DNA of 64,000 nucleotides from a virus. The notes below the pieces were generated by a model. It ran no database searches and was not told the origin of the DNA. It was given only the letters and a program-made list of their open reading frames with translations. Shown here one piece after another: positions 1-64,000 of this stretch. Position 1 is the first letter of the stretch, and each line of letters begins with the position of its first letter. Both the position numbers and the translations under genes were made by a program. The stretch covers positions 31,477 to 95,476 of IMG/VR virus record IMGVR_UViG_3300032293_001631; one strand, written 5' to 3'.

Positions 1-111
1 GCTGATGTATCGGGATTATTCAAGTTTTTCCTCGGATCAGCAGATCCAGTATACCCTATACCGGAGCTTCCTTCCGAATTAAAAAAAGCGACCAATATAA
101 AAAAATATTAA
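1..111 (+). CDS. C-terminal end of an unidentified protein (partial)
   Basis: An open frame runs from the window edge to a TAA at 109-111, giving 36 residues that end in a lysine-rich tail (KKATNIKKY). It has the strand, codon use and spacing of its neighbours, so it is probably the end of a real gene that begins upstream. Too little is visible to assign a function; its position just before the virion block makes a structural role plausible but unproven. Confidence 0.6.
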   Translation, partial: ADVSGLFKFFLGSADPVYPIPELPSELKKATNIKKY

Positions 112-167
112 TTTCTTGGAAATTTTAATCCAATTTTATACTAGAAAACAATACAAACCCAAATAAT

Positions 168-1277
168 ATGAAAAGCAAAAATTTTAGTTGTTTCGAGTAC
201 GAAGTTACTGAAAGAGAAAGATTACAATCAATGTATGACGGAACATTTCCTGAGGATGTTAGAAATATCTCAGGAAAAGATATACAAAATAATACCTCAG
301 AGAGGATTGTTATTACGTCTGTAGACGACGAAAAAGGTGTTGCCTTAGGTGAAACATCTTTTGGACAAACTATCATAATAGACACAAAGAAAGAGGAGAA
401 AAACATGAGGAAGCTAGGATATCCATCTATGGAGATATCTAGTGGACAGGTACTCGATGTTGTGATCCATAAAGATTCTGGAGGATCGTTCAACGGATCG
501 GTTTCTGCCGGATACGAAAAAGCACTTAAGAAGGAGCTACATAGATCTATCAAGGACGAGGATTGCGCATTTAAAGTTAGAGTGAAGAATGTTTGTAACG
601 GAGGATTCATGGTGGATCTTTCTGGAATAGAATGTTTCCTACCTGGTAGCTTAGCAGCTGCAAATAGAATAATGAACTTCGCTGATTATGTAGGCAAAGA
701 ATTAAACGTTATGGTTGAGGTCTATGACCAGAAAAGAGATATCTTCGTAGTTTCATTTAAAAAATACCTAAGGAAGATCATCGACAGAGAGGTTCAAAAT
801 CTATCGTTCTCTAGCAAGTATGAAGGGGTCGTTACTGGAGCTTCTAACGGAGGAGTTTTTGTTGAATGGGACGAGATCTATACAGGAATAATTCCTATGG
901 ACGACTCAAACAGAGAAACTCTTTCTTCTTATAGTGCTGGTGATGTTGTAGAATTTTATATCTTAGATATAAAGAATCCACAAAGAATATCCTTGTCTGT
1001 TACTCAGCCTAGCGAGAAAATGAAAAATATCCAAGAAATGAAGGATACTTCGTCTGAAGTTTTAGGGGAAAATACCGATTTGAAAATATATAAAGGAGAG
1101 ATTACTAAAATTAAAACCTTCGGTGTTTTTGTTAAAATGGAAAACGGATTAACTGGACTTATCGAAAAAGAAAGATTAGTAAACTCTATTAAAGAATATG
1201 AGGTTGGAAAATCGGTTGATTTTTCTATCTTGAGTGTAGATAGTTCTACTCTCAAAATACAATTAATAGAGAAATAA
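168..1277 (+). CDS. Triple S1-domain (OB-fold) RNA-binding-like protein
   Basis: The 369-residue protein carries three consecutive S1-type OB-fold repeats at about residues 131-203, 212-285 and 304-369. Each has the typical opening (K-V-x-x-V or G-x-V/I), a G-G-x-F/V-V strand, a G-x-x-P/L-G-x-hydrophobic turn and a closing strand (FVVSFKKY, RISLSV, LKIQLIEK). Residues 1-130 are less clear and may hold a fourth, degenerate OB fold near GQVLDVVIHK. S1 repeats bind single-stranded RNA in ribosomal protein S1, PNPase and RNase E. Binding of phage mRNA or assistance to ribosomes is an inference. It sits directly before virion genes, 4 bases upstream of the next gene. The ATG at 168 follows an A-rich leader without a Shine-Dalgarno. 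Confidence 0.75.
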   Translation: MKSKNFSCFEYEVTERERLQSMYDGTFPEDVRNISGKDIQNNTSERIVITSVDDEKGVALGETSFGQTIIIDTKKEEKNMRKLGYPSMEISSGQVLDVVIHKDSGGSFNGSVSAGYEKALKKELHRSIKDEDCAFKVRVKNVCNGGFMVDLSGIECFLPGSLAAANRIMNFADYVGKELNVMVEVYDQKRDIFVVSFKKYLRKIIDREVQNLSFSSKYEGVVTGASNGGVFVEWDEIYTGIIPMDDSNRETLSSYSAGDVVEFYILDIKNPQRISLSVTQPSEKMKNIQEMKDTSSEVLGENTDLKIYKGEITKIKTFGVFVKMENGLTGLIEKERLVNSIKEYEVGKSVDFSILSVDSSTLKIQLIEK

Positions 1278-1281
1278 AAAA

Positions 1282-2724
1282 TTGGCTAATTTACTTGGTA
1301 ATGATTTTTTCTATTCTGCTAAACTTGGTTTCGAATTTGAGTTTTATAGCAACTTAAATAGAAACGAAATAGCATATGACCTTGGCAAGGTCCTTGGAAA
1401 AAAAGTGCTAGTTTTTAAAAATTATCATTCCAACTTTAAACCAACTAAGGACATTTTTAAGTTAGAACCTGATTATTCGGGAGGCTCAAAAATGGTAGAA
1501 TTTATTACTGGACCGCTTCCCTATTTTGAAGCGGTCGTAATATTAATAAAAACCCTTAAGTGGATAGACGAGAATGGATATACTGATAAGAAATGTGCTT
1601 TCCAGTTCGGTGTTAGCATAGACACTTCGATTTATCCTGACGTTCCTCCTATGACCCAAATAAATATTCTTAAATTTATATTAGGGTTTGATGAGAATAT
1701 TATCTATAAAAGATTCCCAGATAGAATGGGATCTTTATACGCTAAGTCTATAAAAAGAATAGTGCCTTCTAATAAGTTTGTAGATCCCACTAACATATCT
1801 TTTATAGACAAGAATCTTTTTGACGTTCCTCTCGAAAAAAACATGGGAATTAATTTCTTAAAGGTTCCGGATGGATATTTTGAGGTTAGATATTTAGGAG
1901 GTAAGGATTATCAGAAAAAATATAATGCTATAAAGGATGTAATAGACTATATAGTAACTTATACTGTTGATGTCCTTAGATTCAATAACGGATTTACAGA
2001 GAATGATGTTAAGATTCTTAAATTATTTCTGAATGAGATATACAAGAATTCATCGACATTTATAGATCCTGAGACGTTTCAAAAGAATTATCCTCACTTA
2101 AATGTAATGGTTGATCTTAGATCTGATCCACAGATTTTAAGATCTTTCTTCCTTAATATAAGAGAGGTTCTTTACGATATAATAGTAGAGAATAATATAA
2201 AGGAAGGAATTATAAATTACGATAGTAATCTTGGTAAATTCCAGCTAAAAGATATTAAAACCCAAAGAGCTTACTTGTTGAAGGACTATGATATTTTAGA
2301 AAGCGAAATAGCTGGAAATGTTTTAAACTGTAGATTGTTTACTTGTAAACTTAACGATTGCACTATTGAAGAATGTGATTTGATAACGAATAATGAAATA
2401 AACAGATCTAAAATAATGGTTTCTGATATTTATTTCACAAACACAGTTCATGATAGTTATATTGATAACAAGGAGAAGGAAATAAACTGTGAAGTATTTG
2501 GTGGTATAATTAGATCTGGGTTTATTGGGAAACTTGCTACTATATCTCCAGAAACTGAAATAGTTAAAGAGGCTGAGGACGATAAGAAATTAAAAGGAAG
2601 TTCTAAAAAACAACAGTTCCCAAATAGAAACGAGGGTGAAGCTCTTTCTAAGCCAGTAAGATTTGGTGATAACAATTCTAAGCCATCAGGTATTCCTGGA
2701 ATAAACTTCAAATCAAATAATTAA
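1282..2724 (+). CDS. Amidoligase-like protein with pentapeptide-like C-terminal segment
   Basis: The 480-residue frame starts at TTG 1282; no ATG gives a comparably complete N-terminus. The opening (GFEFEF at residues 16-21), a following KLEPDYSGGSKMVEF segment and a GPLPYFEAVVILIKTL helix resemble the amidoligase/glutamine-synthetase-like fold, where the paired glutamates bind metal and a D-x-S element precedes an E-hydrophobic strand. The usual H-V-H motif appears replaced by FQFGVSID, so ligase activity is doubtful. Residues about 343-410 show pentapeptide-like periodicity (CRLFTCKLNDCTIEECDL), suggesting a small beta-helix. The C-terminus is polar and low-complexity. Its position between an S1 protein and baseplate genes suggests a virion or assembly role. 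Only the N-terminal motif match supports the family call. Confidence 0.45.
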   Translation: MANLLGNDFFYSAKLGFEFEFYSNLNRNEIAYDLGKVLGKKVLVFKNYHSNFKPTKDIFKLEPDYSGGSKMVEFITGPLPYFEAVVILIKTLKWIDENGYTDKKCAFQFGVSIDTSIYPDVPPMTQINILKFILGFDENIIYKRFPDRMGSLYAKSIKRIVPSNKFVDPTNISFIDKNLFDVPLEKNMGINFLKVPDGYFEVRYLGGKDYQKKYNAIKDVIDYIVTYTVDVLRFNNGFTENDVKILKLFLNEIYKNSSTFIDPETFQKNYPHLNVMVDLRSDPQILRSFFLNIREVLYDIIVENNIKEGIINYDSNLGKFQLKDIKTQRAYLLKDYDILESEIAGNVLNCRLFTCKLNDCTIEECDLITNNEINRSKIMVSDIYFTNTVHDSYIDNKEKEINCEVFGGIIRSGFIGKLATISPETEIVKEAEDDKKLKGSSKKQQFPNRNEGEALSKPVRFGDNNSKPSGIPGINFKSNN

Positions 2725-2728
2725 TGTC

Positions 2729-3508
2729 ATGACTGAAGCAGATCTAATACAGGAAATAAAAGATGACATATCTCATTCTTGTGCATTACCTTACAATCTA
2801 AATGAGCAAGAGATAAAAAGGATCATTAAAAGAGCAAGAGCATACTTTTATGATAACTATCAATATGCAGTAGAAGATAGAATTTTTGTATTAGGGAGAG
2901 AGCTTTTTTCAACACCTGCTTTCAGAGCAACTAGACAAATACAAATGCCTCAGTGTGTGAGATCTATATACGAGGTAAGAGAGGTTAACGGAGGAGGATT
3001 GATCGGTACACCGGATAAAGATTTTGGTGACTCTAAACTTTTAGGATCTGAGCTTATGCTTTCTCCTTTTGTTGGGGATAACCTAGTTTATAGAACGGTT
3101 TTATATTCATTCTTCGATTTAGCAAAAGCTTATCTTTTGGAAACATATGCTTTTAATTATAACAAAAACACCAAAAGATTAACCATACTAGGTAGAGATC
3201 CTAATAGAACTTACCAAACAGACGGAGGAAGCTCCAGTACTCTTTTTACTGGTACCGATGTTGGTGTAAGAGCATACATTGATATACCGGAAGAAAATCT
3301 ATATGATGACGAACTATTTGTTAGATATTGTTTAGCAGAGGGTAAAATAAATATAGGTAGATTACTAGGTACATTCGAATACAATCTCCCTGGTGGTGTT
3401 AGAGTCAACTATAATAATATACAAACTATAGGATCCACAGAAAAACAGGAGATTATCCAGATGATAAAAGACGAGAATACTCCTTCATACTTCTTGCAGT
3501 GGAATTAA
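2729..3508 (+). CDS. Putative virion structural protein upstream of gp25
   Basis: This 259-residue protein has an acidic, helical N-terminus (residues 1-45), then a beta-rich body with aromatic residues and no catalytic motif, signal peptide or membrane segment. It starts 4 bases after the preceding gene and lies directly before the gp25-like and gp6-like wedge genes, so a neck, tail-completion or baseplate role is likely from context. I do not recognise a specific T4 counterpart. The ATG at 2729 is chosen because the ATG at 2723 meets a stop after two codons. Confidence 0.6.
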   Translation: MTEADLIQEIKDDISHSCALPYNLNEQEIKRIIKRARAYFYDNYQYAVEDRIFVLGRELFSTPAFRATRQIQMPQCVRSIYEVREVNGGGLIGTPDKDFGDSKLLGSELMLSPFVGDNLVYRTVLYSFFDLAKAYLLETYAFNYNKNTKRLTILGRDPNRTYQTDGGSSSTLFTGTDVGVRAYIDIPEENLYDDELFVRYCLAEGKINIGRLLGTFEYNLPGGVRVNYNNIQTIGSTEKQEIIQMIKDENTPSYFLQWN

Positions 3509-3531
3509 TTTATTGTGTTATTAATTCTTGG

Positions 3532-3539
3532 AATATATA
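3532..3539 (+). promoter_or_regulatory. AATATATA box before the gp25-like gene
   Basis: AATATATA ends 7 bases before the ATG at 3547. It is a one-base variant of the GATATATA octamer found before many other genes here, so it may be the same late-promoter-like element. Evidence is positional only. Confidence 0.3.
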
Positions 3540-3546
3540 GAGCAAG

Positions 3547-3918
3547 ATGGCAAGATTTTCTGAAATTTATCCAAGGAATCCTGATGATCCAAATTACAAG
3601 GAGGGTCTTTTACATACCGATGATGAGGTAGAAATCCTTATTGGTATGATTAAGAATTGTATGCTTTCTAGACCTGGTGAGGTTTTAGGAGATCCTTATT
3701 TTGGTATAGATCTAGAAGGGCTTATATTTGATCTTGGTGTAGACCAGAACACTTTAACTAGAGCTATAGATCTTCATCTCATGACGTATGTACCTATAGC
3801 TTATTCCCTTTTTAATGTTGAATTCAAAATCGGATTTTTTCAGGGTGATACTAGAGATGCTTGCGTTATCGATTTTGCAATAAAGGGTAACCCTATATTA
3901 GGAATTAAAATATTATAA
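3547..3918 (+). CDS. 25: Baseplate wedge protein, gp25/lysozyme-like family
   Basis: The 123-residue length fits the gp25 family (T4 gp25 is 132 residues). The diagnostic segment is present at about residues 33-60: a helix ending in ML, then SRPGEVLGDPYFGIDLEGL, matching the conserved R-P-G-E-x-x-x-x-P-x-F-G-x-D/G pattern. In T4, gp25 joins gp6 and gp53 in the wedge core and helps start sheath assembly. Here it is followed after one base by the gp6-like gene, the pairing expected in contractile-tail phages. Confidence 0.88.
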   Translation: MARFSEIYPRNPDDPNYKEGLLHTDDEVEILIGMIKNCMLSRPGEVLGDPYFGIDLEGLIFDLGVDQNTLTRAIDLHLMTYVPIAYSLFNVEFKIGFFQGDTRDACVIDFAIKGNPILGIKIL

Positions 3919-3919
3919 A

Positions 3920-5617
3920 ATGGATTTATTATCAAAAAATCGGGCAAAGATATCTGACTTATTAACACAGACTTTTGAGTTAATACAGGCAAGATATGGA
4001 ATGTCTAATCAGCTATTTACCGTAGCTTCGGTGTGGGGACAAATAATATTTGTTTTAGATAACCTTTCCCAATTTATCTTATTCTTCATTGAGGATTCAA
4101 TAACTGAATTAAACATAAACACAGCTACCAGAGAATCGTCTATATATGGATTGGCAGCTTTAACTGGGCACAATCCAACTAGAGCAATATCAGCTAAAGG
4201 AGAGGTTATTATAAAATGGAACGGTAAAGGATTTGAAGATATTGGAGGAAGCGCGGTTCTTATTCCTAAAAACTCCGAGATCAAATGTGTAAATAATGGT
4301 AAAACATATCTGCTTAAATTTCCACAAGAATACACAAGACTAAATCTAGATAGCACATCAAATTTAGCATGTTCTGTAGTAGAAGGAACGCTAAATGTAA
4401 ATCAATATACCGGGAATGGTGGGAAACTCCAAAGCTATAATATCTCTTCAAGAGGAACTTCGAGTATAGAAAACTTTGAAGTTTATGTTAAAGTTAACGG
4501 TGTTGAATGGAAACAATACGATTCTCTCTATGATATTCCTAGGAACGGATTAGGGTACATAGTAAAAAGTTCCATAATATCTGGTATAGATATATTTTTT
4601 GGAACGGGTGACTTTGGGTTACCTCCATCGTCTGGATCTATAATAGAAGTTACCTACCTAGAATCTGCTGGTGCTTCTGGTAATATAGTTGTAGACGACT
4701 CTGCACAGGTTATATTTAGATTTGATTCTGAGGGAACAGATCTTTTTGGCAATACAGTAACTCTTGCAGATGTTCTTCAAATTTCTTGTACTATTGCTCC
4801 ACAACTTGGAGCTGGACAGGAGCCAGTAGATCTAACAAGACTAATAGCTCCTAAGACATCAAGAAGTTTTGTTTTAGCAAATCCTACTAACTACATAACT
4901 TTCTTTGAAAAGTTTGGGCAATTTTCCATAATAGAAGCCTTTACAACTTTTGACGATCAGTACATAGATGACGATAATATTATTTACTTGATACTTGTAC
5001 CAGATATACAATTGACTTTAAAAAGCAACGAAACGTATTTTGATATACCGGTTTCCAGATTTAAATTAACTCAACCACAAAGAGATAGAATAAATCAATT
5101 ATTAGATGAGAGCGGACAGAAAATAGTTACCACTGAGGTAAGAATATTAGATCCTGTCATTAAAAAATATGTTGTTAACATCTCAATAAGTATATTCGAG
5201 GGGAATGATCCTGATACTGTAAAGTCACAGATAGTAAATACAATGAGCGATTACTTTTTGAATATCAGAAGAAGAGATAAGATCCCGAGATCGGATTTAA
5301 TCGCTGCGGTAGAAGAAATAGAAGGGGTGGATTCGGTTTCACTTTATTTTGTTGGTGAAGAAAACGAAGCTGCTAAGGCACAAAATCCAAATTCACCAGA
5401 GATTGGCTTTGATGAATTTGGTGATATAGTTATGAGTAAGGACGAGATAGTTATTATATCCGGAGGATGGGAAGATAGAAACGGGATCTTTTACGATCTT
5501 GGAGCTGGTATGAATACCCTGTCATCTATAAATATAGATATTAGATCTATTGTTCCTTTCACTTATAACTCGAGAGTTAATAATATATTAAAGAGCTCGT
5601 TAAAAACAGGAAACTAA
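3920..5617 (+). CDS. 6: Baseplate wedge protein, gp6 / baseplate-J-like
   Basis: The 565-residue protein has the gp6/gpJ layout. A helical N-terminal region (residues about 1-75) ends in an N-I-N-T-A-T-R-E-S-x-x-Y-G-L-A-x-L-T-G-H motif typical of baseplate J proteins. A beta-rich middle follows, and a C-terminal region at about 400-490 (VKSQIVNTMSDYFLN, then PRSDLIAAVEEIEGVDSV) matches the gpJ strand-helix-strand with the conserved E-x-x-x-G-V-D-S-V. T4 gp6 is 660 residues and forms the inner baseplate ring with gp25 and gp7. Gene order gp25-gp6 supports the call. Confidence 0.85.
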   Translation: MDLLSKNRAKISDLLTQTFELIQARYGMSNQLFTVASVWGQIIFVLDNLSQFILFFIEDSITELNINTATRESSIYGLAALTGHNPTRAISAKGEVIIKWNGKGFEDIGGSAVLIPKNSEIKCVNNGKTYLLKFPQEYTRLNLDSTSNLACSVVEGTLNVNQYTGNGGKLQSYNISSRGTSSIENFEVYVKVNGVEWKQYDSLYDIPRNGLGYIVKSSIISGIDIFFGTGDFGLPPSSGSIIEVTYLESAGASGNIVVDDSAQVIFRFDSEGTDLFGNTVTLADVLQISCTIAPQLGAGQEPVDLTRLIAPKTSRSFVLANPTNYITFFEKFGQFSIIEAFTTFDDQYIDDDNIIYLILVPDIQLTLKSNETYFDIPVSRFKLTQPQRDRINQLLDESGQKIVTTEVRILDPVIKKYVVNISISIFEGNDPDTVKSQIVNTMSDYFLNIRRRDKIPRSDLIAAVEEIEGVDSVSLYFVGEENEAAKAQNPNSPEIGFDEFGDIVMSKDEIVIISGGWEDRNGIFYDLGAGMNTLSSINIDIRSIVPFTYNSRVNNILKSSLKTGN

Positions 5618-5618
5618 A

Positions 5619-5864
5619 ATGGAAAAGAAAAGCTGGTTTGAATTTATAAACTCTCAGAACGATGTTAGATCTAATGTTGGTTTTGATTACGAAGGAAAAA
5701 TATTCCAAAAGACATTGTCTAATCCTGTATTAAATGGTGATAATAATAGATTGGTAATATTAGCAAGTATAGAGAAAGTTGTTTATTCCCTGTTTGAAAC
5801 TACTAAGTATATAAAGAACTATTTTAATTATACTGTTCCTAAAAATAACAAATACGTAAGATAG
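5619..5864 (+). CDS. Small protein between gp6 and the giant baseplate protein
   Basis: An 81-residue, basic, mostly helical protein begins one base after the gp6-like stop and ends one base before the next start, so it is surely translated with them. No recognised domain, membrane segment or cysteine is present. Position suggests a minor wedge component or assembly factor. The start MEKKSWFEFINS superficially resembles the N-terminal tag seen elsewhere in this window but lacks the glutamate at the predicted cleavage site. Confidence 0.6.
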   Translation: MEKKSWFEFINSQNDVRSNVGFDYEGKIFQKTLSNPVLNGDNNRLVILASIEKVVYSLFETTKYIKNYFNYTVPKNNKYVR

Positions 5865-5865
5865 A

Positions 5866-8800
5866 ATGGCTTTTGAAAATCTTTTATTCTTTAATAAAAA
5901 AGGGGACCAATATAATTTTAAATGGAATGGTGAATATTGGGAGGGATCGGTTCTATTTGAGGTAGTATCCGAAAAACTTTTTGAGATTGAACACATATTC
6001 GTAATTGAAAAATTTCTAAACCCATCTTCTGAAATAAAATATGGATTTCCACACTCTTATGGAGTTAGCCCGGGTGCTCCTGTTTGGAGAACTAGATGGG
6101 TTTCCAATTACGATGGAAGGACCAACGTAGAATCCATAATTTATACATACGAGCTTGGTGTTGATGGAAATCTGGATGCTCCTATACTCGTTAAGTCTAA
6201 TAATATTGAGTTTTATCCTGAGGTTGTAAGTGGCGATACTATTTCATCTCCTGGTGGAATAGTTATCAGTAACGATATCAATCCATCTTCAATGCAAATC
6301 AATATTGCATTAAACTCTAACACTGAAGGGATATATGACAGAACTTTAATATTAGAAGACTATACTGATCCTAATAATCCGGTAACTATAATGTCTATTA
6401 ACTTCCACGGTGAAGTAGAAGGCGAAGATAGTAGATTGTCTGTTATTCTAGGTAACTTTGGTAGATCATTTAATCCGGATGACGCTTTTATAGTAAGAGA
6501 AAGTGATATAAAGGAAGAATTTCCAGATTATGAGATAATAAACAAGAAAAGAAAGGAGTTACTTCTCACTGGGGAAAGTATATTCCCGTATTTAGGTTCA
6601 TATAAGTCTCTTTTCAATGCAATAAAATTCTTTGGATACTATGATCTTAGAGTAAAAGAATATTGGCTAAATATAAAAAAAGATGATGCTGATACATTAA
6701 CACCTTTACAGCAAAATCAAAAGATTTTAGATCAGCTATCACAGCCAAACTTAGAGGGCCAAAGTAAATTGGAACTGATAAGTAGTTTAATAAAAGACGA
6801 GAACGAGGGAAAATACAAGCAAGTAGAGATATACGGTAAAAAGAAGGACGGTACATTCGGACTAAAAAAACAGCTGGATAAAATATTCCCTTCTAAATCT
6901 TATAAGAAAACCGCTTTATTTGGTCTTTTCTATGATATTAACAGAGTAGTAGAGGATCAAGATGAGGATCAATACGGATACCCAATAGTTGAAGATAGCT
7001 TCTTGTTTAGTCCAGAGGAAGTACTTATAAAGCTATTCGGACTAAAAGAAAGATTAAAAAGAGATTACCTTCCATTAAATGCCAGGATTATTGATATAAC
7101 CGGAGAGGGTGTTTATTTTAATATTTATAAAACAAGAGGCTGGACAGATTCTGTAGACATAAGTGAAATTAAAGGCGGTATAGAGGTTGACTTTACTGTT
7201 TTCCCTAATGAAGGTTACATAGAGGATTTAAGACCTTTTTATACAAAGCCAAATCAATCGGGCCTTTTATATCCTGCAGTAAATGGAACTGAGGCGGGCA
7301 TAAGTCTTTATGGTAATACTGTAGATCCTTATTCGTTCTTCCAGAAATATCCTAAATCAGCAATACCAGCATTAGAAACTGCAGTAAGAAGCTTTTATGA
7401 TGATGTTAAATCTGGAGAAATGCCTAAGTTTCTTGGAGATGGGGATTACGATCCGCCAGGGTATAAACTATTTTCTGATAGCAGTGACTATGTTTTTCCT
7501 GCTGGGTGTCCTATCATAATAACGAATAATACCTTTGATCTCTCTTGGGAAGAAATAAGTGGTAGCTGGACATCTTTCGATACAACAATAACCCTAACTG
7601 ATTTAGATATAGCTAGTTACACTAGTACAGCTTCACAAAATCCAGGAGGACCTTTACAAAATGCCTATAGTACTGACACATTTACATTGCCTGATACTTT
7701 TCCTAGCAATACAACAATTAATATAGGAACAGGAAAGGATTGGTTTTCTACCACATCTCCAGAGGTTATATTTGTAAGAGTGGAATCAGTGGACTCTCCT
7801 GGTAATTTAGTTTTAGGATACTGTAGTTCTGGAGATTATAATACACTAACCGGAGATCTTTATATTGAATTCGTATACACAAGGGGATCTGGAGAATATT
7901 CAAATTGGAAGGTCAGTCCGACGAATATTAAATTCAGTTCTTATGTTTTTGATTACTATCAGAATTTTGTACACTCTAACGGATTTTATTCTTGGGACAG
8001 AATACCATATTTGGATTTCTATGAAATAGAATGGACAATATACAAGGATGATGACGATAAGCCTTATTATTTCCAGATAACTGGTGATTTACCGGGATTG
8101 GATACTCTCGTACATTTTTTACCATATGACGGGGAGTACAATGTTAAATGTAGAGTTTGGGACACATTAAATTCTATATCTCTGGGTATAAAAAGAGGGA
8201 TAGTAAAAGTAGATAAGAGGGGAATAGAACTAAATACGATTACTAGATTTAGAGAATCCGAAATCTATAACTGGGACAATATGCCTCTTAAATGGGATAG
8301 CTATTTTTCTCAATGGATTTTCCCAGTAGAGAACACAAGTAACTTATTAGATATTTCACAATTTATACAGAACTATCCTGAATACTCTAATAACTTTAAT
8401 GAGGGTCAACAATGCGAGGTGTTAACTAAATTACCTGAAGTTAAAGCCACCGCAACTTTCGATATAGGTGCGGATGAAATAGGTATATCTAGTATTGTTA
8501 GCTCTTATAACGGAAGTGGATATGATTTAGCTACTGTTACTACTTTAACTCCTCATGGGTATTCATCAGGATCAACTGTTTGGATATACGATGCAGCCGG
8601 CGCTCCTTATGGACAATACCCTATAACAGTTACTGGAAGCAACACATTTGAGATCCCTGACATAATTATTACTCCTATAAGCGGTGGGAATGTTTATGGA
8701 TCGGGTACAATAAATATAATAATTGATTCCGTTCAGGTAGCGTCTTGTAATTTTCAGGGTGATTTAAATTCAACGACATCTTTACTGTATAGTATCATAA

Positions 8801-11800
8801 ATGCTTCTCCAATAAATCCAAAGTATAAAGTTGTATCCTTAGTTGATTCAGTTATTCCTGGATACAAGACTTTTACTATACAAGCGCCAAACAACTCCGG
8901 TTCTTTATGGAACGGTAAGTCAGTTATAATACAGGTAACCGGATCAATACTAGCATCTCCTATATCTACTAGCTTCTCTGGTGGTGTTAACGAAACAGAA
9001 TCTTACGTTCCTTATGACTTCGTTACTATCCCTAAAAAGGAAATGAAGTACTGGGGTACTAAAAGGTTATCATGGGAAACTTTTGAAGATTTTGCTTTTG
9101 AAAAAGCTTATGCTCATACATGGGATATGTACGACTACCATAATGATTGGCTAGGTGGGTTCGATTTATATTCACTACAATATGGTGATAGGATTAGAGT
9201 TACTAGTGATTCTTCTGGAATAATATTAACTGAAACAGATTCGCCGAATAATAATTATTTAGATTTAGAGGAAGCAGCAGACCAATTAAACAATTCTGGT
9301 GATGTAAACATTGATAGGTTTGATTACACTGTAAGAGGATTCTCAGCTCTTCCTAATAATTTCTATATAAATAGTAATCCAATCTCTCCTGATCTTAGTA
9401 CAAATCCAGGACCTAAGAATATAACTTCTAAATTTTTCAAGATTCCAACATATTCACCTGTTCTTTTCGAGCCAACAGGATTAGCTTGGGATGCTGATGG
9501 AGATATATGGGTAACTGGGGAGGATGTTATAAAATTTGATGGATTAAATTACACCACTTATGACTCTACTAACAGTGTAATGCCTGGTGTATCTATTTTA
9601 ACAAATTGTATAAAAATTGATAGGAACGATGTTAAATGGATCGGTGTAGAAAACAGTTTAACACCTCTGGTTAAAATAGACGATAGAGATCCTTCTAACA
9701 GCTTAGCTTATTCCGTAAGTGATTTCGTAGACAATGGAGGAAACCCAGTTAGTCCTATAACTGCTTCAAGTATAAATGCGATAGAAATAAATCCACAGAG
9801 CGGAGATATATTTGCAGCATTTACTTGTAACTCATCGCCTTCTTTTGACGGTCTTTTATTTTATGATTCTCATGCTAATTCTTGGGGACTTTATACAACA
9901 GCCAATTCTGATATTCCTTCAGATAATATTAGGGATCTTAGATTAGAATACTATGGAATAAATAAATGGTATTTGTGGATAGCCACAGACAATGGACTAT
10001 CAAGATTTAACGGCGTTAATTTTAAAAATTATAACGATGGAAATTCGGGACTACCTGATAATGATGTTTATTCGATTGAGCTTGATAAATTAGATCACAA
10101 ATGGATAGGAACTGGATCTTCATTAGTTTATTGGGATAATACAAGATGGGCAGTATGGAACAATGGAACTAATCCAGAGATATCAACTGGAAAGTTCGGT
10201 AATATCGTAGAGACTGGTAATGCTAACATATGGTTTACAATAGATCAGGGATCTTCTCCAGGAAATGCGGAGCTATATTTCTTTGATGGATATTTCTTTA
10301 CTAAAGTTTTATACAGGAACGATGGAATTTCTTTAATAAATCCTTGTAATGTACTACACGGTAAAACACTTCTTTCTGCTCCATGGAAAACAATTAAAAA
10401 TGGAGAAACTACATATCCTAGAAATTTGATATTCCTGACAGAGGACGGCGAGATAGGAAAGCTTGACTATATTATACCTCATGTACATGCAAGTTCTAAA
10501 ATATCTGATGTACAGGGGTGGGATTTCGTTTATCATGAATCTTCTACACCTCTTCCTTCCATAGAGTATATTTATAACAGCGCTATAGGCAACTCACAGT
10601 TAGGATTTAGCTTTGTAGTAGGACCTTTTAATGACAATATAACACTAAACTCTGATTACACTAGACCAGTGATGCCTAATGTCGATAGATATTCATGGTA
10701 TAAGCCCGTTTGGCAGCGTTATAACATCGATCGTCTGAAAGACCAGTTTCCATCTTTGAATCTGGATCATGTCTTCTTATACGCGCCCTTACGAGATATT
10801 ATAGAGGGTAAAGCAACGAAAGAACCTTACTGGAAAAATTCACAAATAGAAAGGATAGCTCAGAAAAAATCTAGGGATCTTTTCGAGAATTTTGAATGGG
10901 TTATAACTCTAGGAAATAGCGACCCAGATCAGGGGGTTAAGGTCACAGTAGATAATGAAGGGGATATTATTGCTATCGGAGATTTCAATGGTACTATATT
11001 CATGGGAGAGGTAAACAATATAGGTACTCAAGACGTTTATTTAACAACATTAGACCAGGGTGTTTATATAGCAAAATATAACAAAGGCGGTGTATTACAA
11101 TGGGCAAGATCAATTGACTCAACATCTCCACAAGGTCCTATATTCGGAAGATCTGTTGTAACAGATGAAGGCGGGAACATTTACGTAGTTTGTGATAACA
11201 ATCTAACAGGATTTATAGAAATAAACAAATACAATTCTGGAGGAGATCTTCTAAATATAATAAACATACCAGTTACACCTTCCCAATTTTTGGGTGATAT
11301 TAAAGTAGACAAATATGAAAATGTCTATATATGTGGCGGATTTGAAGGAACACTTAATCTTGGTATTTATACATTAACATCATCTGGACAAGATTCTGGA
11401 TTCGTTGCTAAACTAGATTCCACTTTAAATTTTGTTTGGGCTAAGCAATTAACAGATGGAACTTATTCCAAAGCTAATGAAATAGCTATATTAAAAGAGG
11501 AATATCTTTATTTAACGGGTGTTTTTGAAACTGAGATAAATCTAGATCCTATCCAGCTATCTGGTGTTGGTAATCCGGATATGTTTGTAGCTAAAATTTA
11601 CACGGGAGATGGAACATGTCTATGGGCAGATAGCTTTGCTTATAACGCATCTACATCATTTACAGATACTTCAATTTGTGTAGATCCTAAAGGACATGTT
11701 TTAATAACTGGATCATTCCAAGGTACTATAGAAATAGAGGATAAACAGCTTTCATCATTCCCTGGAGTAAATGATATATTCCTGATAAAACTTCTGTCTA

Positions 11801-12645
11801 CTGGAAAATTGGTTTGGATGAAGATGTGTGGAGGATCTTCAGGAGATACTGCTCACGATGTTGAAAGTGACTCAGAGGAGAATGTTTATATTACTGGATC
11901 CTACACATCTGGAGCATACTTCTCTCCGGTAGAGCTTGAATCTAGAGGAGGAACTGACATATACTTAACTAAATTCAATAAGGACGGATTACTTGTTGAT
12001 ATAGTTACTGCTGGAGGAATAAACAATGACTCTGGGGCTGATTTAGTACTCGATAAGGAAGAAAATATTTACATAACTGGATATTTTGACGGAGAAGCTG
12101 AATTCTCACCTTATGTGGTTCTTTCTCCTCCTGGAGGTAGCTTAGATGCTTTCCTTGGTAAAATACCTAAACAAAGATTCCAGTCTGGGTTAAAAATAGG
12201 AGGAGTTCAATCTTGGCTAGGATCTCACTCTTGGTCTTGGAGGGAAGAGAAATTTTATCAAGAAGAGTTTGAAATACCTTTGGCTACTACTATATTTATA
12301 AATCCAATAGATTCTTTAATCCCTGGTAAGAAAGATCATATATGGACTCTTACAGATACAGAAAATGGAAATGTTATAGTCAAGATAAGAAAAACACCTT
12401 ATTTCATATGGACTTTCCTAGAACCAGGATTCTACACTATATCCTGTGAGCTACAAGATGCCAATGGAAACATATATCAAACAGAACACAAGGGCAAAAT
12501 AAGGGTAATAGATCATAAATCTCCTTTTGCTGGTGACCTAACACCTGAAGTAGTTAATCCTAGCGATTATTTAATCAGATCAATATACTACGACAGAAAG
12601 GATTTAGGATTCCCTCCTTATTCAAGATTTGATATAGGATCTTAA
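5866..12645 (+). CDS. Giant baseplate/adhesin protein, gp7-like N-terminus, beta-propeller repeats
   Basis: This 2259-residue protein follows gp6 where gene 7 sits in T4 (gp7 is about 1030 residues). Residues about 1-430 look like a wedge domain, with an acidic-aromatic segment and a YLGSYKSLFNAIKFFGYYDL stretch. Residues about 716-770 and 2138-2259 are PKD/Ig-like. Residues about 1190-1440 repeat a D-x-x-x-x-x-W-I-G-T/A-x-x-G-L-x-x-x-x-G-x-x-W/F pattern typical of two-component-regulator-type propeller blades. Residues about 1678-2105 carry at least five SBBP-like repeats (F/Y-x-x-K-Y/L/F-x-x-x-G-x-x-x-W, then G-x-I/V-Y/L-I-T-G-S/Y). The propellers likely bind host surface polymers or form the outer wedge. 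It converges with phoH, overlapping by 4 bases. Confidence 0.65.
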   Translation: MAFENLLFFNKKGDQYNFKWNGEYWEGSVLFEVVSEKLFEIEHIFVIEKFLNPSSEIKYGFPHSYGVSPGAPVWRTRWVSNYDGRTNVESIIYTYELGVDGNLDAPILVKSNNIEFYPEVVSGDTISSPGGIVISNDINPSSMQINIALNSNTEGIYDRTLILEDYTDPNNPVTIMSINFHGEVEGEDSRLSVILGNFGRSFNPDDAFIVRESDIKEEFPDYEIINKKRKELLLTGESIFPYLGSYKSLFNAIKFFGYYDLRVKEYWLNIKKDDADTLTPLQQNQKILDQLSQPNLEGQSKLELISSLIKDENEGKYKQVEIYGKKKDGTFGLKKQLDKIFPSKSYKKTALFGLFYDINRVVEDQDEDQYGYPIVEDSFLFSPEEVLIKLFGLKERLKRDYLPLNARIIDITGEGVYFNIYKTRGWTDSVDISEIKGGIEVDFTVFPNEGYIEDLRPFYTKPNQSGLLYPAVNGTEAGISLYGNTVDPYSFFQKYPKSAIPALETAVRSFYDDVKSGEMPKFLGDGDYDPPGYKLFSDSSDYVFPAGCPIIITNNTFDLSWEEISGSWTSFDTTITLTDLDIASYTSTASQNPGGPLQNAYSTDTFTLPDTFPSNTTINIGTGKDWFSTTSPEVIFVRVESVDSPGNLVLGYCSSGDYNTLTGDLYIEFVYTRGSGEYSNWKVSPTNIKFSSYVFDYYQNFVHSNGFYSWDRIPYLDFYEIEWTIYKDDDDKPYYFQITGDLPGLDTLVHFLPYDGEYNVKCRVWDTLNSISLGIKRGIVKVDKRGIELNTITRFRESEIYNWDNMPLKWDSYFSQWIFPVENTSNLLDISQFIQNYPEYSNNFNEGQQCEVLTKLPEVKATATFDIGADEIGISSIVSSYNGSGYDLATVTTLTPHGYSSGSTVWIYDAAGAPYGQYPITVTGSNTFEIPDIIITPISGGNVYGSGTINIIIDSVQVASCNFQGDLNSTTSLLYSIINASPINPKYKVVSLVDSVIPGYKTFTIQAPNNSGSLWNGKSVIIQVTGSILASPISTSFSGGVNETESYVPYDFVTIPKKEMKYWGTKRLSWETFEDFAFEKAYAHTWDMYDYHNDWLGGFDLYSLQYGDRIRVTSDSSGIILTETDSPNNNYLDLEEAADQLNNSGDVNIDRFDYTVRGFSALPNNFYINSNPISPDLSTNPGPKNITSKFFKIPTYSPVLFEPTGLAWDADGDIWVTGEDVIKFDGLNYTTYDSTNSVMPGVSILTNCIKIDRNDVKWIGVENSLTPLVKIDDRDPSNSLAYSVSDFVDNGGNPVSPITASSINAIEINPQSGDIFAAFTCNSSPSFDGLLFYDSHANSWGLYTTANSDIPSDNIRDLRLEYYGINKWYLWIATDNGLSRFNGVNFKNYNDGNSGLPDNDVYSIELDKLDHKWIGTGSSLVYWDNTRWAVWNNGTNPEISTGKFGNIVETGNANIWFTIDQGSSPGNAELYFFDGYFFTKVLYRNDGISLINPCNVLHGKTLLSAPWKTIKNGETTYPRNLIFLTEDGEIGKLDYIIPHVHASSKISDVQGWDFVYHESSTPLPSIEYIYNSAIGNSQLGFSFVVGPFNDNITLNSDYTRPVMPNVDRYSWYKPVWQRYNIDRLKDQFPSLNLDHVFLYAPLRDIIEGKATKEPYWKNSQIERIAQKKSRDLFENFEWVITLGNSDPDQGVKVTVDNEGDIIAIGDFNGTIFMGEVNNIGTQDVYLTTLDQGVYIAKYNKGGVLQWARSIDSTSPQGPIFGRSVVTDEGGNIYVVCDNNLTGFIEINKYNSGGDLLNIINIPVTPSQFLGDIKVDKYENVYICGGFEGTLNLGIYTLTSSGQDSGFVAKLDSTLNFVWAKQLTDGTYSKANEIAILKEEYLYLTGVFETEINLDPIQLSGVGNPDMFVAKIYTGDGTCLWADSFAYNASTSFTDTSICVDPKGHVLITGSFQGTIEIEDKQLSSFPGVNDIFLIKLLSTGKLVWMKMCGGSSGDTAHDVESDSEENVYITGSYTSGAYFSPVELESRGGTDIYLTKFNKDGLLVDIVTAGGINNDSGADLVLDKEENIYITGYFDGEAEFSPYVVLSPPGGSLDAFLGKIPKQRFQSGLKIGGVQSWLGSHSWSWREEKFYQEEFEIPLATTIFINPIDSLIPGKKDHIWTLTDTENGNVIVKIRKTPYFIWTFLEPGFYTISCELQDANGNIYQTEHKGKIRVIDHKSPFAGDLTPEVVNPSDYLIRSIYYDRKDLGFPPYSRFDIGS

Positions 12646-13313
12646 GTAGTATATTCTCTATAAACATCAAGAATTTCAGGAACTATAGGATGCCTGTGGT
12701 TTTTCTTTAATGTAATAACCTTAACACCAGGGACTCTTGCTGCAAGTGTATTCATAAAATCTAGACCTGATTCTTTCTTGTTTTTTAAATCGATCTGAGA
12801 TGTGTCCCCACATATCATTATTTTAGATCCTATACCAAGTCTACCAAGAACCATTTCCATTTGACTCATAGTTACGTTTTGAGCCTCATCTACTATTACA
12901 CAAGAATTAACCAATGTTCTACCTCTCATGAATGGGAAGGGAAGAATTTCGATGATACCCTCACTGAGTAATTTTTCTATTTTGGTTTTATCGTAGACCA
13001 TTTCTAGATTAGCATAAATAGGGGCTAACCAAGGATCCATTTTCTCCTTTAAATCTCCAGGAAGAAATCCGATATCTTCTTTTGCAACAGTTGGTCTAGT
13101 GATAACTAGCTTTTCTATTTCCCTGTTGAATAACATATCCAAAGCTATCTGGACCGCTAATAAAGTTTTACCCGAACCTGCTGCTCCTTTTAAAACGTTA
13201 ACTGGGTTTTCCAGTATGATGGCTTTAGCATCTTTTTGCTCCTCGTTTAAATTGATTTTAAATTTAATGGGATTTTTTGGTTTTCTCTTTTGAGTCCAAT
13301 TGCTTCCTGTCAT
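12642..13313 (-). CDS. phoH: PhoH-like P-loop ATPase
   Basis: A 223-residue reverse-strand protein has a Walker A GAAGSGKT at residues 43-50, the PhoH segment VITRPTVAKEDIGFLPGD, a Walker B VIVDEAQN and a GDTSQID motif followed by an R/K-rich C-terminus. PhoH-like proteins are common in T4-like and marine phages; proposed roles in RNA metabolism or phosphate stress are not settled. It is one of only two leftward genes in the window and lies inside the tail block, so it is controlled separately. It shares a 111-base divergent spacer with the gene at 13425. Confidence 0.92.
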   Translation of the reverse strand: MTGSNWTQKRKPKNPIKFKINLNEEQKDAKAIILENPVNVLKGAAGSGKTLLAVQIALDMLFNREIEKLVITRPTVAKEDIGFLPGDLKEKMDPWLAPIYANLEMVYDKTKIEKLLSEGIIEILPFPFMRGRTLVNSCVIVDEAQNVTMSQMEMVLGRLGIGSKIMICGDTSQIDLKNKKESGLDFMNTLAARVPGVKVITLKKNHRHPIVPEILDVYREYTT

Positions 13314-13397
13314 AAGATTTTTTTTATTTTGAGAAACATATTCGATATTTCTCAGTTTAATAATTATCCCTGTCTTTTCTTAAAGTATTAAGTACAG

Positions 13398-13405
13398 GAT
13401 ATATA
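13398..13405 (+). promoter_or_regulatory. GATATATA late-promoter-like box
   Basis: Exact GATATATA, 19 bases before the ATG at 13425, in the divergent spacer shared with phoH. An A-rich run fills the gap to the start codon. It is the clearest case where the octamer sits where the rightward transcript must begin. Confidence 0.5.
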
Positions 13406-13424
13406 TCAAAAAAAGAAAAATCAA

Positions 13425-14342
13425 ATGGCAATTACAATTACCGAAATCCTTGGAACAGATTCTATTTCCGGATCAAGATTAACTATTAATGCTAACTTTT
13501 TGCTATTAGAGAATGCCTACAACGATCTAGAAAACACTTTTAATATAAATGTGTTAACTGGATCACTAGACGTTTCTAGTGCTTCAAGCGGGCAAATTAA
13601 ATCAAAATCAATGCTAACAAATAGTTTGGTTATGCCCGCTTCGGGATCACCAACTATACAGATATACGGAACTGGAGCGAGTGGTGGATCTGTAATTGCA
13701 TCTAATACAATTGCTGGAGCAACTGGTATTTTTTCCAACGTTCTTCAAGCTAATGTGTTAGGAGCATCTGGAACTGCTACTTTTGGAGCTACTGCTACTT
13801 TCCAATCAGTAGTTAATCTGGAGGGAAGAACTAGCATAGGAGCATCTGGAAATTTTGTTAACACAAATAGAAAAGCAACTGTAGGATCAACAACAGCTTT
13901 CCCTTCTGCACCAGGAGCTGGTGTTACTGGAACTTATTCCACACCTTATCAATTAACACTAACTGAAAATGTCATTTATATACAATCTGATTATGTTTCG
14001 ACTGCGCCTGCTGATGCTGCAAACTCTACAGGATTTTTCTTTTATGCAACAACAGGTGCTGGAGCAACTGCTTCTGATATTCCTGCAGGTTACACTTTAA
14101 CACTTATAGACGCTGCGACATCTACTGGATTGATAGCTACTGGTGTTACTGGACCTTCACCTTACTACTACACAGGATTCTCAACTGGTGACGGCTCATA
14201 CACAGATCCTTCTATACAAACACCTGGAAATCAGTATAAGTCTTCGTTTACTATTATGTGGGAGCCTAGAATAGACCAATCCTCAGGTACACAAAAAGGA
14301 TCTTGGGTATTGGTATCTGATACACAAGGATTCACATACTAA
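13425..14342 (+). CDS. Tail fibre/baseplate structural protein, Gly/Ala/Ser/Thr-rich
   Basis: The 305-residue protein has a short N-terminal module (ITEILGTDSISGSRLTINANFLLLENAYNDL) followed by low-complexity beta-rich sequence full of G-A-S/T-G repeats and T-G-V-T-G turns, ending in a compact W-containing tail. The N-terminal module recalls that of the collagen-repeat fibre at 25687 (I-x-x-I-L-x-G/D-S ... N-F), suggesting a common attachment domain. Composition and position indicate a fibre or baseplate-surface protein. No enzymatic motif is seen. A GATATATA box precedes it. Confidence 0.6.
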   Translation: MAITITEILGTDSISGSRLTINANFLLLENAYNDLENTFNINVLTGSLDVSSASSGQIKSKSMLTNSLVMPASGSPTIQIYGTGASGGSVIASNTIAGATGIFSNVLQANVLGASGTATFGATATFQSVVNLEGRTSIGASGNFVNTNRKATVGSTTAFPSAPGAGVTGTYSTPYQLTLTENVIYIQSDYVSTAPADAANSTGFFFYATTGAGATASDIPAGYTLTLIDAATSTGLIATGVTGPSPYYYTGFSTGDGSYTDPSIQTPGNQYKSSFTIMWEPRIDQSSGTQKGSWVLVSDTQGFTY

Positions 14343-14356
14343 TTAAGTATCAATAA

Positions 14357-16540
14357 ATGGCAAAAACACCTTATATAAGACCCATAGCAGTTCAGGGAGG
14401 TACATTCTATACCTTCTCTTCTGCTGCGGAAGATCTATCTTTAACATTCAATAATTCATTAAAGAAGTTCTCTTTTTCTAAATATGCTTTATTAAAGCTT
14501 CCTGAATTTGGATCTCCAACATACGGAGAGAATACAATTCAGTTCAATGCTATAGATACTACATTTTTAGATGCTGCAGAAGGTGATTTTATTCTTACCA
14601 ACCCGAATAACTTAAGTCCTTCTCCTGAGATATCATTTCAGAATTACTGTTTAAATCTAGAATCAACTGTTATATCAGATCCTAATTACAATCCAGATTT
14701 AAAAAGAAATGTATCAGAGAGAGTTTTTTGGAAATGGGTTAAAGAGCTAGGTGGTGTAAGATATAGAGCTGCCAATAATAATGAGGTGGTAGCTTCTTTA
14801 AACCAAACAACTACTACCACTAAAGATGGATTTCCATATTCAGATAAAAGATGGGTAGAGGAGGATACATTCCTAACAGGTAACGGATCACCTACCCCAA
14901 GATATGAAAGAATTGTTCAATACGTAGGTGATATTGATGTTGTAAATTCCGTACAGAATTCAGAAAACGCGTATTCCGAGGTTTATATACATGTACCAAC
15001 TGGTGATGGAGGAACTCCTTATGTTCTTTTTAAAACTGTAGCGGATGAGAACTATTACCCAGACCGTACTTGGACACATTTACCAGCGGATCCAACAGAC
15101 ACCGAATATTTACAAGGCAGAGATTCTGCTTCCGGTTTATATGGTCCTAATGGATTACCTAAGCTGGCAATATTTGATCAGGACGTATTAGGAGATCCTG
15201 GAGTTAGTGGTGCATCTGCTACTGGATCATTTTCTAATAACTGGTATTCACCAAGGGATGAGGCTAATTCATATTTTACTGATCCCTCTTTCTTTGACAA
15301 TACTAACTACACATTAGAAAAATATTTAGCTGCTTCAGGACCTACTGGTTATACTGTAACATACAAGAGAAGTAATTTAGATGGTGTACAAATTGATTTT
15401 GATCCTGCATCTTACAAAGCAATTCAAAACTACGTTGGGATATCAACAATAGAAGAGTGGAACGGTACTCCAATTACTACTTCTTTTGAGTTTAATGCAG
15501 TTCTAGTTTATTACGATGTATACGATCCTAATAATCCCACGGATTCAGAAACAAATCTATACGGTATACTTTTTCTAAATGATCCGGAGCCTGTATCTAC
15601 AAATGCAGCTAAGCTACCAACATTTAAGAAATTCAAGCCAGATCCTATAACAAAATTAAACGGTAATTCTTACGGATTTAAGATAAATCTAAAGTTTGAT
15701 ACTGATGTAGAAAGTACTGGGGTTGAACAAGCGATAAATGATTATTCATCATTCTCTCTATCTATTTTCATGGATGCTGCTACTGTTTTACAGGATGCTG
15801 CTAAAAATCTAAACGATAGAACACTTCAGATCATTAATATGCAACAAGATATTAATGACCTTAAGGATCTAATAATAAACACTGATGATAGTAATGAAAT
15901 AAAAGCAAGATTGGATGTAGTAGAAGCTTCTCTGCAAGCTAATCAGGCTCTATTTGATAACACTCAGGATATTTTAAGTCTAATCGAACAGAATACTGAT
16001 AGTATACAAAATATCTTACAAAACCAAACTTCCATCAACATGTCTTATAATCTAGACCTGTTAAAAGATGGGAATGGAACTTCTGTAAACAGAAATACAC
16101 CTAACATATTAAAGGTTGATGTAACACAGCAAGATTATAATATAGGTAACAGTTCATTGTTTACAATAAATCCAGTTTCAGGTAATACTGTTCCTCTATC
16201 TCTATACACCAATTATTTAAAACATAAAAATAATGGGGTATCTATAACTGCCACTAATGATATAGTTATAAGAATAGATGATAGCTTAAATAAATGGCAA
16301 AAAGGACAGGTAATAAGATTTGTAATAGGAGATGAGATCGATCTCGGAAACTATTCAATAGTTATCCTTACAGATGCTTTAGGAGAATATCCTAAAACTA
16401 ATCCTTCTGGTGTACCATATTCAGTAGTTGTTGCTGGATTCTTAAACGTTCAGTTTTCTAGTTCTGGATATAAACCAATATTTGATATTGTTTGTGTAGA
16501 CGAGAAAAACTTAATATTTGAAATCGATCAAATAAGATAA
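14357..16540 (+). CDS. Large virion structural protein with central coiled coil
   Basis: The 727-residue protein is beta-rich at both ends. A heptad-like helical stretch at about residues 480-570 (QQDINDLKDLI, then VEASLQANQALFDNTQDIL) is predicted to trimerise as in phage fibres. The N-terminal part contains an aromatic RVFWKWVKELGGVRYR segment. There is no signal peptide or catalytic motif. It lies 14 bases after the preceding structural gene and 4 bases before the next, in an apparent tail-protein operon. It may be the functional counterpart of T4 gp8-gp10, but no homology is claimed. Confidence 0.6.
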   Translation: MAKTPYIRPIAVQGGTFYTFSSAAEDLSLTFNNSLKKFSFSKYALLKLPEFGSPTYGENTIQFNAIDTTFLDAAEGDFILTNPNNLSPSPEISFQNYCLNLESTVISDPNYNPDLKRNVSERVFWKWVKELGGVRYRAANNNEVVASLNQTTTTTKDGFPYSDKRWVEEDTFLTGNGSPTPRYERIVQYVGDIDVVNSVQNSENAYSEVYIHVPTGDGGTPYVLFKTVADENYYPDRTWTHLPADPTDTEYLQGRDSASGLYGPNGLPKLAIFDQDVLGDPGVSGASATGSFSNNWYSPRDEANSYFTDPSFFDNTNYTLEKYLAASGPTGYTVTYKRSNLDGVQIDFDPASYKAIQNYVGISTIEEWNGTPITTSFEFNAVLVYYDVYDPNNPTDSETNLYGILFLNDPEPVSTNAAKLPTFKKFKPDPITKLNGNSYGFKINLKFDTDVESTGVEQAINDYSSFSLSIFMDAATVLQDAAKNLNDRTLQIINMQQDINDLKDLIINTDDSNEIKARLDVVEASLQANQALFDNTQDILSLIEQNTDSIQNILQNQTSINMSYNLDLLKDGNGTSVNRNTPNILKVDVTQQDYNIGNSSLFTINPVSGNTVPLSLYTNYLKHKNNGVSITATNDIVIRIDDSLNKWQKGQVIRFVIGDEIDLGNYSIVILTDALGEYPKTNPSGVPYSVVVAGFLNVQFSSSGYKPIFDIVCVDEKNLIFEIDQIR

Positions 16541-16544
16541 AAAA

Positions 16545-19500
16545 ATGTCGAATACTAAAAATTCATTCTCATCATTAATAGCACAGTTTCTTAGACTCCA
16601 AAAGAACTCTTTGGAGATAATAAACAAATTAAATGATGTAACTACATCTTCTAAAGATTCTGTGGAGATAGAATTTCTGATGGATGATAATACATCGGAG
16701 AATATACAGGTTCCTTCCTTTGGTTACTTAAAAACCGAAATTAATAGACTAGATCAGAACATCAAGGCTCTTTCTGGATTAGATGATAATAAAGCTAATG
16801 TTAGAAATCCAGATGGTACAGTAGCAAAAATATATCAGTCCAGAACATTAACTGATCCATCATCTCCTACTAGTTTACAGATACCTTCTACTTTCCAAGC
16901 TAGAAATAACTGGTTTTTTGAATCTTTTTTAAATCCACTTCTCTATATAGAAATCGATGTTGAAAATCAAATACCAGAAAATTCAGAGAGCGTTTATGTA
17001 AAAAGAGTTATAGCTAATACACAATCTGATGTACAGAAGCAGTACTTTGATAATAACTTAAAAGGACGTAACGATTTAACAGATTCTGACTTTATAGCAT
17101 CTTTAGAGAGCCAAGGCATACAATACTTTATAGACGAGCAAATAAACAGTTTAGACTTAAGAACAGTAAGATTTACTGGATCTTTTGGAGTTCTTAGAAT
17201 ATTTGACGAGGAAGTACAAACTACAGTTGATGGGGTTACTACTACCACTACAGTTAGAAAGTATAAGCTTAACGGAATTAGATACACTGATAACTTATCA
17301 GATACCGAAAATTCAAGAACATTAGCAAAAGGTGATTTACTTATAACTAGTGGAGGAACTAAATACGAGATAAGCTCAATAGACGTAAGTGATCAAACTG
17401 TTGTACTAAAAAGACTATTTGGATTCGAACCTATTAAGATAGGTGATGCCTCATTAACAATCTATTCAAATGTTTTATCAAATAGACAAGTAGAAATAAA
17501 TGTTGGGTTTGACGAGAGACAGGGCGTATTTATAAAATCTATAGATGGGGACTTTAATGTCGCAGCTAGTAAATATAGCCCAGGAATTTGCTTCTGGTCT
17601 AATGAATTACAGATAAGCACTTCAGATGGAGTAAAAACATTGGAGGAATTTTATAATTCACAGGTTTCGGATTTCGGTAAAATATTTATAGCTGCTGCTA
17701 AAGAAAATACCATACCTGCTGTTTATGGGCAATCTCCATCTGCTCCGGTAGTTTCCACAGATAACTTTAAAGTAGTTAAGGTAAATTCTCAGGTAACTGA
17801 TTCCAAAGAGAACAATTCTTTTAAAGATAAGATAAAGATTAAAACCACTTTAAAGAATGAAGTAGAATCAATAGATAGAGCTATAGATCAGACAAGAAAA
17901 CAACTTTCTGAATTAACTACGACATCTAGTTCAAAAACACCTAATGCGGAGTTTAAAAAATTAAATGATAAGATATTAACTCTTACTAAAGATAAGGGTT
18001 CTAAAACAGATCTTTTATCTACTACGATAACGGAGATAAACAACTTAATAATAGCAGTTCCGGAATTAACGGAAGCTCCTAAATACAGAGTTAGGGGATT
18101 CTGGCCAATACCTGAACCTATATCTGATCCTAAAACAGGAGAACAAAATATAGTTCAGTTTAATGTAAGATATAGATATCTTTCTCTAACCGGGAATCCT
18201 AATGGCGTTGAACAGATAGATTACATCGATAATAATGGAGTTCAAAAGACTGGACAATTTACAAACTGGACTCAGTTTAAAACTGATGTAAGAAAGAAAG
18301 TATATGATATTAATACTGGAACTTATATTTGGCAAATAGAGGACGTTAGCGACGCTAATACAGTAAATATAAATCAATTAGATATTCCTATAACCAAGGG
18401 AGAAAAGGTAGAGATACAAGTTCAATCAATATCTGAGGCTGGCTGGCCTACTAACCCTTTAACTTCCGATTGGTCAACGTCAGCTATTGTCGATTTTCCA
18501 CCGGATTTAGTTGTACAAATAGATAACACTTCTTTTGTTTCACAGAACAACACAGATAATGCAGTAGTTAAAATTCAGGAAGATCTACAAGCAAAAGGAT
18601 TAGATCAGCATTTATCTACTCAATTTACTTCTGGTGATAAGTTTTATGCACATAATTCTTCTGTTATAGCATCTGGATTCTTTGATTCAACTGGTAAAGC
18701 TTTAGATCTTTTCCAGAAGCTTACACAAATTGATAATGAATTACAGTCGCTAAGAGCTTTGATAGCAAAAGCAAAAGGAACTTTAGGTGTTTATATAAGA
18801 AATGGAAGCACTTCAAACAAAGTAAATCCTGGAAGTACGGTAAACCTTTTTGCTGGATATTATGATCAATTAATAGATCTTACAAATCCTAATAACAAAG
18901 GTAAGATTGCATCTGTTGTTTATTATGTAGAATTAAGAAACGAAGCAGCAACTCCTTTAGAATTATCATCTCTTATTCCAGGAGGACAAGGAGTAAAAGC
19001 TCCTAATACTATATCAAGTCAGACCGATTACAATAATAATAGAAAATATGGGGAAACCCCTATTCAGCTTTCCGGAATAACAGACGCAGATGTTAATGTT
19101 TCTTCCCCTGGAGCATTTATTCAAGCTTCTGGGTATCAGAGTGGAAATGCTTATTCTCAATTCATATATCCTAGATATAAATCTTCTGGATTGGATGAGA
19201 ATCTATATTTTACGCCTCCGACATCATTAGCTTGGAATATAAATGACGGATCCCTAGTAGGTACTAGCCAACTTCCTATAGATAACAATGGGGTATTAAT
19301 ACCTTTCAGACCAGATACAACTTCAGTTACTGGAGCGGGTTCCAATGCTAATATTTGGGCAGGGACTTATACTTCTTTTGCTCCGGACGGAAATGGTAAC
19401 TTAAATGAATTTTGTATCCACGTTTCTCACCCAGATATAAGCTCGGGAGTTCCTATTTTCGTAAATCTTGTGAATCCTTCAGTTTCACCATCTGGTCCTA

Positions 19501-20039
19501 TGCAATATCCTGCATTTAGACATGCCCTAGGATTTGAAACCGATACAAATACTACTACTTCAGTTCCTGGATTTCAAACTGCTCCATATCAGCAGTTGGA
19601 ATATTATCCAGCACTATCTAGTTCTAGTTTCGGTGTTAATAACAGCGCTTATCCTAACAAATTAGGATTTGTTGAGTCGGATGAATTCTTATGTGGTAAG
19701 TTCTCTTGTGGATCATATCTTTTCTTATCACCAACTAATCATACTGCAGTTCAAATAGAAGGCTCAACACAACTTGCCAAGAAGACGCTAGATTTTGGAC
19801 AGGAGAATGCTATAACTGTTCCTCTTATATTCCAAATGAGAGCTCAAGATAAATTAGGATTTGTTGGAGGATGGAGATCTGCTGGTAATCTTAAGAATAT
19901 TACCTACACTAAGAAAATTGGAATAGATATACAGGTGAAGAACGAGGATCTTTTCTCTTTCGATATTCTTGTAACGGGAAGTTATACTAAGACATCTCTA
20001 GTTTCACCAGCTTATTCACAAAGTAAGAAAACTATTTAA
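16545..20039 (+). CDS. Large virion structural protein with coiled coil and FN3-like region
   Basis: This 1164-residue protein begins with a helical segment, then beta-rich sequence. A strong coiled coil lies at about residues 436-505 (SIDRAIDQTRKQLSEL, then KLNDKILTLTKDKG). A fibronectin-III-like region follows at about 510-650, with RYRYLS, IQVQSISEAGWP and a closing WST strand. The C-terminal third is rich in G/S/P/N like carbohydrate-binding fibre tips. Position indicates a baseplate or fibre component. The ATG at 16545 follows an A-run with no Shine-Dalgarno. Confidence 0.6.
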   Translation: MSNTKNSFSSLIAQFLRLQKNSLEIINKLNDVTTSSKDSVEIEFLMDDNTSENIQVPSFGYLKTEINRLDQNIKALSGLDDNKANVRNPDGTVAKIYQSRTLTDPSSPTSLQIPSTFQARNNWFFESFLNPLLYIEIDVENQIPENSESVYVKRVIANTQSDVQKQYFDNNLKGRNDLTDSDFIASLESQGIQYFIDEQINSLDLRTVRFTGSFGVLRIFDEEVQTTVDGVTTTTTVRKYKLNGIRYTDNLSDTENSRTLAKGDLLITSGGTKYEISSIDVSDQTVVLKRLFGFEPIKIGDASLTIYSNVLSNRQVEINVGFDERQGVFIKSIDGDFNVAASKYSPGICFWSNELQISTSDGVKTLEEFYNSQVSDFGKIFIAAAKENTIPAVYGQSPSAPVVSTDNFKVVKVNSQVTDSKENNSFKDKIKIKTTLKNEVESIDRAIDQTRKQLSELTTTSSSKTPNAEFKKLNDKILTLTKDKGSKTDLLSTTITEINNLIIAVPELTEAPKYRVRGFWPIPEPISDPKTGEQNIVQFNVRYRYLSLTGNPNGVEQIDYIDNNGVQKTGQFTNWTQFKTDVRKKVYDINTGTYIWQIEDVSDANTVNINQLDIPITKGEKVEIQVQSISEAGWPTNPLTSDWSTSAIVDFPPDLVVQIDNTSFVSQNNTDNAVVKIQEDLQAKGLDQHLSTQFTSGDKFYAHNSSVIASGFFDSTGKALDLFQKLTQIDNELQSLRALIAKAKGTLGVYIRNGSTSNKVNPGSTVNLFAGYYDQLIDLTNPNNKGKIASVVYYVELRNEAATPLELSSLIPGGQGVKAPNTISSQTDYNNNRKYGETPIQLSGITDADVNVSSPGAFIQASGYQSGNAYSQFIYPRYKSSGLDENLYFTPPTSLAWNINDGSLVGTSQLPIDNNGVLIPFRPDTTSVTGAGSNANIWAGTYTSFAPDGNGNLNEFCIHVSHPDISSGVPIFVNLVNPSVSPSGPMQYPAFRHALGFETDTNTTTSVPGFQTAPYQQLEYYPALSSSSFGVNNSAYPNKLGFVESDEFLCGKFSCGSYLFLSPTNHTAVQIEGSTQLAKKTLDFGQENAITVPLIFQMRAQDKLGFVGGWRSAGNLKNITYTKKIGIDIQVKNEDLFSFDILVTGSYTKTSLVSPAYSQSKKTI

Positions 20040-20042
20040 TAA

Positions 20043-23000
20043 GTGGCAAGAAAAATAATTAAGCAGGATTCATCTTTTGGAGTACTTAGAGCTAATCCAA
20101 GAATTTCGGGAAATGTAAAAATAACCGTAGATTCTAAAAGCGGGATATGGCTAAATTCTATTGACTCTAACCAAGAGATGTCAAATAGCTATTATAAAGG
20201 TTTTCGTATATCTCCGGAAACTTCTTATGATAAAGATCTTTATAGATTTTTTAATGAGGGTAAGACTCCTTCTCAATTTGTATTCGGAATGTTGGGAGAA
20301 GGAGATCCAGTTCAGAACCAGATAAACAATCTTTCAAGCAGCTATAATTTTTTTTATAGCTCTGGTGTTTCTCCGCTTATATCTGACAAATACGACGAGG
20401 ACTTTTCTTATTTAGCACCTCTTTGGCTAGGTAAGGATGTTCCTGACTATTTTGTTATATTTAAGGTTAACGATCCTATAGATTATCCTTATCAAATTCC
20501 AGTAACTTCTTTAGAGATTGGTAAATCTTATAAGGTACTACAAGACTCATCAGTAAATACACAGTCTTCTTCTTATTTACCATTCCAGATTTCCAGCGGA
20601 TCACAAGTTTATAGCGACGGAAATATTTTTACAGCAACATCGTATACGTTTAATGTTTTACAGGGACAAGGTACTGTGGTATTAATGGATCCTTTGTATA
20701 ATATTAACCTAGTAGAAAATACTGAACAGCATTTCTACGATAAGATCCTACCAAAATCTACTGCAATTGCAACTTTTGATTTAACTGAAAGTTCTAATAT
20801 TGGTAAGTATTTAAGAAAGATAAAAACAACTCCTGGTTACACAGATAGTTTAATAGATGTTAGATTTGAGGAGAACCAATTAACAACATTCAATGGTGTT
20901 AATTATTCAGTGGGTATATTTGATAAAAAGGGGGATTTCCTCATAGATTATTATAAAAATCCGGATACACAAATAGGGTTTGAAGATTTTATAACTAATG
21001 GTTTTAGAAACAACGGGATTCTAAGCTATAAGCTTTTAAATCTAGAGTTCCTTTTTAATGATAACGATTCAGAAAACTATACAATTAACAGGTATTTTGG
21101 GCTTTATGTAAATGCTGCAGATATTTCTAATTTTAAATTAGATGGTGATGCTTTATATAAAAGTCAAGGAACTTCGGGAAATACTCCTATACCAGAGAAG
21201 AATAATAAAGGATATTATTATCAGGATGTTTCTTATTTTCAGTATAATGATAATGGCGTTAGATTGTATCTTGAGCCAACAAAGATATCAGGAATAATAC
21301 CTAATTCGGATGATGTCAATATAGTAGAAGAAACGAAGCTTTTCTGGGTTAAGGATAAAAATGGTAGCTTCCATTCTTTAAAAAGAGATGAGAACTATTT
21401 AAGTTCTTCTCCTCCACCAGCAACGTCAAGCTACGGAATACTAGGATATGATAACGAGATTGTAATACAGGATACTTCCATAGATATTTCTTTATTTACT
21501 GGTAAGGATAAAACTACTAAAAAACAGTATCCTGCAGTAACTACTGGAGATAAAGGTAGAGCTTATAGTGTTATTAGAATAGCCAATGAAATAAATAATC
21601 TTGCCGAGAATTGTTTTATATTCTATAATCCTTTGGGATATTACGGAGTACCTGGTTCTAAATATGATATTATAAAAGCATCTGATCTTTCTCTTTCTGT
21701 TGATGAGTGGGGTCCAGGAAGTTTTTATGCACAAGATAATGCTTATTATTATCATCCATTTGGAACAAATGAAGATATAGCTAAAGCTCTAACTGGTATA
21801 TTTAATAGCTTTAATTATAATTCTTTCGAAGCTTTCCAATCTGGAGATGAGGTAGTCATAAGAACAAATGCAACTGGTACTGCTGAGAATAGTAAATACT
21901 ATTTGGACTTTTTCCAGAATTTCACAACATCTCAGAGAATGCCTGATTCCAGAAGAGGAATTATATTCATAAATGAGAAAGATGTATGTGATATAAATCA
22001 GAGACAATCTTTTATAGGAGGGTCTAATTATTCTAACACTAGAGTAAAAGTAAAAATAGAGGATGCTAATAAAATTATAGTAGGTGAGACTTTTATAGAG
22101 ACTATAAAAAACACATCGACTGATTCTTTCAGCAATCTTCCAGAGTATTCAAATATATCTTCCTCAGTAGTTACTGGAAAATATAGATTCATAGATCAAT
22201 ACGCATTTGATCAGAACGGTGATATAGTAGGATTAAAGGATTTTGAGACTCATGCAACTATAGAAATTTCTAACTTTACAGAATCTATAGCTTTTGGATC
22301 TTCTAAAACAATCTCAGCATTTAATACTTATGACGTACCTTTAGGAATATTTTCATTCTATGGTCTTAGAGAGATAGACATGGATTTCTGGTACAGTGAA
22401 TATGGGTACACACCTACGGAGGAATATTATAAGTATTTAGATACCCAACCAGAGGGTAAAACTAAGATAGTATCGGGTAAAACTTATTTCGTATCATCAG
22501 GTGCGGAAATTGAGTACGGGGGAAATACCATAAATGGTCCGGATTTCTTTGAAGGATTTCCAGGGGATGAGGAATATATGTTAGTTGCTGGATCTACTTC
22601 TGCTGAATCAAATGTATTCCCTACTCTTTCATCAAGAGGTAATGTAACAGGGGGTATCACTACTAGCAATTTTGATTACCTGTTTTACCCGGATTTAGAT
22701 GCTTTCCCGGGATTCTATGGAATACAATCCTTACAATTTATAGACAACGAGGTAGGTATAGACACTAAATTTAAGCAGCTTAATTTTGGTAAATTATATT
22801 CCGAGTATGATTACACGCAGGATAATTATAATCCGGACTATGCTTTAAATAGTAGAGTTAGTCCATATATTACAAAATGGGTTTATAGAGGAGGTACAGA
22901 TGTTAGGGGAAATGGATACAGACTTAATGCAAATTTAGCTTTTAATCCACTTAACTTTTCCCCTAGTTTTTTCAAAATAAATCAGGATCCGCAGTACTTT

Positions 23001-25643
23001 ACTCACGAGTGGTATCATCTACAGAGACCGCCATATTCTTTACCTGAGTCTAATCTTCACACGGACAAAAATTATCTATCTGGTGAATTTAACGAAACCC
23101 TTTTAAACGATGCTAATCCGGCTCTTAGGGATTATTTCTTAGATTATTTTTCTATAGAGGGTGAAGATTTAGATACTTATTATCCAGGTAGTACAACAAT
23201 AAATGATATAGATCTTACGGAGAGGTATTCATTATTTAATTTCAATACAGGAAACGGATATTCGGAGTCTTTGTACAGAGGTGCTAAGATAAGAATCAAG
23301 AGAACTTTTACTGACTATGCACAACAAGAGTCTATAAAATACATAGAAGATGATAGATTCTATGATGGATATAAATTCTCTTGTGTTATAATTCCAGTAA
23401 AAAATATAGAGGATGAGATACAATCCCCTGTAAAAATAAAAGTAATAGAGAATAGAACTTTTAAGAATATAACTTTTCTAGTTGAAGTTTTAATCGATGA
23501 TGCTAGAGCATTAAATTTTGAAGAGGTAAGCCCAGATAATCAGTATATTGATCTGGATTATTTCCTTTTATATTCTTTAAGGGATAAATTAGACGATCAA
23601 TATTTTCCAACTGCAAGCAGTGTATCACTTCCTTCTGGATCAATAGAACTTCCTGTAGTTGGTGACGTAAAGCTTTCTTCAGCTTTGAACATATCATCAG
23701 CACCTAACCAACAAGGAATTTTTTCAGTAGTTAATCCAGGTACTATTGGAAATGAGGGAGAAATATTTATAATACCAAATCCAGAATACGAGACTGATTT
23801 AAGAGACGAGATCAACTTCACGTTTCTTCCTTCCGTTACACCTTCACCAGGAGATTCAACTGGACCTGGTTCATTTTATGGAGTTGTAGGACCTGCTCCT
23901 TATAACTATACTCTTCCTTTCCCTACAGGAGTTGGACAGGATGTAATAAATTTTACTAACACCGGACCAAACTACTTTTTTGATTTTGGGAATATAAGTA
24001 TACCTGGACCAGTTAATATTCCAACTGTAGCTAATTATTCTGTTATTTCTTCGATACCAATCTACCAGAAAAACGGAGGATTAGGATATTGGGGAAATAT
24101 ACTACAGAAGATATCTTTTGCTAATATATCATTATGGGTAAATACTGGATATCCATATATTGAATATTTAACTTACGAATGGGATTCTTCAACACAAACC
24201 ACTAAGGTTTTAGAAAATCAGTTTGTTTTAGAATTTTTAAGGCCTTCGTTTTTTGAACAAAACGCGGTGATTGTTCCGGTTGAAATAACAGATAAGCCAC
24301 AGGAGTTGGATGTATTTAACGTTGGATACACTACAGAAGATATCGAAGGTGAGAGCGAAATGTATAGATACAGTGGAGAATATGTGCCTAGTTTCAGAGA
24401 GGTATTAAAATTCGAGAACGTAAAATATGATATACCATTTTGGACTACCCCTGAATCTTACACATTTTATGTTAAAGTTGTAGATAAACAGACATCATCA
24501 TCCTCTTATGATATAGGATCTTCGCTTTGTTTTGAAATAGATGGGGTTTCTCAAGGTGATGTAGATTTGATAAAAGGCGTTATCTATTATTTTGATCTTA
24601 GTGATTCTAGTAATTCTGGATATCAATTATATTTTTCTGAGAACAATAGAGGTAATGATATAACAGTAGATTCCTTACCTCAGGGATATACACTATTTGG
24701 TACTCCAGGAAATACTGGGTCTTATATTAGATTTGAAGTACCATACGATTTGCCTTCAACTGTTTATTATGTAGCAGAAGGAGGAAAATATATGGGCGGT
24801 GATATTAGATCGATAGATCCAATAGAATATGCCTATTGCTCGTTCGGTCCTTATAAAGATAATTTTGGAGTATCAAGAAATTTAAATTACTATAAATATT
24901 CTACGCAATGGATATTTAGAATAGGTCAGAATTCTCCTTTTAACCCAGTATATAATATAATAGGTGAAACCCCAGTGGATAAGAGAGATCTTTCGATATT
25001 TGAGAGTTCTTGGGATCCTGGTTTCTATAGAGAGTACACTGGTCCTACTGGGTATATTAGTTTACCAGGAACTAGAGAAATGAAGGAGCAGAAGTCTTTC
25101 TTCGGTAGTAAGTTCATGCAAACTCCAGATCTAGTTAATTCCCAAAAGCAATTAGTTTATCCTCAATCCATATCTAATGTATTAGATCTTAATTATGATA
25201 ACTATCCAAACTATGAGATATTATGGGAAGAAACTTCTACAGAATTAAGAGGGGTTTTATTAATAGATAGGATGCTTACTAGATATTTCTTAGATGATGG
25301 AGGGAAAAAATCTTTTCAGGAATTTATTGTTCCTGAGTTTGGGTTTGGTACAATCACTGATATTGACGATGATTTTAAAGAGTATATGAGTCAAAATATA
25401 ATACCAATATTCCAGTCTAAAAATAACGGAGGATATCTTAAAAAAGTTCCTATAGCACAAAACCAATCACTTACTCCTGTTGTTGGTAATTTAGCAGATT
25501 ATCAAAAATTAATAGATGGATACTTCAGATCATCTGAAATTAGATATACTAAGATTAACGAGCTTAGATACGAGTTTAGAGTTCCTAAGGATCCTTCTTT
25601 TGATTACTCAGTATCTTTCTCTATAGAAATTGGAAAAATTTAG
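20043..25643 (+). CDS. Giant virion structural protein (1866 residues)
   Basis: The frame opens at GTG 20043, three bases after the previous stop, and runs 1866 codons. The protein is acidic, aromatic-rich (many Y/F/N) and beta-rich, without signal peptide, membrane span or recognised catalytic residues. An early segment reads LAPLWLGKDVPDYFVIFKVNDP. Proline-glycine-rich turns at about residues 1255-1330 (PSVTPSPGDSTGPG) look like an inter-domain linker. The size and the tandem arrangement with other giant proteins suggest a long fibre, tape-like connector or baseplate appendage. I do not recognise a family. Confidence 0.6.
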   Translation: MARKIIKQDSSFGVLRANPRISGNVKITVDSKSGIWLNSIDSNQEMSNSYYKGFRISPETSYDKDLYRFFNEGKTPSQFVFGMLGEGDPVQNQINNLSSSYNFFYSSGVSPLISDKYDEDFSYLAPLWLGKDVPDYFVIFKVNDPIDYPYQIPVTSLEIGKSYKVLQDSSVNTQSSSYLPFQISSGSQVYSDGNIFTATSYTFNVLQGQGTVVLMDPLYNINLVENTEQHFYDKILPKSTAIATFDLTESSNIGKYLRKIKTTPGYTDSLIDVRFEENQLTTFNGVNYSVGIFDKKGDFLIDYYKNPDTQIGFEDFITNGFRNNGILSYKLLNLEFLFNDNDSENYTINRYFGLYVNAADISNFKLDGDALYKSQGTSGNTPIPEKNNKGYYYQDVSYFQYNDNGVRLYLEPTKISGIIPNSDDVNIVEETKLFWVKDKNGSFHSLKRDENYLSSSPPPATSSYGILGYDNEIVIQDTSIDISLFTGKDKTTKKQYPAVTTGDKGRAYSVIRIANEINNLAENCFIFYNPLGYYGVPGSKYDIIKASDLSLSVDEWGPGSFYAQDNAYYYHPFGTNEDIAKALTGIFNSFNYNSFEAFQSGDEVVIRTNATGTAENSKYYLDFFQNFTTSQRMPDSRRGIIFINEKDVCDINQRQSFIGGSNYSNTRVKVKIEDANKIIVGETFIETIKNTSTDSFSNLPEYSNISSSVVTGKYRFIDQYAFDQNGDIVGLKDFETHATIEISNFTESIAFGSSKTISAFNTYDVPLGIFSFYGLREIDMDFWYSEYGYTPTEEYYKYLDTQPEGKTKIVSGKTYFVSSGAEIEYGGNTINGPDFFEGFPGDEEYMLVAGSTSAESNVFPTLSSRGNVTGGITTSNFDYLFYPDLDAFPGFYGIQSLQFIDNEVGIDTKFKQLNFGKLYSEYDYTQDNYNPDYALNSRVSPYITKWVYRGGTDVRGNGYRLNANLAFNPLNFSPSFFKINQDPQYFTHEWYHLQRPPYSLPESNLHTDKNYLSGEFNETLLNDANPALRDYFLDYFSIEGEDLDTYYPGSTTINDIDLTERYSLFNFNTGNGYSESLYRGAKIRIKRTFTDYAQQESIKYIEDDRFYDGYKFSCVIIPVKNIEDEIQSPVKIKVIENRTFKNITFLVEVLIDDARALNFEEVSPDNQYIDLDYFLLYSLRDKLDDQYFPTASSVSLPSGSIELPVVGDVKLSSALNISSAPNQQGIFSVVNPGTIGNEGEIFIIPNPEYETDLRDEINFTFLPSVTPSPGDSTGPGSFYGVVGPAPYNYTLPFPTGVGQDVINFTNTGPNYFFDFGNISIPGPVNIPTVANYSVISSIPIYQKNGGLGYWGNILQKISFANISLWVNTGYPYIEYLTYEWDSSTQTTKVLENQFVLEFLRPSFFEQNAVIVPVEITDKPQELDVFNVGYTTEDIEGESEMYRYSGEYVPSFREVLKFENVKYDIPFWTTPESYTFYVKVVDKQTSSSSYDIGSSLCFEIDGVSQGDVDLIKGVIYYFDLSDSSNSGYQLYFSENNRGNDITVDSLPQGYTLFGTPGNTGSYIRFEVPYDLPSTVYYVAEGGKYMGGDIRSIDPIEYAYCSFGPYKDNFGVSRNLNYYKYSTQWIFRIGQNSPFNPVYNIIGETPVDKRDLSIFESSWDPGFYREYTGPTGYISLPGTREMKEQKSFFGSKFMQTPDLVNSQKQLVYPQSISNVLDLNYDNYPNYEILWEETSTELRGVLLIDRMLTRYFLDDGGKKSFQEFIVPEFGFGTITDIDDDFKEYMSQNIIPIFQSKNNGGYLKKVPIAQNQSLTPVVGNLADYQKLIDGYFRSSEIRYTKINELRYEFRVPKDPSFDYSVSFSIEIGKI

Positions 25644-25660
25644 TAGAGGGATGAATTTTT

Positions 25661-25668
25661 GATATATA
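25661..25668 (+). promoter_or_regulatory. GATATATA late-promoter-like box
   Basis: Exact GATATATA, 18 bases before the ATG at 25687, in the 43-base gap after the 1866-residue structural gene. Confidence 0.5.
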
Positions 25669-25686
25669 ATACAAGTATAATAAGAG

Positions 25687-28380
25687 ATGCCACAGATTAA
25701 TATATTAAACATACTACAAGGAGACAGTCAATCTAATATAGTTGATAAAATCAATTATAATTTTGATCAGATCCTCAGTGCTGGGGGTGGACCTCAAGGA
25801 GCTCAAGGATTAATAGGTCCAACTGGACCAATAGGACCTCAAGGTCCTCAGGGGGTTCAAGGAGCTCAAGGACCTTCAGGAACTAAATGGTTTGTACAAG
25901 ACACATCACCAGCTTCTGGTGGTATAACAGGATCTAATCCATTTGGATTCCCAACTTTAGGAGATTATTGGTTAGATCCAGATTCTGCTAATCAGGACAT
26001 TTATGTATTCGGAACAACCGGATGGCTCAATAGTGGATATGGATTGGCTTCTGGGCAACTATTTCAAAAGGTTACTCCTATAGATTTAATTGGGGGAGCT
26101 ACTGGACAAGCAATACTTATTGCAGGATCTACTGCAGGGGATCAGACTTTGGTTCTTTCTGATTCAACTATAAATGATTATACTCCAGGGGGAAGCGCTA
26201 TACAGAATCTAAATTTCGAAGATGCTAAGTTAAAAATAGCTACAAAAGATTCTAGAACTAAATTGATAAGTTTTGGTAGATCCACATTTGATGTGAGTCC
26301 ATCCGGAACAGGATCTTCTTCTAGTTCATCTAATCCTTATTTTGCTTGGGATCTTTCAGTTAATCCATCTGGAGCATCAGGTGCTGGTCCTAATTTTTAT
26401 AATCTGTCTTTTACCAACCCTAAAGGATCGATCAGTATTAATTCTAATGGAGCTACTGCAGAATCTGGAATTAATATGTTAAGTAGTAGCGAGATAAGTG
26501 CACAGTCTACCTCAGATAACATAGTTCTAAAGACATCTTCAGTAAATAAAGGTACTTTCATAGATGCTAGCTCTAATGGGGGCTTTTTAGAATTGTCAAA
26601 TAACTCTTCGACGCCTTCAAACCAATCTTTTGCACCTCTATTTGCTAATCCAACTGGAGTAGGTATAGGTTTAGGCACTGGACAATTTAAATCAACGGGG
26701 GATGATTCTAGAAAATTGGCTGTTTTAGGAAACACCAGTATTTCTAAAACACAAACGTTACACGCTTCGGATTTTTATATTGGTGACCCTTCTGCAAACA
26801 ATTACAATAAAGGTATTTTATTTGTTGAAGGTCATGTTGGTTTTGGATCAACCGGTTCAACAGGGGATTTAATATCGGGTATCTCCACAACAGGAATGGC
26901 GGAATCTCAAAATAGATTCCCTCAATTATGGGTAACTTCTCCTAATTACGGCCCAGGTGTACAGGTAAGAACGAGAGGAGCTTCCACATATTCTCCTAGA
27001 ACAGTGATAGGAGATGGTGTTTTTGATTATGCTCTAGCTGGTGGAGCTACTGCTTTAGCAGGAACTGGTCCTGATATAACACAGGAGTTCTATTCTAATG
27101 GATATACATTCCAAGCAGGTCCTTTAATAAGTTATCAGCATAAACTATCTACTCCAACAAATACAACTGGAGACGCACCAGTTTTTTCGATTACAACGTA
27201 CACCAACTCGGGTACTTATGGTAGTAATACAATAAATAGAACTACTATACAGACTAAGAATTCTAACAAGGCTATAGAATTAATGGCTAATGGTACAGGA
27301 GGTGAGAACCAGATTAGAATAGGTGTATCTGAGGAAAGCTTAGTAACCGTCTGGTCAGGAACTGCTGGAGCTCCTAAATTGGGAGGAGTAGCAATAGGGG
27401 TTTCTGGATCAAATTCTTCATTCGGAGCTCCTCTGCAAGGTAATTTAACAGGATCTAGATTTACTAATAATAATTTAGGAACACATAGCTTGGTTGTAAC
27501 AGGAGTACAAACTATAGGAACTAATAATCCTGTTTCTTTAATGAATCCTGGAGCATCTGGAGCTAGTGCATCATTCGGCGGGAATTCGATGCTGAAGATA
27601 TCCAGAAATTTATATAGCACGACAACACCTTTCGGGGTTAAGGGAATAAGCGCAGCTGGAACTTATCCTTTCAACTATACAAACGGGTTAGAGATAACGT
27701 CTTTTATTCCTACATCTCCTACGACAGTCAAAGGGTCAAATAGATCAGTTGCAATATCCGTTGCAAGCTCTGCCACTATAAGAAACAGCGATGGCTCATC
27801 ACCGACTTCTCCAGCTACTGGATTCTACGTTAGTGATACTGGTGAGAATATAGCAATAGGTAGATACATTGATTCTACTGCTGCAATAGGGGTATCAGGA
27901 GCTGCAGGTGATCATGCTATAAAAGCACTTGGTGATGTTGGCATAACTGGTAATTTTAGCGTCGTAGGTAACATATCAGCAACTGGTAATACTATCCTTA
28001 ATGGTAATACGAATACAACAGGAGGATCACTAACCATAGGGAACGGAGGTACACCAATATTAAAAACTATTGCAGGATCAGTTACCTGTCCAATTAATGG
28101 AACACCGCCTACTATTAACTACGGAAGCGGATTTACTGCTACTATGGTTGCTTCTGGATTAAATACCGCTAGAGTTAGAATAACATTCAATGTGCCATTT
28201 TCTAATGCTAACTTAGTTGCAACTAGTAATATATTCCTAGGTACTGCTGGACCAACATTACAGTACACAGGATCTGCTGGAAATTACGGAGCTCCTACTA
28301 CTACCCATTGTGAATTTATTTTTAGAAATATAGGATCAGGAACAGCAACCCTTAATTTTTTAATTCAACAAGTTGCATAA
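25687..28380 (+). CDS. Collagen-repeat tail fibre protein
   Basis: The 897-residue protein has an N-terminal anchor-like segment (INILNILQGDSQSNIVDKIN), then at about residues 33-63 a short run of G-X-Y triplets with P/Q content (GPTGPIGPQGPQGVQGAQGP). Collagen-like triplets in phage fibres form a trimeric shaft. The remaining 830 residues are G/S/T/N-rich beta sequence with repeated T-G-A/S-G turns. A C-terminal domain of about 100 residues (GSVTCPINGTPPTINYGSG onward) resembles a receptor-binding tip. It is preceded by a GATATATA box. Host-recognition function is inferred. Confidence 0.7.
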   Translation: MPQINILNILQGDSQSNIVDKINYNFDQILSAGGGPQGAQGLIGPTGPIGPQGPQGVQGAQGPSGTKWFVQDTSPASGGITGSNPFGFPTLGDYWLDPDSANQDIYVFGTTGWLNSGYGLASGQLFQKVTPIDLIGGATGQAILIAGSTAGDQTLVLSDSTINDYTPGGSAIQNLNFEDAKLKIATKDSRTKLISFGRSTFDVSPSGTGSSSSSSNPYFAWDLSVNPSGASGAGPNFYNLSFTNPKGSISINSNGATAESGINMLSSSEISAQSTSDNIVLKTSSVNKGTFIDASSNGGFLELSNNSSTPSNQSFAPLFANPTGVGIGLGTGQFKSTGDDSRKLAVLGNTSISKTQTLHASDFYIGDPSANNYNKGILFVEGHVGFGSTGSTGDLISGISTTGMAESQNRFPQLWVTSPNYGPGVQVRTRGASTYSPRTVIGDGVFDYALAGGATALAGTGPDITQEFYSNGYTFQAGPLISYQHKLSTPTNTTGDAPVFSITTYTNSGTYGSNTINRTTIQTKNSNKAIELMANGTGGENQIRIGVSEESLVTVWSGTAGAPKLGGVAIGVSGSNSSFGAPLQGNLTGSRFTNNNLGTHSLVVTGVQTIGTNNPVSLMNPGASGASASFGGNSMLKISRNLYSTTTPFGVKGISAAGTYPFNYTNGLEITSFIPTSPTTVKGSNRSVAISVASSATIRNSDGSSPTSPATGFYVSDTGENIAIGRYIDSTAAIGVSGAAGDHAIKALGDVGITGNFSVVGNISATGNTILNGNTNTTGGSLTIGNGGTPILKTIAGSVTCPINGTPPTINYGSGFTATMVASGLNTARVRITFNVPFSNANLVATSNIFLGTAGPTLQYTGSAGNYGAPTTTHCEFIFRNIGSGTATLNFLIQQVA

Positions 28381-28384
28381 AAAT

Positions 28385-28606
28385 ATGGAAAATAATAAAG
28401 ACTGGTTCATAAACGAGTATTCAGAAATACACGATAATCTATCTAAGCTAGAAGAGGAGATAGATGGTCATATTAAAAATAAAATATATCTTTTAGATAA
28501 GGGAGAAGTCCTTGAAGGACTTAGGAAAAGAGCTCAGGAAGAAATTGAGAGACTAAATAAAACAAGAGAAGATGAAAGAAGAATCTTTAATTACAAAGGT
28601 ATTTAA
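28385..28606 (+). CDS. Small coiled-coil protein
   Basis: A 73-residue, highly charged, fully helical protein (LSKLEEEIDGHIKNKIYLLD, then KRAQEEIERLNKTREDERR). ATG 28385 is preferred to an in-frame TTG at 28373, which overlaps the fibre stop. Its last 35 bases overlap the start of the next gene in another frame, suggesting translational coupling. Function is unknown; the coupling to a membrane-anchored coiled-coil protein hints at a joint role, possibly lysis or envelope interaction. Confidence 0.6.
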   Translation: MENNKDWFINEYSEIHDNLSKLEEEIDGHIKNKIYLLDKGEVLEGLRKRAQEEIERLNKTREDERRIFNYKGI

Positions 28607-29369
28607 AAGAAAGGATATTGTATTGACGATAGGTATAGCAATACTCCTTTTATTGTTGTTTAGACAATGCAATAGCAACGCTGATCTTAAGTCACAGCTG
28701 TTTATACAGAATCACAATTTAGATGCCTTAAAAGACACTGTTAGGCTTCAGAAGAATAAAGCTGGTGAAGATACCTATGTTAGAAAAACACTATTAGCTT
28801 CGAAGAATAATTTAGAGAAACTGAACAAGGATCTTGCAGAGGAACTAAAAAAGGTTAAGGGTCAGGTTCTAGTAATACAGAATGTAGAAACTGTAATAGA
28901 AACGGATACACAATACGTCAATAACTATCTTACTGTATATCCTGATGGCAACTATAGTTTAGATTGGAAATTTGACACTACGTTTTTAGCTAATAACTAT
29001 CGTAAATTTTCCGGCAATAGTTTCTTTAAGATCGATACAGTTACAAATAAAGTAACACCAGGGATTACTAGAATAAATCAGGACGAGCTTGGATTTTCTT
29101 TCATTACTGGGCTTAGAGAAAAAGACAAATCATTGGAGATATTTGTAACACCTAAATATCCAGGTATGAAAATTACTGAGATTGAGGGAGCAATTATAGA
29201 TCCTCATAAATCTGATGTACTAAAAAATATGTTTCCTAATAAGAAGTTTTCTGTTGGACCATATGTAGGAATTGGGTTGGGTGCAGGATATGGTATAAAT
29301 GGTAAGCCTATAGCAGGTGCAATGTTCAATGTTGGTGTAGGTATACAATATTCTATCATTAAGTTCTAA
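28572..29369 (+). CDS. Membrane-anchored coiled-coil protein, candidate spanin-like
   Basis: The 265-residue protein has a short basic N-terminus (KVFKRKD), one transmembrane helix at about residues 17-31 (VLTIGIAILLLLLFRQ) and a coiled coil to about residue 100. It ends in a Gly-rich amphipathic segment (GPYVGIGLGAGYG, then NVGVGIQYSIIKF) resembling paired outer-membrane-type beta strands ending in an aromatic. This layout could bridge inner and outer membranes, the topology of a unimolecular spanin. Proteins of this type are frequent in phages and mobile elements of Bacteroidota, but the lysis role is inference. No lysozyme or holin is next to it. Confidence 0.5.
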   Translation: MKEESLITKVFKRKDIVLTIGIAILLLLLFRQCNSNADLKSQLFIQNHNLDALKDTVRLQKNKAGEDTYVRKTLLASKNNLEKLNKDLAEELKKVKGQVLVIQNVETVIETDTQYVNNYLTVYPDGNYSLDWKFDTTFLANNYRKFSGNSFFKIDTVTNKVTPGITRINQDELGFSFITGLREKDKSLEIFVTPKYPGMKITEIEGAIIDPHKSDVLKNMFPNKKFSVGPYVGIGLGAGYGINGKPIAGAMFNVGVGIQYSIIKF

Positions 29370-29371
29370 GG

Positions 29372-29379
29372 GATATATA
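29372..29379 (+). promoter_or_regulatory. GATATATA box close to start codon
   Basis: Exact GATATATA, only 4 bases before the ATG at 29384. If it acted as a -10 element, the transcript would be leaderless or begin inside the gene, so either the start is unusual or the motif has another role here. Confidence 0.35.
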
Positions 29380-29383
29380 AACC

Positions 29384-31708
29384 ATGGCTTATACCTCTAC
29401 ACAAAGATTTGTAAAGTTTGGATCATACTTGTTAATGGAGTATGATTACACTACTGCACCAACGCCCGAAATATATTACGTAAACACTGGTGTTCCTGCA
29501 GTAGGGTTTGAGAAGATTGTCAATGGATACTTTGATAATTCTGTACAGATATTAAATAATCCTTCCTCTGAATCAATAACGGGTAACGTAAGAGATCTTA
29601 GTGTTGTTCAGGTAGATAAAAATAGGTTCGTAACCTTAGACAATGATTATCTTGTGCCCTATTTAGATACGGATCCTAAATTAACATCCGTTAACAATCT
29701 ACCTGTTGTATTTCCTTCTAACATAGGTGTATACTATGACACTATAAAATTTCATATAGTAGCTGGATACAATTTTGGGAATATAGATGGTATAATAATA
29801 CAGGGACAATTCCAAGAAAGAACCGGAAAAAAAGCAACAATATTCCAGAGGATAATCACTAAATCTGATACATCATCAACTATATTAAACCCTAATCCTA
29901 TTTATTTAGGAGGAGCTTTATATGACCACTATATAGAGGTTAAGATTCCTGCTTATGCTAATATGGTTTATGAATTTGACATATTAGCAGGAACCCCAGC
30001 ACAAGCAAATACATTAGCAGCTAAAATATCTTCTGACGGTAACGGATTCTTAAAGGATGCACCGGTTAGCTTAAGTCTTTATGAAATATCTGCTACAACT
30101 TTAAAAAACGGATACGAGAATTACATAGCTCAGGTAAGAAATCAATTATCTGTTATTCCGAAAGATAACTTCTCTTCTTTAGCTGCTGTTATACAGCAGA
30201 ATCAATTTTATAATTATTTGGAATTCTATCCAACTTGGGATGGTAACTTCCTTGAGGATTTTTTGAATGCGGAGGGTAAAGTTGGTAATGTTTACTATGT
30301 TGTAAACGAGATAGAGGTAAAAGAACAAGTTGGTTTAACATACATTACAACATACAACTTTAGCAATACACAGACTCAGGATTTTAATGCGCCTAATATA
30401 TTTAGACCTGTTTTAATTAATCCTCTAACAACATCTTTTGTTGTTAATTATACTATGAGACTTGTAAACAAGGGTAATCAAAATCAGATAATACGAAGAT
30501 CTTCTTTCTCGTCTTTTGATGTTACTAAATACGGTAAAGAAAATAATGTAATATCTCTAACCACTGGTGCTTATTCACAAAAGGTTTATAATAAGGTTGT
30601 ACAGGCTCCTAATGTTATATCAGGTGGGCCTTCAATTGCTCCTCCTACACCTATAGAGAAAAGAATACCTGTTTTCTATAAGGATAATAATATTTCTGTA
30701 ACCAAAGAAACCTTAACTGTAGACAAGGATGGAAATATAATATCGGAAACATCCGTACCTGATGCTACTCAGATATATGGACAAGGTAAGGCAAAAATAG
30801 TTGTAGATCCCTTTGATAACTTCTATAAATTCACAGTGTATAATTATAAAGATGGAACATCTCCCGAGATTATAGATTTAGGAACTTCACTTAGCTATTA
30901 TATAGTTTTCTTAGATTCATCTGGACAAAGTGTAAGAGTAGAGAATATAAAGAACAGAACAACTGTATCTAATCCTTCTGCTGGACAAATAGCATTTAAG
31001 GTAGTAGAGACAAATTCTAAAAAAGTCCTAGGATTTACTTCAAGAGATTTCTATATAGTTTCGAGAACACCAGATGGAGTGGAGACTAAATTGTATTCTG
31101 GATCCTGGCAAACACAAGCGGAATTTATTGCAAGTACTACAACACCAACTACCGCTACAACCACAACCACAACAACTGGAGTAACTGGAACAGTGGTAAA
31201 TACAGTGGAAGGAACAAGTACAACAGGAACAAGTGTATCATCAATACCGACTACTTCTCAAGGAAATCAAATAGCTTCTAGAGTACCAGTAACCAAATTA
31301 ATAAAGAAAGTTAAGCCTTATAATTTAGGAAGCAGCTCTATACTAAGTGTAAAACCAACATCCGAGTTAAATACTACGGGTGGATTTGTTAGTACTTCTA
31401 AGAACAGCGTACCACCTGTGGCAAAAAGTAGCAACCAGGCCAATAGTATAAACATTGATGCTTTAGCAGATTCTATAGCTGGAAGAGAGGCACAGGGATT
31501 AAATGTACAGAAAGTTGTTAATTATTATTTTACTCCTGGAGCTCCTGGTAATTCTTTATTTAAAGGAATAAAAGGAAGCCAATTCTTAACTGCAGCTTTA
31601 CAGATACATCCTAAATTAGAGAATGGAGAATTTAATAAAACTTACATCCAATACTGTAATGCTTTAGGATTCCCTGTAACTAATGATCCTGGATCGGTTA
31701 AAAAATAA
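29384..31708 (+). CDS. Virion structural protein with Thr-rich linker
   Basis: The 774-residue protein is beta-rich over residues 1-580, followed by a Thr-rich low-complexity linker at about 583-625 (TTTPTTATTTTTTTGVTGT). A basic/serine-rich stretch follows, and a compact C-terminal domain (about 690-774) contains YYFTPGAPGNSLFKGIKGSQ. Thr/Pro linkers commonly separate virion-bound and exposed domains. No enzymatic motif is seen. It is followed after 7 bases by the possible tail-tube-fold gene, so a tail or baseplate hub component is plausible. Confidence 0.55.
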   Translation: MAYTSTQRFVKFGSYLLMEYDYTTAPTPEIYYVNTGVPAVGFEKIVNGYFDNSVQILNNPSSESITGNVRDLSVVQVDKNRFVTLDNDYLVPYLDTDPKLTSVNNLPVVFPSNIGVYYDTIKFHIVAGYNFGNIDGIIIQGQFQERTGKKATIFQRIITKSDTSSTILNPNPIYLGGALYDHYIEVKIPAYANMVYEFDILAGTPAQANTLAAKISSDGNGFLKDAPVSLSLYEISATTLKNGYENYIAQVRNQLSVIPKDNFSSLAAVIQQNQFYNYLEFYPTWDGNFLEDFLNAEGKVGNVYYVVNEIEVKEQVGLTYITTYNFSNTQTQDFNAPNIFRPVLINPLTTSFVVNYTMRLVNKGNQNQIIRRSSFSSFDVTKYGKENNVISLTTGAYSQKVYNKVVQAPNVISGGPSIAPPTPIEKRIPVFYKDNNISVTKETLTVDKDGNIISETSVPDATQIYGQGKAKIVVDPFDNFYKFTVYNYKDGTSPEIIDLGTSLSYYIVFLDSSGQSVRVENIKNRTTVSNPSAGQIAFKVVETNSKKVLGFTSRDFYIVSRTPDGVETKLYSGSWQTQAEFIASTTTPTTATTTTTTTGVTGTVVNTVEGTSTTGTSVSSIPTTSQGNQIASRVPVTKLIKKVKPYNLGSSSILSVKPTSELNTTGGFVSTSKNSVPPVAKSSNQANSINIDALADSIAGREAQGLNVQKVVNYYFTPGAPGNSLFKGIKGSQFLTAALQIHPKLENGEFNKTYIQYCNALGFPVTNDPGSVKK

Positions 31709-31715
31709 AGAGTAA

Positions 31716-32267
31716 ATGATTTTAAACGCAAGGCAGAATGGATTTATTTTCAATTTTCCAAAGGGATTTATTATTCCCGAGGTAGTTGAAAAATATGAGA
31801 AGTATATTAATAGAATGCCTATACCGTATGATACTGTAGACAGCTTTATAAATTCTACAATACAGCAGGTTAATTTTCCTACTCTTAGAACTATTGATAC
31901 AGTGGAACAAGTTAGACCTGGAGGTTTCAGACAATCTTACAAAAGTGCTACTACTTTACAGAACTTAATACAGAGAGATTTTACTGTTACCTTTAAACTT
32001 GGAGAGGGCTTTATAAACTATTGGGTCCTTTATGAGAACATAATAAAATTCCTAGATTTCCAAAACCCTAATGAATATCTTCCTGATTTTAGACTATTGC
32101 TTTTAGATAACGATGGGATCGTAATGACTAGTGTTCTTTTACAACAGCCGATATATACATCACTGTCGGAGATACAATTGAACTATGCAAGCACTACTCC
32201 TCAGTTTTCAACCTTTAGTATAGGATTTAAATGCAATTACGTTGATGTTAAACTTGAAATCGGATAA
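31716..32267 (+). CDS. Possible tail tube / tube-initiator fold protein
   Basis: The 183-residue protein has the size of T4 gp19 (163 residues). Its strand pattern suggests a tube-type beta barrel: FPTLRTIDTVEQVRPGG, then an RDFTVTFKLGEGFINYWVLYE strand-helix, a DFRLLLLDNDG hairpin and a final strand pair (TFSIGFKCNYVDVKLE). These features recall gp19/gp54-type proteins, but no signature motif proves it. The 3' end overlaps the next gene by 23 bases. It closes the virion block before the DNA-metabolism genes. Confidence 0.4.
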   Translation: MILNARQNGFIFNFPKGFIIPEVVEKYEKYINRMPIPYDTVDSFINSTIQQVNFPTLRTIDTVEQVRPGGFRQSYKSATTLQNLIQRDFTVTFKLGEGFINYWVLYENIIKFLDFQNPNEYLPDFRLLLLDNDGIVMTSVLLQQPIYTSLSEIQLNYASTTPQFSTFSIGFKCNYVDVKLEIG

Positions 32268-32940
32268 GATAATAGGAGTTGATTTTTCCCTTAATTCCCC
32301 TGGATTTTGTATTTTAGAAAAAGATAAATGTAGATGGATAAGTCTTCATAGGACAACTAATATTATAGATAAGATGTTTAAGAAGGATGGATCTCCTTTT
32401 AACGTCTTAAACGACAATAAATGGGTCGATATAAACATAATTCCTAAGAAGGAATTCAATGGTGAGTATCACGAAAAGGAAAGGGATAAAATAATAAATG
32501 CTATATACTTTTCAGATTTTGCTATTAATCTTCTTGCTCCTTATATTGATGAATCAACCATAGTGGGAATGGAGGGACTTTCTTTCGGATCTTCGGGAAA
32601 CTCTCTAATAGACATATCAATGACTACCGCTCTAATAAGATCAGCAATAGTAAAGAGAATAGATCCTAATAATTTCTTTGTGCTTTCCCCGACTACTGTT
32701 AAAAAGTTTGCTCTGAAAGGAAACTCGAAGAAAGATGAATTATATAATACCTTATTAGAGACAAGAAACGAGGATAATAGATTGGCACCATTGATAAAAG
32801 ATCTAAAAGAATATAAGGATAAATGGATCAAGGGACCAAACAAGGTTGAAACTCCTTGCTCTGATATAATTGACGCAACTTGGATAGCTTTATTCGTAGA
32901 AGAAAATTTAGGGAAACTTTTATCTGGTAAGAAGGTATAA
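32245..32940 (+). CDS. RuvC-like Holliday junction resolvase (RNase H fold)
   Basis: The 231-residue protein shows the RuvC/RNase H acidic pattern. A first strand IIGVDFSLNSPGFCIL carries the catalytic Asp, a second acidic strand VGMEGLSFG the Glu, and a C-terminal helix DIIDATWIAL the final Asp pair. The SLIDISMTTALIRSAI helix and SPTTVKKFALKGNSKKDEL element are also RuvC-like. T4 uses the unrelated endonuclease VII for this job, so this would be a replacement, resolving branched DNA before packaging. ATG 32245 is chosen; a TTG three bases upstream is in the same frame. Confidence 0.75.
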   Translation: MLNLKSDKIIGVDFSLNSPGFCILEKDKCRWISLHRTTNIIDKMFKKDGSPFNVLNDNKWVDINIIPKKEFNGEYHEKERDKIINAIYFSDFAINLLAPYIDESTIVGMEGLSFGSSGNSLIDISMTTALIRSAIVKRIDPNNFFVLSPTTVKKFALKGNSKKDELYNTLLETRNEDNRLAPLIKDLKEYKDKWIKGPNKVETPCSDIIDATWIALFVEENLGKLLSGKKV

Positions 32941-32978
32941 GTATTAAATAAGTAATAATTTAAAATAATTTAAGAATC

Positions 32979-33950
32979 ATGGAAGAAAATTTTGACATTT
33001 TTAATCTGGACAACGAAGCATTTGTTAAACAAGAAATTAAGAAAGACGAGGATGAGTTTCTTTATAAACCATATCCTGAATTAGGTAAGGACGGAGTTTA
33101 TAAATCTTTGGTTAGATTTTTACCAAACATCACTAATCCTAAAAAATCAAAAATCCACCAATACTACGTTTGGTTGAAAGATCCAGTAGATGGAACAAAC
33201 CACAAAGCAATTTGTCCTTCTACAGTAGGAAAAAAATCAATTTTAAAAGATCTTTTCTGGAAGCTTAAAAATTCTGCTTCAGCTAAAGATCAAGAAATTG
33301 CTAAAGCATTCTCTAGAAAAGAAGATTTTTACTCTTTAATTCAAGTTGTTAAAGATGCTAATAGACCTGATCTAGAGGGTAAAATTATGATTTTAAAATT
33401 CGGTAGGAAAGTTAACGATCTTATCGAACAACAAATAAAACCAGAATTTGGTAATCCTTCTAATCCATACGATCTTTTCGAAGGAAAGAACTTCGGTATT
33501 CATGTAAGAAAAGTTGGCGAATGGAACAACTACGACTTATGTCAGTTTGTTGGTGACAAGATGCCACTTATGATAAACGGTGAAGCAGTTGAAAAAACTG
33601 AAAGTGGAAGAGATGCTGTAACTAAGTATCTTAAAACTGGACCTTTAGATCTTGATAAGTATGACTACAATGATTGGAGTGAGGATGAGAACGATAAGAT
33701 CATGAGAATTATTAGAAACACTATTCCTGATGGAAGATTGGTTTCTGAAATAATCGGATCTAGCTCAGATTCTCCTTCAAGAGCATCTTCATCACCAGCT
33801 TCTTCAACATCAGTCGATGATTTTTACGAAGAAGCTAGCTCTAGATCTACTACATCAGTAGAAGAAGAAAAAGAGGAAGCTCCTGCTAAGGCAGCTAAAC
33901 CAGCTAAAAAATCAGCACCTTCTTTAGACGATCTTTATAACGATCTATAA
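32979..33950 (+). CDS. 32: ssDNA-binding protein, gp32-like
   Basis: The 323-residue protein has gp32 architecture: a basic/acidic N-terminal segment, an OB-fold core (residues about 30-240, with YKSLVRFLPN, KIHQYYVWLKD and KIMILKFGRKVNDL), and a serine-rich linker. It ends in a highly acidic tail (SVEEEKEEAP to SLDDLYNDL) that in T4 recruits replication partners. T4 gp32 binds zinc through a His and three Cys; here the equivalent loop contains only one Cys (AICPS), so the zinc site appears absent. Adjacent primase, UvsY-like and UvsW genes support a replication role. Confidence 0.85.
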   Translation: MEENFDIFNLDNEAFVKQEIKKDEDEFLYKPYPELGKDGVYKSLVRFLPNITNPKKSKIHQYYVWLKDPVDGTNHKAICPSTVGKKSILKDLFWKLKNSASAKDQEIAKAFSRKEDFYSLIQVVKDANRPDLEGKIMILKFGRKVNDLIEQQIKPEFGNPSNPYDLFEGKNFGIHVRKVGEWNNYDLCQFVGDKMPLMINGEAVEKTESGRDAVTKYLKTGPLDLDKYDYNDWSEDENDKIMRIIRNTIPDGRLVSEIIGSSSDSPSRASSSPASSTSVDDFYEEASSRSTTSVEEEKEEAPAKAAKPAKKSAPSLDDLYNDL

Positions 33951-33964
33951 AATAATGGATTGTT

Positions 33965-35038
33965 ATGGAATCAAAGACGATAAGTGGGCTATCAGTAGAT
34001 AGGGTAAAAGGAATAGTATCTTCCGCTCTACTTAAGTTCTTTGGTAATGATCCACAAAGACTAAAAATCTACCAAGGGGGCAACAGATTAAATTTCTGTT
34101 GCCCTTATTGTGGGGATTCCAAGGATGCTAAAAAGAAGCGAGGAAATCTTTACACAGATACACTAACTTATAAATGTTACAACGGTGGCTGTGGTGTTTT
34201 TAAAAATCTAAATCAATTCACCAGAGATTTTGATATCCAGACTATGCTTTCTAGTGATGAGATATCAGAAATAGCGGAAATATCGAGGAACTCTACTATA
34301 AGAAAAAAAATAAGGAACTCCTTAGATTACTTTTTTTCTGAAAACTATAAGGACATTCTAATTGACAGAGAAGAGTTCAAGCAAAGACTTGGTCTAGTAG
34401 AATTAAGAGGAACATACGGGGAAAAATGGTTACTGGAAAGAAATCATGTACCCGATGCTAAATTTTTATGGGATCCTTCTAGAAAAAATCTATATCTTCT
34501 AAATTTATCCGGAGACGAAACTAAAATAATAGGATTGCAGATAAGACCGGTAGCAAAAAAGAATGGTGGTAGTAAATATTACACATACAAGCTAAGCGGA
34601 ATATACAAGAATCTTTTTAAAGTAACTGAACCGGAGATTATTCTTAAAGCCGAGGAAGTTGACCCAATATCTAGCGTTTTTGGATTCTCCACTGTTGATT
34701 TAGATTCTATGATAACAACGTTTGAAGGTCCTTTGGATGCTTGGCTTTGTCCTAATTCGATAGCTCTCTGCTCAATAAATAACCCATTCCCTTTTGATGT
34801 TACTAATAAGAGATGGATGTTAGATGGTGATGAAGTTGGTAGACAAAAGGCCAGGGAGTTCTTAGAAAACGGGGAGCAGGTTTTTCTCTGGGGAAGATTT
34901 ATAAAGGAGTGTGATTTACCCGAAAGAGCCAAATGGGATTTAAATGATGTAGTTAATTACGTTAGATCAACCGGTAAGAAAATAAAACGACTAGATAATT
35001 TCTTTTCGTCTGATAAATGGGATATTATAGATGTATGA
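33965..35038 (+). CDS. 61: DNA primase, gp61/DnaG-like
   Basis: The 357-residue protein has an N-terminal zinc ribbon (C46-P-Y-C49 and C71-Y-N-G-G-C76, after the LNFCCPYCGD strand). Its C-terminal TOPRIM domain carries an acidic strand TTFEGPLDAWL (Glu near residue 253) and MLDGDEVGRQKAREFL (Asp pair near 285-287). This matches T4 gp61, which makes pentaribonucleotide primers with the gp41 helicase; gp41 is not in the window. The gene follows gp32 by 14 bases. Its TGA overlaps the next ATG as ATGA. Confidence 0.88.
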   Translation: MESKTISGLSVDRVKGIVSSALLKFFGNDPQRLKIYQGGNRLNFCCPYCGDSKDAKKKRGNLYTDTLTYKCYNGGCGVFKNLNQFTRDFDIQTMLSSDEISEIAEISRNSTIRKKIRNSLDYFFSENYKDILIDREEFKQRLGLVELRGTYGEKWLLERNHVPDAKFLWDPSRKNLYLLNLSGDETKIIGLQIRPVAKKNGGSKYYTYKLSGIYKNLFKVTEPEIILKAEEVDPISSVFGFSTVDLDSMITTFEGPLDAWLCPNSIALCSINNPFPFDVTNKRWMLDGDEVGRQKAREFLENGEQVFLWGRFIKECDLPERAKWDLNDVVNYVRSTGKKIKRLDNFFSSDKWDIIDV

Positions 35039-35214
35039 AGAAAAATAACAACAAAATAAAATTCCCAATAGAAATCAAGGGAGATCTATCACTCCCAGAA
35101 TTTGAAGTTTCTGAAAACTTTTCTATTACGGAGGTAAAAAAGAAGATCAGCTCAGAAGTAAAAGAGATTAAAAATAACAGGAAGAAAAAATGTCAGAGCA
35201 ACAGCCTAATGTAG
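35035..35214 (+). CDS. Small basic protein between primase and UvsY-like gene
   Basis: A 59-residue lysine-rich protein (KKNNNKIKFPIEIKG, then TEVKKKISSEVKEIKNNRKKK). ATG 35035 overlaps the primase stop (ATGA) and is preferred to the upstream ATG at 35017, which lies deeper in primase. Its end overlaps the next gene by 25 bases. Both overlaps imply translational coupling in a replication operon. No family is recognised; the charge suggests nucleic-acid or acidic-protein contact. Confidence 0.6.
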   Translation: MKKNNNKIKFPIEIKGDLSLPEFEVSENFSITEVKKKISSEVKEIKNNRKKKCQSNSLM

Positions 35215-35654
35215 AGAAGAAGGATTTCGCTAGAGAATTTCAATTAGAAAGGGAAGAGTGGACGGAGAAGATAAGGATCTTGTCCGTAAGAATGAAAAAT
35301 ATAAAAGAGCTTGCTGAGGTTCAGGTTGAATTATATTCTAGCAGACAAATGCTATTAGAAATGTATTCTAAGCTTGGACAAGTTATGGTTAAGCTCAATG
35401 GAAAATATAGAAAGGATAGAGCAGAAAGATTAAAATATTATTCTGAATCAGTTCAAGTAAAGTATGGGGCAAACGAAAAAACCCCACTTATTGAAGGTGA
35501 CCTTTCTGAGTTAAAGGAGAGAATGGATCTGGTAGATGGTCAGATATCTTTCTTTAACGAAACTATGAAGACTGTTGATCATATGTTATATGGGATACGC
35601 CATCGTATTATGTTGGAGGATTACCTAAGGAGTGGAGCGGTCAGAAGGGACTAA
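35190..35654 (+). CDS. Possible UvsY-like recombination mediator
   Basis: The 154-residue protein is charged and almost wholly helical, with no cysteines. Features recalling T4 UvsY (137 residues) are a helix with YSSRQMLLEMYSKLGQVMVKL, a basic RKDRAERLKYYSE segment analogous to the UvsY K-x-R-x-D-Y-Y-S-G element, and a C-terminal helix VDHMLYGIRHRIMLEDYLRSGA resembling the UvsY I-K-x-x-I-x-x-x-x-F-x-x-G end. UvsY loads the UvsX recombinase onto gp32-coated DNA. Location between gp32/primase and UvsW fits. The alignment is by eye and could be coincidental. Confidence 0.42.
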   Translation: MSEQQPNVEKKDFAREFQLEREEWTEKIRILSVRMKNIKELAEVQVELYSSRQMLLEMYSKLGQVMVKLNGKYRKDRAERLKYYSESVQVKYGANEKTPLIEGDLSELKERMDLVDGQISFFNETMKTVDHMLYGIRHRIMLEDYLRSGAVRRD

Positions 35655-35678
35655 ATCTATATTTTACACCGTATAGTA

Positions 35679-35686
35679 GATATATA
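35679..35686 (+). promoter_or_regulatory. GATATATA late-promoter-like box before homing endonuclease
   Basis: Exact GATATATA, 19 bases before the ATG at 35706. It gives the mobile gene its own putative promoter inside a replication operon. Confidence 0.45.
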
Positions 35687-35705
35687 ATCCATAAGATGAG
35701 CTATT

Positions 35706-36413
35706 ATGGATTATTATGTTTACGTTTATCTAGATCCATCAAAACCTGGAAATTATAAATATGGAGATTTTTCTTTCGAGTTTGAGCCATTTTATATAGG
35801 AAAGGGAAGGAATCATAGATACAGAACACATCTCTTAAAAGTAAGAAGAGATAATTATAAAAATCTTCCCAAGTATCATGTTATAAAAAAAATACTAAAC
35901 ATGGGTCTAGAGCCTATAATAATTAAATACAAGGAAGATCTATCAGAAAAAGACTCTTTTTTACTGGAGAAAAATATGATAGAATCCATAGGTAGAAAGG
36001 ACATAGGTAAAGGACCTCTAAGAAATTTGAGCAACGGAGGAGAGGGTAACGGAGAAAGAAAATTTACTGATGAGCATAGGATGAATTTAAGCCTGTCAAG
36101 AAAGGGCAAAAACTCCGATAAACAGATGGAGAATCTTAAAAAAATACATCAAAGAATGATCGGTAATAAAAGAACCCTAGGATTTAAATTTTCTGATGAG
36201 AGTAAGAAAAAATTAGCGGAGTCTCATTATAAGCCAGTTTTACAAATATCAAAAGATGGTGAAATATTAAACGAGTTTAGATCTATAAAAGATGCTGAAT
36301 GCTATATAGGAGTATCTATCAAAAAAGTTCTGAGCGGAAAGGGAAAAACTGCCGGGGGATTTATTTGGAGATATAAAATAATTACTAATAATGTTAAGAT
36401 TTGTAGTAAGTGA
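35706..36413 (+). CDS. GIY-YIG homing endonuclease
   Basis: The 235-residue protein starts with a GIY-YIG variant (YYVYVYLDPS, then EPFYIGKGRNHRYRTH), followed by the conserved Glu in FLLEKNMIESIG. The middle (HRMNLSLSRKGK, SDESKKKLAESH) matches NUMOD3-type linker repeats. The C-terminus (PVLQISKDGEILNEFRSIKDAE, then GKGKTAGGFIWRYK) matches the NUMOD1/IENR1 DNA-binding helix. Such Seg-type free-standing endonucleases cut a related phage genome and spread by repair. It lies between a UvsY-like gene and uvsW, overlapping uvsW by 23 bases. Confidence 0.92.
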   Translation: MDYYVYVYLDPSKPGNYKYGDFSFEFEPFYIGKGRNHRYRTHLLKVRRDNYKNLPKYHVIKKILNMGLEPIIIKYKEDLSEKDSFLLEKNMIESIGRKDIGKGPLRNLSNGGEGNGERKFTDEHRMNLSLSRKGKNSDKQMENLKKIHQRMIGNKRTLGFKFSDESKKKLAESHYKPVLQISKDGEILNEFRSIKDAECYIGVSIKKVLSGKGKTAGGFIWRYKIITNNVKICSK

Positions 36414-37932
36414 AGATAATAATTGGTTAAGTTTAGTAGATTATTCTGAGGATTTTGAGAGAAAACAAATAGACATATCCTTAACTAAAAAAATACATAA
36501 TCATTTTTTCCACCCATTGGTTAAGAAAAAACATTGGGATGGATCAATATGTTTCGTTGATAAAAAATTACCAATCTGGAGAGTTCCAATTGGGCTTTGG
36601 TCTGAAGTCTACCAGATATGCGAAAAATATAAGATAGAGGTAAAAATAGATGGACTAGAAAGACTAATAGATTCATCCTTTACTCTTGAGCACTTTACTG
36701 AATGGTGTAACAATTTTTTTGAAGGTGGGGTCGGTGGAGATCCTAACAAAATGCCGAGGGACTACCAAATAGAAACTGCTTGGAAGATAATCAAGTTTAA
36801 GCTATCTGTTTCTGAAGTTGCTACGAGCTCAGGTAAAACATTAATTGCCTTTATGGTAATGGCATATCTTAAAGAGGTGATGAAGGTTAAGAAATTCTTA
36901 ATGATCGTCCCTAATACCAACTTAGTTATTCAGGGATCTGAAGATTTTGAAGAGTATGGACTAGAAAATCTTGAAGATTGCGAGATACAACAAATACACG
37001 GCGCAAATAAGAAAAAGATATCTGGAGGACTGATGATCGGTACTTACCAATCTTTAGTTAAGATGGATCCGGAGTTTTTTGATGACGTTGAGGCAGTTTT
37101 TGTTGATGAATGTCACCAGGCACAGAGTGCTTCAATTAAAAAAGTTGTAGCCCTATGTAGAGATTCTAAATGGAGATTTGGTCTATCCGGAACATTAGCA
37201 AATAAAAACACCGCGGAGTATTTAACTATACAGCAGTTCCTAGGACCGTTGATAATGGAAATATCTCCTAAATTTCTATTTGATAACAAATATGCTACAC
37301 CAGTTTCTATCAAGATAGTAAAGATGGATTGGATGGATCCTGCTGTCAAAGAAAAGTTATCTTCCTTAAAAGAGAATAAAACTGAAATGGAGGGGAACGA
37401 GATATTTAATTTGGAGAGAAAACTAGTTGTTGGATCAGATAAGAGACTTAACTATATAATAGACTTCGTACTAAAGACATCAAAAAACTCTTTGATTCTT
37501 TTCCAATCTGTTGGAGAGGGATACGGAAAAAAAATATATGATGGGATAAGAGAAAAAACTAACGACCGAGAGGTTTATTATATAGATGGTGATACTGATC
37601 CTGATAAAAGGGATATCTTTACTAAGAGAATGGAGGATGGCACTAATAAAATAATGGTGGCTTCATTCGGTACAATGTCAACTGGTATCTCTGTAAAAAA
37701 CATTCATAACATATTCTTAACAGAATCTTATAAATCCGAAGTTCTTATAAAACAAAGCTTGGGAAGGGGGATGAGATTATTTGAAGGTAAGGAGAAGGTT
37801 AATATAATAGATTTCGTTGATGACTTCTCCTGGGAGGGTAAAGAGAACTATTTAATGAAGCACTCAAAGGAAAGAATTGAAATTTACAAGAAAGAACATT
37901 TCGATTATAAGATATACGAAGTCAAAATTTAA
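36391..37932 (+). CDS. uvsW: UvsW-type SF2 helicase
   Basis: The 513-residue length is close to T4 UvsW (about 503). An N-terminal domain (HNHFFHPLVKKKHWDGSICF) precedes PRDYQIETAW (Q-motif-like) and Walker A ATSSGKT at residues 144-150. Further motifs are VDECH at 238-242 (DECH box), GLSGTLANK (motif III), and motif VI as KQSLGRGMRLFEGK. UvsW unwinds branched intermediates and promotes the switch from origin to recombination-dependent replication. The start lies inside the homing endonuclease gene, so the native upstream region was displaced or coupling is retained. Confidence 0.92.
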   Translation: MLRFVVSEDNNWLSLVDYSEDFERKQIDISLTKKIHNHFFHPLVKKKHWDGSICFVDKKLPIWRVPIGLWSEVYQICEKYKIEVKIDGLERLIDSSFTLEHFTEWCNNFFEGGVGGDPNKMPRDYQIETAWKIIKFKLSVSEVATSSGKTLIAFMVMAYLKEVMKVKKFLMIVPNTNLVIQGSEDFEEYGLENLEDCEIQQIHGANKKKISGGLMIGTYQSLVKMDPEFFDDVEAVFVDECHQAQSASIKKVVALCRDSKWRFGLSGTLANKNTAEYLTIQQFLGPLIMEISPKFLFDNKYATPVSIKIVKMDWMDPAVKEKLSSLKENKTEMEGNEIFNLERKLVVGSDKRLNYIIDFVLKTSKNSLILFQSVGEGYGKKIYDGIREKTNDREVYYIDGDTDPDKRDIFTKRMEDGTNKIMVASFGTMSTGISVKNIHNIFLTESYKSEVLIKQSLGRGMRLFEGKEKVNIIDFVDDFSWEGKENYLMKHSKERIEIYKKEHFDYKIYEVKI

Positions 37933-37939
37933 AGATTAG

Positions 37940-37947
37940 GATATATA
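37940..37947 (+). promoter_or_regulatory. GATATATA late-promoter-like box
   Basis: Exact GATATATA, 21 bases before the ATG at 37969, just after uvsW. It precedes the first gene with the capsid-targeting-like N-terminus. Confidence 0.5.
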
Positions 37948-37968
37948 GAATAGAAATAAGATATTTTA

Positions 37969-38577
37969 ATGTCCAGAATTAAGAATTTTAGCGATTTTTG
38001 TAGATTAAATGAAGCTTCTGGTGATGATCTTTTCTTTAGAAGACATCTAGGAGACAATGCTTCATCTTATAAAGATAGAGCTAAGAACCATTACGAACTT
38101 GGTGATAATCCTACTGTTTTATCAAAGGTTAGCAACTTCTTTCAGAAGATGGAAGATAGAATAAATAGAGCTGCAGATATCGGAAAAATGCAGGTCAGAC
38201 AGAACAGGGCAACAAGAACACACGGAGGTCCTGATACTGGATTTGAAATGTTATTCGGAACCCTTTCAGTTGTTCCTAGTGTTCTTAAAAGAGTTTTTGC
38301 TCCAACTAAATATGAGTTTACAAAGAAAGCTCCTAGTGAAGACACTGTTGATGTTGAATTTATTAGACACACTAACGAGGACTTTACCAAAAACGAACTT
38401 CCTAATATTAAAACCGAAGAACAATTAGCAGATCACATAGGTGATATGTATAGCAGAGGAGAAGTACAAATGGGACAGGTACCTGTTCTAGACGATATTG
38501 CTAAGAATAGAGTTAATCTTTATTATCAGCACCAGGCAAATCCTAATCAGCCTATATTCCAACCAAATAATTTATAA
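37969..38577 (+). CDS. Unknown protein with capsid-targeting-like N-terminus
   Basis: The 202-residue protein begins MSRIKNFSDFCRLNEAS, fitting the window-wide pattern of basic/hydrophobic start, F-x-x-F and then L-N-E near residue 15, a consensus site (L/I-x-E) for the T4 head protease. The rest is a charged, soluble protein with a basic segment at residues 60-85 (RINRAADIGKMQVRQNRATR) and no recognised domain. A GATATATA box precedes it, and the next gene, also tagged, begins two bases after its stop. A packaged internal head protein is the working inference. Confidence 0.6.
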   Translation: MSRIKNFSDFCRLNEASGDDLFFRRHLGDNASSYKDRAKNHYELGDNPTVLSKVSNFFQKMEDRINRAADIGKMQVRQNRATRTHGGPDTGFEMLFGTLSVVPSVLKRVFAPTKYEFTKKAPSEDTVDVEFIRHTNEDFTKNELPNIKTEEQLADHIGDMYSRGEVQMGQVPVLDDIAKNRVNLYYQHQANPNQPIFQPNNL

Positions 38578-38579
38578 AA

Positions 38580-39380
38580 ATGAAAAAATTTTCTTCCGTA
38601 GTAGAAAAAAAGAAACAAGAACTAAATGAAGCGAAACTAGTAAGTGAAAGAAACCTCTATCTAGAATTTGCTAAGAAATATCACAAAAAGCATGGTGTTT
38701 CTGGACCTTTCGATAAAAAATTCCAAGGGGATAAGAAAAAGCAAGAGGCTTATATGGAAGAGCTTGCTAAAGCTTGGGATCAGCACAAGAAAGATAAAGG
38801 AATTAAAAATAAGCCAGCTAACCATAAGTTCGATTTTGCAAAAAAGAGAATGAACGAATCTAAAGCATTAGATATGGCAAGATCTATGGTTGGTGACGGC
38901 GGAGATCCTAATTATCATTTTGTAACTATGTGTGACGACTTTTATTTTGAAAAGGGAGAAGACATGATTAGATACAGCAAAGATATGATGGCATCTCCAA
39001 TAAAAATAAAAACTACTCCGGACTTAGGAGCATACACATTCGGACCATTTGCTAACTTAGAGGAATCTAAAAATTTTGCTGCAAGTATTGAGTTGGATGA
39101 GATAAATGGACCTAGAATGGTTATGATCGAGGACAGAAAAACGGGAGAGGTATATTCCAAGTATCTAACTTGTAAAATGCAACCAGTTTGGAATGAAATC
39201 GAGGAGGAAGAAGAAATTGAAGAGGAAGAAGAGTACGAAGATCCTAATGCTGAGTACACCTACAAAGACGAAGAAGAGGATGACGCTTCGGAAGTAGAGG
39301 ACGAAGATGAAGACGAGGATGAGGATGAAGACGAGGAATATACTGCTACTATCCACCAAGAGGAGGACGAAGAAGAATAA
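38580..39380 (+). CDS. Tagged protein with long acidic tail, possible prohead-core/internal protein
   Basis: The 266-residue protein begins MKKFSSVVEKKKQELNEAKL, with V-V-E and L-N-E as possible head-protease sites. Residues 20-95 are lysine-rich and helical, a central domain follows (about 95-210, including HFVTMCDDFYFEKGEDM). Residues about 212-266 are almost entirely Glu/Asp (EIEEEEEIEEEEEYED to EEDEEE). Strongly acidic segments occur in T4 prohead core and internal proteins such as gp67/gp68. They also occur in DNA-mimic or chaperone-like proteins, so the role is uncertain. It lies directly between other accessory genes. Confidence 0.55.
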   Translation: MKKFSSVVEKKKQELNEAKLVSERNLYLEFAKKYHKKHGVSGPFDKKFQGDKKKQEAYMEELAKAWDQHKKDKGIKNKPANHKFDFAKKRMNESKALDMARSMVGDGGDPNYHFVTMCDDFYFEKGEDMIRYSKDMMASPIKIKTTPDLGAYTFGPFANLEESKNFAASIELDEINGPRMVMIEDRKTGEVYSKYLTCKMQPVWNEIEEEEEIEEEEEYEDPNAEYTYKDEEEDDASEVEDEDEDEDEDEDEEYTATIHQEEDEEE

Positions 39381-39385
39381 AATAT

Positions 39386-39829
39386 ATGTTTAATTCCGGT
39401 GGAAAACAAGCTCTATATCCCGTATTACAACACTATACAGGATTTAAGATATCCTCCATTTTTTTAGATGGGGAATATCTTTCCTTTGTTACTTTCTTGG
39501 GTGAAAGAGGAATTTTGAACGAGGATCCATCGGGGGATTGGAATATAAAAATCGAGGACAAAATAGTATACAGAATTGAGAAAGATATCTTTAATGTATT
39601 AGTAAATCCCGATAAAAGAAATACCCTGGAAGACTACATAGAAATATTAAATAGACTTTGTAGGAAACCAAATGTGAGCCATAGGTCTAAAATACTCTTG
39701 AGTAATATAATTAAATTCTTGGAAGAGTTTATATTAAATTCTGATTTTGTACCACAAAAGAAAATAAGAATTGGTTCTTTCGAGATTTTTAATATACATG
39801 GTAGAAAAATTATTAATAGCTTAAACTAA
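39386..39829 (+). CDS. Unknown 147-residue protein
   Basis: A soluble alpha/beta protein with FKISSIFLDGEYLSFVTFLG near the start and a helical, basic C-terminal half (RKPNVSHRSKILLSNIIKFLEEF). No motif, membrane span or N-terminal tag is recognised. Its TAA overlaps the next ATG by one base, so it is probably co-translated with the ligase-like/nucleotidyltransferase fusion. Confidence 0.55.
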   Translation: MFNSGGKQALYPVLQHYTGFKISSIFLDGEYLSFVTFLGERGILNEDPSGDWNIKIEDKIVYRIEKDIFNVLVNPDKRNTLEDYIEILNRLCRKPNVSHRSKILLSNIIKFLEEFILNSDFVPQKKIRIGSFEIFNIHGRKIINSLN

Positions 39830-41847
39830 TGTCTGGAATAAAATATTTATCGGATATCTACGAAAAGAAAGGTAAATCATTCATTGAAAATCTTTTCAAT
39901 AAAACTGTAATAGTAACCGAAAATCTTGACGGATCTTCATTTTCTTTTGAAAAGGATTTTACCGGTGATAACATATCATTCTATAAGAAGGATCAGGAAA
40001 ATCCTATAACTAGAGTAGATAGGATATTAATGAAGTATTATGAGAAGCCTATAAATTATATAGAATCTCTTCCAGATGAAGTTAAGGCAGAAATACCTAA
40101 GGGATGGAGATTTGGTATGGTTTATTTTCCATCTACTAAGCCAGTTAGAATAGAGTATGACAGAATACCAAAGAATCATTTAATATTGACACATATCGTT
40201 GTTAGAGACGAGTTCGGTGATGTTATTAAGACAATACAAGACAAGGAAGAATTAGATCAGTGGGCACAAAAATTTGAGGTAGAGGGATGTCCAGTAATAT
40301 TCCAAGGAAAACTAAATAGGGATCAGAAGATATCAATAATGGAGTTCCTATCTACGCCTTTAATGGATTTAAAGAGTAGATTTAAAACAGAGAGCTTCAC
40401 TAAACATCTACTATCACTATTAAATAAAGACCTAGAAAGTACAACCCTTGGCAAGGATCTTGTATCCCCTGTTGATTCTATTGTTTTTAGATTCGAAGAT
40501 GAGGATGGTAAAGAAGAGAGCGTCCTCGCTAAAATGGTGGATCCTATATTCTATGAAATAAACAGGGAAAGAAAAGTAACTAAAACTTCTTATTTCCCAA
40601 GTGATGTTTATTCGTTGTGTCTTATAGATGTAATGAATTTCATTCTTGAAAAAGGTGTAGAAAACTTCAATGCAGAAGGTAATGATCCTGAAGAGAGATA
40701 CATTTCTTTTGTTTTTGATGTATTTGTTAATTTCATAAATGAAGAGGGAGAAAAATACATTGGAGCGGATTTTCAAAAGCCAGAGTATTTAAAATCAGAA
40801 GGATTCGATCTTAATAAGGAATTAATCAATAACGAGCAGATTATAGAAATGCTGGAAGATGATGAAGCATATGTTGATATACTTCAGATGATATTGAATT
40901 CTTTTAGAAAACTTAAAAGAAAGCCTCATGGATTTTTTACTGAGGGATTAATTCAGCAATTTAATATGTTAGTTGAGGAAATAGCTGACTATATAAACGC
41001 AAAGAGAAAAAATCTAGTGGAAGAATCTGTCGGAGTTCCTTCTTTTGTTTGGTTTAAGAAAGTTGGTGGAAGATTTAATCCCGTGATTAACGAGGAAGAA
41101 GAAATAGATGATTCTGAATTGGATGAAATATTAGAGGCATCTGATAGCACCTATGATATTTTAAATGAATCTGAATCCCCATCCGAATTAAAAGAGGAAG
41201 AAAAAGAGGAGAAGAAGGAGAACACATCTGAATTTTTCTCATTTAAAGATTTTAAAAAGGTAGTATCTACACATAAAGAAAAAAGAAAAATAAAGATCCT
41301 TAACGAGAACAACCAAAAAGTAAACTTAATTATTGGTAAGTTTCAACCATTTAATAATGGACACTTTAAAATGTGTTCCAGATTAAAGAAAGAAAACAAT
41401 TTACCCGTATTCCTTTGTGTTGTTCACCCTGGTGGTGAACCAAGTCAGAAATACCCCTTTACTGAAGATGTGATAAGAAAATCTATCGGGTCTTTAACGT
41501 CTGAAAATAATAAGCTTTTTGCAGGATATGACATCATACAGTCTGATCTTTTAGAAGATGCTTTAAATTGCGTCGTAAAGCACGCTAATCCTGTTTCTGT
41601 TTGTATAGGAGAAAGAGATTTCCAGAATATGGTTCTACAAAGAGAATGGGTTAGAGATAAGTACGATTTAGAGGGAGGAGATATTGAGATATTTAAAACA
41701 CCTCAATGGGCAGACAATAAAGAGATAAGAAATTATGTAATGAATGGGGATTTTCAACAATTTAAAAACCGAGTCCCTAAATCTATAGCAGTTCTATTTA
41801 ATGAGTTTGTCAGATGTATGAAAGAGTCTGATGAGGAGGATATATAG
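39829..41847 (+). CDS. Fusion: polynucleotide-ligase-like domain plus NMN/cytidylyltransferase-like domain
   Basis: The 672-residue protein joins two nucleotidyltransferase folds. Residues about 20-240 resemble RNA/DNA ligases: motif I as TENLDGSSFSF, a mid-domain RIEYDRIPKNHLILTHI strand pair, and motif V as SVLAKMVDP. The nucleophilic lysine of K-x-D-G is replaced by Asn32. Residues about 250-420 are helical, followed by an acidic linker. Residues about 495-672 resemble NadM/cytidylyltransferases: GKFQPFNNGH (505-512, Asn509 in place of the first H/T of H/T-x-G-H) and a degenerate ADNKEIR near the C-terminus. Both active sites are therefore altered. The linker holds FFSFKDF and ILNEN, reminiscent of the N-terminal tag. 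NAD+ metabolism or a structural/sensor role is possible. Confidence 0.65.
   Translation: MSGIKYLSDIYEKKGKSFIENLFNKTVIVTENLDGSSFSFEKDFTGDNISFYKKDQENPITRVDRILMKYYEKPINYIESLPDEVKAEIPKGWRFGMVYFPSTKPVRIEYDRIPKNHLILTHIVVRDEFGDVIKTIQDKEELDQWAQKFEVEGCPVIFQGKLNRDQKISIMEFLSTPLMDLKSRFKTESFTKHLLSLLNKDLESTTLGKDLVSPVDSIVFRFEDEDGKEESVLAKMVDPIFYEINRERKVTKTSYFPSDVYSLCLIDVMNFILEKGVENFNAEGNDPEERYISFVFDVFVNFINEEGEKYIGADFQKPEYLKSEGFDLNKELINNEQIIEMLEDDEAYVDILQMILNSFRKLKRKPHGFFTEGLIQQFNMLVEEIADYINAKRKNLVEESVGVPSFVWFKKVGGRFNPVINEEEEIDDSELDEILEASDSTYDILNESESPSELKEEEKEEKKENTSEFFSFKDFKKVVSTHKEKRKIKILNENNQKVNLIIGKFQPFNNGHFKMCSRLKKENNLPVFLCVVHPGGEPSQKYPFTEDVIRKSIGSLTSENNKLFAGYDIIQSDLLEDALNCVVKHANPVSVCIGERDFQNMVLQREWVRDKYDLEGGDIEIFKTPQWADNKEIRNYVMNGDFQQFKNRVPKSIAVLFNEFVRCMKESDEEDI
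41839..41846 (+). promoter_or_regulatory. GATATATA late-promoter-like box before the metallopeptidase
   Basis: Exact GATATATA, 18 bases before the ATG at 41865, overlapping the last codons of the preceding gene. Confidence 0.45.
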
Positions 41848-41864
41848 ATTAATTAAATAGTATA

Positions 41865-42722
41865 ATGAAAAGAATATTATCTTTTAGTGACTTCGGTCTT
41901 TTTGAATATCACGGATTTACTTCTTCAAATATAGGTCTATTAAACGAAGCAGTTTACCTAGATCAGTTAAACAAAAGACCACATAATGAGGATGCTCTCA
42001 AAAAAATGAGATCATGTATATTTATGTTGAATGGTACTTATCCTTTCTTTTCTGGGCTACTTTCTAAATTATTGATAAGAGAAAACAAAAGACTTCCTTA
42101 TAGAACAATGGCAACTGACGGCGTTAGTATCCACTACGATCCGGACTATGTTTTATCTAAAAGCGATGACGAAATAATATGGGTAATTGCACATGAGGTT
42201 TTACACAATTCTTTATTCCATTTCTTAAGATGCCCTAAGGATAATGATAAGGCATTAATTTGGAACTTTGCTACAGATTATGCACTTAACCAGCTTTTAA
42301 CCCCTGTTGATGAATCTAGCGGTAAACCTAAACCTGCAGCAAAAGGAGGTATAGGAAAAATGCCAGAGGGATCTTTATATCCAGGATGTGGCGTGGTTCC
42401 TTATGATACAGAATTTGTTAACAGAACAGCGGAATGGATATTCGATAAATTAATTGCAAACGGTTTTAATCCAAATAGAAAAAAAGAGGATGGAACTAAA
42501 ACTCCTCCTCCACCTCCTCCACCTCCGATACCACCTAAAGTTGGCGATATTATATTTGATCCTAATAATGATTCATATGGAATAATTAAATCCATTGATG
42601 AAGCAAATGGGGAGGTCGATTATACGCCTATTCCTAAAAGCAAGGTTCCTGAATATATGAAAAGATTAAGGGCTGGAGAAAATGTTTTAGACGACGATGT
42701 CGAGAAGGAACTAGATTTTTAG
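41865..42722 (+). CDS. Tagged metallopeptidase-like protein, DUF2201/COG3864 N-terminal half
   Basis: The 285-residue protein begins MKRILSFSDFGLFEYHGF (tag with L-F-E site). Its core has a zincin motif H110-E-V-L-H114-N followed by WNFATDYALN (Asp138 as likely third ligand), the hallmark of the metallopeptidase domain usually fused to a VWA domain in COG3864. A run of eight prolines (residues about 211-220) separates the core from a small C-terminal SH3-like region (GDIIFDPNNDSYGIIKSI). The VWA half is encoded by the next gene in another frame, and a MoxR-type ATPase follows, so the three probably act together. The substrate is unknown. Confidence 0.78.
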   Translation: MKRILSFSDFGLFEYHGFTSSNIGLLNEAVYLDQLNKRPHNEDALKKMRSCIFMLNGTYPFFSGLLSKLLIRENKRLPYRTMATDGVSIHYDPDYVLSKSDDEIIWVIAHEVLHNSLFHFLRCPKDNDKALIWNFATDYALNQLLTPVDESSGKPKPAAKGGIGKMPEGSLYPGCGVVPYDTEFVNRTAEWIFDKLIANGFNPNRKKEDGTKTPPPPPPPPIPPKVGDIIFDPNNDSYGIIKSIDEANGEVDYTPIPKSKVPEYMKRLRAGENVLDDDVEKELDF

Positions 42723-42744
42723 AAAAAATTAATATTAAAACAGA

Positions 42745-43713
42745 ATGAAAGCTAGAATAACAGATATTAGAATACAGCAGCCAAAAGAGGAAGGCCAGGG
42801 TGGAAGCGGAAGCGGAAGCGGAGGTGGAGGTGGAATCCCTGAAAATGTTGACCAATGGGTTCCTGAAGACGATATTCCAGAAAGAAGCGACGATGGTACA
42901 ATAGTTGGGGACGATTTTGATATAGAAGGTCCTATAGGGCCACAGTCTGAAAATCCAGGCGCAGTAATGAGAGCGGGAGAGCTTGGCGATCTTGGAGGAA
43001 GACATGGTCTGGATGGAGAAGCTCTTGCTAAAGAATGGGAAGATAAAACAAGAATAGCTAGAAGTACCCCGGGAAAACTTCCTGCTTCTTTAAAGAGAGC
43101 ATTAGATAAACTAAATAGACCTGCAATAGATTGGAAGTCTGAATTAGCTAAGTTTATAGACGAGGCAATATCAAAATCTAAATATACACTACCCGCTAGA
43201 AGATTCCTAGGAACTGGAAAAGCTCAGTATGGGTATAAAAGATATAAAGAGGAATTTGAAAACATAGTTATTGCTATAGATACTTCTGGATCGATAAGCA
43301 AAGAAATGATTGAGCAATTCTTAGGAGAAGTTCGAGGAATAACTCAGGCTTACAACCCTCGAAAAACTGTTATATTATATTGTGACACCCAAGTTTATGC
43401 ACCAGATATATTAGAGCCTGGGGATTCACCAGATTACTCTAAAATAGCTGGAGGTGGAGGAACTAATTTTTGGCCTCCTTTTAAATGGGTACAACAGGAG
43501 CTAATAGATAAAGGTGAGAAACCTACTGTATTCATTTACTTTACTGACGGATTTGCAACTTTCCCTAGTGTGAATGATTATGACATATCAACTTATGATA
43601 ATAGATGTATATGGGTTTTCCTTTCGTTCAATGACGAGCCTTTTGGGACACCACAGCCTTTTGGAGAAAGAATAGATATTATACTTGCCAACAAGGAAGT
43701 AAAAAGAATATAA
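42745..43713 (+). CDS. VWA-domain protein, COG3864 C-terminal half
   Basis: The 322-residue protein has a Gly/Ser-rich N-terminal linker (about residues 19-32), an acidic stretch, then a VWA domain with a complete MIDAS: D179-T-S-G-S183, T240 in GGGGTNFWPPF and D268 in YFTDGFATFP. MIDAS domains bind a divalent metal and a partner's acidic ligand, and VWA proteins of this type partner with MoxR ATPases. It lacks the N-terminal tag carried by both neighbours. It begins 22 bases after the metallopeptidase stop in a different frame, so this is a clean two-gene split of a normally single polypeptide. Confidence 0.85.
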   Translation: MKARITDIRIQQPKEEGQGGSGSGSGGGGGIPENVDQWVPEDDIPERSDDGTIVGDDFDIEGPIGPQSENPGAVMRAGELGDLGGRHGLDGEALAKEWEDKTRIARSTPGKLPASLKRALDKLNRPAIDWKSELAKFIDEAISKSKYTLPARRFLGTGKAQYGYKRYKEEFENIVIAIDTSGSISKEMIEQFLGEVRGITQAYNPRKTVILYCDTQVYAPDILEPGDSPDYSKIAGGGGTNFWPPFKWVQQELIDKGEKPTVFIYFTDGFATFPSVNDYDISTYDNRCIWVFLSFNDEPFGTPQPFGERIDIILANKEVKRI

Positions 43714-43718
43714 AAATA

Positions 43719-43726
43719 GATATATA
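43719..43726 (+). promoter_or_regulatory. GATATATA late-promoter-like box before the MoxR gene
   Basis: Exact GATATATA, 15 bases before the ATG at 43742 in a 28-base intergenic gap. Confidence 0.5.
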
Positions 43727-43741
43727 AAATAAAAACTCGAA

Positions 43742-45346
43742 ATGGGGAAAAGAATTTATAACTTTAATCAATTTGTCAATGAATCTTATGTAAATGAAGG
43801 CTTCTTCTCTGATTTAGGAAGAAAGGTTTCTGCATGGGCTAAGAATCTATACAATGCGGTTAAATCCGGATTAATTAGTATTATATCATCAGGTCCTAAA
43901 CAAGGAACACCTAGGGTATCTCTTTTTGATGATTCTAAAAGCGAATCTATCCTAAATCAAGTTAACAATTTCTATAGAGGCACTGAATATTATAGAATGA
44001 ACAATCTTCAAATGCCTGAAACATTAGAAGAAAGTTATCTTGCAGAAGACGCAGTCCCTTTAGAATATCCAATTGCAGACGATGTCCCTAACTACTCCGA
44101 ACAAGAGATCAAGGATAACATCAAAAGAAATATGAGAGACATATTTAGAGTTGCTGATGAAATGGATGCTGCAAAAGAATCTGGAGCTTCTGAAGACAAG
44201 GTGGATGATATCTATAGGGGAATATTAGACGTTAAACCTATCTTTATATACGGAGCACCTGGTATCGGTAAAACACAGATCGTTGCTCAAGTATGTGATG
44301 AATTAGGTAAAGAGTTATACGGACATAAACTTTCTCTAGTTAATGTTGATGGAGAAAATGCTGAACCGGTTGACTTTGCTGGTGTACCTAGTGTAGTTGA
44401 TTTGGAAGCTCCTTCTAGCAAAAACCCACTAGGGAGGGGCGTTACCAGATCTAATATTAATGCTGATATCCTTCCTTATGACAATGGTAGAAATGGTAAA
44501 GGCGGTATCATCTTTATCGATGAGTTAAACCGAATGCCAGAAGAGGTTATTAAAATATTTATGAAGCTTGCTCAATCAAGAAGAGTTGGTAACAATTATA
44601 AAATTCCTTCTAGATGGTACATCGTTGCAGCAGGTAACAGAAAAGAGGATGATCCTAGAGGAGGTATTAGAGAGCTTGGTACTGCTCTTAGAGACAGATT
44701 CGAGGCAGTTAACTTTGTTCCAACTGTAGAAGGATTTAGAAAATACGTAGAAGGAAGCAGATATAAAGATGTGGTTCTTCCTGAACTATTAGATTTCCTT
44801 GAATTCCAAAGTGAATTCTTCCACAATTTAGATCCAGATTTAAGGAAAACTAAATATCCAACTCCTAGAGCATGGGTAGATGCTTCAAACTCATTAAAAA
44901 GAGCAGTAAGAGAATTAGAGAGTAAGGGAATTACTACGGTACCTGAATCTTTAATCAGAAGAGAGTTTTCTAAAAACGTTGGTAACGATGCAACAGCAGC
45001 ATTCTTAGTATTCTATAACGTTGCTAAGGAAGTACCAGTAAAAGAATTAGATTTAGTTTACACTGATCCTGAAAGAGCTCCTAAAGCAAAACCAGGAAGA
45101 CCAGATTACAATTATGCTCTAGCAGCTGCTATAATTAGAAAGAGTCTTAAAATGAAACTTACATCTAAAGAAGTTTGCAACTTTATGAAATGGTTATCTA
45201 CAAACGTGGAACCAGAAGAGGGAGGAGCTTTCTTATCTTACTTTGTCAACAGCAATATGTACATTACTAAAGACCAAGATTCTGTTGCATGTGTAGGTCC
45301 TTTAGCTGCTAAATGGAAAGAGGATTTGCCTGGTATTAATATCTAA
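43742..45346 (+). CDS. Tagged MoxR-type AAA+ ATPase
   Basis: The 534-residue protein begins MGKRIYNFNQFVNESYVNEG (tag with V-N-E sites), then an amphipathic segment and a 100-residue leader. Its AAA+ core has Walker A GAPGIGKT (171-178), VDGENAEPVDFAGVP, Walker B IIFIDELNRMP (D260-E261), sensor-1 IVAAGNRKEDDPRGG and an arginine-finger ALRDRFE. MoxR ATPases remodel proteins with VWA partners. The metallopeptidase and VWA genes lie directly upstream, giving a complete three-part module. The long N-terminal extension before the AAA+ core is unusual and could include a packaging signal. Confidence 0.9.
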   Translation: MGKRIYNFNQFVNESYVNEGFFSDLGRKVSAWAKNLYNAVKSGLISIISSGPKQGTPRVSLFDDSKSESILNQVNNFYRGTEYYRMNNLQMPETLEESYLAEDAVPLEYPIADDVPNYSEQEIKDNIKRNMRDIFRVADEMDAAKESGASEDKVDDIYRGILDVKPIFIYGAPGIGKTQIVAQVCDELGKELYGHKLSLVNVDGENAEPVDFAGVPSVVDLEAPSSKNPLGRGVTRSNINADILPYDNGRNGKGGIIFIDELNRMPEEVIKIFMKLAQSRRVGNNYKIPSRWYIVAAGNRKEDDPRGGIRELGTALRDRFEAVNFVPTVEGFRKYVEGSRYKDVVLPELLDFLEFQSEFFHNLDPDLRKTKYPTPRAWVDASNSLKRAVRELESKGITTVPESLIRREFSKNVGNDATAAFLVFYNVAKEVPVKELDLVYTDPERAPKAKPGRPDYNYALAAAIIRKSLKMKLTSKEVCNFMKWLSTNVEPEEGGAFLSYFVNSNMYITKDQDSVACVGPLAAKWKEDLPGINI

Positions 45347-45349
45347 TTA

Positions 45350-45622
45350 ATGAAAAAATACAGCGAAATAAAGGAAGGTCATATGTACAAGTATGACCTT
45401 TCTAATAGCAAGAAGCTTTTAGAAGAGGCTATTGAAAAGATAAATGCTGTTAGGGAAGAATTTGCAAAGATGGACGATGTTGATCTAGGCGAGTTAGAAG
45501 AGGGATGGAATCTTATAGATAAATACTATGGAAACGTGGTAAGAGGAGAAATATTTAAAAGAAAAAACAAGAGGTATATTCCTAACACTTCTGCTGTTTT
45601 TCCTAGAAAAGGAGACAATTGA
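45350..45622 (+). CDS. Small unknown protein after MoxR
   Basis: A 90-residue charged helical protein (LLEEAIEKINAVREEFAKM) with a basic C-terminus (FKRKNKRYIPNT). It starts 3 bases after the MoxR stop and its TGA abuts the next gene, so it belongs to the same transcript. The start MKKYSEIKEG loosely resembles the packaging-tag pattern (I-K-E), but the aromatic spacing is off. No domain is recognised. Confidence 0.6.
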   Translation: MKKYSEIKEGHMYKYDLSNSKKLLEEAIEKINAVREEFAKMDDVDLGELEEGWNLIDKYYGNVVRGEIFKRKNKRYIPNTSAVFPRKGDN

Positions 45623-45627
45623 AAATT

Positions 45628-46164
45628 ATGAAACATATTAAACTATTTGAACAGTTCTTATTCGAAGAAGATGGATTTGGAAGAGATTTTTTCTTCAAAA
45701 AGAAGGAAGGTAAAGTTTCCAAGTACTTTTTTAAGATAGAGGGCGAAGAAGAAACTCATGGCTTTATAGTAAATATAGGCAAGCTATCTAGAGAAATCTC
45801 TATAGATGAAGCAGAGAATAGTTACTGTGTTATTTCAGTTGAACCTATAAAAGAGTCTGTTATGGACGACTATTTAGTTAGAGACACTGATTATAAATCC
45901 AGAGAAGATGACGAATTCCCATTGAGTAAATCTGAGTTCATGAGATTCTATAAAATAATGGGAGAGTGTATCAAAGATTATTTACAGAGCAATCCTAAAG
46001 TTTCTAAGATCTATGATGAGATTCCTCTTAATTTAGAGATCGATATGGATGAGTATAAGGATCGAACAGAATCTCTAATGGATCAATGGAGCTACGATAG
46101 ATGGAGCGTACAAGACGGATCATCTGAAAGAACGTTACTTTATAGTAGAAGAGATCATGAATAA
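45628..46164 (+). CDS. Unknown protein with capsid-targeting-like N-terminus
   Basis: The 178-residue protein begins MKHIKLFEQFLFEEDGF, the tag pattern with two L-F-E sites. An in-frame TTG at 45619 overlaps the previous stop (TTGA) and sits behind a GGAG, so a three-residue longer form is possible. ATG is preferred because it gives a tag of the same length as the others. The body is alpha/beta with many acidic residues (GEEETHGFIVNIG, DEYKDRTESLMDQWSYD) and no recognised motif. The 3' end overlaps the next tagged gene by 8 bases. Confidence 0.6.
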   Translation: MKHIKLFEQFLFEEDGFGRDFFFKKKEGKVSKYFFKIEGEEETHGFIVNIGKLSREISIDEAENSYCVISVEPIKESVMDDYLVRDTDYKSREDDEFPLSKSEFMRFYKIMGECIKDYLQSNPKVSKIYDEIPLNLEIDMDEYKDRTESLMDQWSYDRWSVQDGSSERTLLYSRRDHE

Positions 46165-46468
46165 TAAGATTCTTTCATACGAAGAATTTGTAAACGAATC
46201 AAGAATTCCTATTGCATGGGCTAAGCCTTCGCAAACAACAATAAAGGTTCTCTCATTTATAGGCGAGAATGAAAAAGTTACAAAGAGAGAACTAATCGAA
46301 TTCCTAGATAGTATACCAGAGGATGCCTCAGGAAAAAAACCAAGCATGAATTGGGTGAGAGGACAAAAGAAATACATAAAATATAAGGTAGAGGAAGAAG
46401 AAGCCAACTATTTTTCACTAACCACACTAGGAAAAAGAATACTAAAATCAGCTAAAGTTAACGAATAA
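46157..46468 (+). CDS. Small tagged protein, winged-helix-like body
   Basis: The 103-residue protein begins MNNKILSYEEFVNESRIP, a very clear tag (F-V-N-E-S identical to the MoxR protein). The body has an LSFIGENEKVTKRELIEFLDSI helix-turn-helix-like element, WVRGQKKYIKY, and a two-strand wing (YFSLTTLGKRIL), so a DNA-binding winged helix is plausible. Overlap of 8 bases with the preceding gene suggests coupling. Packaged DNA-binding protein is an inference. Confidence 0.6.
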   Translation: MNNKILSYEEFVNESRIPIAWAKPSQTTIKVLSFIGENEKVTKRELIEFLDSIPEDASGKKPSMNWVRGQKKYIKYKVEEEEANYFSLTTLGKRILKSAKVNE

Positions 46469-46535
46469 CCTATCTAAACGGGGTTAAAATGAAACATTTC
46501 TATACATTTGCTGTATAACTATAAAATATTTAACA

Positions 46536-46715
46536 ATGGAAACTTACGAAAAAATCAAAGAATTGGTAGCAAACATGGAAAAAGATATGGATGCTTTCTA
46601 CGCTAAAGGAAACAAATCTGCAGGAACTAGAGTTCGTACAGCTTGTCAAGAGCTTAAGAAATTAGCTCAAGACCTAAGAGTAAATGTACAAGAAACTAAA
46701 AACACTAAAGCTTAA
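46536..46715 (+). CDS. Hc1/histone-H1-like DNA-binding protein
   Basis: A 59-residue frame, ATG 46536 to TAA 46715. It reads METYEKIKELVANMEKDMDAFY, then AKGNKSAGTRVRTACQEL and KKLAQDLRVNVQETKN. This matches the Bacteroidota histone H1-like Hc1 family (short helix, K-G-N-K-A-A-G-T-R-V-R core, L-K-x-L-A-Q-x-I/L-R, V-Q-E-x-K-N end). Host members compact DNA; a phage copy could organise injected or replicating DNA or displace host proteins. The family is typical of Bacteroidota, so it is also host evidence. It is followed 5 bases later by the next gene. Confidence 0.85.
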   Translation: METYEKIKELVANMEKDMDAFYAKGNKSAGTRVRTACQELKKLAQDLRVNVQETKNTKA

Positions 46716-46720
46716 TCTTT

Positions 46721-46951
46721 ATGGGTTATTATATTTGTAAAGTTAGCTTTTTTACTGGCGAGGTTTCTAAAAGTACAGGAAAAGCAAAAGCATCTAAATC
46801 AGAGATCTTAGTTGAAGCTGAGAGTGTTACTGATGCAGAAGCTACCCTTCATAAGCATTTGTCTGGAGACAATGCAACTGCTCATTTAGATTTTGAAGTT
46901 ACTGCGGTAGCTCAATCTAAAATCGAATCAGTAGTACAGATGAGGGGGTAA
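46721..46951 (+). CDS. DUF4494-like small protein
   Basis: The 76-residue protein starts MGYYICKVSFFTGEVSK, continues with SEILVEAESVTDAEATLHKHL and closes with FEVTAVAQSKIESVV. This is the beta-beta-helix-beta pattern of DUF4494 proteins, common in Bacteroidota and their phages (W/Y-F/Y-x-C-K-V start, V-x-A-x-S-x-T-D/E-A-E-A helix, I-x-x-A-x-x-S-E/I end). Function is unknown. It pairs with the Hc1-like gene and ends just before a strong terminator, so the two probably share a transcript. Confidence 0.5.
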   Translation: MGYYICKVSFFTGEVSKSTGKAKASKSEILVEAESVTDAEATLHKHLSGDNATAHLDFEVTAVAQSKIESVVQMRG

Positions 46952-46968
46952 TCAAAATTCTTTTATTT

Positions 46969-47005
46969 AATCCCGATAGATATATAATCTGTCGGGATTT
47001 TTTTT
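46969..47005 (+). terminator. Rho-independent terminator
   Basis: AATCCCGA (46969-46976) pairs perfectly with TCGGGATT (46992-46999). An inner AGAT/ATCT pairing extends the stem, the apical loop is ATATA, and a run of T to 47005 follows. It ends the Hc1-like/DUF4494-like transcript. Confidence 0.88.
46979..46986 (+). promoter_or_regulatory. GATATATA octamer inside terminator loop
   Basis: Exact GATATATA occupies the apical part of the terminator hairpin, 38 bases before the ATG at 47025. It may be a promoter nested in the terminator or simply the loop sequence. Confidence 0.3.
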
Positions 47006-47024
47006 GTCCCGTTATTTAACATAG

Positions 47025-47198
47025 ATGAAAAAAACGAGAGAACATTCCGCAGAAACTAGCTCTTATGAGCCACCTGTTTCTCCTGTGAAAATTCCAGATG
47101 GTGATACAGGATTCAATATGGTTAAAAACAACTATAGAAGATTTATATGGACTTGGAACGAATATATAAAGAAAAAACCAAAATTCCAAAAAACATAA
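47025..47198 (+). CDS. Small basic protein (57 residues)
   Basis: An ATG 47025 to TAA 47198 frame encodes MKKTREHSAETSSYEPPVSP, then VKIPDGDTGFNMVKNNYRRF and a basic aromatic tail (WTWNEYIKKKPKFQKT). It fills an otherwise gene-free interval after the terminator and ends 4 bases before the next start, consistent with a real gene. No family is recognised. Confidence 0.55.
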   Translation: MKKTREHSAETSSYEPPVSPVKIPDGDTGFNMVKNNYRRFIWTWNEYIKKKPKFQKT

Positions 47199-47202
47199 AT
47201 TT

Positions 47203-47544
47203 ATGCCAGCAGTATCTAAAACACAGCAGAGATTAATGGGACAAGCATATGGTGTACGTAAATGGATGGACACTAATGGAAAAGATGGAATAAATCCTGA
47301 TGATATAAAATCCACATACAGGGAAACTATAGTTGATATTGCTAAAAATATGAAGAAGAAATCCCTTAAGGATTTTGCAAGTACTAAGCATAAGAGATTA
47401 CCGGAAGAGATTGGTGAAAACATAAGTACAATAATACCACATCTTAGTCCAGAGTCAAATAAACCAAGAAAAAGTAAATCTAGAAAGATGCAGAATCTTG
47501 CAGACTATAGAGAATTCACTAACAAAAAAAATAATAAAAAATGA
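47203..47544 (+). CDS. DUF3008-like basic protein
   Basis: The 113-residue protein starts MPAVSKTQQRLMGQAYGVRK, matching the M-P-A/S-V/K-S-K-x-Q-Q-R-x-M-G motif of DUF3008-type proteins common in T4-like and marine phages. It has KSLKDFASTKHKRLPEEIG in the middle and a basic C-terminus. The family's function is unknown; small size and charge fit a DNA-associated or virion role. Its end overlaps the next ATG by 4 bases (ATGA). Confidence 0.6.
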   Translation: MPAVSKTQQRLMGQAYGVRKWMDTNGKDGINPDDIKSTYRETIVDIAKNMKKKSLKDFASTKHKRLPEEIGENISTIIPHLSPESNKPRKSKSRKMQNLADYREFTNKKNNKK

Positions 47545-48011
47545 GCGAAGATTGCGGATGTGGAGCAACCACAGATAACATTAGAAATTATGAAACCTAT
47601 TCTACATCTTCTAGATATGAACAGGATCCGTTAGTAGGAAAAAAGGTTTCTCTTATAGATGGTAGAAGCGGTAGGGTTGATGATTCAATCCGAAACAGCG
47701 TAGGCGAGGTTATAGGATATATTATCGAAGGTGAGAGAGGTATGTACAGAGTATTTAAAGATAAAATTGCAGCAGAAGTAGATGAAGGCGGTGGTGCGAT
47801 GGCTTCTTTAGCCGGAACCCCAGGAATGGGAAACGTAGTTCCTCCAGGACCGGGTAGAACTGGATCTGGAGATCAATTTCCAAGCTTAACTGTTGGAACC
47901 CCTGCAGCTAGAAAAAAAAAGAAGAAAGCATCTAAAGAAACTAAAAATCCAATAAGTACTTCTCTTATGGACTTTAGAAGCTTTATGAAATCTAGTAAAT
48001 CCAATCAGTAG
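47541..48011 (+). CDS. Unknown protein with Cys-rich N-terminus and Gly/Pro linker
   Basis: The 156-residue protein begins MSEDCGCGATTDN. An SH3/KOW-like core follows at about residues 32-78 (LVGKKVSLIDGRSGRVDD, then GYIIEGERGMYRVFKDK). Next comes a Gly/Pro-rich segment (SLAGTPGMGNVVPPGPGRTG) and a basic tail with a poly-lysine stretch. A similar A-x-x-x-T-P-G-M-G-x-x-x-P-P segment is recalled from marine T4-like phage proteins of unknown function. It is coupled to the preceding DUF3008-like gene. Confidence 0.55.
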   Translation: MSEDCGCGATTDNIRNYETYSTSSRYEQDPLVGKKVSLIDGRSGRVDDSIRNSVGEVIGYIIEGERGMYRVFKDKIAAEVDEGGGAMASLAGTPGMGNVVPPGPGRTGSGDQFPSLTVGTPAARKKKKKASKETKNPISTSLMDFRSFMKSSKSNQ

Positions 48012-48018
48012 TCTAATA

Positions 48019-48037
48019 CGTTTTTATTTACAAAACG
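48019..48037 (+). other. Hairpin after the 156-residue gene
   Basis: CGTTTT (48019-48024) pairs with AAAACG (48032-48037) around a 7-base loop. There is no T-run after it, so it is a weak terminator candidate at best. Confidence 0.35.
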
Positions 48038-48060
48038 CATAAAATTTAAAGAAATTATAC

Positions 48061-48086
48061 AAACTAAGATGTATATTTCTTAGTTT
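48061..48086 (+). promoter_or_regulatory. 9-bp hairpin abutting the GTG start of the glycosylase gene
   Basis: AAACTAAGA (48061-48069) pairs perfectly with TCTTAGTTT (48078-48086), loop TGTATATT. It ends 6 bases before the GTG at 48093, so in mRNA it would sit where the ribosome docks and could limit translation. Confidence 0.45.
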
Positions 48087-48092
48087 AGCTAT

Positions 48093-48479
48093 GTGAATAG
48101 AATTAAGATAATACAAGAAGATTACTCGGAGGACCCATGGAAAGTTATAGTTTGTTGTATATTATTAAACCAAACTAGCAACAAACAGGTAAGGCCCTTA
48201 ATAGAGAATTTTTTTAAAAAATGGCCAAATTCTAAATCTGTAATGGTTGAGGAGGATTCGGCCATTTCTGATTTTATAAAAACAACTGGATTCCAAAACG
48301 TAAAGGCAAAAAGGATAAAGCAATTTTCTTCTGCCTGGGAATCCGGTATAAGAGATCCCTTTAAATTCCCAGGTATTGGCGATTATGGTAGGGAAGCTTG
48401 GAGAATATTTGTTACTGAGGATTTATCATTTATACCAAAGGATAAGAAGCTAAAAATGTATTTAGAAGGGGTTCGATAA
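48093..48479 (+). CDS. MBD4-like HhH mismatch DNA glycosylase
   Basis: The 128-residue protein starts at GTG 48093. It closely follows the MBD4 glycosylase domain: EDPWKVIVCCILLNQTSNKQ (MBD4 D-P-W-K-L-L-I-A-T-I-F-L-N-R-T-S), a GFQNVKAKRIKQFSSAW helix, the helix-hairpin-helix turn FPGIGDYGREAWRIF, and IPKDKKLKMYL. The last aligns with MBD4 H-P-E-D-H-K-L-N-K-Y, placing the catalytic Asp at D117. No FeS cysteines are present, also as in MBD4. MBD4 removes T or U opposite G. A phage role could be repair of deaminated cytosine or removal of a modified base. The gene is tightly followed by a tagged gene. Confidence 0.78.
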   Translation: MNRIKIIQEDYSEDPWKVIVCCILLNQTSNKQVRPLIENFFKKWPNSKSVMVEEDSAISDFIKTTGFQNVKAKRIKQFSSAWESGIRDPFKFPGIGDYGREAWRIFVTEDLSFIPKDKKLKMYLEGVR

Positions 48480-48489
48480 TATATACTAT

Positions 48490-49077
48490 ATGAATCACTT
48501 GTTAACGTATAAACAGCTATTTGAGAAAATGCAGATGGTAACTGCAAACTGGTCAATAATAAGCAACGAGGGATCTTTTGACAAGAAAGAGGAGAGTGGA
48601 TATCTGGTATTTAGTAAGGATGGAACATTTTCTATAATCTATAACAAAAAAGATCCTAAAGAGGAAGCTAGAATAGAGTTCTATTCATCCAAGGAAAAAT
48701 CAACTGATAAAAAATCTGTTTGTGAATGTAAGGTAACTACACCTTCAGGAGAGGATCGTGTAAAGAAAGGATTCCCTGATGTTACTACAAGTAATGTTTG
48801 GGAGATAGTATCAATATTTTTCGATTTCTGTGATTTAGAGAAAGCCCAGAAAAACGAGGTGGATAAGTTTTTAATGGGATTTTCTAAATCAATACAGGAG
48901 GTTAACAAAAGTGAAGATAAAGACCAGCTGCCAGCATCTTTTAAGGTTTTCCATAAGTATATAAAGGATTGGACTAAAAACACTCCTAAAGCGCCTTCTG
49001 TGTCTCATGACAGCTATAATTTTGAGTCTATAATAAAGAAGTTTGTAGAATATCTTAAAACAGATAAATCTGCTTAG
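48490..49077 (+). CDS. Unknown protein with capsid-targeting-like N-terminus
   Basis: The 195-residue protein begins MNHLLTYKQLFEKMQ, with L-F-E at residues 10-12 as a predicted cleavage site. The body has a beta-rich first half (SGYLVFSKDGTFSIIYNKKD, EARIEFYSSKE) and a helical second half with a WEIVSIFFDFCDLEKAQ segment. No family is recognised. It converges with the reverse-strand gene at 49074, sharing 4 bases. Confidence 0.55.
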   Translation: MNHLLTYKQLFEKMQMVTANWSIISNEGSFDKKEESGYLVFSKDGTFSIIYNKKDPKEEARIEFYSSKEKSTDKKSVCECKVTTPSGEDRVKKGFPDVTTSNVWEIVSIFFDFCDLEKAQKNEVDKFLMGFSKSIQEVNKSEDKDQLPASFKVFHKYIKDWTKNTPKAPSVSHDSYNFESIIKKFVEYLKTDKSA

Positions 49078-49379
49078 TTTTCTTCCTTCCTTTTTAGCTG
49101 TTTCATATAATCATCCCATACCATCCCGCCTTCCTTTATAGAAGGACTTGGGTATTTGTGAAGCTCCGCTCTTTTGGACATTATATACGATGCTATGATT
49201 GCATCTTTTAATGTGATCTCTTTTTTATCAAGCATTTCCTGAACCTTTCTCACAGAGTTAATTGCTTCTATCTTGTTTGCGAACCTTAACCCCCGAGCAT
49301 ATTTTTTTTCTTTGCTAAAAGGATTTACAGCATTCAGGTAAATCTGTTCGAATAATTTGAAGGTTAGAATTTTTTTCAC
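49074..49379 (-). CDS. Reverse-strand small protein with capsid-targeting-like N-terminus
   Basis: The 101-residue protein starts at GTG (49379-49377 on the minus strand) as MKKILTFKLFEQIYLN, a clear tag (L-F-E). The body is basic and helical (KYARGLRFANKIEAINSVRKV, LKDAIIASYIMSKRAEL). It is one of only two leftward genes, yet it carries the same tag as its rightward neighbours. It shares 4 bases with the convergent gene and faces the DNA polymerase gene across a 52-base spacer. Confidence 0.6.
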   Translation of the reverse strand: MKKILTFKLFEQIYLNAVNPFSKEKKYARGLRFANKIEAINSVRKVQEMLDKKEITLKDAIIASYIMSKRAELHKYPSPSIKEGGMVWDDYMKQLKRKEEN

Positions 49380-49383
49380 CTAA

Positions 49384-49391
49384 TATATATT
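49384..49391 (-). promoter_or_regulatory. AATATATA box, minus strand
   Basis: Reading leftward, AATATATA lies 4 bases before the GTG start at 49379. It is a one-base variant of GATATATA with the same short spacing as at 29372 and 63012. Confidence 0.3.
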
Positions 49392-49431
49392 CCTTTTTGA
49401 AACCTCTTTGCCTTAGGGTCATAAAATAAGT

Positions 49432-50838
49432 ATGATCATTAATATAGAGAACACGGGAAAGGGACTTACAGTATCTCATTACACAGAAGAGGGTGACGTT
49501 AACATGCTAGAAATACCTGTTCCTAAGCATCTAAATTTTGTTTGGCAGAAGACATCTGAAAACGACAGAAATAAGGATAGCGAATGGAGATCGTGGGACA
49601 ATTTCCCAGTTAAAAAAGTATCTTCCAGTAGATTCGACAAATATAGAACTGTGGAGATATTAGAAGCTATTGATCCGCAAATAACAAAACCTCTTTGGGA
49701 TTATCAGACACCAAAAAAATACTTTGTAGATATTGAGGTTGAAATAACTGACAACAGGGCAGATTCATTAGACACAGAGAATTCAAAAAACCGGGTTCTT
49801 TCTATAGGGATGGCTTCATCACAAGGAAAAATATTGGTTATTGGCCTAGAAGATATGCCACAGGATAAGATACTAAAGATAGAAAAAAGAATCAAGGAAC
49901 ACTTTAAAGATCTACCAGGGGAATGGACTTTTAATTACAGAAAGTTCGAAACTGAGTTTGATATGCTTTACACATTCCTTTCTAAGCTGGTACCAAAGAT
50001 GCCTTTGATAACTGGATGGAACTGGTTTGGATATGACTGGCCATATCTAATGAACAGAGCAAAAAGACTTGGAATAGACCCAAGAATAGCTTCACCTAGT
50101 GGAATCCTTACAGGGGTAAACCAGATTCCTCTACATGTACTTATGGTGGATTACCTGGACATCTATAAAAAGTGGGATAGAGTTATCAAGATACGTGAGT
50201 CCAATTCATTAGATTATGTTGCTAATCAGGCAATAGGAATAAAGAAAATTTCCTACAACGGAACACTAAAAGATTTATATGAATCCGACTTTGAGACATT
50301 TATTTTCTATAATGCAGTTGACTGTGCATTAGTCCATTACATAGATAAAAGACTGGACACTATATCTACTTTTTTTAAAATCGCCGAAGTTAGTAGAGTA
50401 GAGATAGACAGAGCCCTTTCACCAGTTTGGACAACAGAGGTTCTGATGCTCAGAAAATTCATGGAAAGAAAAAGAGTAATAGTAAATGAGAGAAAAGGCG
50501 AATCCCATGTTAAGTTCGAAGGAGCTTATGTAAAGAAACCTGAAAAGGGTTTATATGAGTGGATCGCTTGTTTTGACTTTGCTTCACTGTATCCTAATAC
50601 AATGATGCAGTGGGGAATATCACCGGAAGTTTATATTGGTAAAAATCTTAAAGAGATACCAGAGGGAGCTATTAAAACTTCATCAGGAGCAGTATTCTAT
50701 AGCAAAGAAGGTAAGGAACCAATACTTAGAGAAATATTACAAGGCCTTTATGCACAAAGAAAAGCTACGAAGAAAAAATATTTTGAATGTGAAAAAGAAA
50801 TAGAGAAAATTAAAAAAGCAATAAAAGCAAAATCATAA
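49432..50838 (+). CDS. 43: Family-B DNA polymerase, N-terminal half (exonuclease to motif A), split gp43
   Basis: The 468-residue protein aligns by motif with the first half of T4 gp43 (898 residues). Exo I is FVDIEVE (D100, E102), Exo II GWNWFGYDWPYL, Exo III YNAVDCALVHYID, and polymerase motif A DFASLYPN begins at D382. It stops after a lysine-rich fingers helix (LREILQGLYAQRKATKKKYF, then EKIKKAIKAKS), before motif B (K-x-x-x-N-S-x-Y-G) and motif C (D-T-D). The next gene is a dUTPase and no C-terminal half occurs in the window. Polymerase activity therefore needs a second polypeptide encoded elsewhere. No intein motif is visible at the end. Split gp43 genes are known in some T4-like phages. 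Confidence 0.88.
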   Translation: MIINIENTGKGLTVSHYTEEGDVNMLEIPVPKHLNFVWQKTSENDRNKDSEWRSWDNFPVKKVSSSRFDKYRTVEILEAIDPQITKPLWDYQTPKKYFVDIEVEITDNRADSLDTENSKNRVLSIGMASSQGKILVIGLEDMPQDKILKIEKRIKEHFKDLPGEWTFNYRKFETEFDMLYTFLSKLVPKMPLITGWNWFGYDWPYLMNRAKRLGIDPRIASPSGILTGVNQIPLHVLMVDYLDIYKKWDRVIKIRESNSLDYVANQAIGIKKISYNGTLKDLYESDFETFIFYNAVDCALVHYIDKRLDTISTFFKIAEVSRVEIDRALSPVWTTEVLMLRKFMERKRVIVNERKGESHVKFEGAYVKKPEKGLYEWIACFDFASLYPNTMMQWGISPEVYIGKNLKEIPEGAIKTSSGAVFYSKEGKEPILREILQGLYAQRKATKKKYFECEKEIEKIKKAIKAKS

Positions 50839-50841
50839 ATT

Positions 50842-51306
50842 ATGGCAAATACAGACAACAAATGCGCGGATCTTCCGGTAGAAGATTTCCACACAGGGGT
50901 AAACGATACTCTTGGATTAATTTACAACAAACAAGCAGAATTACAGAAAAGATACGGCTTCGATTTTAAAGATTGGACTTTGAAACAAATAGCTGATTTC
51001 TGGATGGTTAACAAACATGCACTAAGTGATGAATTAAACGAGATGTTTGATGCACTTGGGGGAGTTAATGATGGTATTGGTTCTGCGGGATGGAAATACT
51101 GGAAAGGTGATAACAAGAAAGCTGCTGAGATGAAAATATCAGATCTTAGTGAAAATGACAGATTAGAGCTATTTTATGAATGGATTGATGGATTACATTT
51201 CTTCATGAATTTTGGTATTTCTATGGGAATGACCAGTAAAGATATTGTTAATCTTTATATGGCAAAAAATTCCGAAAATCATGACAGACAAGAGAGAGGA
51301 TATTAA
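50842..51306 (+). CDS. Dimeric all-alpha dUTPase
   Basis: The 154-residue helical protein ends with ELFYEWIDGLHFFMNFGISM, then YMAKNSENHDRQERGY. This matches the dUTPase_2/MazG-superfamily signature (E-x-x-D-x-x-H-F, then Y-x-x-K-N-x-x-N-x-x-R-Q-x-x-G-Y). The metal-binding E-x-x-x-E and E-x-x-D helices are present. It converts dUTP to dUMP, limiting uracil in phage DNA and feeding dTMP synthesis. It is 3 bases after the polymerase fragment and just upstream of the reductase genes. Confidence 0.85.
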   Translation: MANTDNKCADLPVEDFHTGVNDTLGLIYNKQAELQKRYGFDFKDWTLKQIADFWMVNKHALSDELNEMFDALGGVNDGIGSAGWKYWKGDNKKAAEMKISDLSENDRLELFYEWIDGLHFFMNFGISMGMTSKDIVNLYMAKNSENHDRQERGY

Positions 51307-51308
51307 TA

Positions 51309-51316
51309 TATAAATA
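51309..51316 (+). promoter_or_regulatory. TATAAATA late-promoter-like box before nrdB
   Basis: TATAAATA is identical to the T4 late-promoter -10 box and overlaps an AATATATA. It lies 42 bases before the ATG at 51359. Confidence 0.4.
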
Positions 51317-51358
51317 ACCCCCGTAGATAAGAAACAATATAAATAATATAAAAATAAA

Positions 51359-52339
51359 ATGGAAAAGTTACTTACCCCAAATCCGAAAAGATTCTCATTA
51401 TTCCCTGTCCAACAACACGATATGTGGACCATGTACAAAACTGCTGAGGCTTCTTTTTGGACTGCGGAGGAAATAGATTTAGCTCAAGACATCACTCATT
51501 GGAGAGATAAACTAAATGATAATGAAAGATACTTCATTAAACACGTAATTGCTTTCTTTAACAATTCGGACGGAATAGTTAACGAGAATCTTGCTGCTAA
51601 CTTTTTCAATCAGGTACAATATCCTGAAGCAAGATGTTTTTATGGGTTTCAATTAGCTATAGAAAATATACACGGGGAAACATATTCTTTATTAATTGAC
51701 ACTTATATAAATGACGAGGAAGAGAAAGAGCATTTGTTTAATGCTATAGATACTGTTCCATCTGTTAAAAGAAAAGCGGACTGGGCTATGAAATGGATTG
51801 AGAAAGGCTCTTTCACAGAAACACTTATAGCTTTTGCCGCAGTGGAGGGTATTTTCTTTTCTGGGTCATTCTGTTCTATCTTCTGGTTAAAGAAAAGAGG
51901 ATTGATGCCTGGTCTTTGCTTTGCTAATGAATTAATATCAAGAGACGAAGGATTACATTGCGATTTTGCTTGTTTACTTTACACTAAACACATCGAAAAT
52001 AAACTTCCAGAAGAAACAGTGAGACAGATAATTACGGAAGCTGTAGAGATAGAAAAGGAGTTCGTAACATCATCTTTACCTGTTAGACTCATTGGAATGA
52101 ATTCTGATCTTATGTGCGAATACATTGAATTCGTAGCAGATAGACTTCTAGTTTCTTTAGGATGCTCTAAAATATTTAATACTAAGTGTCCTTTTGATTT
52201 TATGGTAAACATTGCACTAGAGAACAAGGGAAATTTCTTCGAAGGAAGAGTGGGATCTTATCAAAAATCGGGTGTTATGGACAGCACAAAAGAAAATGGA
52301 AATAGTGGTAAAACTTTTTCGTTAGATGCTGATTTTTAG
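51359..52339 (+). CDS. nrdB: Ribonucleotide reductase class Ia small subunit
   Basis: The 326-residue protein has the ferritin-like NrdB pattern: a metal-ligand Asp/Glu set within [11 protein letters not shown], the [13 protein letters not shown] helix (E-x-x-H) and the [14 protein letters not shown] helix (E/D-x-x-H). The C-terminus (KTFSLDADF) is the peptide that docks into NrdA. It carries the diferric-tyrosyl radical that initiates reduction by NrdA. Order nrdB-nrdA is the reverse of the usual bacterial arrangement. Confidence 0.95.
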
Positions 52340-52372
52340 CCCCCTGTTAGAATATTCTCTTCGATATATAAA

Positions 52373-52380
52373 ATCAAATA
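52373..52380 (+). promoter_or_regulatory. GATATATA box in the nrdB-nrdA spacer
   Basis: Exact GATATATA, 13 bases before a 28-codon frame (52394) and upstream of the strong hairpin in the 208-base spacer. It could drive nrdA or a small RNA. Confidence 0.4.
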
Positions 52381-52393
52381 AGTTCACTAGTTT

Positions 52394-52480
52394 ATGAGAG
52401 ATATCAATAACCTTAGAAATGGAATTTTTATACACCTAACACATAAGTTCATTTCTGATATCTCCAAACTAATCGATTAA
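52394..52480 (+). CDS. Possible 28-residue leader peptide
   Basis: ATG 52394 to TAA 52480 encodes MRDINNLRNGIFIHLTHKFI then SDISKLID. It overlaps the hairpin at 52398-52464, so translation and RNA folding would compete, as in attenuators. It may equally be chance within a non-coding RNA. Confidence 0.25.
   Translation: MRDINNLRNGIFIHLTHKFISDISKLID
52398..52464 (+). promoter_or_regulatory. Long hairpin in the nrdB-nrdA spacer (candidate RNA element)
   Basis: The 3' arm CATTTCTGATATCTC (52450-52464) pairs with AGAAATG (52415-52421) and GAGATATC (52398-52405), giving 15 base pairs interrupted only by a 9-base bulge on the 5' side (52406-52414). The 28-base loop and one-sided bulge look like a structured RNA rather than a simple terminator. 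A palindrome TAATCGATTA (52470-52479) and a T-run follow. The rest of the 208-base spacer is A-rich leader. Confidence 0.55.
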
Positions 52481-52547
52481 TTTTTTTTAAAACAAAGAAA
52501 CTGTTGGATAAAAAGTCCCTAAAAGAAAAAGTAAAATAAAAAATAAA

Positions 52548-54914
52548 ATGGAAGTAATAAAAAGAGATGGCTCGAGAGAAAGAGTTAAGCTAGACAAGAT
52601 CTTAAATAGAGTTAAGAAGCAGTGTTATGGTTTAAATATGGATTATATTGAACCAATGGAGATCGCTAAAAAGGTTATTCATGGTTTATATGATGGGATT
52701 TCATCAGTAGAGCTTGACGTTTTAGCAGCAGAGACAGCAGCTGCTTTAACTCCGACACATCCCGATTATTCAATATTAGCAGCTAGGATTAGCGTTACTT
52801 CCCTACACAAAAGAACTCCAAAAAGCTTCTCTGCTGTAATTGAGCAATTGTACAATTATGTAGATCCTAAGACCGGGCTAAAAGCACCAATGATTGCTGA
52901 TGATATTTATAAAATCATATCTGAAAACTCTAAGGATATAGATTCACAGATCATCACTGATAGAGATTTGGATTATGATTATTTTGGGTATAAAACTTTA
53001 GAAAAATCATATCTTTTAAAAATCGACGGGCAACCAGCAGAAAGGCCACAGCAAATGTTAATGAGAGTTGCTATTGGTATTCACAAGGAAGATCTAGCTT
53101 CTGCTTATAGAACTTACGATTTAATGAGCCAGGGATTCTTCACACACGCTACCCCTACATTATTTAACTCCGGAACTAGAAGACCACAGCTTTCTTCGTG
53201 TTTCTTAGTATCAATGGACGACGATTCAATCCAGGGCATCTATAAAACATTATCTGATGTAGCACAAATATCTAAAAATGCTGGAGGTATTGGATTACAC
53301 ATTCATAACATAAGAGGAACAGGAGCGTATATCAAAGGAACCAACGGAGCATCTAATGGTATTATACCGATGTTAAAAGTATTCAACGAAACTGCTAGAT
53401 ATGTTGATCAAGGGGGTGGTAGAAGAAAAGGATCTTTTGCTATTTACCTAGAGCCTTGGCACTGTGACGTTGAGGACTTCTTAAATCTTAGAAAGAATCA
53501 CGGTAAAGAGGAAATGAGAGCGAGAGATCTTTTCTTGGCTTTGTGGACTCCTGATCTGTTTATGGAAAGAGTTAAGGCTGATGGGGAATGGACTTTATTT
53601 TCACCTGATGAAGCTCCTGGACTTGATGATGTATATGGAGATGAATTTGTTAAACTCTATACAAAATATGAATCTGAAGGAAGAGGAAGAAAAACAATTA
53701 AAGCTCAAGAACTTTGGTACAAAATCATCGAAGCACAGATTGAAACAGGAACTCCTTACATGCTTTATAAGGATGCAGCTAATATAAAATCTAATCAGAA
53801 GAATTTAGGAACTATTAAATCTTCCAATCTTTGTACGGAGATTATGGAGTATTCAGATTCAAAAGAAACAGCAGTTTGTAATTTAGCTTCTATTGCATTA
53901 CCTAAATTCATTATTCCTGGTAAGAAACCTAAATACGATCTCAATGCTCTTAAGGATATAGCTTACACAGCAACAATTAACCTTAATAGAGTAATTGATG
54001 TTAACTATTATCCTACTAAAGAAACTAAGACTTCTAATATGAAGCACAGACCAATTGGTATCGGTGTTCAAGGCTTGGCAGATACGTTTGCCATCTTAAA
54101 AATACCTTTTGAGTCTGATGAAGCTAAGAATTTAGACAGGGATATTTTCGAAGCAATTTATTACGGAGCTATGTGTGCTTCTGTTGATCTTGCAGAAAAA
54201 GAGGGAGCATACCAAACATTCAAAGGATCTCCACTATCCAAAGGATTATTTCAGTTTGATCTATGGAATGAATCACCTAGTCCAAGATGGAATTGGGAAG
54301 AATTAAGAGAAAGAGTTAAAACACACGGAGCTAGAAACTCTTTATTACTTGCTCCTATGCCCACTGCTTCAACAAGTCAGATTTTAGGAAACAACGAATG
54401 TTTTGAACCTTTCACTTCTAACATTTATATCAGAAAAACATTATCTGGTGAATTCCCTGTTGTTAATAAACATTTAGTTAAGGATCTAGTTAAAATAGGA
54501 TTATGGAGTGAAAGTCTTAGAGATAAGATTATAATCAACAATGGATCTGTACAAGATATCCCAGAAATACCAGAAGATCTTAAATCTATCTACAAAACTG
54601 CTTGGGAGATGAGTCAGAAGATTATTATTGATCATGCTGCAACTAGAGCTCCTTTTATATGTCAAAGTCAAAGTATGAATTTATTTGTACAAGATGCTAA
54701 CTTTGCTAAACTTTCATCCGCTCATTTTTATGGATGGGACAAAGGATTAAAAACCGGAAGCTACTATATCAGAACTAAAGCTGCAACAACAGCAATCAAA
54801 GGACTGGGGATAGATACATCTAGAGCAGAGCCTATTAAATCCGAATCGGAAAACTACAGCGACTTAGTTTGTAGTATAGATAACCCAGAGGATTGCGAGG
54901 CTTGCGGATCATAA
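52548..54914 (+). CDS. nrdA: Ribonucleotide reductase class Ia large subunit
   Basis: The 788-residue protein has an N-terminal ATP-cone-like segment ([16 protein letters not shown]), then the 10-stranded barrel. Active-site residues are C218 (SSCFLVS), N427/C429/E431 (SNLCTEI) and C444 (VCNLAS). The C-terminal thioredoxin-type pair C783/C786 is in CEACGS. It reduces NDPs to dNDPs. With NrdB, dUTPase and adenylate kinase it forms a nucleotide-supply block. The last bases overlap an upstream in-frame TTG of adk, but the adk ATG lies 9 bases after this stop. Confidence 0.95.
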
Positions 54915-54922
54915 ATAGTAAT

Positions 54923-55582
54923 ATGGAAAAAAAGAAAAATTCGACCAGAAAGATAGATTCGTTTAAAGACTTTGTAAAAGAGTATGGCGATATAGATGGA
55001 AAAGAGAATCTGGAAGAGGTTCCTTGTATAATTATTACTGGCCCTCCAGGATGTGGAAAAGGAACCCAGTCAAATATAATAGCTAAGGGCATGAGATGGA
55101 AGCACGTTTCCACTGGTGATATCTTAAGAGCATCCGATAATAAGGATATAAAGAAGATGATGAAAACTGGAGAACTTCTACCCGATGATTTAGTAGGAAA
55201 GGAACTGATTTCATATCTTAAAGAATATTCAAAAACACATGATCCTAAGGGATTTATATTTGATGGATATCCTAGGAATTTAGCTCAGAAAGATATTTTT
55301 AATGAAATATGTGCTGTTAATAAGCTAAAACTTGTTTATGTTTTCTTCTTAAATGCACCAGAAGAAATCCTAAAGAAAAGAATAATGGAAAGGGGCAAAT
55401 CTTCAGGAAGATCTGATGATAAGAATGAAAAAGCATTCAATAAAAGAATGAATGAATATAACGAACAGACTCTTCCTATGATAGAATCTATGAGAAATGG
55501 ATCGGATTTCTTGGAAATATCAGCAAACAGAAGATTAGATGAGGTGTCGGATCTAATATTCAAAAAACTTAATGAAATTTAA
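54923..55582 (+). CDS. adk: Adenylate kinase with N-terminal extension resembling the packaging tag
   Basis: The 219-residue protein has P-loop GPPGCGKGT at 40-48, AMP-site HVSTGDILR, DGYPRN, the LID segment GRSDDKNEKAFNKR (short, no zinc) and a C-terminal helix. It interconverts ATP + AMP and 2 ADP (and probably dAMP). A 33-residue extension precedes the core: MEKKKNSTRKIDSFKDFVKE, in which S-F-K-D-F-V-K-E matches the tag pattern. ATG 54923 is preferred to TTG 54893, which lies inside nrdA. Host-type Adk has no such extension. Confidence 0.92.
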   Translation: MEKKKNSTRKIDSFKDFVKEYGDIDGKENLEEVPCIIITGPPGCGKGTQSNIIAKGMRWKHVSTGDILRASDNKDIKKMMKTGELLPDDLVGKELISYLKEYSKTHDPKGFIFDGYPRNLAQKDIFNEICAVNKLKLVYVFFLNAPEEILKKRIMERGKSSGRSDDKNEKAFNKRMNEYNEQTLPMIESMRNGSDFLEISANRRLDEVSDLIFKKLNEI

Positions 55583-55617
55583 TTGGATTTTTTAGTATAA
55601 CTTTTAAACCTAAAAAA

Positions 55618-56883
55618 ATGTCTAAAAACAAAAAAGAAAAAACCATTCCCACGGAAATTAACCAGGTGGAGCCTATTATTCAAGAAAAATCTCAAGAAGA
55701 AAAATCGCAGCCAACTATCTGTCTAACGATGATAGTTAAGAATGAATCCCAGGTAATTAGAAGATGTATAGATTCTGTGAAGGACTATATTAGTTATTGG
55801 GTTATAGTAGATACTGGATCTACCGACGGAACTCAAGACCTAATAAAGGAAATAATGGAAGAATATGGGATTCCTGGAGAGTTACACGAGAGACCTTGGG
55901 TAGATTTTGGACACAACAGAACTGAGAGTTTAAACTATTCTAAGGATAAGGCAGACTATAGATTAATTATAGATGCGGATGATGTTTTATTCATCGAAAA
56001 CCCTGAAGTAAATCCATTCTTAAACATCTCTAAAGATTTCTATAAGATTAAAATCCGTTTAGGGTCACTAGCTTATTATAGAACACAATTAGTACGTGGT
56101 GATCAGAACTGGAAATATGTTGGAGTACTTCATGAATATCTTTCAGGTCCGGAGGATATGCAATTGGAGGAGGATTTCCTAGATGGTATAGAGATGCACG
56201 CTTCAGTTTCTGGACACAATAGAGATATTAAAGGTAAAGATAAGTACTACAATGATGCTTTGATCTTTGAAAAAGCTATATTAACAACACCTAAGGAAGA
56301 TCTTCCAATAGATCTTGAGAGAAGATATGTTTTTTATATGGCTCAAAGCTATAGAGATGCTGGAATGCACCAGAGATCTATAGAAGCTTATCAAAGAAGA
56401 ATAGATCTTGGTGGGTGGAACGAAGAAATATACATCTCAAAATATTGGATAGCTAGACAGAAACAAACCATGGAAAGTCCAGATCAGGAGATTATAGATG
56501 CTTACTTGAAAGCTTGGGAATATAGGCCAAATAGATTGGAAGCTCTATACCATTTGATTAAATTTTTAGGATCAAGAAAAAGATATGCTCTAGCTTTTGC
56601 TCTATCTTCAGTTGGTATGAAAACTGGACCTTGCTCAGATATCTTGTTTGTTGAGGATGATATATGGAAATGGAGAATGCCTGATGAGTATTCAGTTCTT
56701 GCATACTATAACGGTAATGCAGAGGAAGCTCATAAGACAACAACAATTCTTATTAACTCTCCTGTGTTTGGTAAGATCCCTAAAAACGAGCAGGATAGGA
56801 TCCATAAAAACATAGAATTTTACAACAAAGCAATTGGAAGAGAATCGGTAGAGGAAGAAAAAGAAGAATTGCAGGAGTCTTAG
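55618..56883 (+). CDS. Family 2 glycosyltransferase with TPR-like C-terminus
   Basis: The 421-residue protein has a charged N-terminal tail, then a GT-A fold: TICLTMIVKNESQVIRRCID, VDTGSTDGT (from T66) and the metal-binding DADD at 119-122. Residues about 205-420 are helical repeats (YVFYMAQSYRDAGMHQRSIE, YHLIKFLGSRKRYALA) resembling TPR, a combination common in GT2 proteins that modify proteins or surface glycans. It could glycosylate virion proteins, host envelope or modified DNA bases; nothing here decides. No membrane segment. Acidic C-terminal tail. Confidence 0.85.
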   Translation: MSKNKKEKTIPTEINQVEPIIQEKSQEEKSQPTICLTMIVKNESQVIRRCIDSVKDYISYWVIVDTGSTDGTQDLIKEIMEEYGIPGELHERPWVDFGHNRTESLNYSKDKADYRLIIDADDVLFIENPEVNPFLNISKDFYKIKIRLGSLAYYRTQLVRGDQNWKYVGVLHEYLSGPEDMQLEEDFLDGIEMHASVSGHNRDIKGKDKYYNDALIFEKAILTTPKEDLPIDLERRYVFYMAQSYRDAGMHQRSIEAYQRRIDLGGWNEEIYISKYWIARQKQTMESPDQEIIDAYLKAWEYRPNRLEALYHLIKFLGSRKRYALAFALSSVGMKTGPCSDILFVEDDIWKWRMPDEYSVLAYYNGNAEEAHKTTTILINSPVFGKIPKNEQDRIHKNIEFYNKAIGRESVEEEKEELQES

Positions 56884-56891
56884 GATATATA
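56884..56891 (+). promoter_or_regulatory. GATATATA late-promoter-like box
   Basis: Exact GATATATA, 17 bases before the ATG at 56909, immediately after the glycosyltransferase stop. Confidence 0.5.
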
Positions 56892-56908
56892 ACATAAAAA
56901 GTTATATA

Positions 56909-57394
56909 ATGAGAATCCTGAGATTTTTAGAATTTATTAATGAATCAGTTTATAACGTTGGTATTCCTCTTTTCAGAGGAACTAGTACACAACCAGAAAG
57001 AACTATAAAGAGAAATAAATTCATAGGTGAAGTACAATCATTCTTAAGTCAGATTGCTAACGGTACACTTTCAGAAGTTACTGTTGTTGCTGAGATACCT
57101 ACACAAGGAAAAAATACCCCTGCATATCTAAGAGATGTTTATGCTGAAATGGGATACGATCCTGGGAAGGATTATGATGAGGATATGTACGATCCTGAAA
57201 CAGATGTTTACATGGGGGATAGAAGCAGAACAGCTGATGAGCCAACTAGAAACATCTTTGTAGATTCTGAATTTATTGTTAAGGATATAGATCAGACAAG
57301 AGGTGTTATTATTGCAATACCTTATTCTTTAAGAAAAAAGAACGTTATTGTTGAGCTTACACCTGAAATGATTGATGAGTGCTTCATCAAATAA
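56909..57394 (+). CDS. Unknown protein with capsid-targeting-like N-terminus
   Basis: The 161-residue protein begins MRILRFLEFINESVYN, with I-N-E at residues 10-12, an exact L/I-x-E head-protease consensus. The body is alpha/beta with an acidic loop (YDPGKDYDEDMYDPETDVY) and a C-terminal VIIAIPYSLRKKNVIVELTP. An LFRGTS near residue 21 recalls ADP-ribosyltransferases, but no matching S-T-S or E-x-E element follows, so I do not assign that family. A GATATATA box precedes it. Confidence 0.6.
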   Translation: MRILRFLEFINESVYNVGIPLFRGTSTQPERTIKRNKFIGEVQSFLSQIANGTLSEVTVVAEIPTQGKNTPAYLRDVYAEMGYDPGKDYDEDMYDPETDVYMGDRSRTADEPTRNIFVDSEFIVKDIDQTRGVIIAIPYSLRKKNVIVELTPEMIDECFIK

Positions 57395-57411
57395 ATTCAA
57401 CTTATAATCAT

Positions 57412-57771
57412 ATGGATTTTGAAGATTTCCATATTGCAAAAATAGGAAAGCATACCTTTATTTTAGAAGAGTGTAAAAACTTCCCAAAAGGATTATCTGA
57501 AAGGGAAGATCTACTCGAAAATGAAGGTATGCTTTTTGATTTTAAAGAGTCTGGTCCAGTTTCTTTCCATATGAAAGGATGTTTAATTCCACTGGATATT
57601 ATATTCATAAAAGACGGAAAAATCGAAAAGATATATCACAATTGTAATCCCTGTGAGCTTAACGAGTGCGAAAAATTTGAGCATGAATCTGCAGATACCG
57701 TAGTGGAGCTCAAAGGAGGGACATGCAAGAAAAATATGATAAACGAAGGTCTCATCTATAGGTTAATGTGA
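57412..57771 (+). CDS. DUF192 family protein
   Basis: The 119-residue protein has the DUF192 signature: SFHMKGCLIPLDIIFIKDGK, IEKIYHNCNPCELNECEKF, then TVVELKGGTCKKNMINEG. DUF192 proteins are small beta barrels of unknown function, found in bacteria, archaea and some phages. Five cysteines between residues about 57 and 105 are unusual and could bind metal. ATG 57412 is chosen over an in-frame GTG at 57379 that overlaps the preceding gene. Confidence 0.78.
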   Translation: MDFEDFHIAKIGKHTFILEECKNFPKGLSEREDLLENEGMLFDFKESGPVSFHMKGCLIPLDIIFIKDGKIEKIYHNCNPCELNECEKFEHESADTVVELKGGTCKKNMINEGLIYRLM

Positions 57772-57806
57772 GAAACTTTTTCCCCTGTCGATTTTATAAT
57801 TAATGT

Positions 57807-59591
57807 ATGTCATCAAAAAAAGAGATTAAAGTTCTCTCCGAGAGAGAACACATATTATTAAGACCTACTGTTTATGTGGGGAGTGTAAAACCAACTGACG
57901 AGAAGGTTCCTATAATAAGAAATAACAAGATTTTTATTGAATCTAAGAAGATTTCAGTTGGAATGTATAAATTATTCGACGAGGTCTTTTCTAATGCGTT
58001 AGACGAAGCTAAACGCATGAAAGGCAAGATGAAATCTATACATGTTTCTGTTAACTCTAAAGATAATAGCGTTTATGTTAGAGATACGGGTAACGGATTT
58101 TATAAAGGGACAGACATCAATAAGGTTAGTGGTAAAACAAATATCGAAACGGCGGTTTCCCAATTAAGAGCAGGATCTAACTTCGAAAATGACGATGTCG
58201 AAGAATCTTTAGTGGGAACCAACGGAATGGGGGTTAGTCTTGTAAATGTACTATCTAAATATTTTTCGATAGAAACAATAAATGAGAAATCCTATTACTT
58301 CCAAGAGTGGAAAAATTACGAAGGGAGTAGTCCTAAAATAAGTAAGAACGCTTCAAAAACAAATACGGGAACAACAGTTTCTTTCAAACCACTTTCTGAT
58401 GTTTTTGGTGGGGATAAATGGGATAAGGAAGTTTTATATTCCACTTTGATACTGAAATATGACCTCATAAAAAGAGATCCTATTCTTAGCAACTTGATTA
58501 TCGAATTATTCTGGGATGACGAGCTTCTAGATTTAAATGTATCTTTCCTTCCGGAGAATTCTTTTAAAGTAAATACTGATATAGGTCAGGTAACTATATG
58601 GGAAAAATACGAGGGATCAGGGTCGGTAAGTTTTGTAAATTCTGCTATGTGTACTGGTATACATCAAAAGATAGTTAATGACTTTATAAACACCAAACTG
58701 GATGATACACTCGGTCACCACTTTTATGATTCAATGATTGTTTTAAATCTTTCTCCTAAGTATGTTAAATTTGGGGATCAGAATAAAACTAGATTTGTAA
58801 CAACGAGGGAGGAAATAGAAAATCTGTTAATAAACAAATTTGGAGCTAAGCTACAGGGATTTTTTAAAACTGATCTATTTGAGAGAATACTTAAAAAGGT
58901 AGAGGAAAGAAAGAATGATGGGTATGTTAAAAAGCTAAGATCTGAAAAGAGGAAAGTAAATCTAAAGCATTCACATAAATATTTTCCAGCTCAAAAATCA
59001 ATTGCAGAAAACCTTTTTATTGTTGAGGGATTATCTGCGATGGGCTCAATTTTACAGAAAAGAAATCCCAAGGAAGATGGCGTGTATGCTCTAAAGGGTA
59101 AAATAAAAAATTGTAAGAATATAGGAGATCTATCAGATAATAAAGAAATATTAGAACTGATGCAGATACTTGGGTTAGATCCAACAGCAAGAAATATGGA
59201 AGTGGTTGGGTATAAAAAGATAGTTATAGCAACAGATCCGGATCCAGATGGATCACACATAACCTCCCTCCTAATAAACTTGTTCTATAAATGGTTTCCT
59301 ATGGTGATAAGATCCAGGAGACTTAGCTTTTTGAAAATACCTCTTGTATCTGTAGGGGATCTAAAAAGAAGAAAATATTACTGGGATTTGGATGAATTCA
59401 AAGCTGCAAAACCGTCGGGTAACATCAGATATCTTAAGGGATTAGGATCTCTATCACTTGAGGATTGGGAATGGGTTATGACCAATAAATCATTGATATC
59501 CATAGAGGAAAGCGAAGATAGTAAAGATAAACTGGAGATGGCTTTTGGTGATTCGTCTGAATTGAGAAAAAAATGGCTTTCTAATAATTAG
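57807..59591 (+). CDS. 39: Type II topoisomerase ATPase/TOPRIM subunit, gp39-like
   Basis: The 594-residue protein has a GHKL ATPase (LFDEVFSNALDEAKR for the N-box, RDTGNGF for D-x-G-x-G, VGTNGMGVSLVNVLS), a transducer domain, and a C-terminal TOPRIM with IVEGLSA (catalytic Glu; the usual following Asp is Leu) and ATDPDPDGSH. T4 splits these over gp39 and gp60, while here ATPase and TOPRIM are fused. The DNA-cleaving subunit (gp52-like) is not in the window. It relaxes DNA during phage replication. Confidence 0.92.
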   Translation: MSSKKEIKVLSEREHILLRPTVYVGSVKPTDEKVPIIRNNKIFIESKKISVGMYKLFDEVFSNALDEAKRMKGKMKSIHVSVNSKDNSVYVRDTGNGFYKGTDINKVSGKTNIETAVSQLRAGSNFENDDVEESLVGTNGMGVSLVNVLSKYFSIETINEKSYYFQEWKNYEGSSPKISKNASKTNTGTTVSFKPLSDVFGGDKWDKEVLYSTLILKYDLIKRDPILSNLIIELFWDDELLDLNVSFLPENSFKVNTDIGQVTIWEKYEGSGSVSFVNSAMCTGIHQKIVNDFINTKLDDTLGHHFYDSMIVLNLSPKYVKFGDQNKTRFVTTREEIENLLINKFGAKLQGFFKTDLFERILKKVEERKNDGYVKKLRSEKRKVNLKHSHKYFPAQKSIAENLFIVEGLSAMGSILQKRNPKEDGVYALKGKIKNCKNIGDLSDNKEILELMQILGLDPTARNMEVVGYKKIVIATDPDPDGSHITSLLINLFYKWFPMVIRSRRLSFLKIPLVSVGDLKRRKYYWDLDEFKAAKPSGNIRYLKGLGSLSLEDWEWVMTNKSLISIEESEDSKDKLEMAFGDSSELRKKWLSNN

Positions 59592-59609
59592 ATTTATCTA
59601 AAATAAATG

Positions 59610-59617
59610 GATATATA
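59610..59617 (+). promoter_or_regulatory. GATATATA box close to start codon
   Basis: Exact GATATATA, 5 bases before the ATG at 59623. The short spacing would give an almost leaderless transcript. Confidence 0.4.
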
Positions 59618-59622
59618 AAATA

Positions 59623-60363
59623 ATGATTTTAAGGTTAAAAGATTTTATTGTAGAGCAAGAAGCTCCAGCAGAAGCTCCTTTGAGCCAGTCTACTCCTAGT
59701 TCCAAGAAATTAAGCATTAATTGGATTAAACCAGATCTTGCGGAGGAGATAGAGCATTATGATGATAAAGCCAAACTAGAATTTTATCAGCATAATATAA
59801 CTATCGGTAACAAAGACATTGGAAAATCCCCAGCTAGATCTACAAAATTTTATAGATATATTTTAGAGCCTTTTAGAAAAGGAAGTCTTGAAAATATTCC
59901 AATTGTTTCTGAATCTAGCTTTGATGTTAATAGCATACAAAATTTCATGGTTTACGAATATGATAACATAGTAAATGGTGCATATGGTAGAGCTTATGGA
60001 GATGTTCTTATTAAAACAACTGAGGAGTTAAAGAAAAAAGGAACTATCGATTTACCAGCTCCTATTGTAATCAAATTCATAAACTTCGGAGAGACTAGAA
60101 CATCCGAAGAATCTAGTTATTATTTATTTTCTGGAAATAGAAGAGCAAATTTAGCACTTCAATATAATATTCCAATAAAGGCATGGGTTATAGATCTTAT
60201 ACCTTCAAGAAGGGATGTTAGACAATTCGCTGATCAGTCAGGTGCTTCATCTGATCCTGTTAAATTTAAGAAATTAATGAAGAGAGAAACAGGAAAAGAA
60301 AATATTGACGATCTAAACGCCAGAGAAAGATTCAAAATCATCCAGACTCTTAAGAATTTTTAA
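59623..60363 (+). CDS. Tagged ParB/Srx-fold-like protein
   Basis: The 246-residue protein begins MILRLKDFIVEQEAPAEAP (I-V-E at residues 9-11, head-protease consensus), then an A/P/S linker. Residues about 140-200 hold a ParB-like core: DLPAPIVIKFINFG, then YYLFSGNRRANLALQYN and IPIKAWVID, the G-N-R-R-x-x-A/L motif that in ParB/Srx-fold proteins binds nucleotide. A charged helical C-terminus follows. CTPase, nuclease or DNA-binding activity cannot be separated from sequence alone. Confidence 0.65.
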   Translation: MILRLKDFIVEQEAPAEAPLSQSTPSSKKLSINWIKPDLAEEIEHYDDKAKLEFYQHNITIGNKDIGKSPARSTKFYRYILEPFRKGSLENIPIVSESSFDVNSIQNFMVYEYDNIVNGAYGRAYGDVLIKTTEELKKKGTIDLPAPIVIKFINFGETRTSEESSYYLFSGNRRANLALQYNIPIKAWVIDLIPSRRDVRQFADQSGASSDPVKFKKLMKRETGKENIDDLNARERFKIIQTLKNF

Positions 60364-60377
60364 TCTACCTTTATGGT

Positions 60378-61295
60378 ATGATATACGAGAATAGAATGGG
60401 ATACTGTTGTCTTTGTCTTTCCCTAGAGAAAGAAAAGGTAACGACAAATAGAGGTATGATTAAAAAAACATTCCTAGAAAAGGGAATTTCATACGTTTCT
60501 GAGCTTTGTCTAAAGAACACAGAAGATCTTATAAAGATAATCAGATTTAATGGTGATAAGGGAATAAGAATGTATCGAATGAGTTCAGATATGTTTCCTT
60601 GGATGTCTGAATACGAGATATGTGATTTACCTGATTACACATTAATTAAAAACAATCTCCAAATTGCTGGTGATCTATCTAAACAGCTAGACCAAAGATT
60701 AAGCTTCCATCCGTCTCCGTATTGTGTGATAGCATCAGAAAATCCGGCAGTTGTTGAAAAGTCTATTAAAGAACTAAGACAACATGCGGAGATAATGGAT
60801 TTAATGGGATTAGAAAGAACACATAAGTATCCTATAAACATACATATAAACACAACTAAGCCAACAAAGGAAGAAGCAGCTAAAAGGTTTCTTGCTTCTT
60901 TCGAGATCCTCCCTGAAAGTGTTAAAAAAAGACTTGTTGTAGAGAATGACGACAAGAAAAGTCAATTCACTCCAAGTGATTTGTATAATATGATATATAA
61001 AGAGTCTGGAATACCTTTAACGTATGATTTTTTACATCATAAATGTAATCCGGACAACTTATCTGAAATAGATGCTTTAGATCTTTGTATATCTACTTGG
61101 CCAGATAACATTGTAGCTCTAACACATTTTTCAGATTCGAGAAAACTTTTTGAAGATTCTAGTGCTAAAGATGTAGCACACTCTGATTGGATATGGAGTA
61201 AAATAGAAACTTATGATCGAGTTTTCGATATAGAATTAGAGGTGAAGATGAAAGATCTCGCCTTATTGAAATACTTAGAGGAATGGAAGAAATAG
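60378..61295 (+). CDS. uvsE: UV-damage endonuclease (UVDE family)
   Basis: The 305-residue TIM-barrel protein shows the UVDE pattern: MGYCCLCLSL at the start, YRMSSDMFPW, LSFHPSPYCVI, a metal-ligand RLVVENDDK strand, PLTYDFLHHKCNP and VAHSDWIW near the C-terminus. UVDE nicks 5' of UV photoproducts. T4 instead uses the glycosylase DenV, so this is a functional replacement. ATG 60378 is used because the ATG at 60373 is followed at once by a stop in its frame. The end overlaps the next gene by 13 bases. Confidence 0.9.
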   Translation: MIYENRMGYCCLCLSLEKEKVTTNRGMIKKTFLEKGISYVSELCLKNTEDLIKIIRFNGDKGIRMYRMSSDMFPWMSEYEICDLPDYTLIKNNLQIAGDLSKQLDQRLSFHPSPYCVIASENPAVVEKSIKELRQHAEIMDLMGLERTHKYPINIHINTTKPTKEEAAKRFLASFEILPESVKKRLVVENDDKKSQFTPSDLYNMIYKESGIPLTYDFLHHKCNPDNLSEIDALDLCISTWPDNIVALTHFSDSRKLFEDSSAKDVAHSDWIWSKIETYDRVFDIELEVKMKDLALLKYLEEWKK

Positions 61296-61489
61296 ATTTG
61301 ACTAATTCTAAATTAAATCCGGATAATGAGATTTATCTTATATCCATAATGGAGGGAATAAGAGAAAATTATCCTGAGGTAGATTTAGAAAAAGAAATGG
61401 AAGAGCTTGGATATTCTTTCGATAGTTTGACAGAAGGTAATAATATTGTTTCATTCATGAAGAAGCTAAATGAAAAATACCCCGATTAG
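61283..61489 (+). CDS. Small acidic unknown protein
   Basis: A 68-residue acidic helical protein (SIMEGIRENYPEVDLEKEME, NNIVSFMKKLNEKYPD) that overlaps the UVDE stop by 13 bases and ends 2 bases before a small membrane protein gene. No family is recognised. Coupling suggests genuine translation. Confidence 0.5.
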   Translation: MEEIDLTNSKLNPDNEIYLISIMEGIRENYPEVDLEKEMEELGYSFDSLTEGNNIVSFMKKLNEKYPD

Positions 61490-61491
61490 TT

Positions 61492-61638
61492 ATGGATCTA
61501 TTGAGGAGAGCTTTTATGTTTCCTTTGTATCTAGTACTTGGGTTTTTAGTTTTTTCTGTCATTTTTTTCTATGAATTCCCTAGGATTATTTTCGATATAT
61601 TTTCTATAAATCACGAAAAAGGAAATAAACTTGGATAA
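61492..61638 (+). CDS. Small single-span membrane protein (48 residues)
   Basis: ATG 61492 to TAA 61638 encodes [20 protein letters not shown], then [20 protein letters not shown] and a charged tail. Residues about 9-27 form one transmembrane helix after a basic N-terminus (RR). It fills the gap between two genes and overlaps the dnaJ start by 8 bases. A holin-like or DnaJ-associated membrane role is possible but unsupported. Confidence 0.55.
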
Positions 61639-62674
61639 TTACTACCAAATTCTAGGCGTAAATGAAAATGCCGACCAGGAATCTATAAAAAAATCTTACA
61701 GATCCCTGGCAAAAAAATACCATCCTGATAAAAACAAGGAACCTGGAGCTGAGGAGAAATTTAAAAAAATAACTGAAGCTTATGAAAATCTTGGGGATCC
61801 TGCCAAGAGAAAAGAATATGACAGGAAAAGATCCTTCCAGGATGCTTTTGCTGGATTTGGATTTGGTAATAATTACAATAATAACAGTTACCGGGATCCT
61901 TTTTTCGACCATTACAATCCATCTGCACCGCAAGATCCTAAAGGATCGCATCTCAATATAACACTTAAAGTGAGTTTAAGTGATATCCTAAATGGTGTGG
62001 AAAAGAGAATAAAACTCAGAAGGGATAAGAAGTGTAAATCTTGTGAAGCTACTGGTGCTGAGGGTGGAGTTTCTTTCCAAACCTGTGGAACTTGTAACGG
62101 TATGGGACATATTGCTGTAAATAGAATGAATGGATTTGTCCAGATAAATTCGGTTACAGTTTGTAATGCCTGTAGCGGAACCGGAAGATCTATATTGGAA
62201 TATTGTTTAGACTGCTTAGGTAAGGGTGTTTTACCTAATGAAGACATTATAGACATAAACATACCAGCCGGTGCTTCTGATGGTATGCAATTTGTTGTCT
62301 CTAACAAAGGTAACGAGGGGAAAGGTAATGGACTTCCGGGAGATCTCTATGTTAAAATAAGAGAGGTGCCTGATGATAATTTTGTAAGAAAGGGAACAGA
62401 TTTAATAGCAGCAAAACAGATAACGTTTATCGAAGCTGTTCTAGGAACTAATATAGACGTACAAATGCCTGATGGTGAGAGATTAAAGGCAATTGTATCA
62501 CCAGGAACTGTACCCGGTACGGTTCTTAAGTTTTCCCAAAGAGGAATACCAAATCTTGGATACGGTGGAAGAGGGGATTTTTTAGTAGAGCTAAACATTA
62601 AAATACCAACTGATCTTAGTAAAGATGAGATAGCTTTTATTAAGGAGCTTGGTGAATATGATATTTTTAAATAA
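61631..62674 (+). CDS. dnaJ: DnaJ-type co-chaperone
   Basis: The 347-residue protein starts at TTG 61631. The J domain has [20 protein letters not shown] and HPD at 31-33. A short G/F/N-rich linker leads to a zinc domain with four C-x-x-C-x-x-x-G repeats ([32 protein letters not shown]) and a C-terminal client-binding domain ([31 protein letters not shown]). The class I layout is complete, so it could stimulate host DnaK to fold virion or replication proteins. Phage-encoded full-length DnaJ is uncommon. Confidence 0.93.
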
Positions 62675-62679
62675 TAATT

Positions 62680-63003
62680 ATGGAGGTCTTTGTATTTTAT
62701 ATTCTTTCTATATGGGGACTTACTCATATATTAGTATCCTCTAAGATATTTGAAAATTTTAGAAATTGGACAATTATAAAATTGCCTTTTATTGGCGATA
62801 TGCTTAGCTGTTACCAGTGCACTTCTTTTTGGGTTTCCTTATCACTTTATCCAATGTTTAATGATTTAAAATTCGGAGGGATATGTTTAGAGTTTTATGG
62901 ATTATCATTTCCTCTGGACGCTATTCTTTGTTCTTTTATAGGATCTGGATTAATATCATTTATATCTGTGATAATGTCTTTCTTGATAAAAAAATCTAGG
63001 TAA
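62680..63003 (+). CDS. Multi-span membrane protein with S-C-x-x-C motif, DUF1360-like
   Basis: The 107-residue hydrophobic protein has three likely membrane segments (about residues 2-20, 50-62 and 76-103). A conserved-looking MLSCYQCTSFWVSLSLYP element resembles DUF1360-type proteins (G-x-x-L-x-C-x-x-C-x-S-F-W), which are membrane proteins of unknown function found in some bacteria and phages. It starts 5 bases after dnaJ. A lysis or envelope role is possible. Confidence 0.55.
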   Translation: MEVFVFYILSIWGLTHILVSSKIFENFRNWTIIKLPFIGDMLSCYQCTSFWVSLSLYPMFNDLKFGGICLEFYGLSFPLDAILCSFIGSGLISFISVIMSFLIKKSR

Positions 63004-63011
63004 CACAAATT

Positions 63012-63019
63012 GATATATA
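63012..63019 (+). promoter_or_regulatory. GATATATA box close to start codon
   Basis: Exact GATATATA, 4 bases before the ATG at 63024, in a 20-base intergenic gap. Confidence 0.4.
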
Positions 63020-63023
63020 GAGT

Positions 63024-64000
63024 ATGGAAAAGAATATTAAAATACTCTCGTTTGATCAATTTATGAACGAGCAAACTGAGGAATCAGGAGCTACCGGATC
63101 AACTGCAGCTACTCCAGGTGAAAATTTAGCTAAGCCAGAGACTGATAAGGAAGCAAGATCTAGAATTGCTCTAGGTATAGTTCAGAATCTATTTGGTGAT
63201 GTTAAAGGATTAACTGGCGGAGTTGATAGCATTATAGATCAGACTAATAAAGAGGTTAAGGAATCACTACCATATAAAGGATGTGGAGCATCCGAGGGAT
63301 ATAAAATGGATAAGGGTGATCTTTCAGTATTAACCATTAAGATATTACTTGAATACTTACACGAAAAACAAATAGGAAACTACGAGAAATCTCTAAAAGA
63401 GCTAAACGAGAAGAGGTCTATAATAGTTGGTGTAAGAAATAAATTAGCAATAAAGAAAGAAGCAATAAATCAGGATAGATTCTGCGACGCTCTTTATTTT
63501 ATTCCAGGAAATGCCAGCGATGGTACAGATGCTGGAACAGGATCTACCGGATCTACTGGACCTACTGGCTCTACAGGACCTGCTGAAACAGTTAATAAAG
63601 AACCTAAAAAGGAGGATGTATTTTCTAGAATTAAGAGCAAAAAAGGCGAAAAAAAGAATGAATCATATTCTATAGTGGAATCGATTGATTATAGAATAAA
63701 TGAATTGGAATATCTTTCTGAGTCTGGCTTATGGAGTTTCGGTAAGTTCGAAGAAATGGGAAGAGAGAGGAATTTCCTTATACAACATAAAGAACTTATA
63801 GAAGAGGGTGAAATATCTGAATCAAGATTTATAGAACTATATGAAGATTTTCTAGGTATAGGAGCAGGACTTACGTGGATAGGAAAAAAATTAGGAATAG
63901 TTAAGGATGATAAGCCCAAGGGAGGCGGAGTGATAGCTTCTGCTCAAAATATAGTAAAAGCTGCTAATGAACAACCAGCATTACCGACTGGTCCAACTGG
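63024..64000 (+). CDS. Tagged protein with G-x-T-G repeats (partial, runs off the window)
   Basis: At least 325 residues are visible. It begins MEKNIKILSFDQFMNEQTEE (tag with M-N-E at residues about 14-16). A helical region follows (about 95-150, LLEYLHEKQIGNYEKSLKEL), then a collagen-like low-complexity stretch at about 172-186 (GTGSTGSTGPTGSTGPAE). A second tag-like patch follows, and the visible end is again P-T-G-P-T-G. The early Q-N-L-F-G-D and T-E-E-S-G-A-T-G segments match no known family. A GATATATA box precedes it. Confidence 0.6.
   Translation, partial: MEKNIKILSFDQFMNEQTEESGATGSTAATPGENLAKPETDKEARSRIALGIVQNLFGDVKGLTGGVDSIIDQTNKEVKESLPYKGCGASEGYKMDKGDLSVLTIKILLEYLHEKQIGNYEKSLKELNEKRSIIVGVRNKLAIKKEAINQDRFCDALYFIPGNASDGTDAGTGSTGSTGPTGSTGPAETVNKEPKKEDVFSRIKSKKGEKKNESYSIVESIDYRINELEYLSESGLWSFGKFEEMGRERNFLIQHKELIEEGEISESRFIELYEDFLGIGAGLTWIGKKLGIVKDDKPKGGGVIASAQNIVKAANEQPALPTGPT

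What the first reader, a model, noticed from the sequence alone, without database searches (positions are those of the whole stretch)
41865..45346. Phage-borne metallopeptidase + VWA + MoxR AAA+ module, two parts carrying the packaging-like tag
Seen: HEVLH zincin with WNFATDYALN (41865), VWA with complete MIDAS D179/S/S183, T240, D268 (42745), and MoxR ATPase with Walker A/B and arginine finger (43742) in one cluster. Known: COG3864 joins the first two in one polypeptide and pairs with MoxR ATPases; MoxR-VWA systems act as remodelling or conflict modules in bacteria. Here the peptidase and VWA are split, and the peptidase and ATPase have the N-terminal tag plus GATATATA boxes while VWA has neither. 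Inference: a remodelling/proteolytic machine delivered with the DNA, perhaps acting on host defences or on the virion during ejection. This is the best candidate for an undescribed system in the window.
Basis: partly seen in the sequence, partly recalled or inferred. Interest (0 to 1): 0.87.

Follow-up and report, generated by a model that had tools for sequence, protein, structure and literature searches.

The report
Head-tagged phage AAA+/VWA/zinc-peptidase module
Three neighbouring genes of a T4-related large phage encode a split version of an ATP-driven remodelling and protein-cutting module already known from other phages; two of its parts carry what looks like an address label for the inside of the virus head, so it may be shipped into the next host with the DNA, though nobody has shown that.

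Summary
Genes 41865-42722 (zincin, DUF2201_N), 42745-43713 (VWA, DUF2201, complete MIDAS) and 43742-45346 (MoxR-like AAA+) form one conserved, strongly selected module. It is not undescribed. The same set, with peptidase and VWA fused, is the N4 gp24/gp25 core pair (PHROG 1297/1314, the latter mislabelled 'HNH endonuclease') and was described in jumbo phages in 2021 as a chaperone pair for virion assembly.

New here is the variant. In about 50 related contigs the ATPase, and often the peptidase or fused peptidase-VWA, start with a short tag shared with other genes of these phages. A separate VWA never does (0 of 35). Split and fused forms switch at least four times on the VWA tree. The tag resembles the T4 capsid-targeting sequence. 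Similar tags occur in the head-gene cluster of a relative, which has a T4-type prohead protease, and on proteins annotated as scaffold and internal capsid proteins in phage PAU. GATATATA, upstream of head genes too, behaves as a late promoter.

Best reading: late-made, head-targeted, probably injected remodelling peptidase, with VWA riding along (about 0.5). Packaging and substrate are unproven. Homologous-head phages that lack the module argue against an essential assembly factor.

The parts
41865..42722 (+). zincin metallopeptidase gene (285 aa), split N-terminal half of the COG3864/DUF2201 protein
   Evidence: AlphaFold model mean pLDDT 83 whose nearest PDB folds are selecase minigluzincin and a DNA-protein-crosslink protease, Foldseek probability 0.95-1.0 but E 5e-3 to 2e-2
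41865..41909 (+). N-terminal tag MKRILSFSDFGLFEY of the peptidase
   Evidence: matrix score 13.0, 99.9% background 9.6; low-confidence, presumably disordered N-terminus in the model
42192..42206 (+). HEVLH zinc motif (residues 110-114); further invariant H119 and D138 (D138 codon at 42276)
   Evidence: 31-sequence alignment
42745..43713 (+). VWA (MIDAS) protein gene (322 aa), split C-terminal half; no tag, no box
   Evidence: 0 of 35 separate VWA genes are tagged
43279..43293 (+). MIDAS DxSxS (D179-S183); T240 at 43462, D268 at 43546
   Evidence: invariant in 7 homologues
43742..45346 (+). MoxR-like (helix-2-insert) AAA+ ATPase gene (534 aa) with a ~130-residue N-terminal extension absent from untagged homologues
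43742..43789 (+). N-terminal tag MGKRIYNFNQFVNESY of the ATPase
   Evidence: matrix score 25.1; conserved in relatives
44252..44275 (+). Walker A (GAPGIGKT, residues 171-178)
44519..44524 (+). Walker B acidic pair D260 E261; arginine finger R319 at 44696
41839..41846 (+). GATATATA box before the peptidase gene, probable late promoter
   Evidence: the same box precedes the prohead protease gene and other head-cluster genes of a relative
43719..43726 (+). GATATATA box before the ATPase gene, probable late promoter
   Evidence: 24 of 29 relatives
37969..48011 (+). block around the trio in which many genes carry full or partial versions of the tag (37969, 38580, 41865, 43742, 45619, 46157; candidate internal-head or cargo proteins)
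   Evidence: 7 of 15 ORFs above the 95% background, 5 above 99%; the 7 include 47541, a doubtful hit

Best explanation
Shown: the genes encode a MoxR-like AAA+ ATPase, a MIDAS-VWA protein and a zincin, homologous to the fused two-gene phage set typified by N4 gp24/gp25, here in split form. Inferred: they are transcribed late; the ATPase and the peptidase carry a propeptide analogous to the T4 capsid-targeting sequence (hydrophobic-x-E followed by S, A, G, Y or N) that directs them into the prohead core and is trimmed by the phage's T4 gp21-type (S77) protease. VWA has no tag because it was the C-terminal half of one polypeptide, and enters, if it does, bound to the peptidase/ATPase. In the next cell the complex would act early: VWA holds a target through its metal site, the ATPase ring remodels it, and the zincin cuts it. 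The target is most likely a host protein or complex (defence or takeover), less likely the phage's own head or ejection proteins. Steps rated separately: families and homology 0.97; recurrent split 0.95; tag is a head-targeting signal 0.75; packaged 0.6; host-directed action after injection 0.5.
For: Family and motif tests. The tag is conserved on the ATPase and on the peptidase or fused protein and absent from separate VWA: above the 99% background 33/64 ATPases, 14/34 separate peptidases, 5/25 fused, 0/35 VWA, with a matrix trained on other genes; spacing variants of the tag are missed, so these are lower limits for the tagged ones. Fused homologue LR756500 starts with MKYIKSYENFIFEN. Split/fused needs at least 4-5 changes on the VWA tree. 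Relatives carry a T4-type prohead protease and gp23-type capsid protein, and the head cluster of one (G002) has tag-like N-termini and the box. In phage PAU, homologous capsid, a run of head-cluster proteins starts MKTLxxLYEA/MKTISKLYEAKLNEA, including those annotated scaffold and internal capsid. T4 precedent: a 10-residue N-terminal tag suffices for packaging and delivery (PMC9026906). MoxR homologues were reported in virion preparations of phAPEC6 (PMC7247149) and apparently of DC4 (PMC10638138). PAU, PTm1, MaF61 and MA9V-1 share the capsid lineage but lack the module, so it is not needed to build such heads. Some genomes carry two complete modules, as might be expected for host-directed parts.
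Against: No proteomics of this phage or of any relative bearing the tagged module. Untagged homologues occur in other phages and were seen in virion preparations, so the tag is not the only route or those detections were carry-over (thymidylate synthase and a PhoH-like protein were detected too). Peptidase-VWA partners were not detected in those virions. A tag-like stretch also lies in the first 40 residues (downstream of the called start) of an adenylate kinase ORF (54893), a metabolic enzyme, which could be cargo or could mean the tag has another role. In GAP32 and phAPEC6 the pair lies beside virion genes, which fits assembly as well. Tag cleavage was not observed.
Confidence: 0.5

Rival explanations
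1. Virion-assembly chaperone/protease: MoxR and VWA remodel head or tail proteins during assembly and the zincin processes them, as proposed for group 2.2 jumbo phages by analogy with the MoxR-VWA pair of Acidianus two-tailed virus. The tag would then place the enzyme in the prohead core to work there, not to be injected.
For: Published proposal (PMC7824862); module beside virion genes in GAP32 and phAPEC6; late-type promoter; tag points to the prohead core.
Against: Phages with homologous capsid and, where annotated, T4-type scaffold or protease genes (PAU, PTm1, MaF61, MA9V-1) lack the module; in N4 the pair lies among deaminase, rII-like, helicase and polymerase genes, not in the structural cluster.
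Confidence: 0.27
2. Cytoplasmic late or middle function unrelated to the head (for example maturation of a phage or host metalloenzyme, as for CbbQ/NorQ/RavA-type MoxR systems); the N-terminal motif localises proteins elsewhere, for example to a membrane or a replication compartment.
For: MoxR-VWA pairs mostly mature metal enzymes (general knowledge; RavA-ViaA papers listed); N4 gp24/25 sit with replication and metabolism genes; tag-like stretch on an adenylate kinase ORF.
Against: Tag shared with head-cluster proteins and resembling the T4 CTS; late-type box shared with head genes.
Confidence: 0.2
3. The repeated N-terminal motif is not a signal but descent or chance similarity of AT-rich, lysine-rich starts.
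For: Short motif; compositional bias of a 34% GC genome.
Against: Unrelated proteins share it and its position is fixed at the N-terminus; 99.9% background is 9.6 bits while many tags score 20-28; conserved in the same orthologues over 50-78% identity; separate VWA genes never have it (0/35).
Confidence: 0.03

Closest known systems
Enterobacteria phage N4 gp24 (ATPase) / gp25 (peptidase-VWA), PHROG 1297 / PHROG 1314
   Same: Homologous ATPase and peptidase-VWA in adjacent genes; core to N4-like phages (PMC4193335; N4 map)
   Different: Fused peptidase-VWA; N4 gp24 is short (about 350 aa), with no room for the ~130-residue extension; placed with non-structural genes; function unknown
MoxR + metallopeptidase-VWA pair of group 2.2 jumbo phages (Iyer et al. 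2021, PMC7824862)
   Same: Same domains and pairing; proposed chaperone/co-chaperone with peptidase
   Different: Fused, untagged in GAP32 and phAPEC6; here split, tagged and with late-type boxes
Bacterial COG3864 / DUF2201 proteins beside MoxR-family ATPases
   Same: Peptidase and VWA domains match the two Pfam halves
   Different: One polypeptide in the family model; function unknown; no papers on COG3864 in the library
T4 capsid-targeting sequence of IPI-III and Alt (MKTYQEFIAEA type, from general knowledge)
   Same: About 10-16 residue N-terminal segment, aromatic residue and hydrophobic-x-E, in a phage group with gp21-type protease and gp23-type capsid
   Different: Different consensus; packaging and cleavage not tested here; present on a much larger set of proteins
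RavA-ViaA, CbbQ-CbbO, NorQ-NorD; Acidianus two-tailed virus MoxR-VWA pair
   Same: AAA+ of the helix-2-insert clade plus MIDAS VWA partner
   Different: No zincin partner in these systems (general knowledge and PMC7824862)
MoxR-vWA ternary conflict systems (VMAP, iSTAND and others; PMC7159879)
   Same: MoxR + VWA core
   Different: Match to the Pfam MoxR domain of a ternary system (bpMoxR) is below its cut-off; no PADLOC match for VWA or peptidase; no VMAP, STAND or effector domains

Membership tests
COG3864 / DUF2201 peptidase-VWA | DUF2201_N zincin with HExxH...H...NxAxDY and DUF2201 VWA | tested here: met
   Both Pfam families above gathering; residues conserved in 31 homologues
COG3864 / DUF2201 peptidase-VWA | both domains in one polypeptide | tested here: not met
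   Two ORFs, 22 bp apart, split conserved in 30 of 54 scored VWA sequences, at least 4 changes on the tree; a split relative by descent
MoxR-like AAA+ (helix-2-insert clade) | AAA+ with Walker A/B, sensor 1, Arg finger, helix-2 insert | tested here: met
   AAA_5 over cut-off; invariant motifs; best profile match to solved chains is midasin; model has beta strands at 215-222 and 232-238 where the insert is expected; Foldseek matches include RuvB, MCM, dynein and a Cytophaga ATPase (2r44)
MoxR-like AAA+ (helix-2-insert clade) | classical MoxR model (AAA_3) over its cut-off | tested here: not met
   AAA_3 16.6 bits, cut-off 27; a cyanophage MoxR was placed in the CGN subfamily by others (PMC9964418)
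phage pair PHROG 1297 + 1314 (N4 gp24/gp25) | adjacent ATPase and peptidase-VWA genes | tested here: met
   PHROG hits E 4.5e-44, 3.9e-41, 2.2e-23; peptidase-VWA is two genes here
T4-type capsid-targeting sequence | short N-terminal segment with hydrophobic-x-E site, shared by proteins of the head interior | tested here: met
   'head interior' rests on PAU annotation and on gene position in a relative
T4-type capsid-targeting sequence | gp21-type (S77) prohead protease in the same phage | tested here: inconclusive
   found in relatives G002 and G003, not in the 95-kb record, which is a fragment
T4-type capsid-targeting sequence | tag causes packaging and is cleaved | not testable with these tools
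   needs virion mass spectrometry or a fusion experiment
MoxR-vWA ternary conflict system | third conserved component (VMAP, iSTAND, FtsH or beta-propeller) with effector domains | tested here: not met
   No such domain in trio or in the neighbours scanned with Pfam

The most novel reading that the evidence does not exclude
A whole ATP-dependent remodelling/proteolytic machine (AAA+ ring, MIDAS adaptor, zincin) is packaged in phage heads through T4-like targeting propeptides and injected to dismantle a host complex before any phage gene is expressed. The untagged N4-type pair would do the same job from newly made protein.
Probability: 0.38. Interest if true: 0.82.

Novelty: new variant of a known kind. 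Interest (0 to 1): 0.57.

Why it matters
The phage MoxR/peptidase-VWA pair is core in N4-like phages and common in jumbo phages, yet has no known function and a wrong database name. A conserved head-type tag on two of its parts makes a definite prediction about place and time of action (inside the virion, early in infection) that virion proteomics can settle. It also suggests that a T4-like cargo-targeting system is widespread in large phages related to those of Bacteroidota, which would allow their injected proteins to be listed from sequence alone.

Tried and rejected
Single-sequence PDB searches gave nothing useful. PADLOC hits on the ATPase are generic P-loop matches. NCBIfam VapB-like hit on VWA is far below cut-off, chance. 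PHROG 1314 name 'HNH endonuclease' rejected: the family matches peptidase and VWA halves. Frameshift or intron as cause of the split rejected: intergenic gaps differ between relatives, the separate peptidase has its own C-terminal beta domain and VWA its own conserved start. A first attempt at the tag matrix failed on a script error. An ADP-ribosyltransferase guess for tagged gene 56909 (FRGTS motif) found no family support. No cultured phage with a tagged module was found among the phage records examined, so published proteomes could only be consulted for distant untagged homologues.
Full report
Observation. Pfam identifies a DUF2201_N zincin, a DUF2201 VWA that also keeps the tail of DUF2201_N, and an AAA_5 ATPase; PHROGs place peptidase and VWA on consecutive parts of one family (PHROG 1314, positions 9-162 and 146-390 of 394) and the ATPase in PHROG 1297. 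So the two small genes are the halves of one ancestral protein. dN/dS against a relative is 0.09-0.16.

What it belongs to. The window is part of a 95,476-bp virus record. Relatives carry a gp23-type capsid protein and an S77 prohead protease. The capsid protein of relative G002 is closest to LR756500, Lak megaphages and phages of Tenacibaculum, PAU, Chryseobacterium and Flavobacterium, so this is a T4-related large phage, probably of a Bacteroidota host (inference). Homologues of the trio occur in hundreds of phage records: 432 for VWA and 737 for the ATPase at E<=1e-3. They include N4-like phages, where N4 gp24/gp25 are two of 14 core genes, without known function (PMC4193335; N4 map), jumbo phages GAP32 and phAPEC6, cyanophage S-TIM5 and Bacillus phage G. 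The pairing was described in 2021 and proposed to act in virion assembly (PMC7824862). The system is therefore known in kind.

What is different here. A scan of viral contigs with the ATPase alignment gave 80 loci. Profile searches of their ORFs show peptidase and VWA as separate genes in one large set and fused in another. On the VWA tree the two states need 5 changes, at least 4 forced by supported branches. Gene order also differs (peptidase-VWA-ATPase, as here, or ATPase-peptidase-VWA), some loci have tandem VWA or tandem ATPase genes, and some contigs carry two complete modules.

The tag. A matrix built from 11 tags of other genes, not of the trio, was compared with 5,000 random internal segments: above the 99% level lie 33 of 64 ATPases, 14 of 34 separate peptidases, 5 of 25 fused proteins and 0 of 35 separate VWA proteins. 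The matrix has no gaps, so spacing variants such as MRRLRNFKEYQLLKEN are missed. In LR756500 the fused protein starts with MKYIKSYENFIFEN and two downstream genes with MKYIQTYKDFLLEA and MKYIQTYKDFLIES. Homologues in GAP32, phAPEC6, S-TIM5 and phage G have no such start. Hence the tag follows the N-terminal half; after each split VWA has none. That suggests that VWA either travels by binding its partner or is not packaged; these data do not decide.

What the tag may do. In relative G002 the gene cluster with protease and capsid protein contains several proteins with tag-like starts ending in FES, NEG or LES, and GATATATA precedes the protease gene and four neighbours (families). In PAU, a run of head-cluster proteins starts with MKTLxxLYE or MKTISKLYEAKLNEA, including the annotated scaffold and two proteins annotated 'internal capsid protein'; the third protein so annotated, gp70, does not. 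The annotation is the depositors'. T4 internal proteins enter the head through a 10-residue N-terminal sequence, with targeting mainly at residues 4 and 7 and processing at residues 8 and 10 (PMC9026906). The parallel is close but is an inference. The box GATATATA is biased to the + strand, 14 to 1 in the window, and in relatives precedes the ATPase (24/29) and the peptidase (13/28) but never VWA (0/29), which fits a late promoter.

Function. Evidence on place of action from elsewhere is mixed. MoxR homologues were reported in virion preparations of phAPEC6 (gp265c, 6 peptides) and apparently of the Staphylococcus jumbo phage DC4, without their peptidase neighbours; metabolic enzymes were detected in phAPEC6 too, so carry-over is possible, and the DC4 proteins were not compared here by sequence. 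In N4 the pair lies among non-structural genes. PAU, PTm1, MaF61 and MA9V-1 have the same kind of capsid but no module, so it is not essential to assemble such a head. I therefore favour a head-targeted, injected, host-directed remodelling peptidase (0.5) over an assembly enzyme (0.27) or an unrelated cytoplasmic role (0.2).

Structures. AlphaFold models of peptidase (pLDDT 83) and ATPase (pLDDT 83) have low-confidence N-termini covering the tags. Foldseek relates the peptidase to selecase and to a crosslink-repair protease at weak E-values but high probability, and the ATPase to RuvB, MCM, dynein and a Cytophaga ATPase. The ATPase profile finds midasin, itself an AAA+/MIDAS protein, as best solved relative.

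Verdict. Observation confirmed; system known; split, tagged, late-type variant apparently new; packaging and target open.

Noticed in passing
L032 and L052 (same contig 3300042863_002243), also L040/L051, L031/L053, L028/L056, L030/L065: Several related phage contigs carry two modules about 25 kb apart (peptidase-VWA-ATPase and ATPase-peptidase-VWA order), ATPase tagged in both. In this record the second would lie beyond the end of the contig.
   Followed up: partly
window 39829-41847: 672-aa protein with a ligase-like ENLDGS motif (asparagine where ligases have the catalytic lysine) and a C-terminal nicotinamide-nucleotide-adenylyltransferase-like domain; its start is partly tag-like.
   Followed up: partly
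window 54893-55582: Adenylate kinase (Pfam ADK E=1.8e-33) with a tag-like stretch near its N-terminus, perhaps preceded by a wrong start; a nucleotide kinase as possible head cargo would be odd.
   Followed up: partly
window 56909-57394: Strongly tagged 161-aa protein with box and an FRGTS motif reminiscent of ADP-ribosyltransferases (T4 Alt is one); no Pfam match.
   Followed up: partly
PHROG 1314 and RefSeq phage records: Fused peptidase-VWA proteins are widely named 'HNH endonuclease' in phage records, apparently by transfer from PHROG 1314; the sequences examined show a zincin and a VWA instead.
   Followed up: yes
L125 (phage PAU 95000-144000): About ten head-cluster proteins share N-terminal MKTLxxLYE(A/S) tags, suggesting a PAU-specific capsid-targeting sequence.
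   Followed up: partly
L028 3973-5967; L082 and L099: Tandem duplicated VWA genes in one phage and tandem tagged ATPase genes in others.
   Followed up: no
L022/L023 (G002 30238-39163) and L001: A run of adjacent genes that look like glycosyltransferases and nucleotide-sugar enzymes (judged from N-terminal sequence only) near the capsid genes.
   Followed up: no
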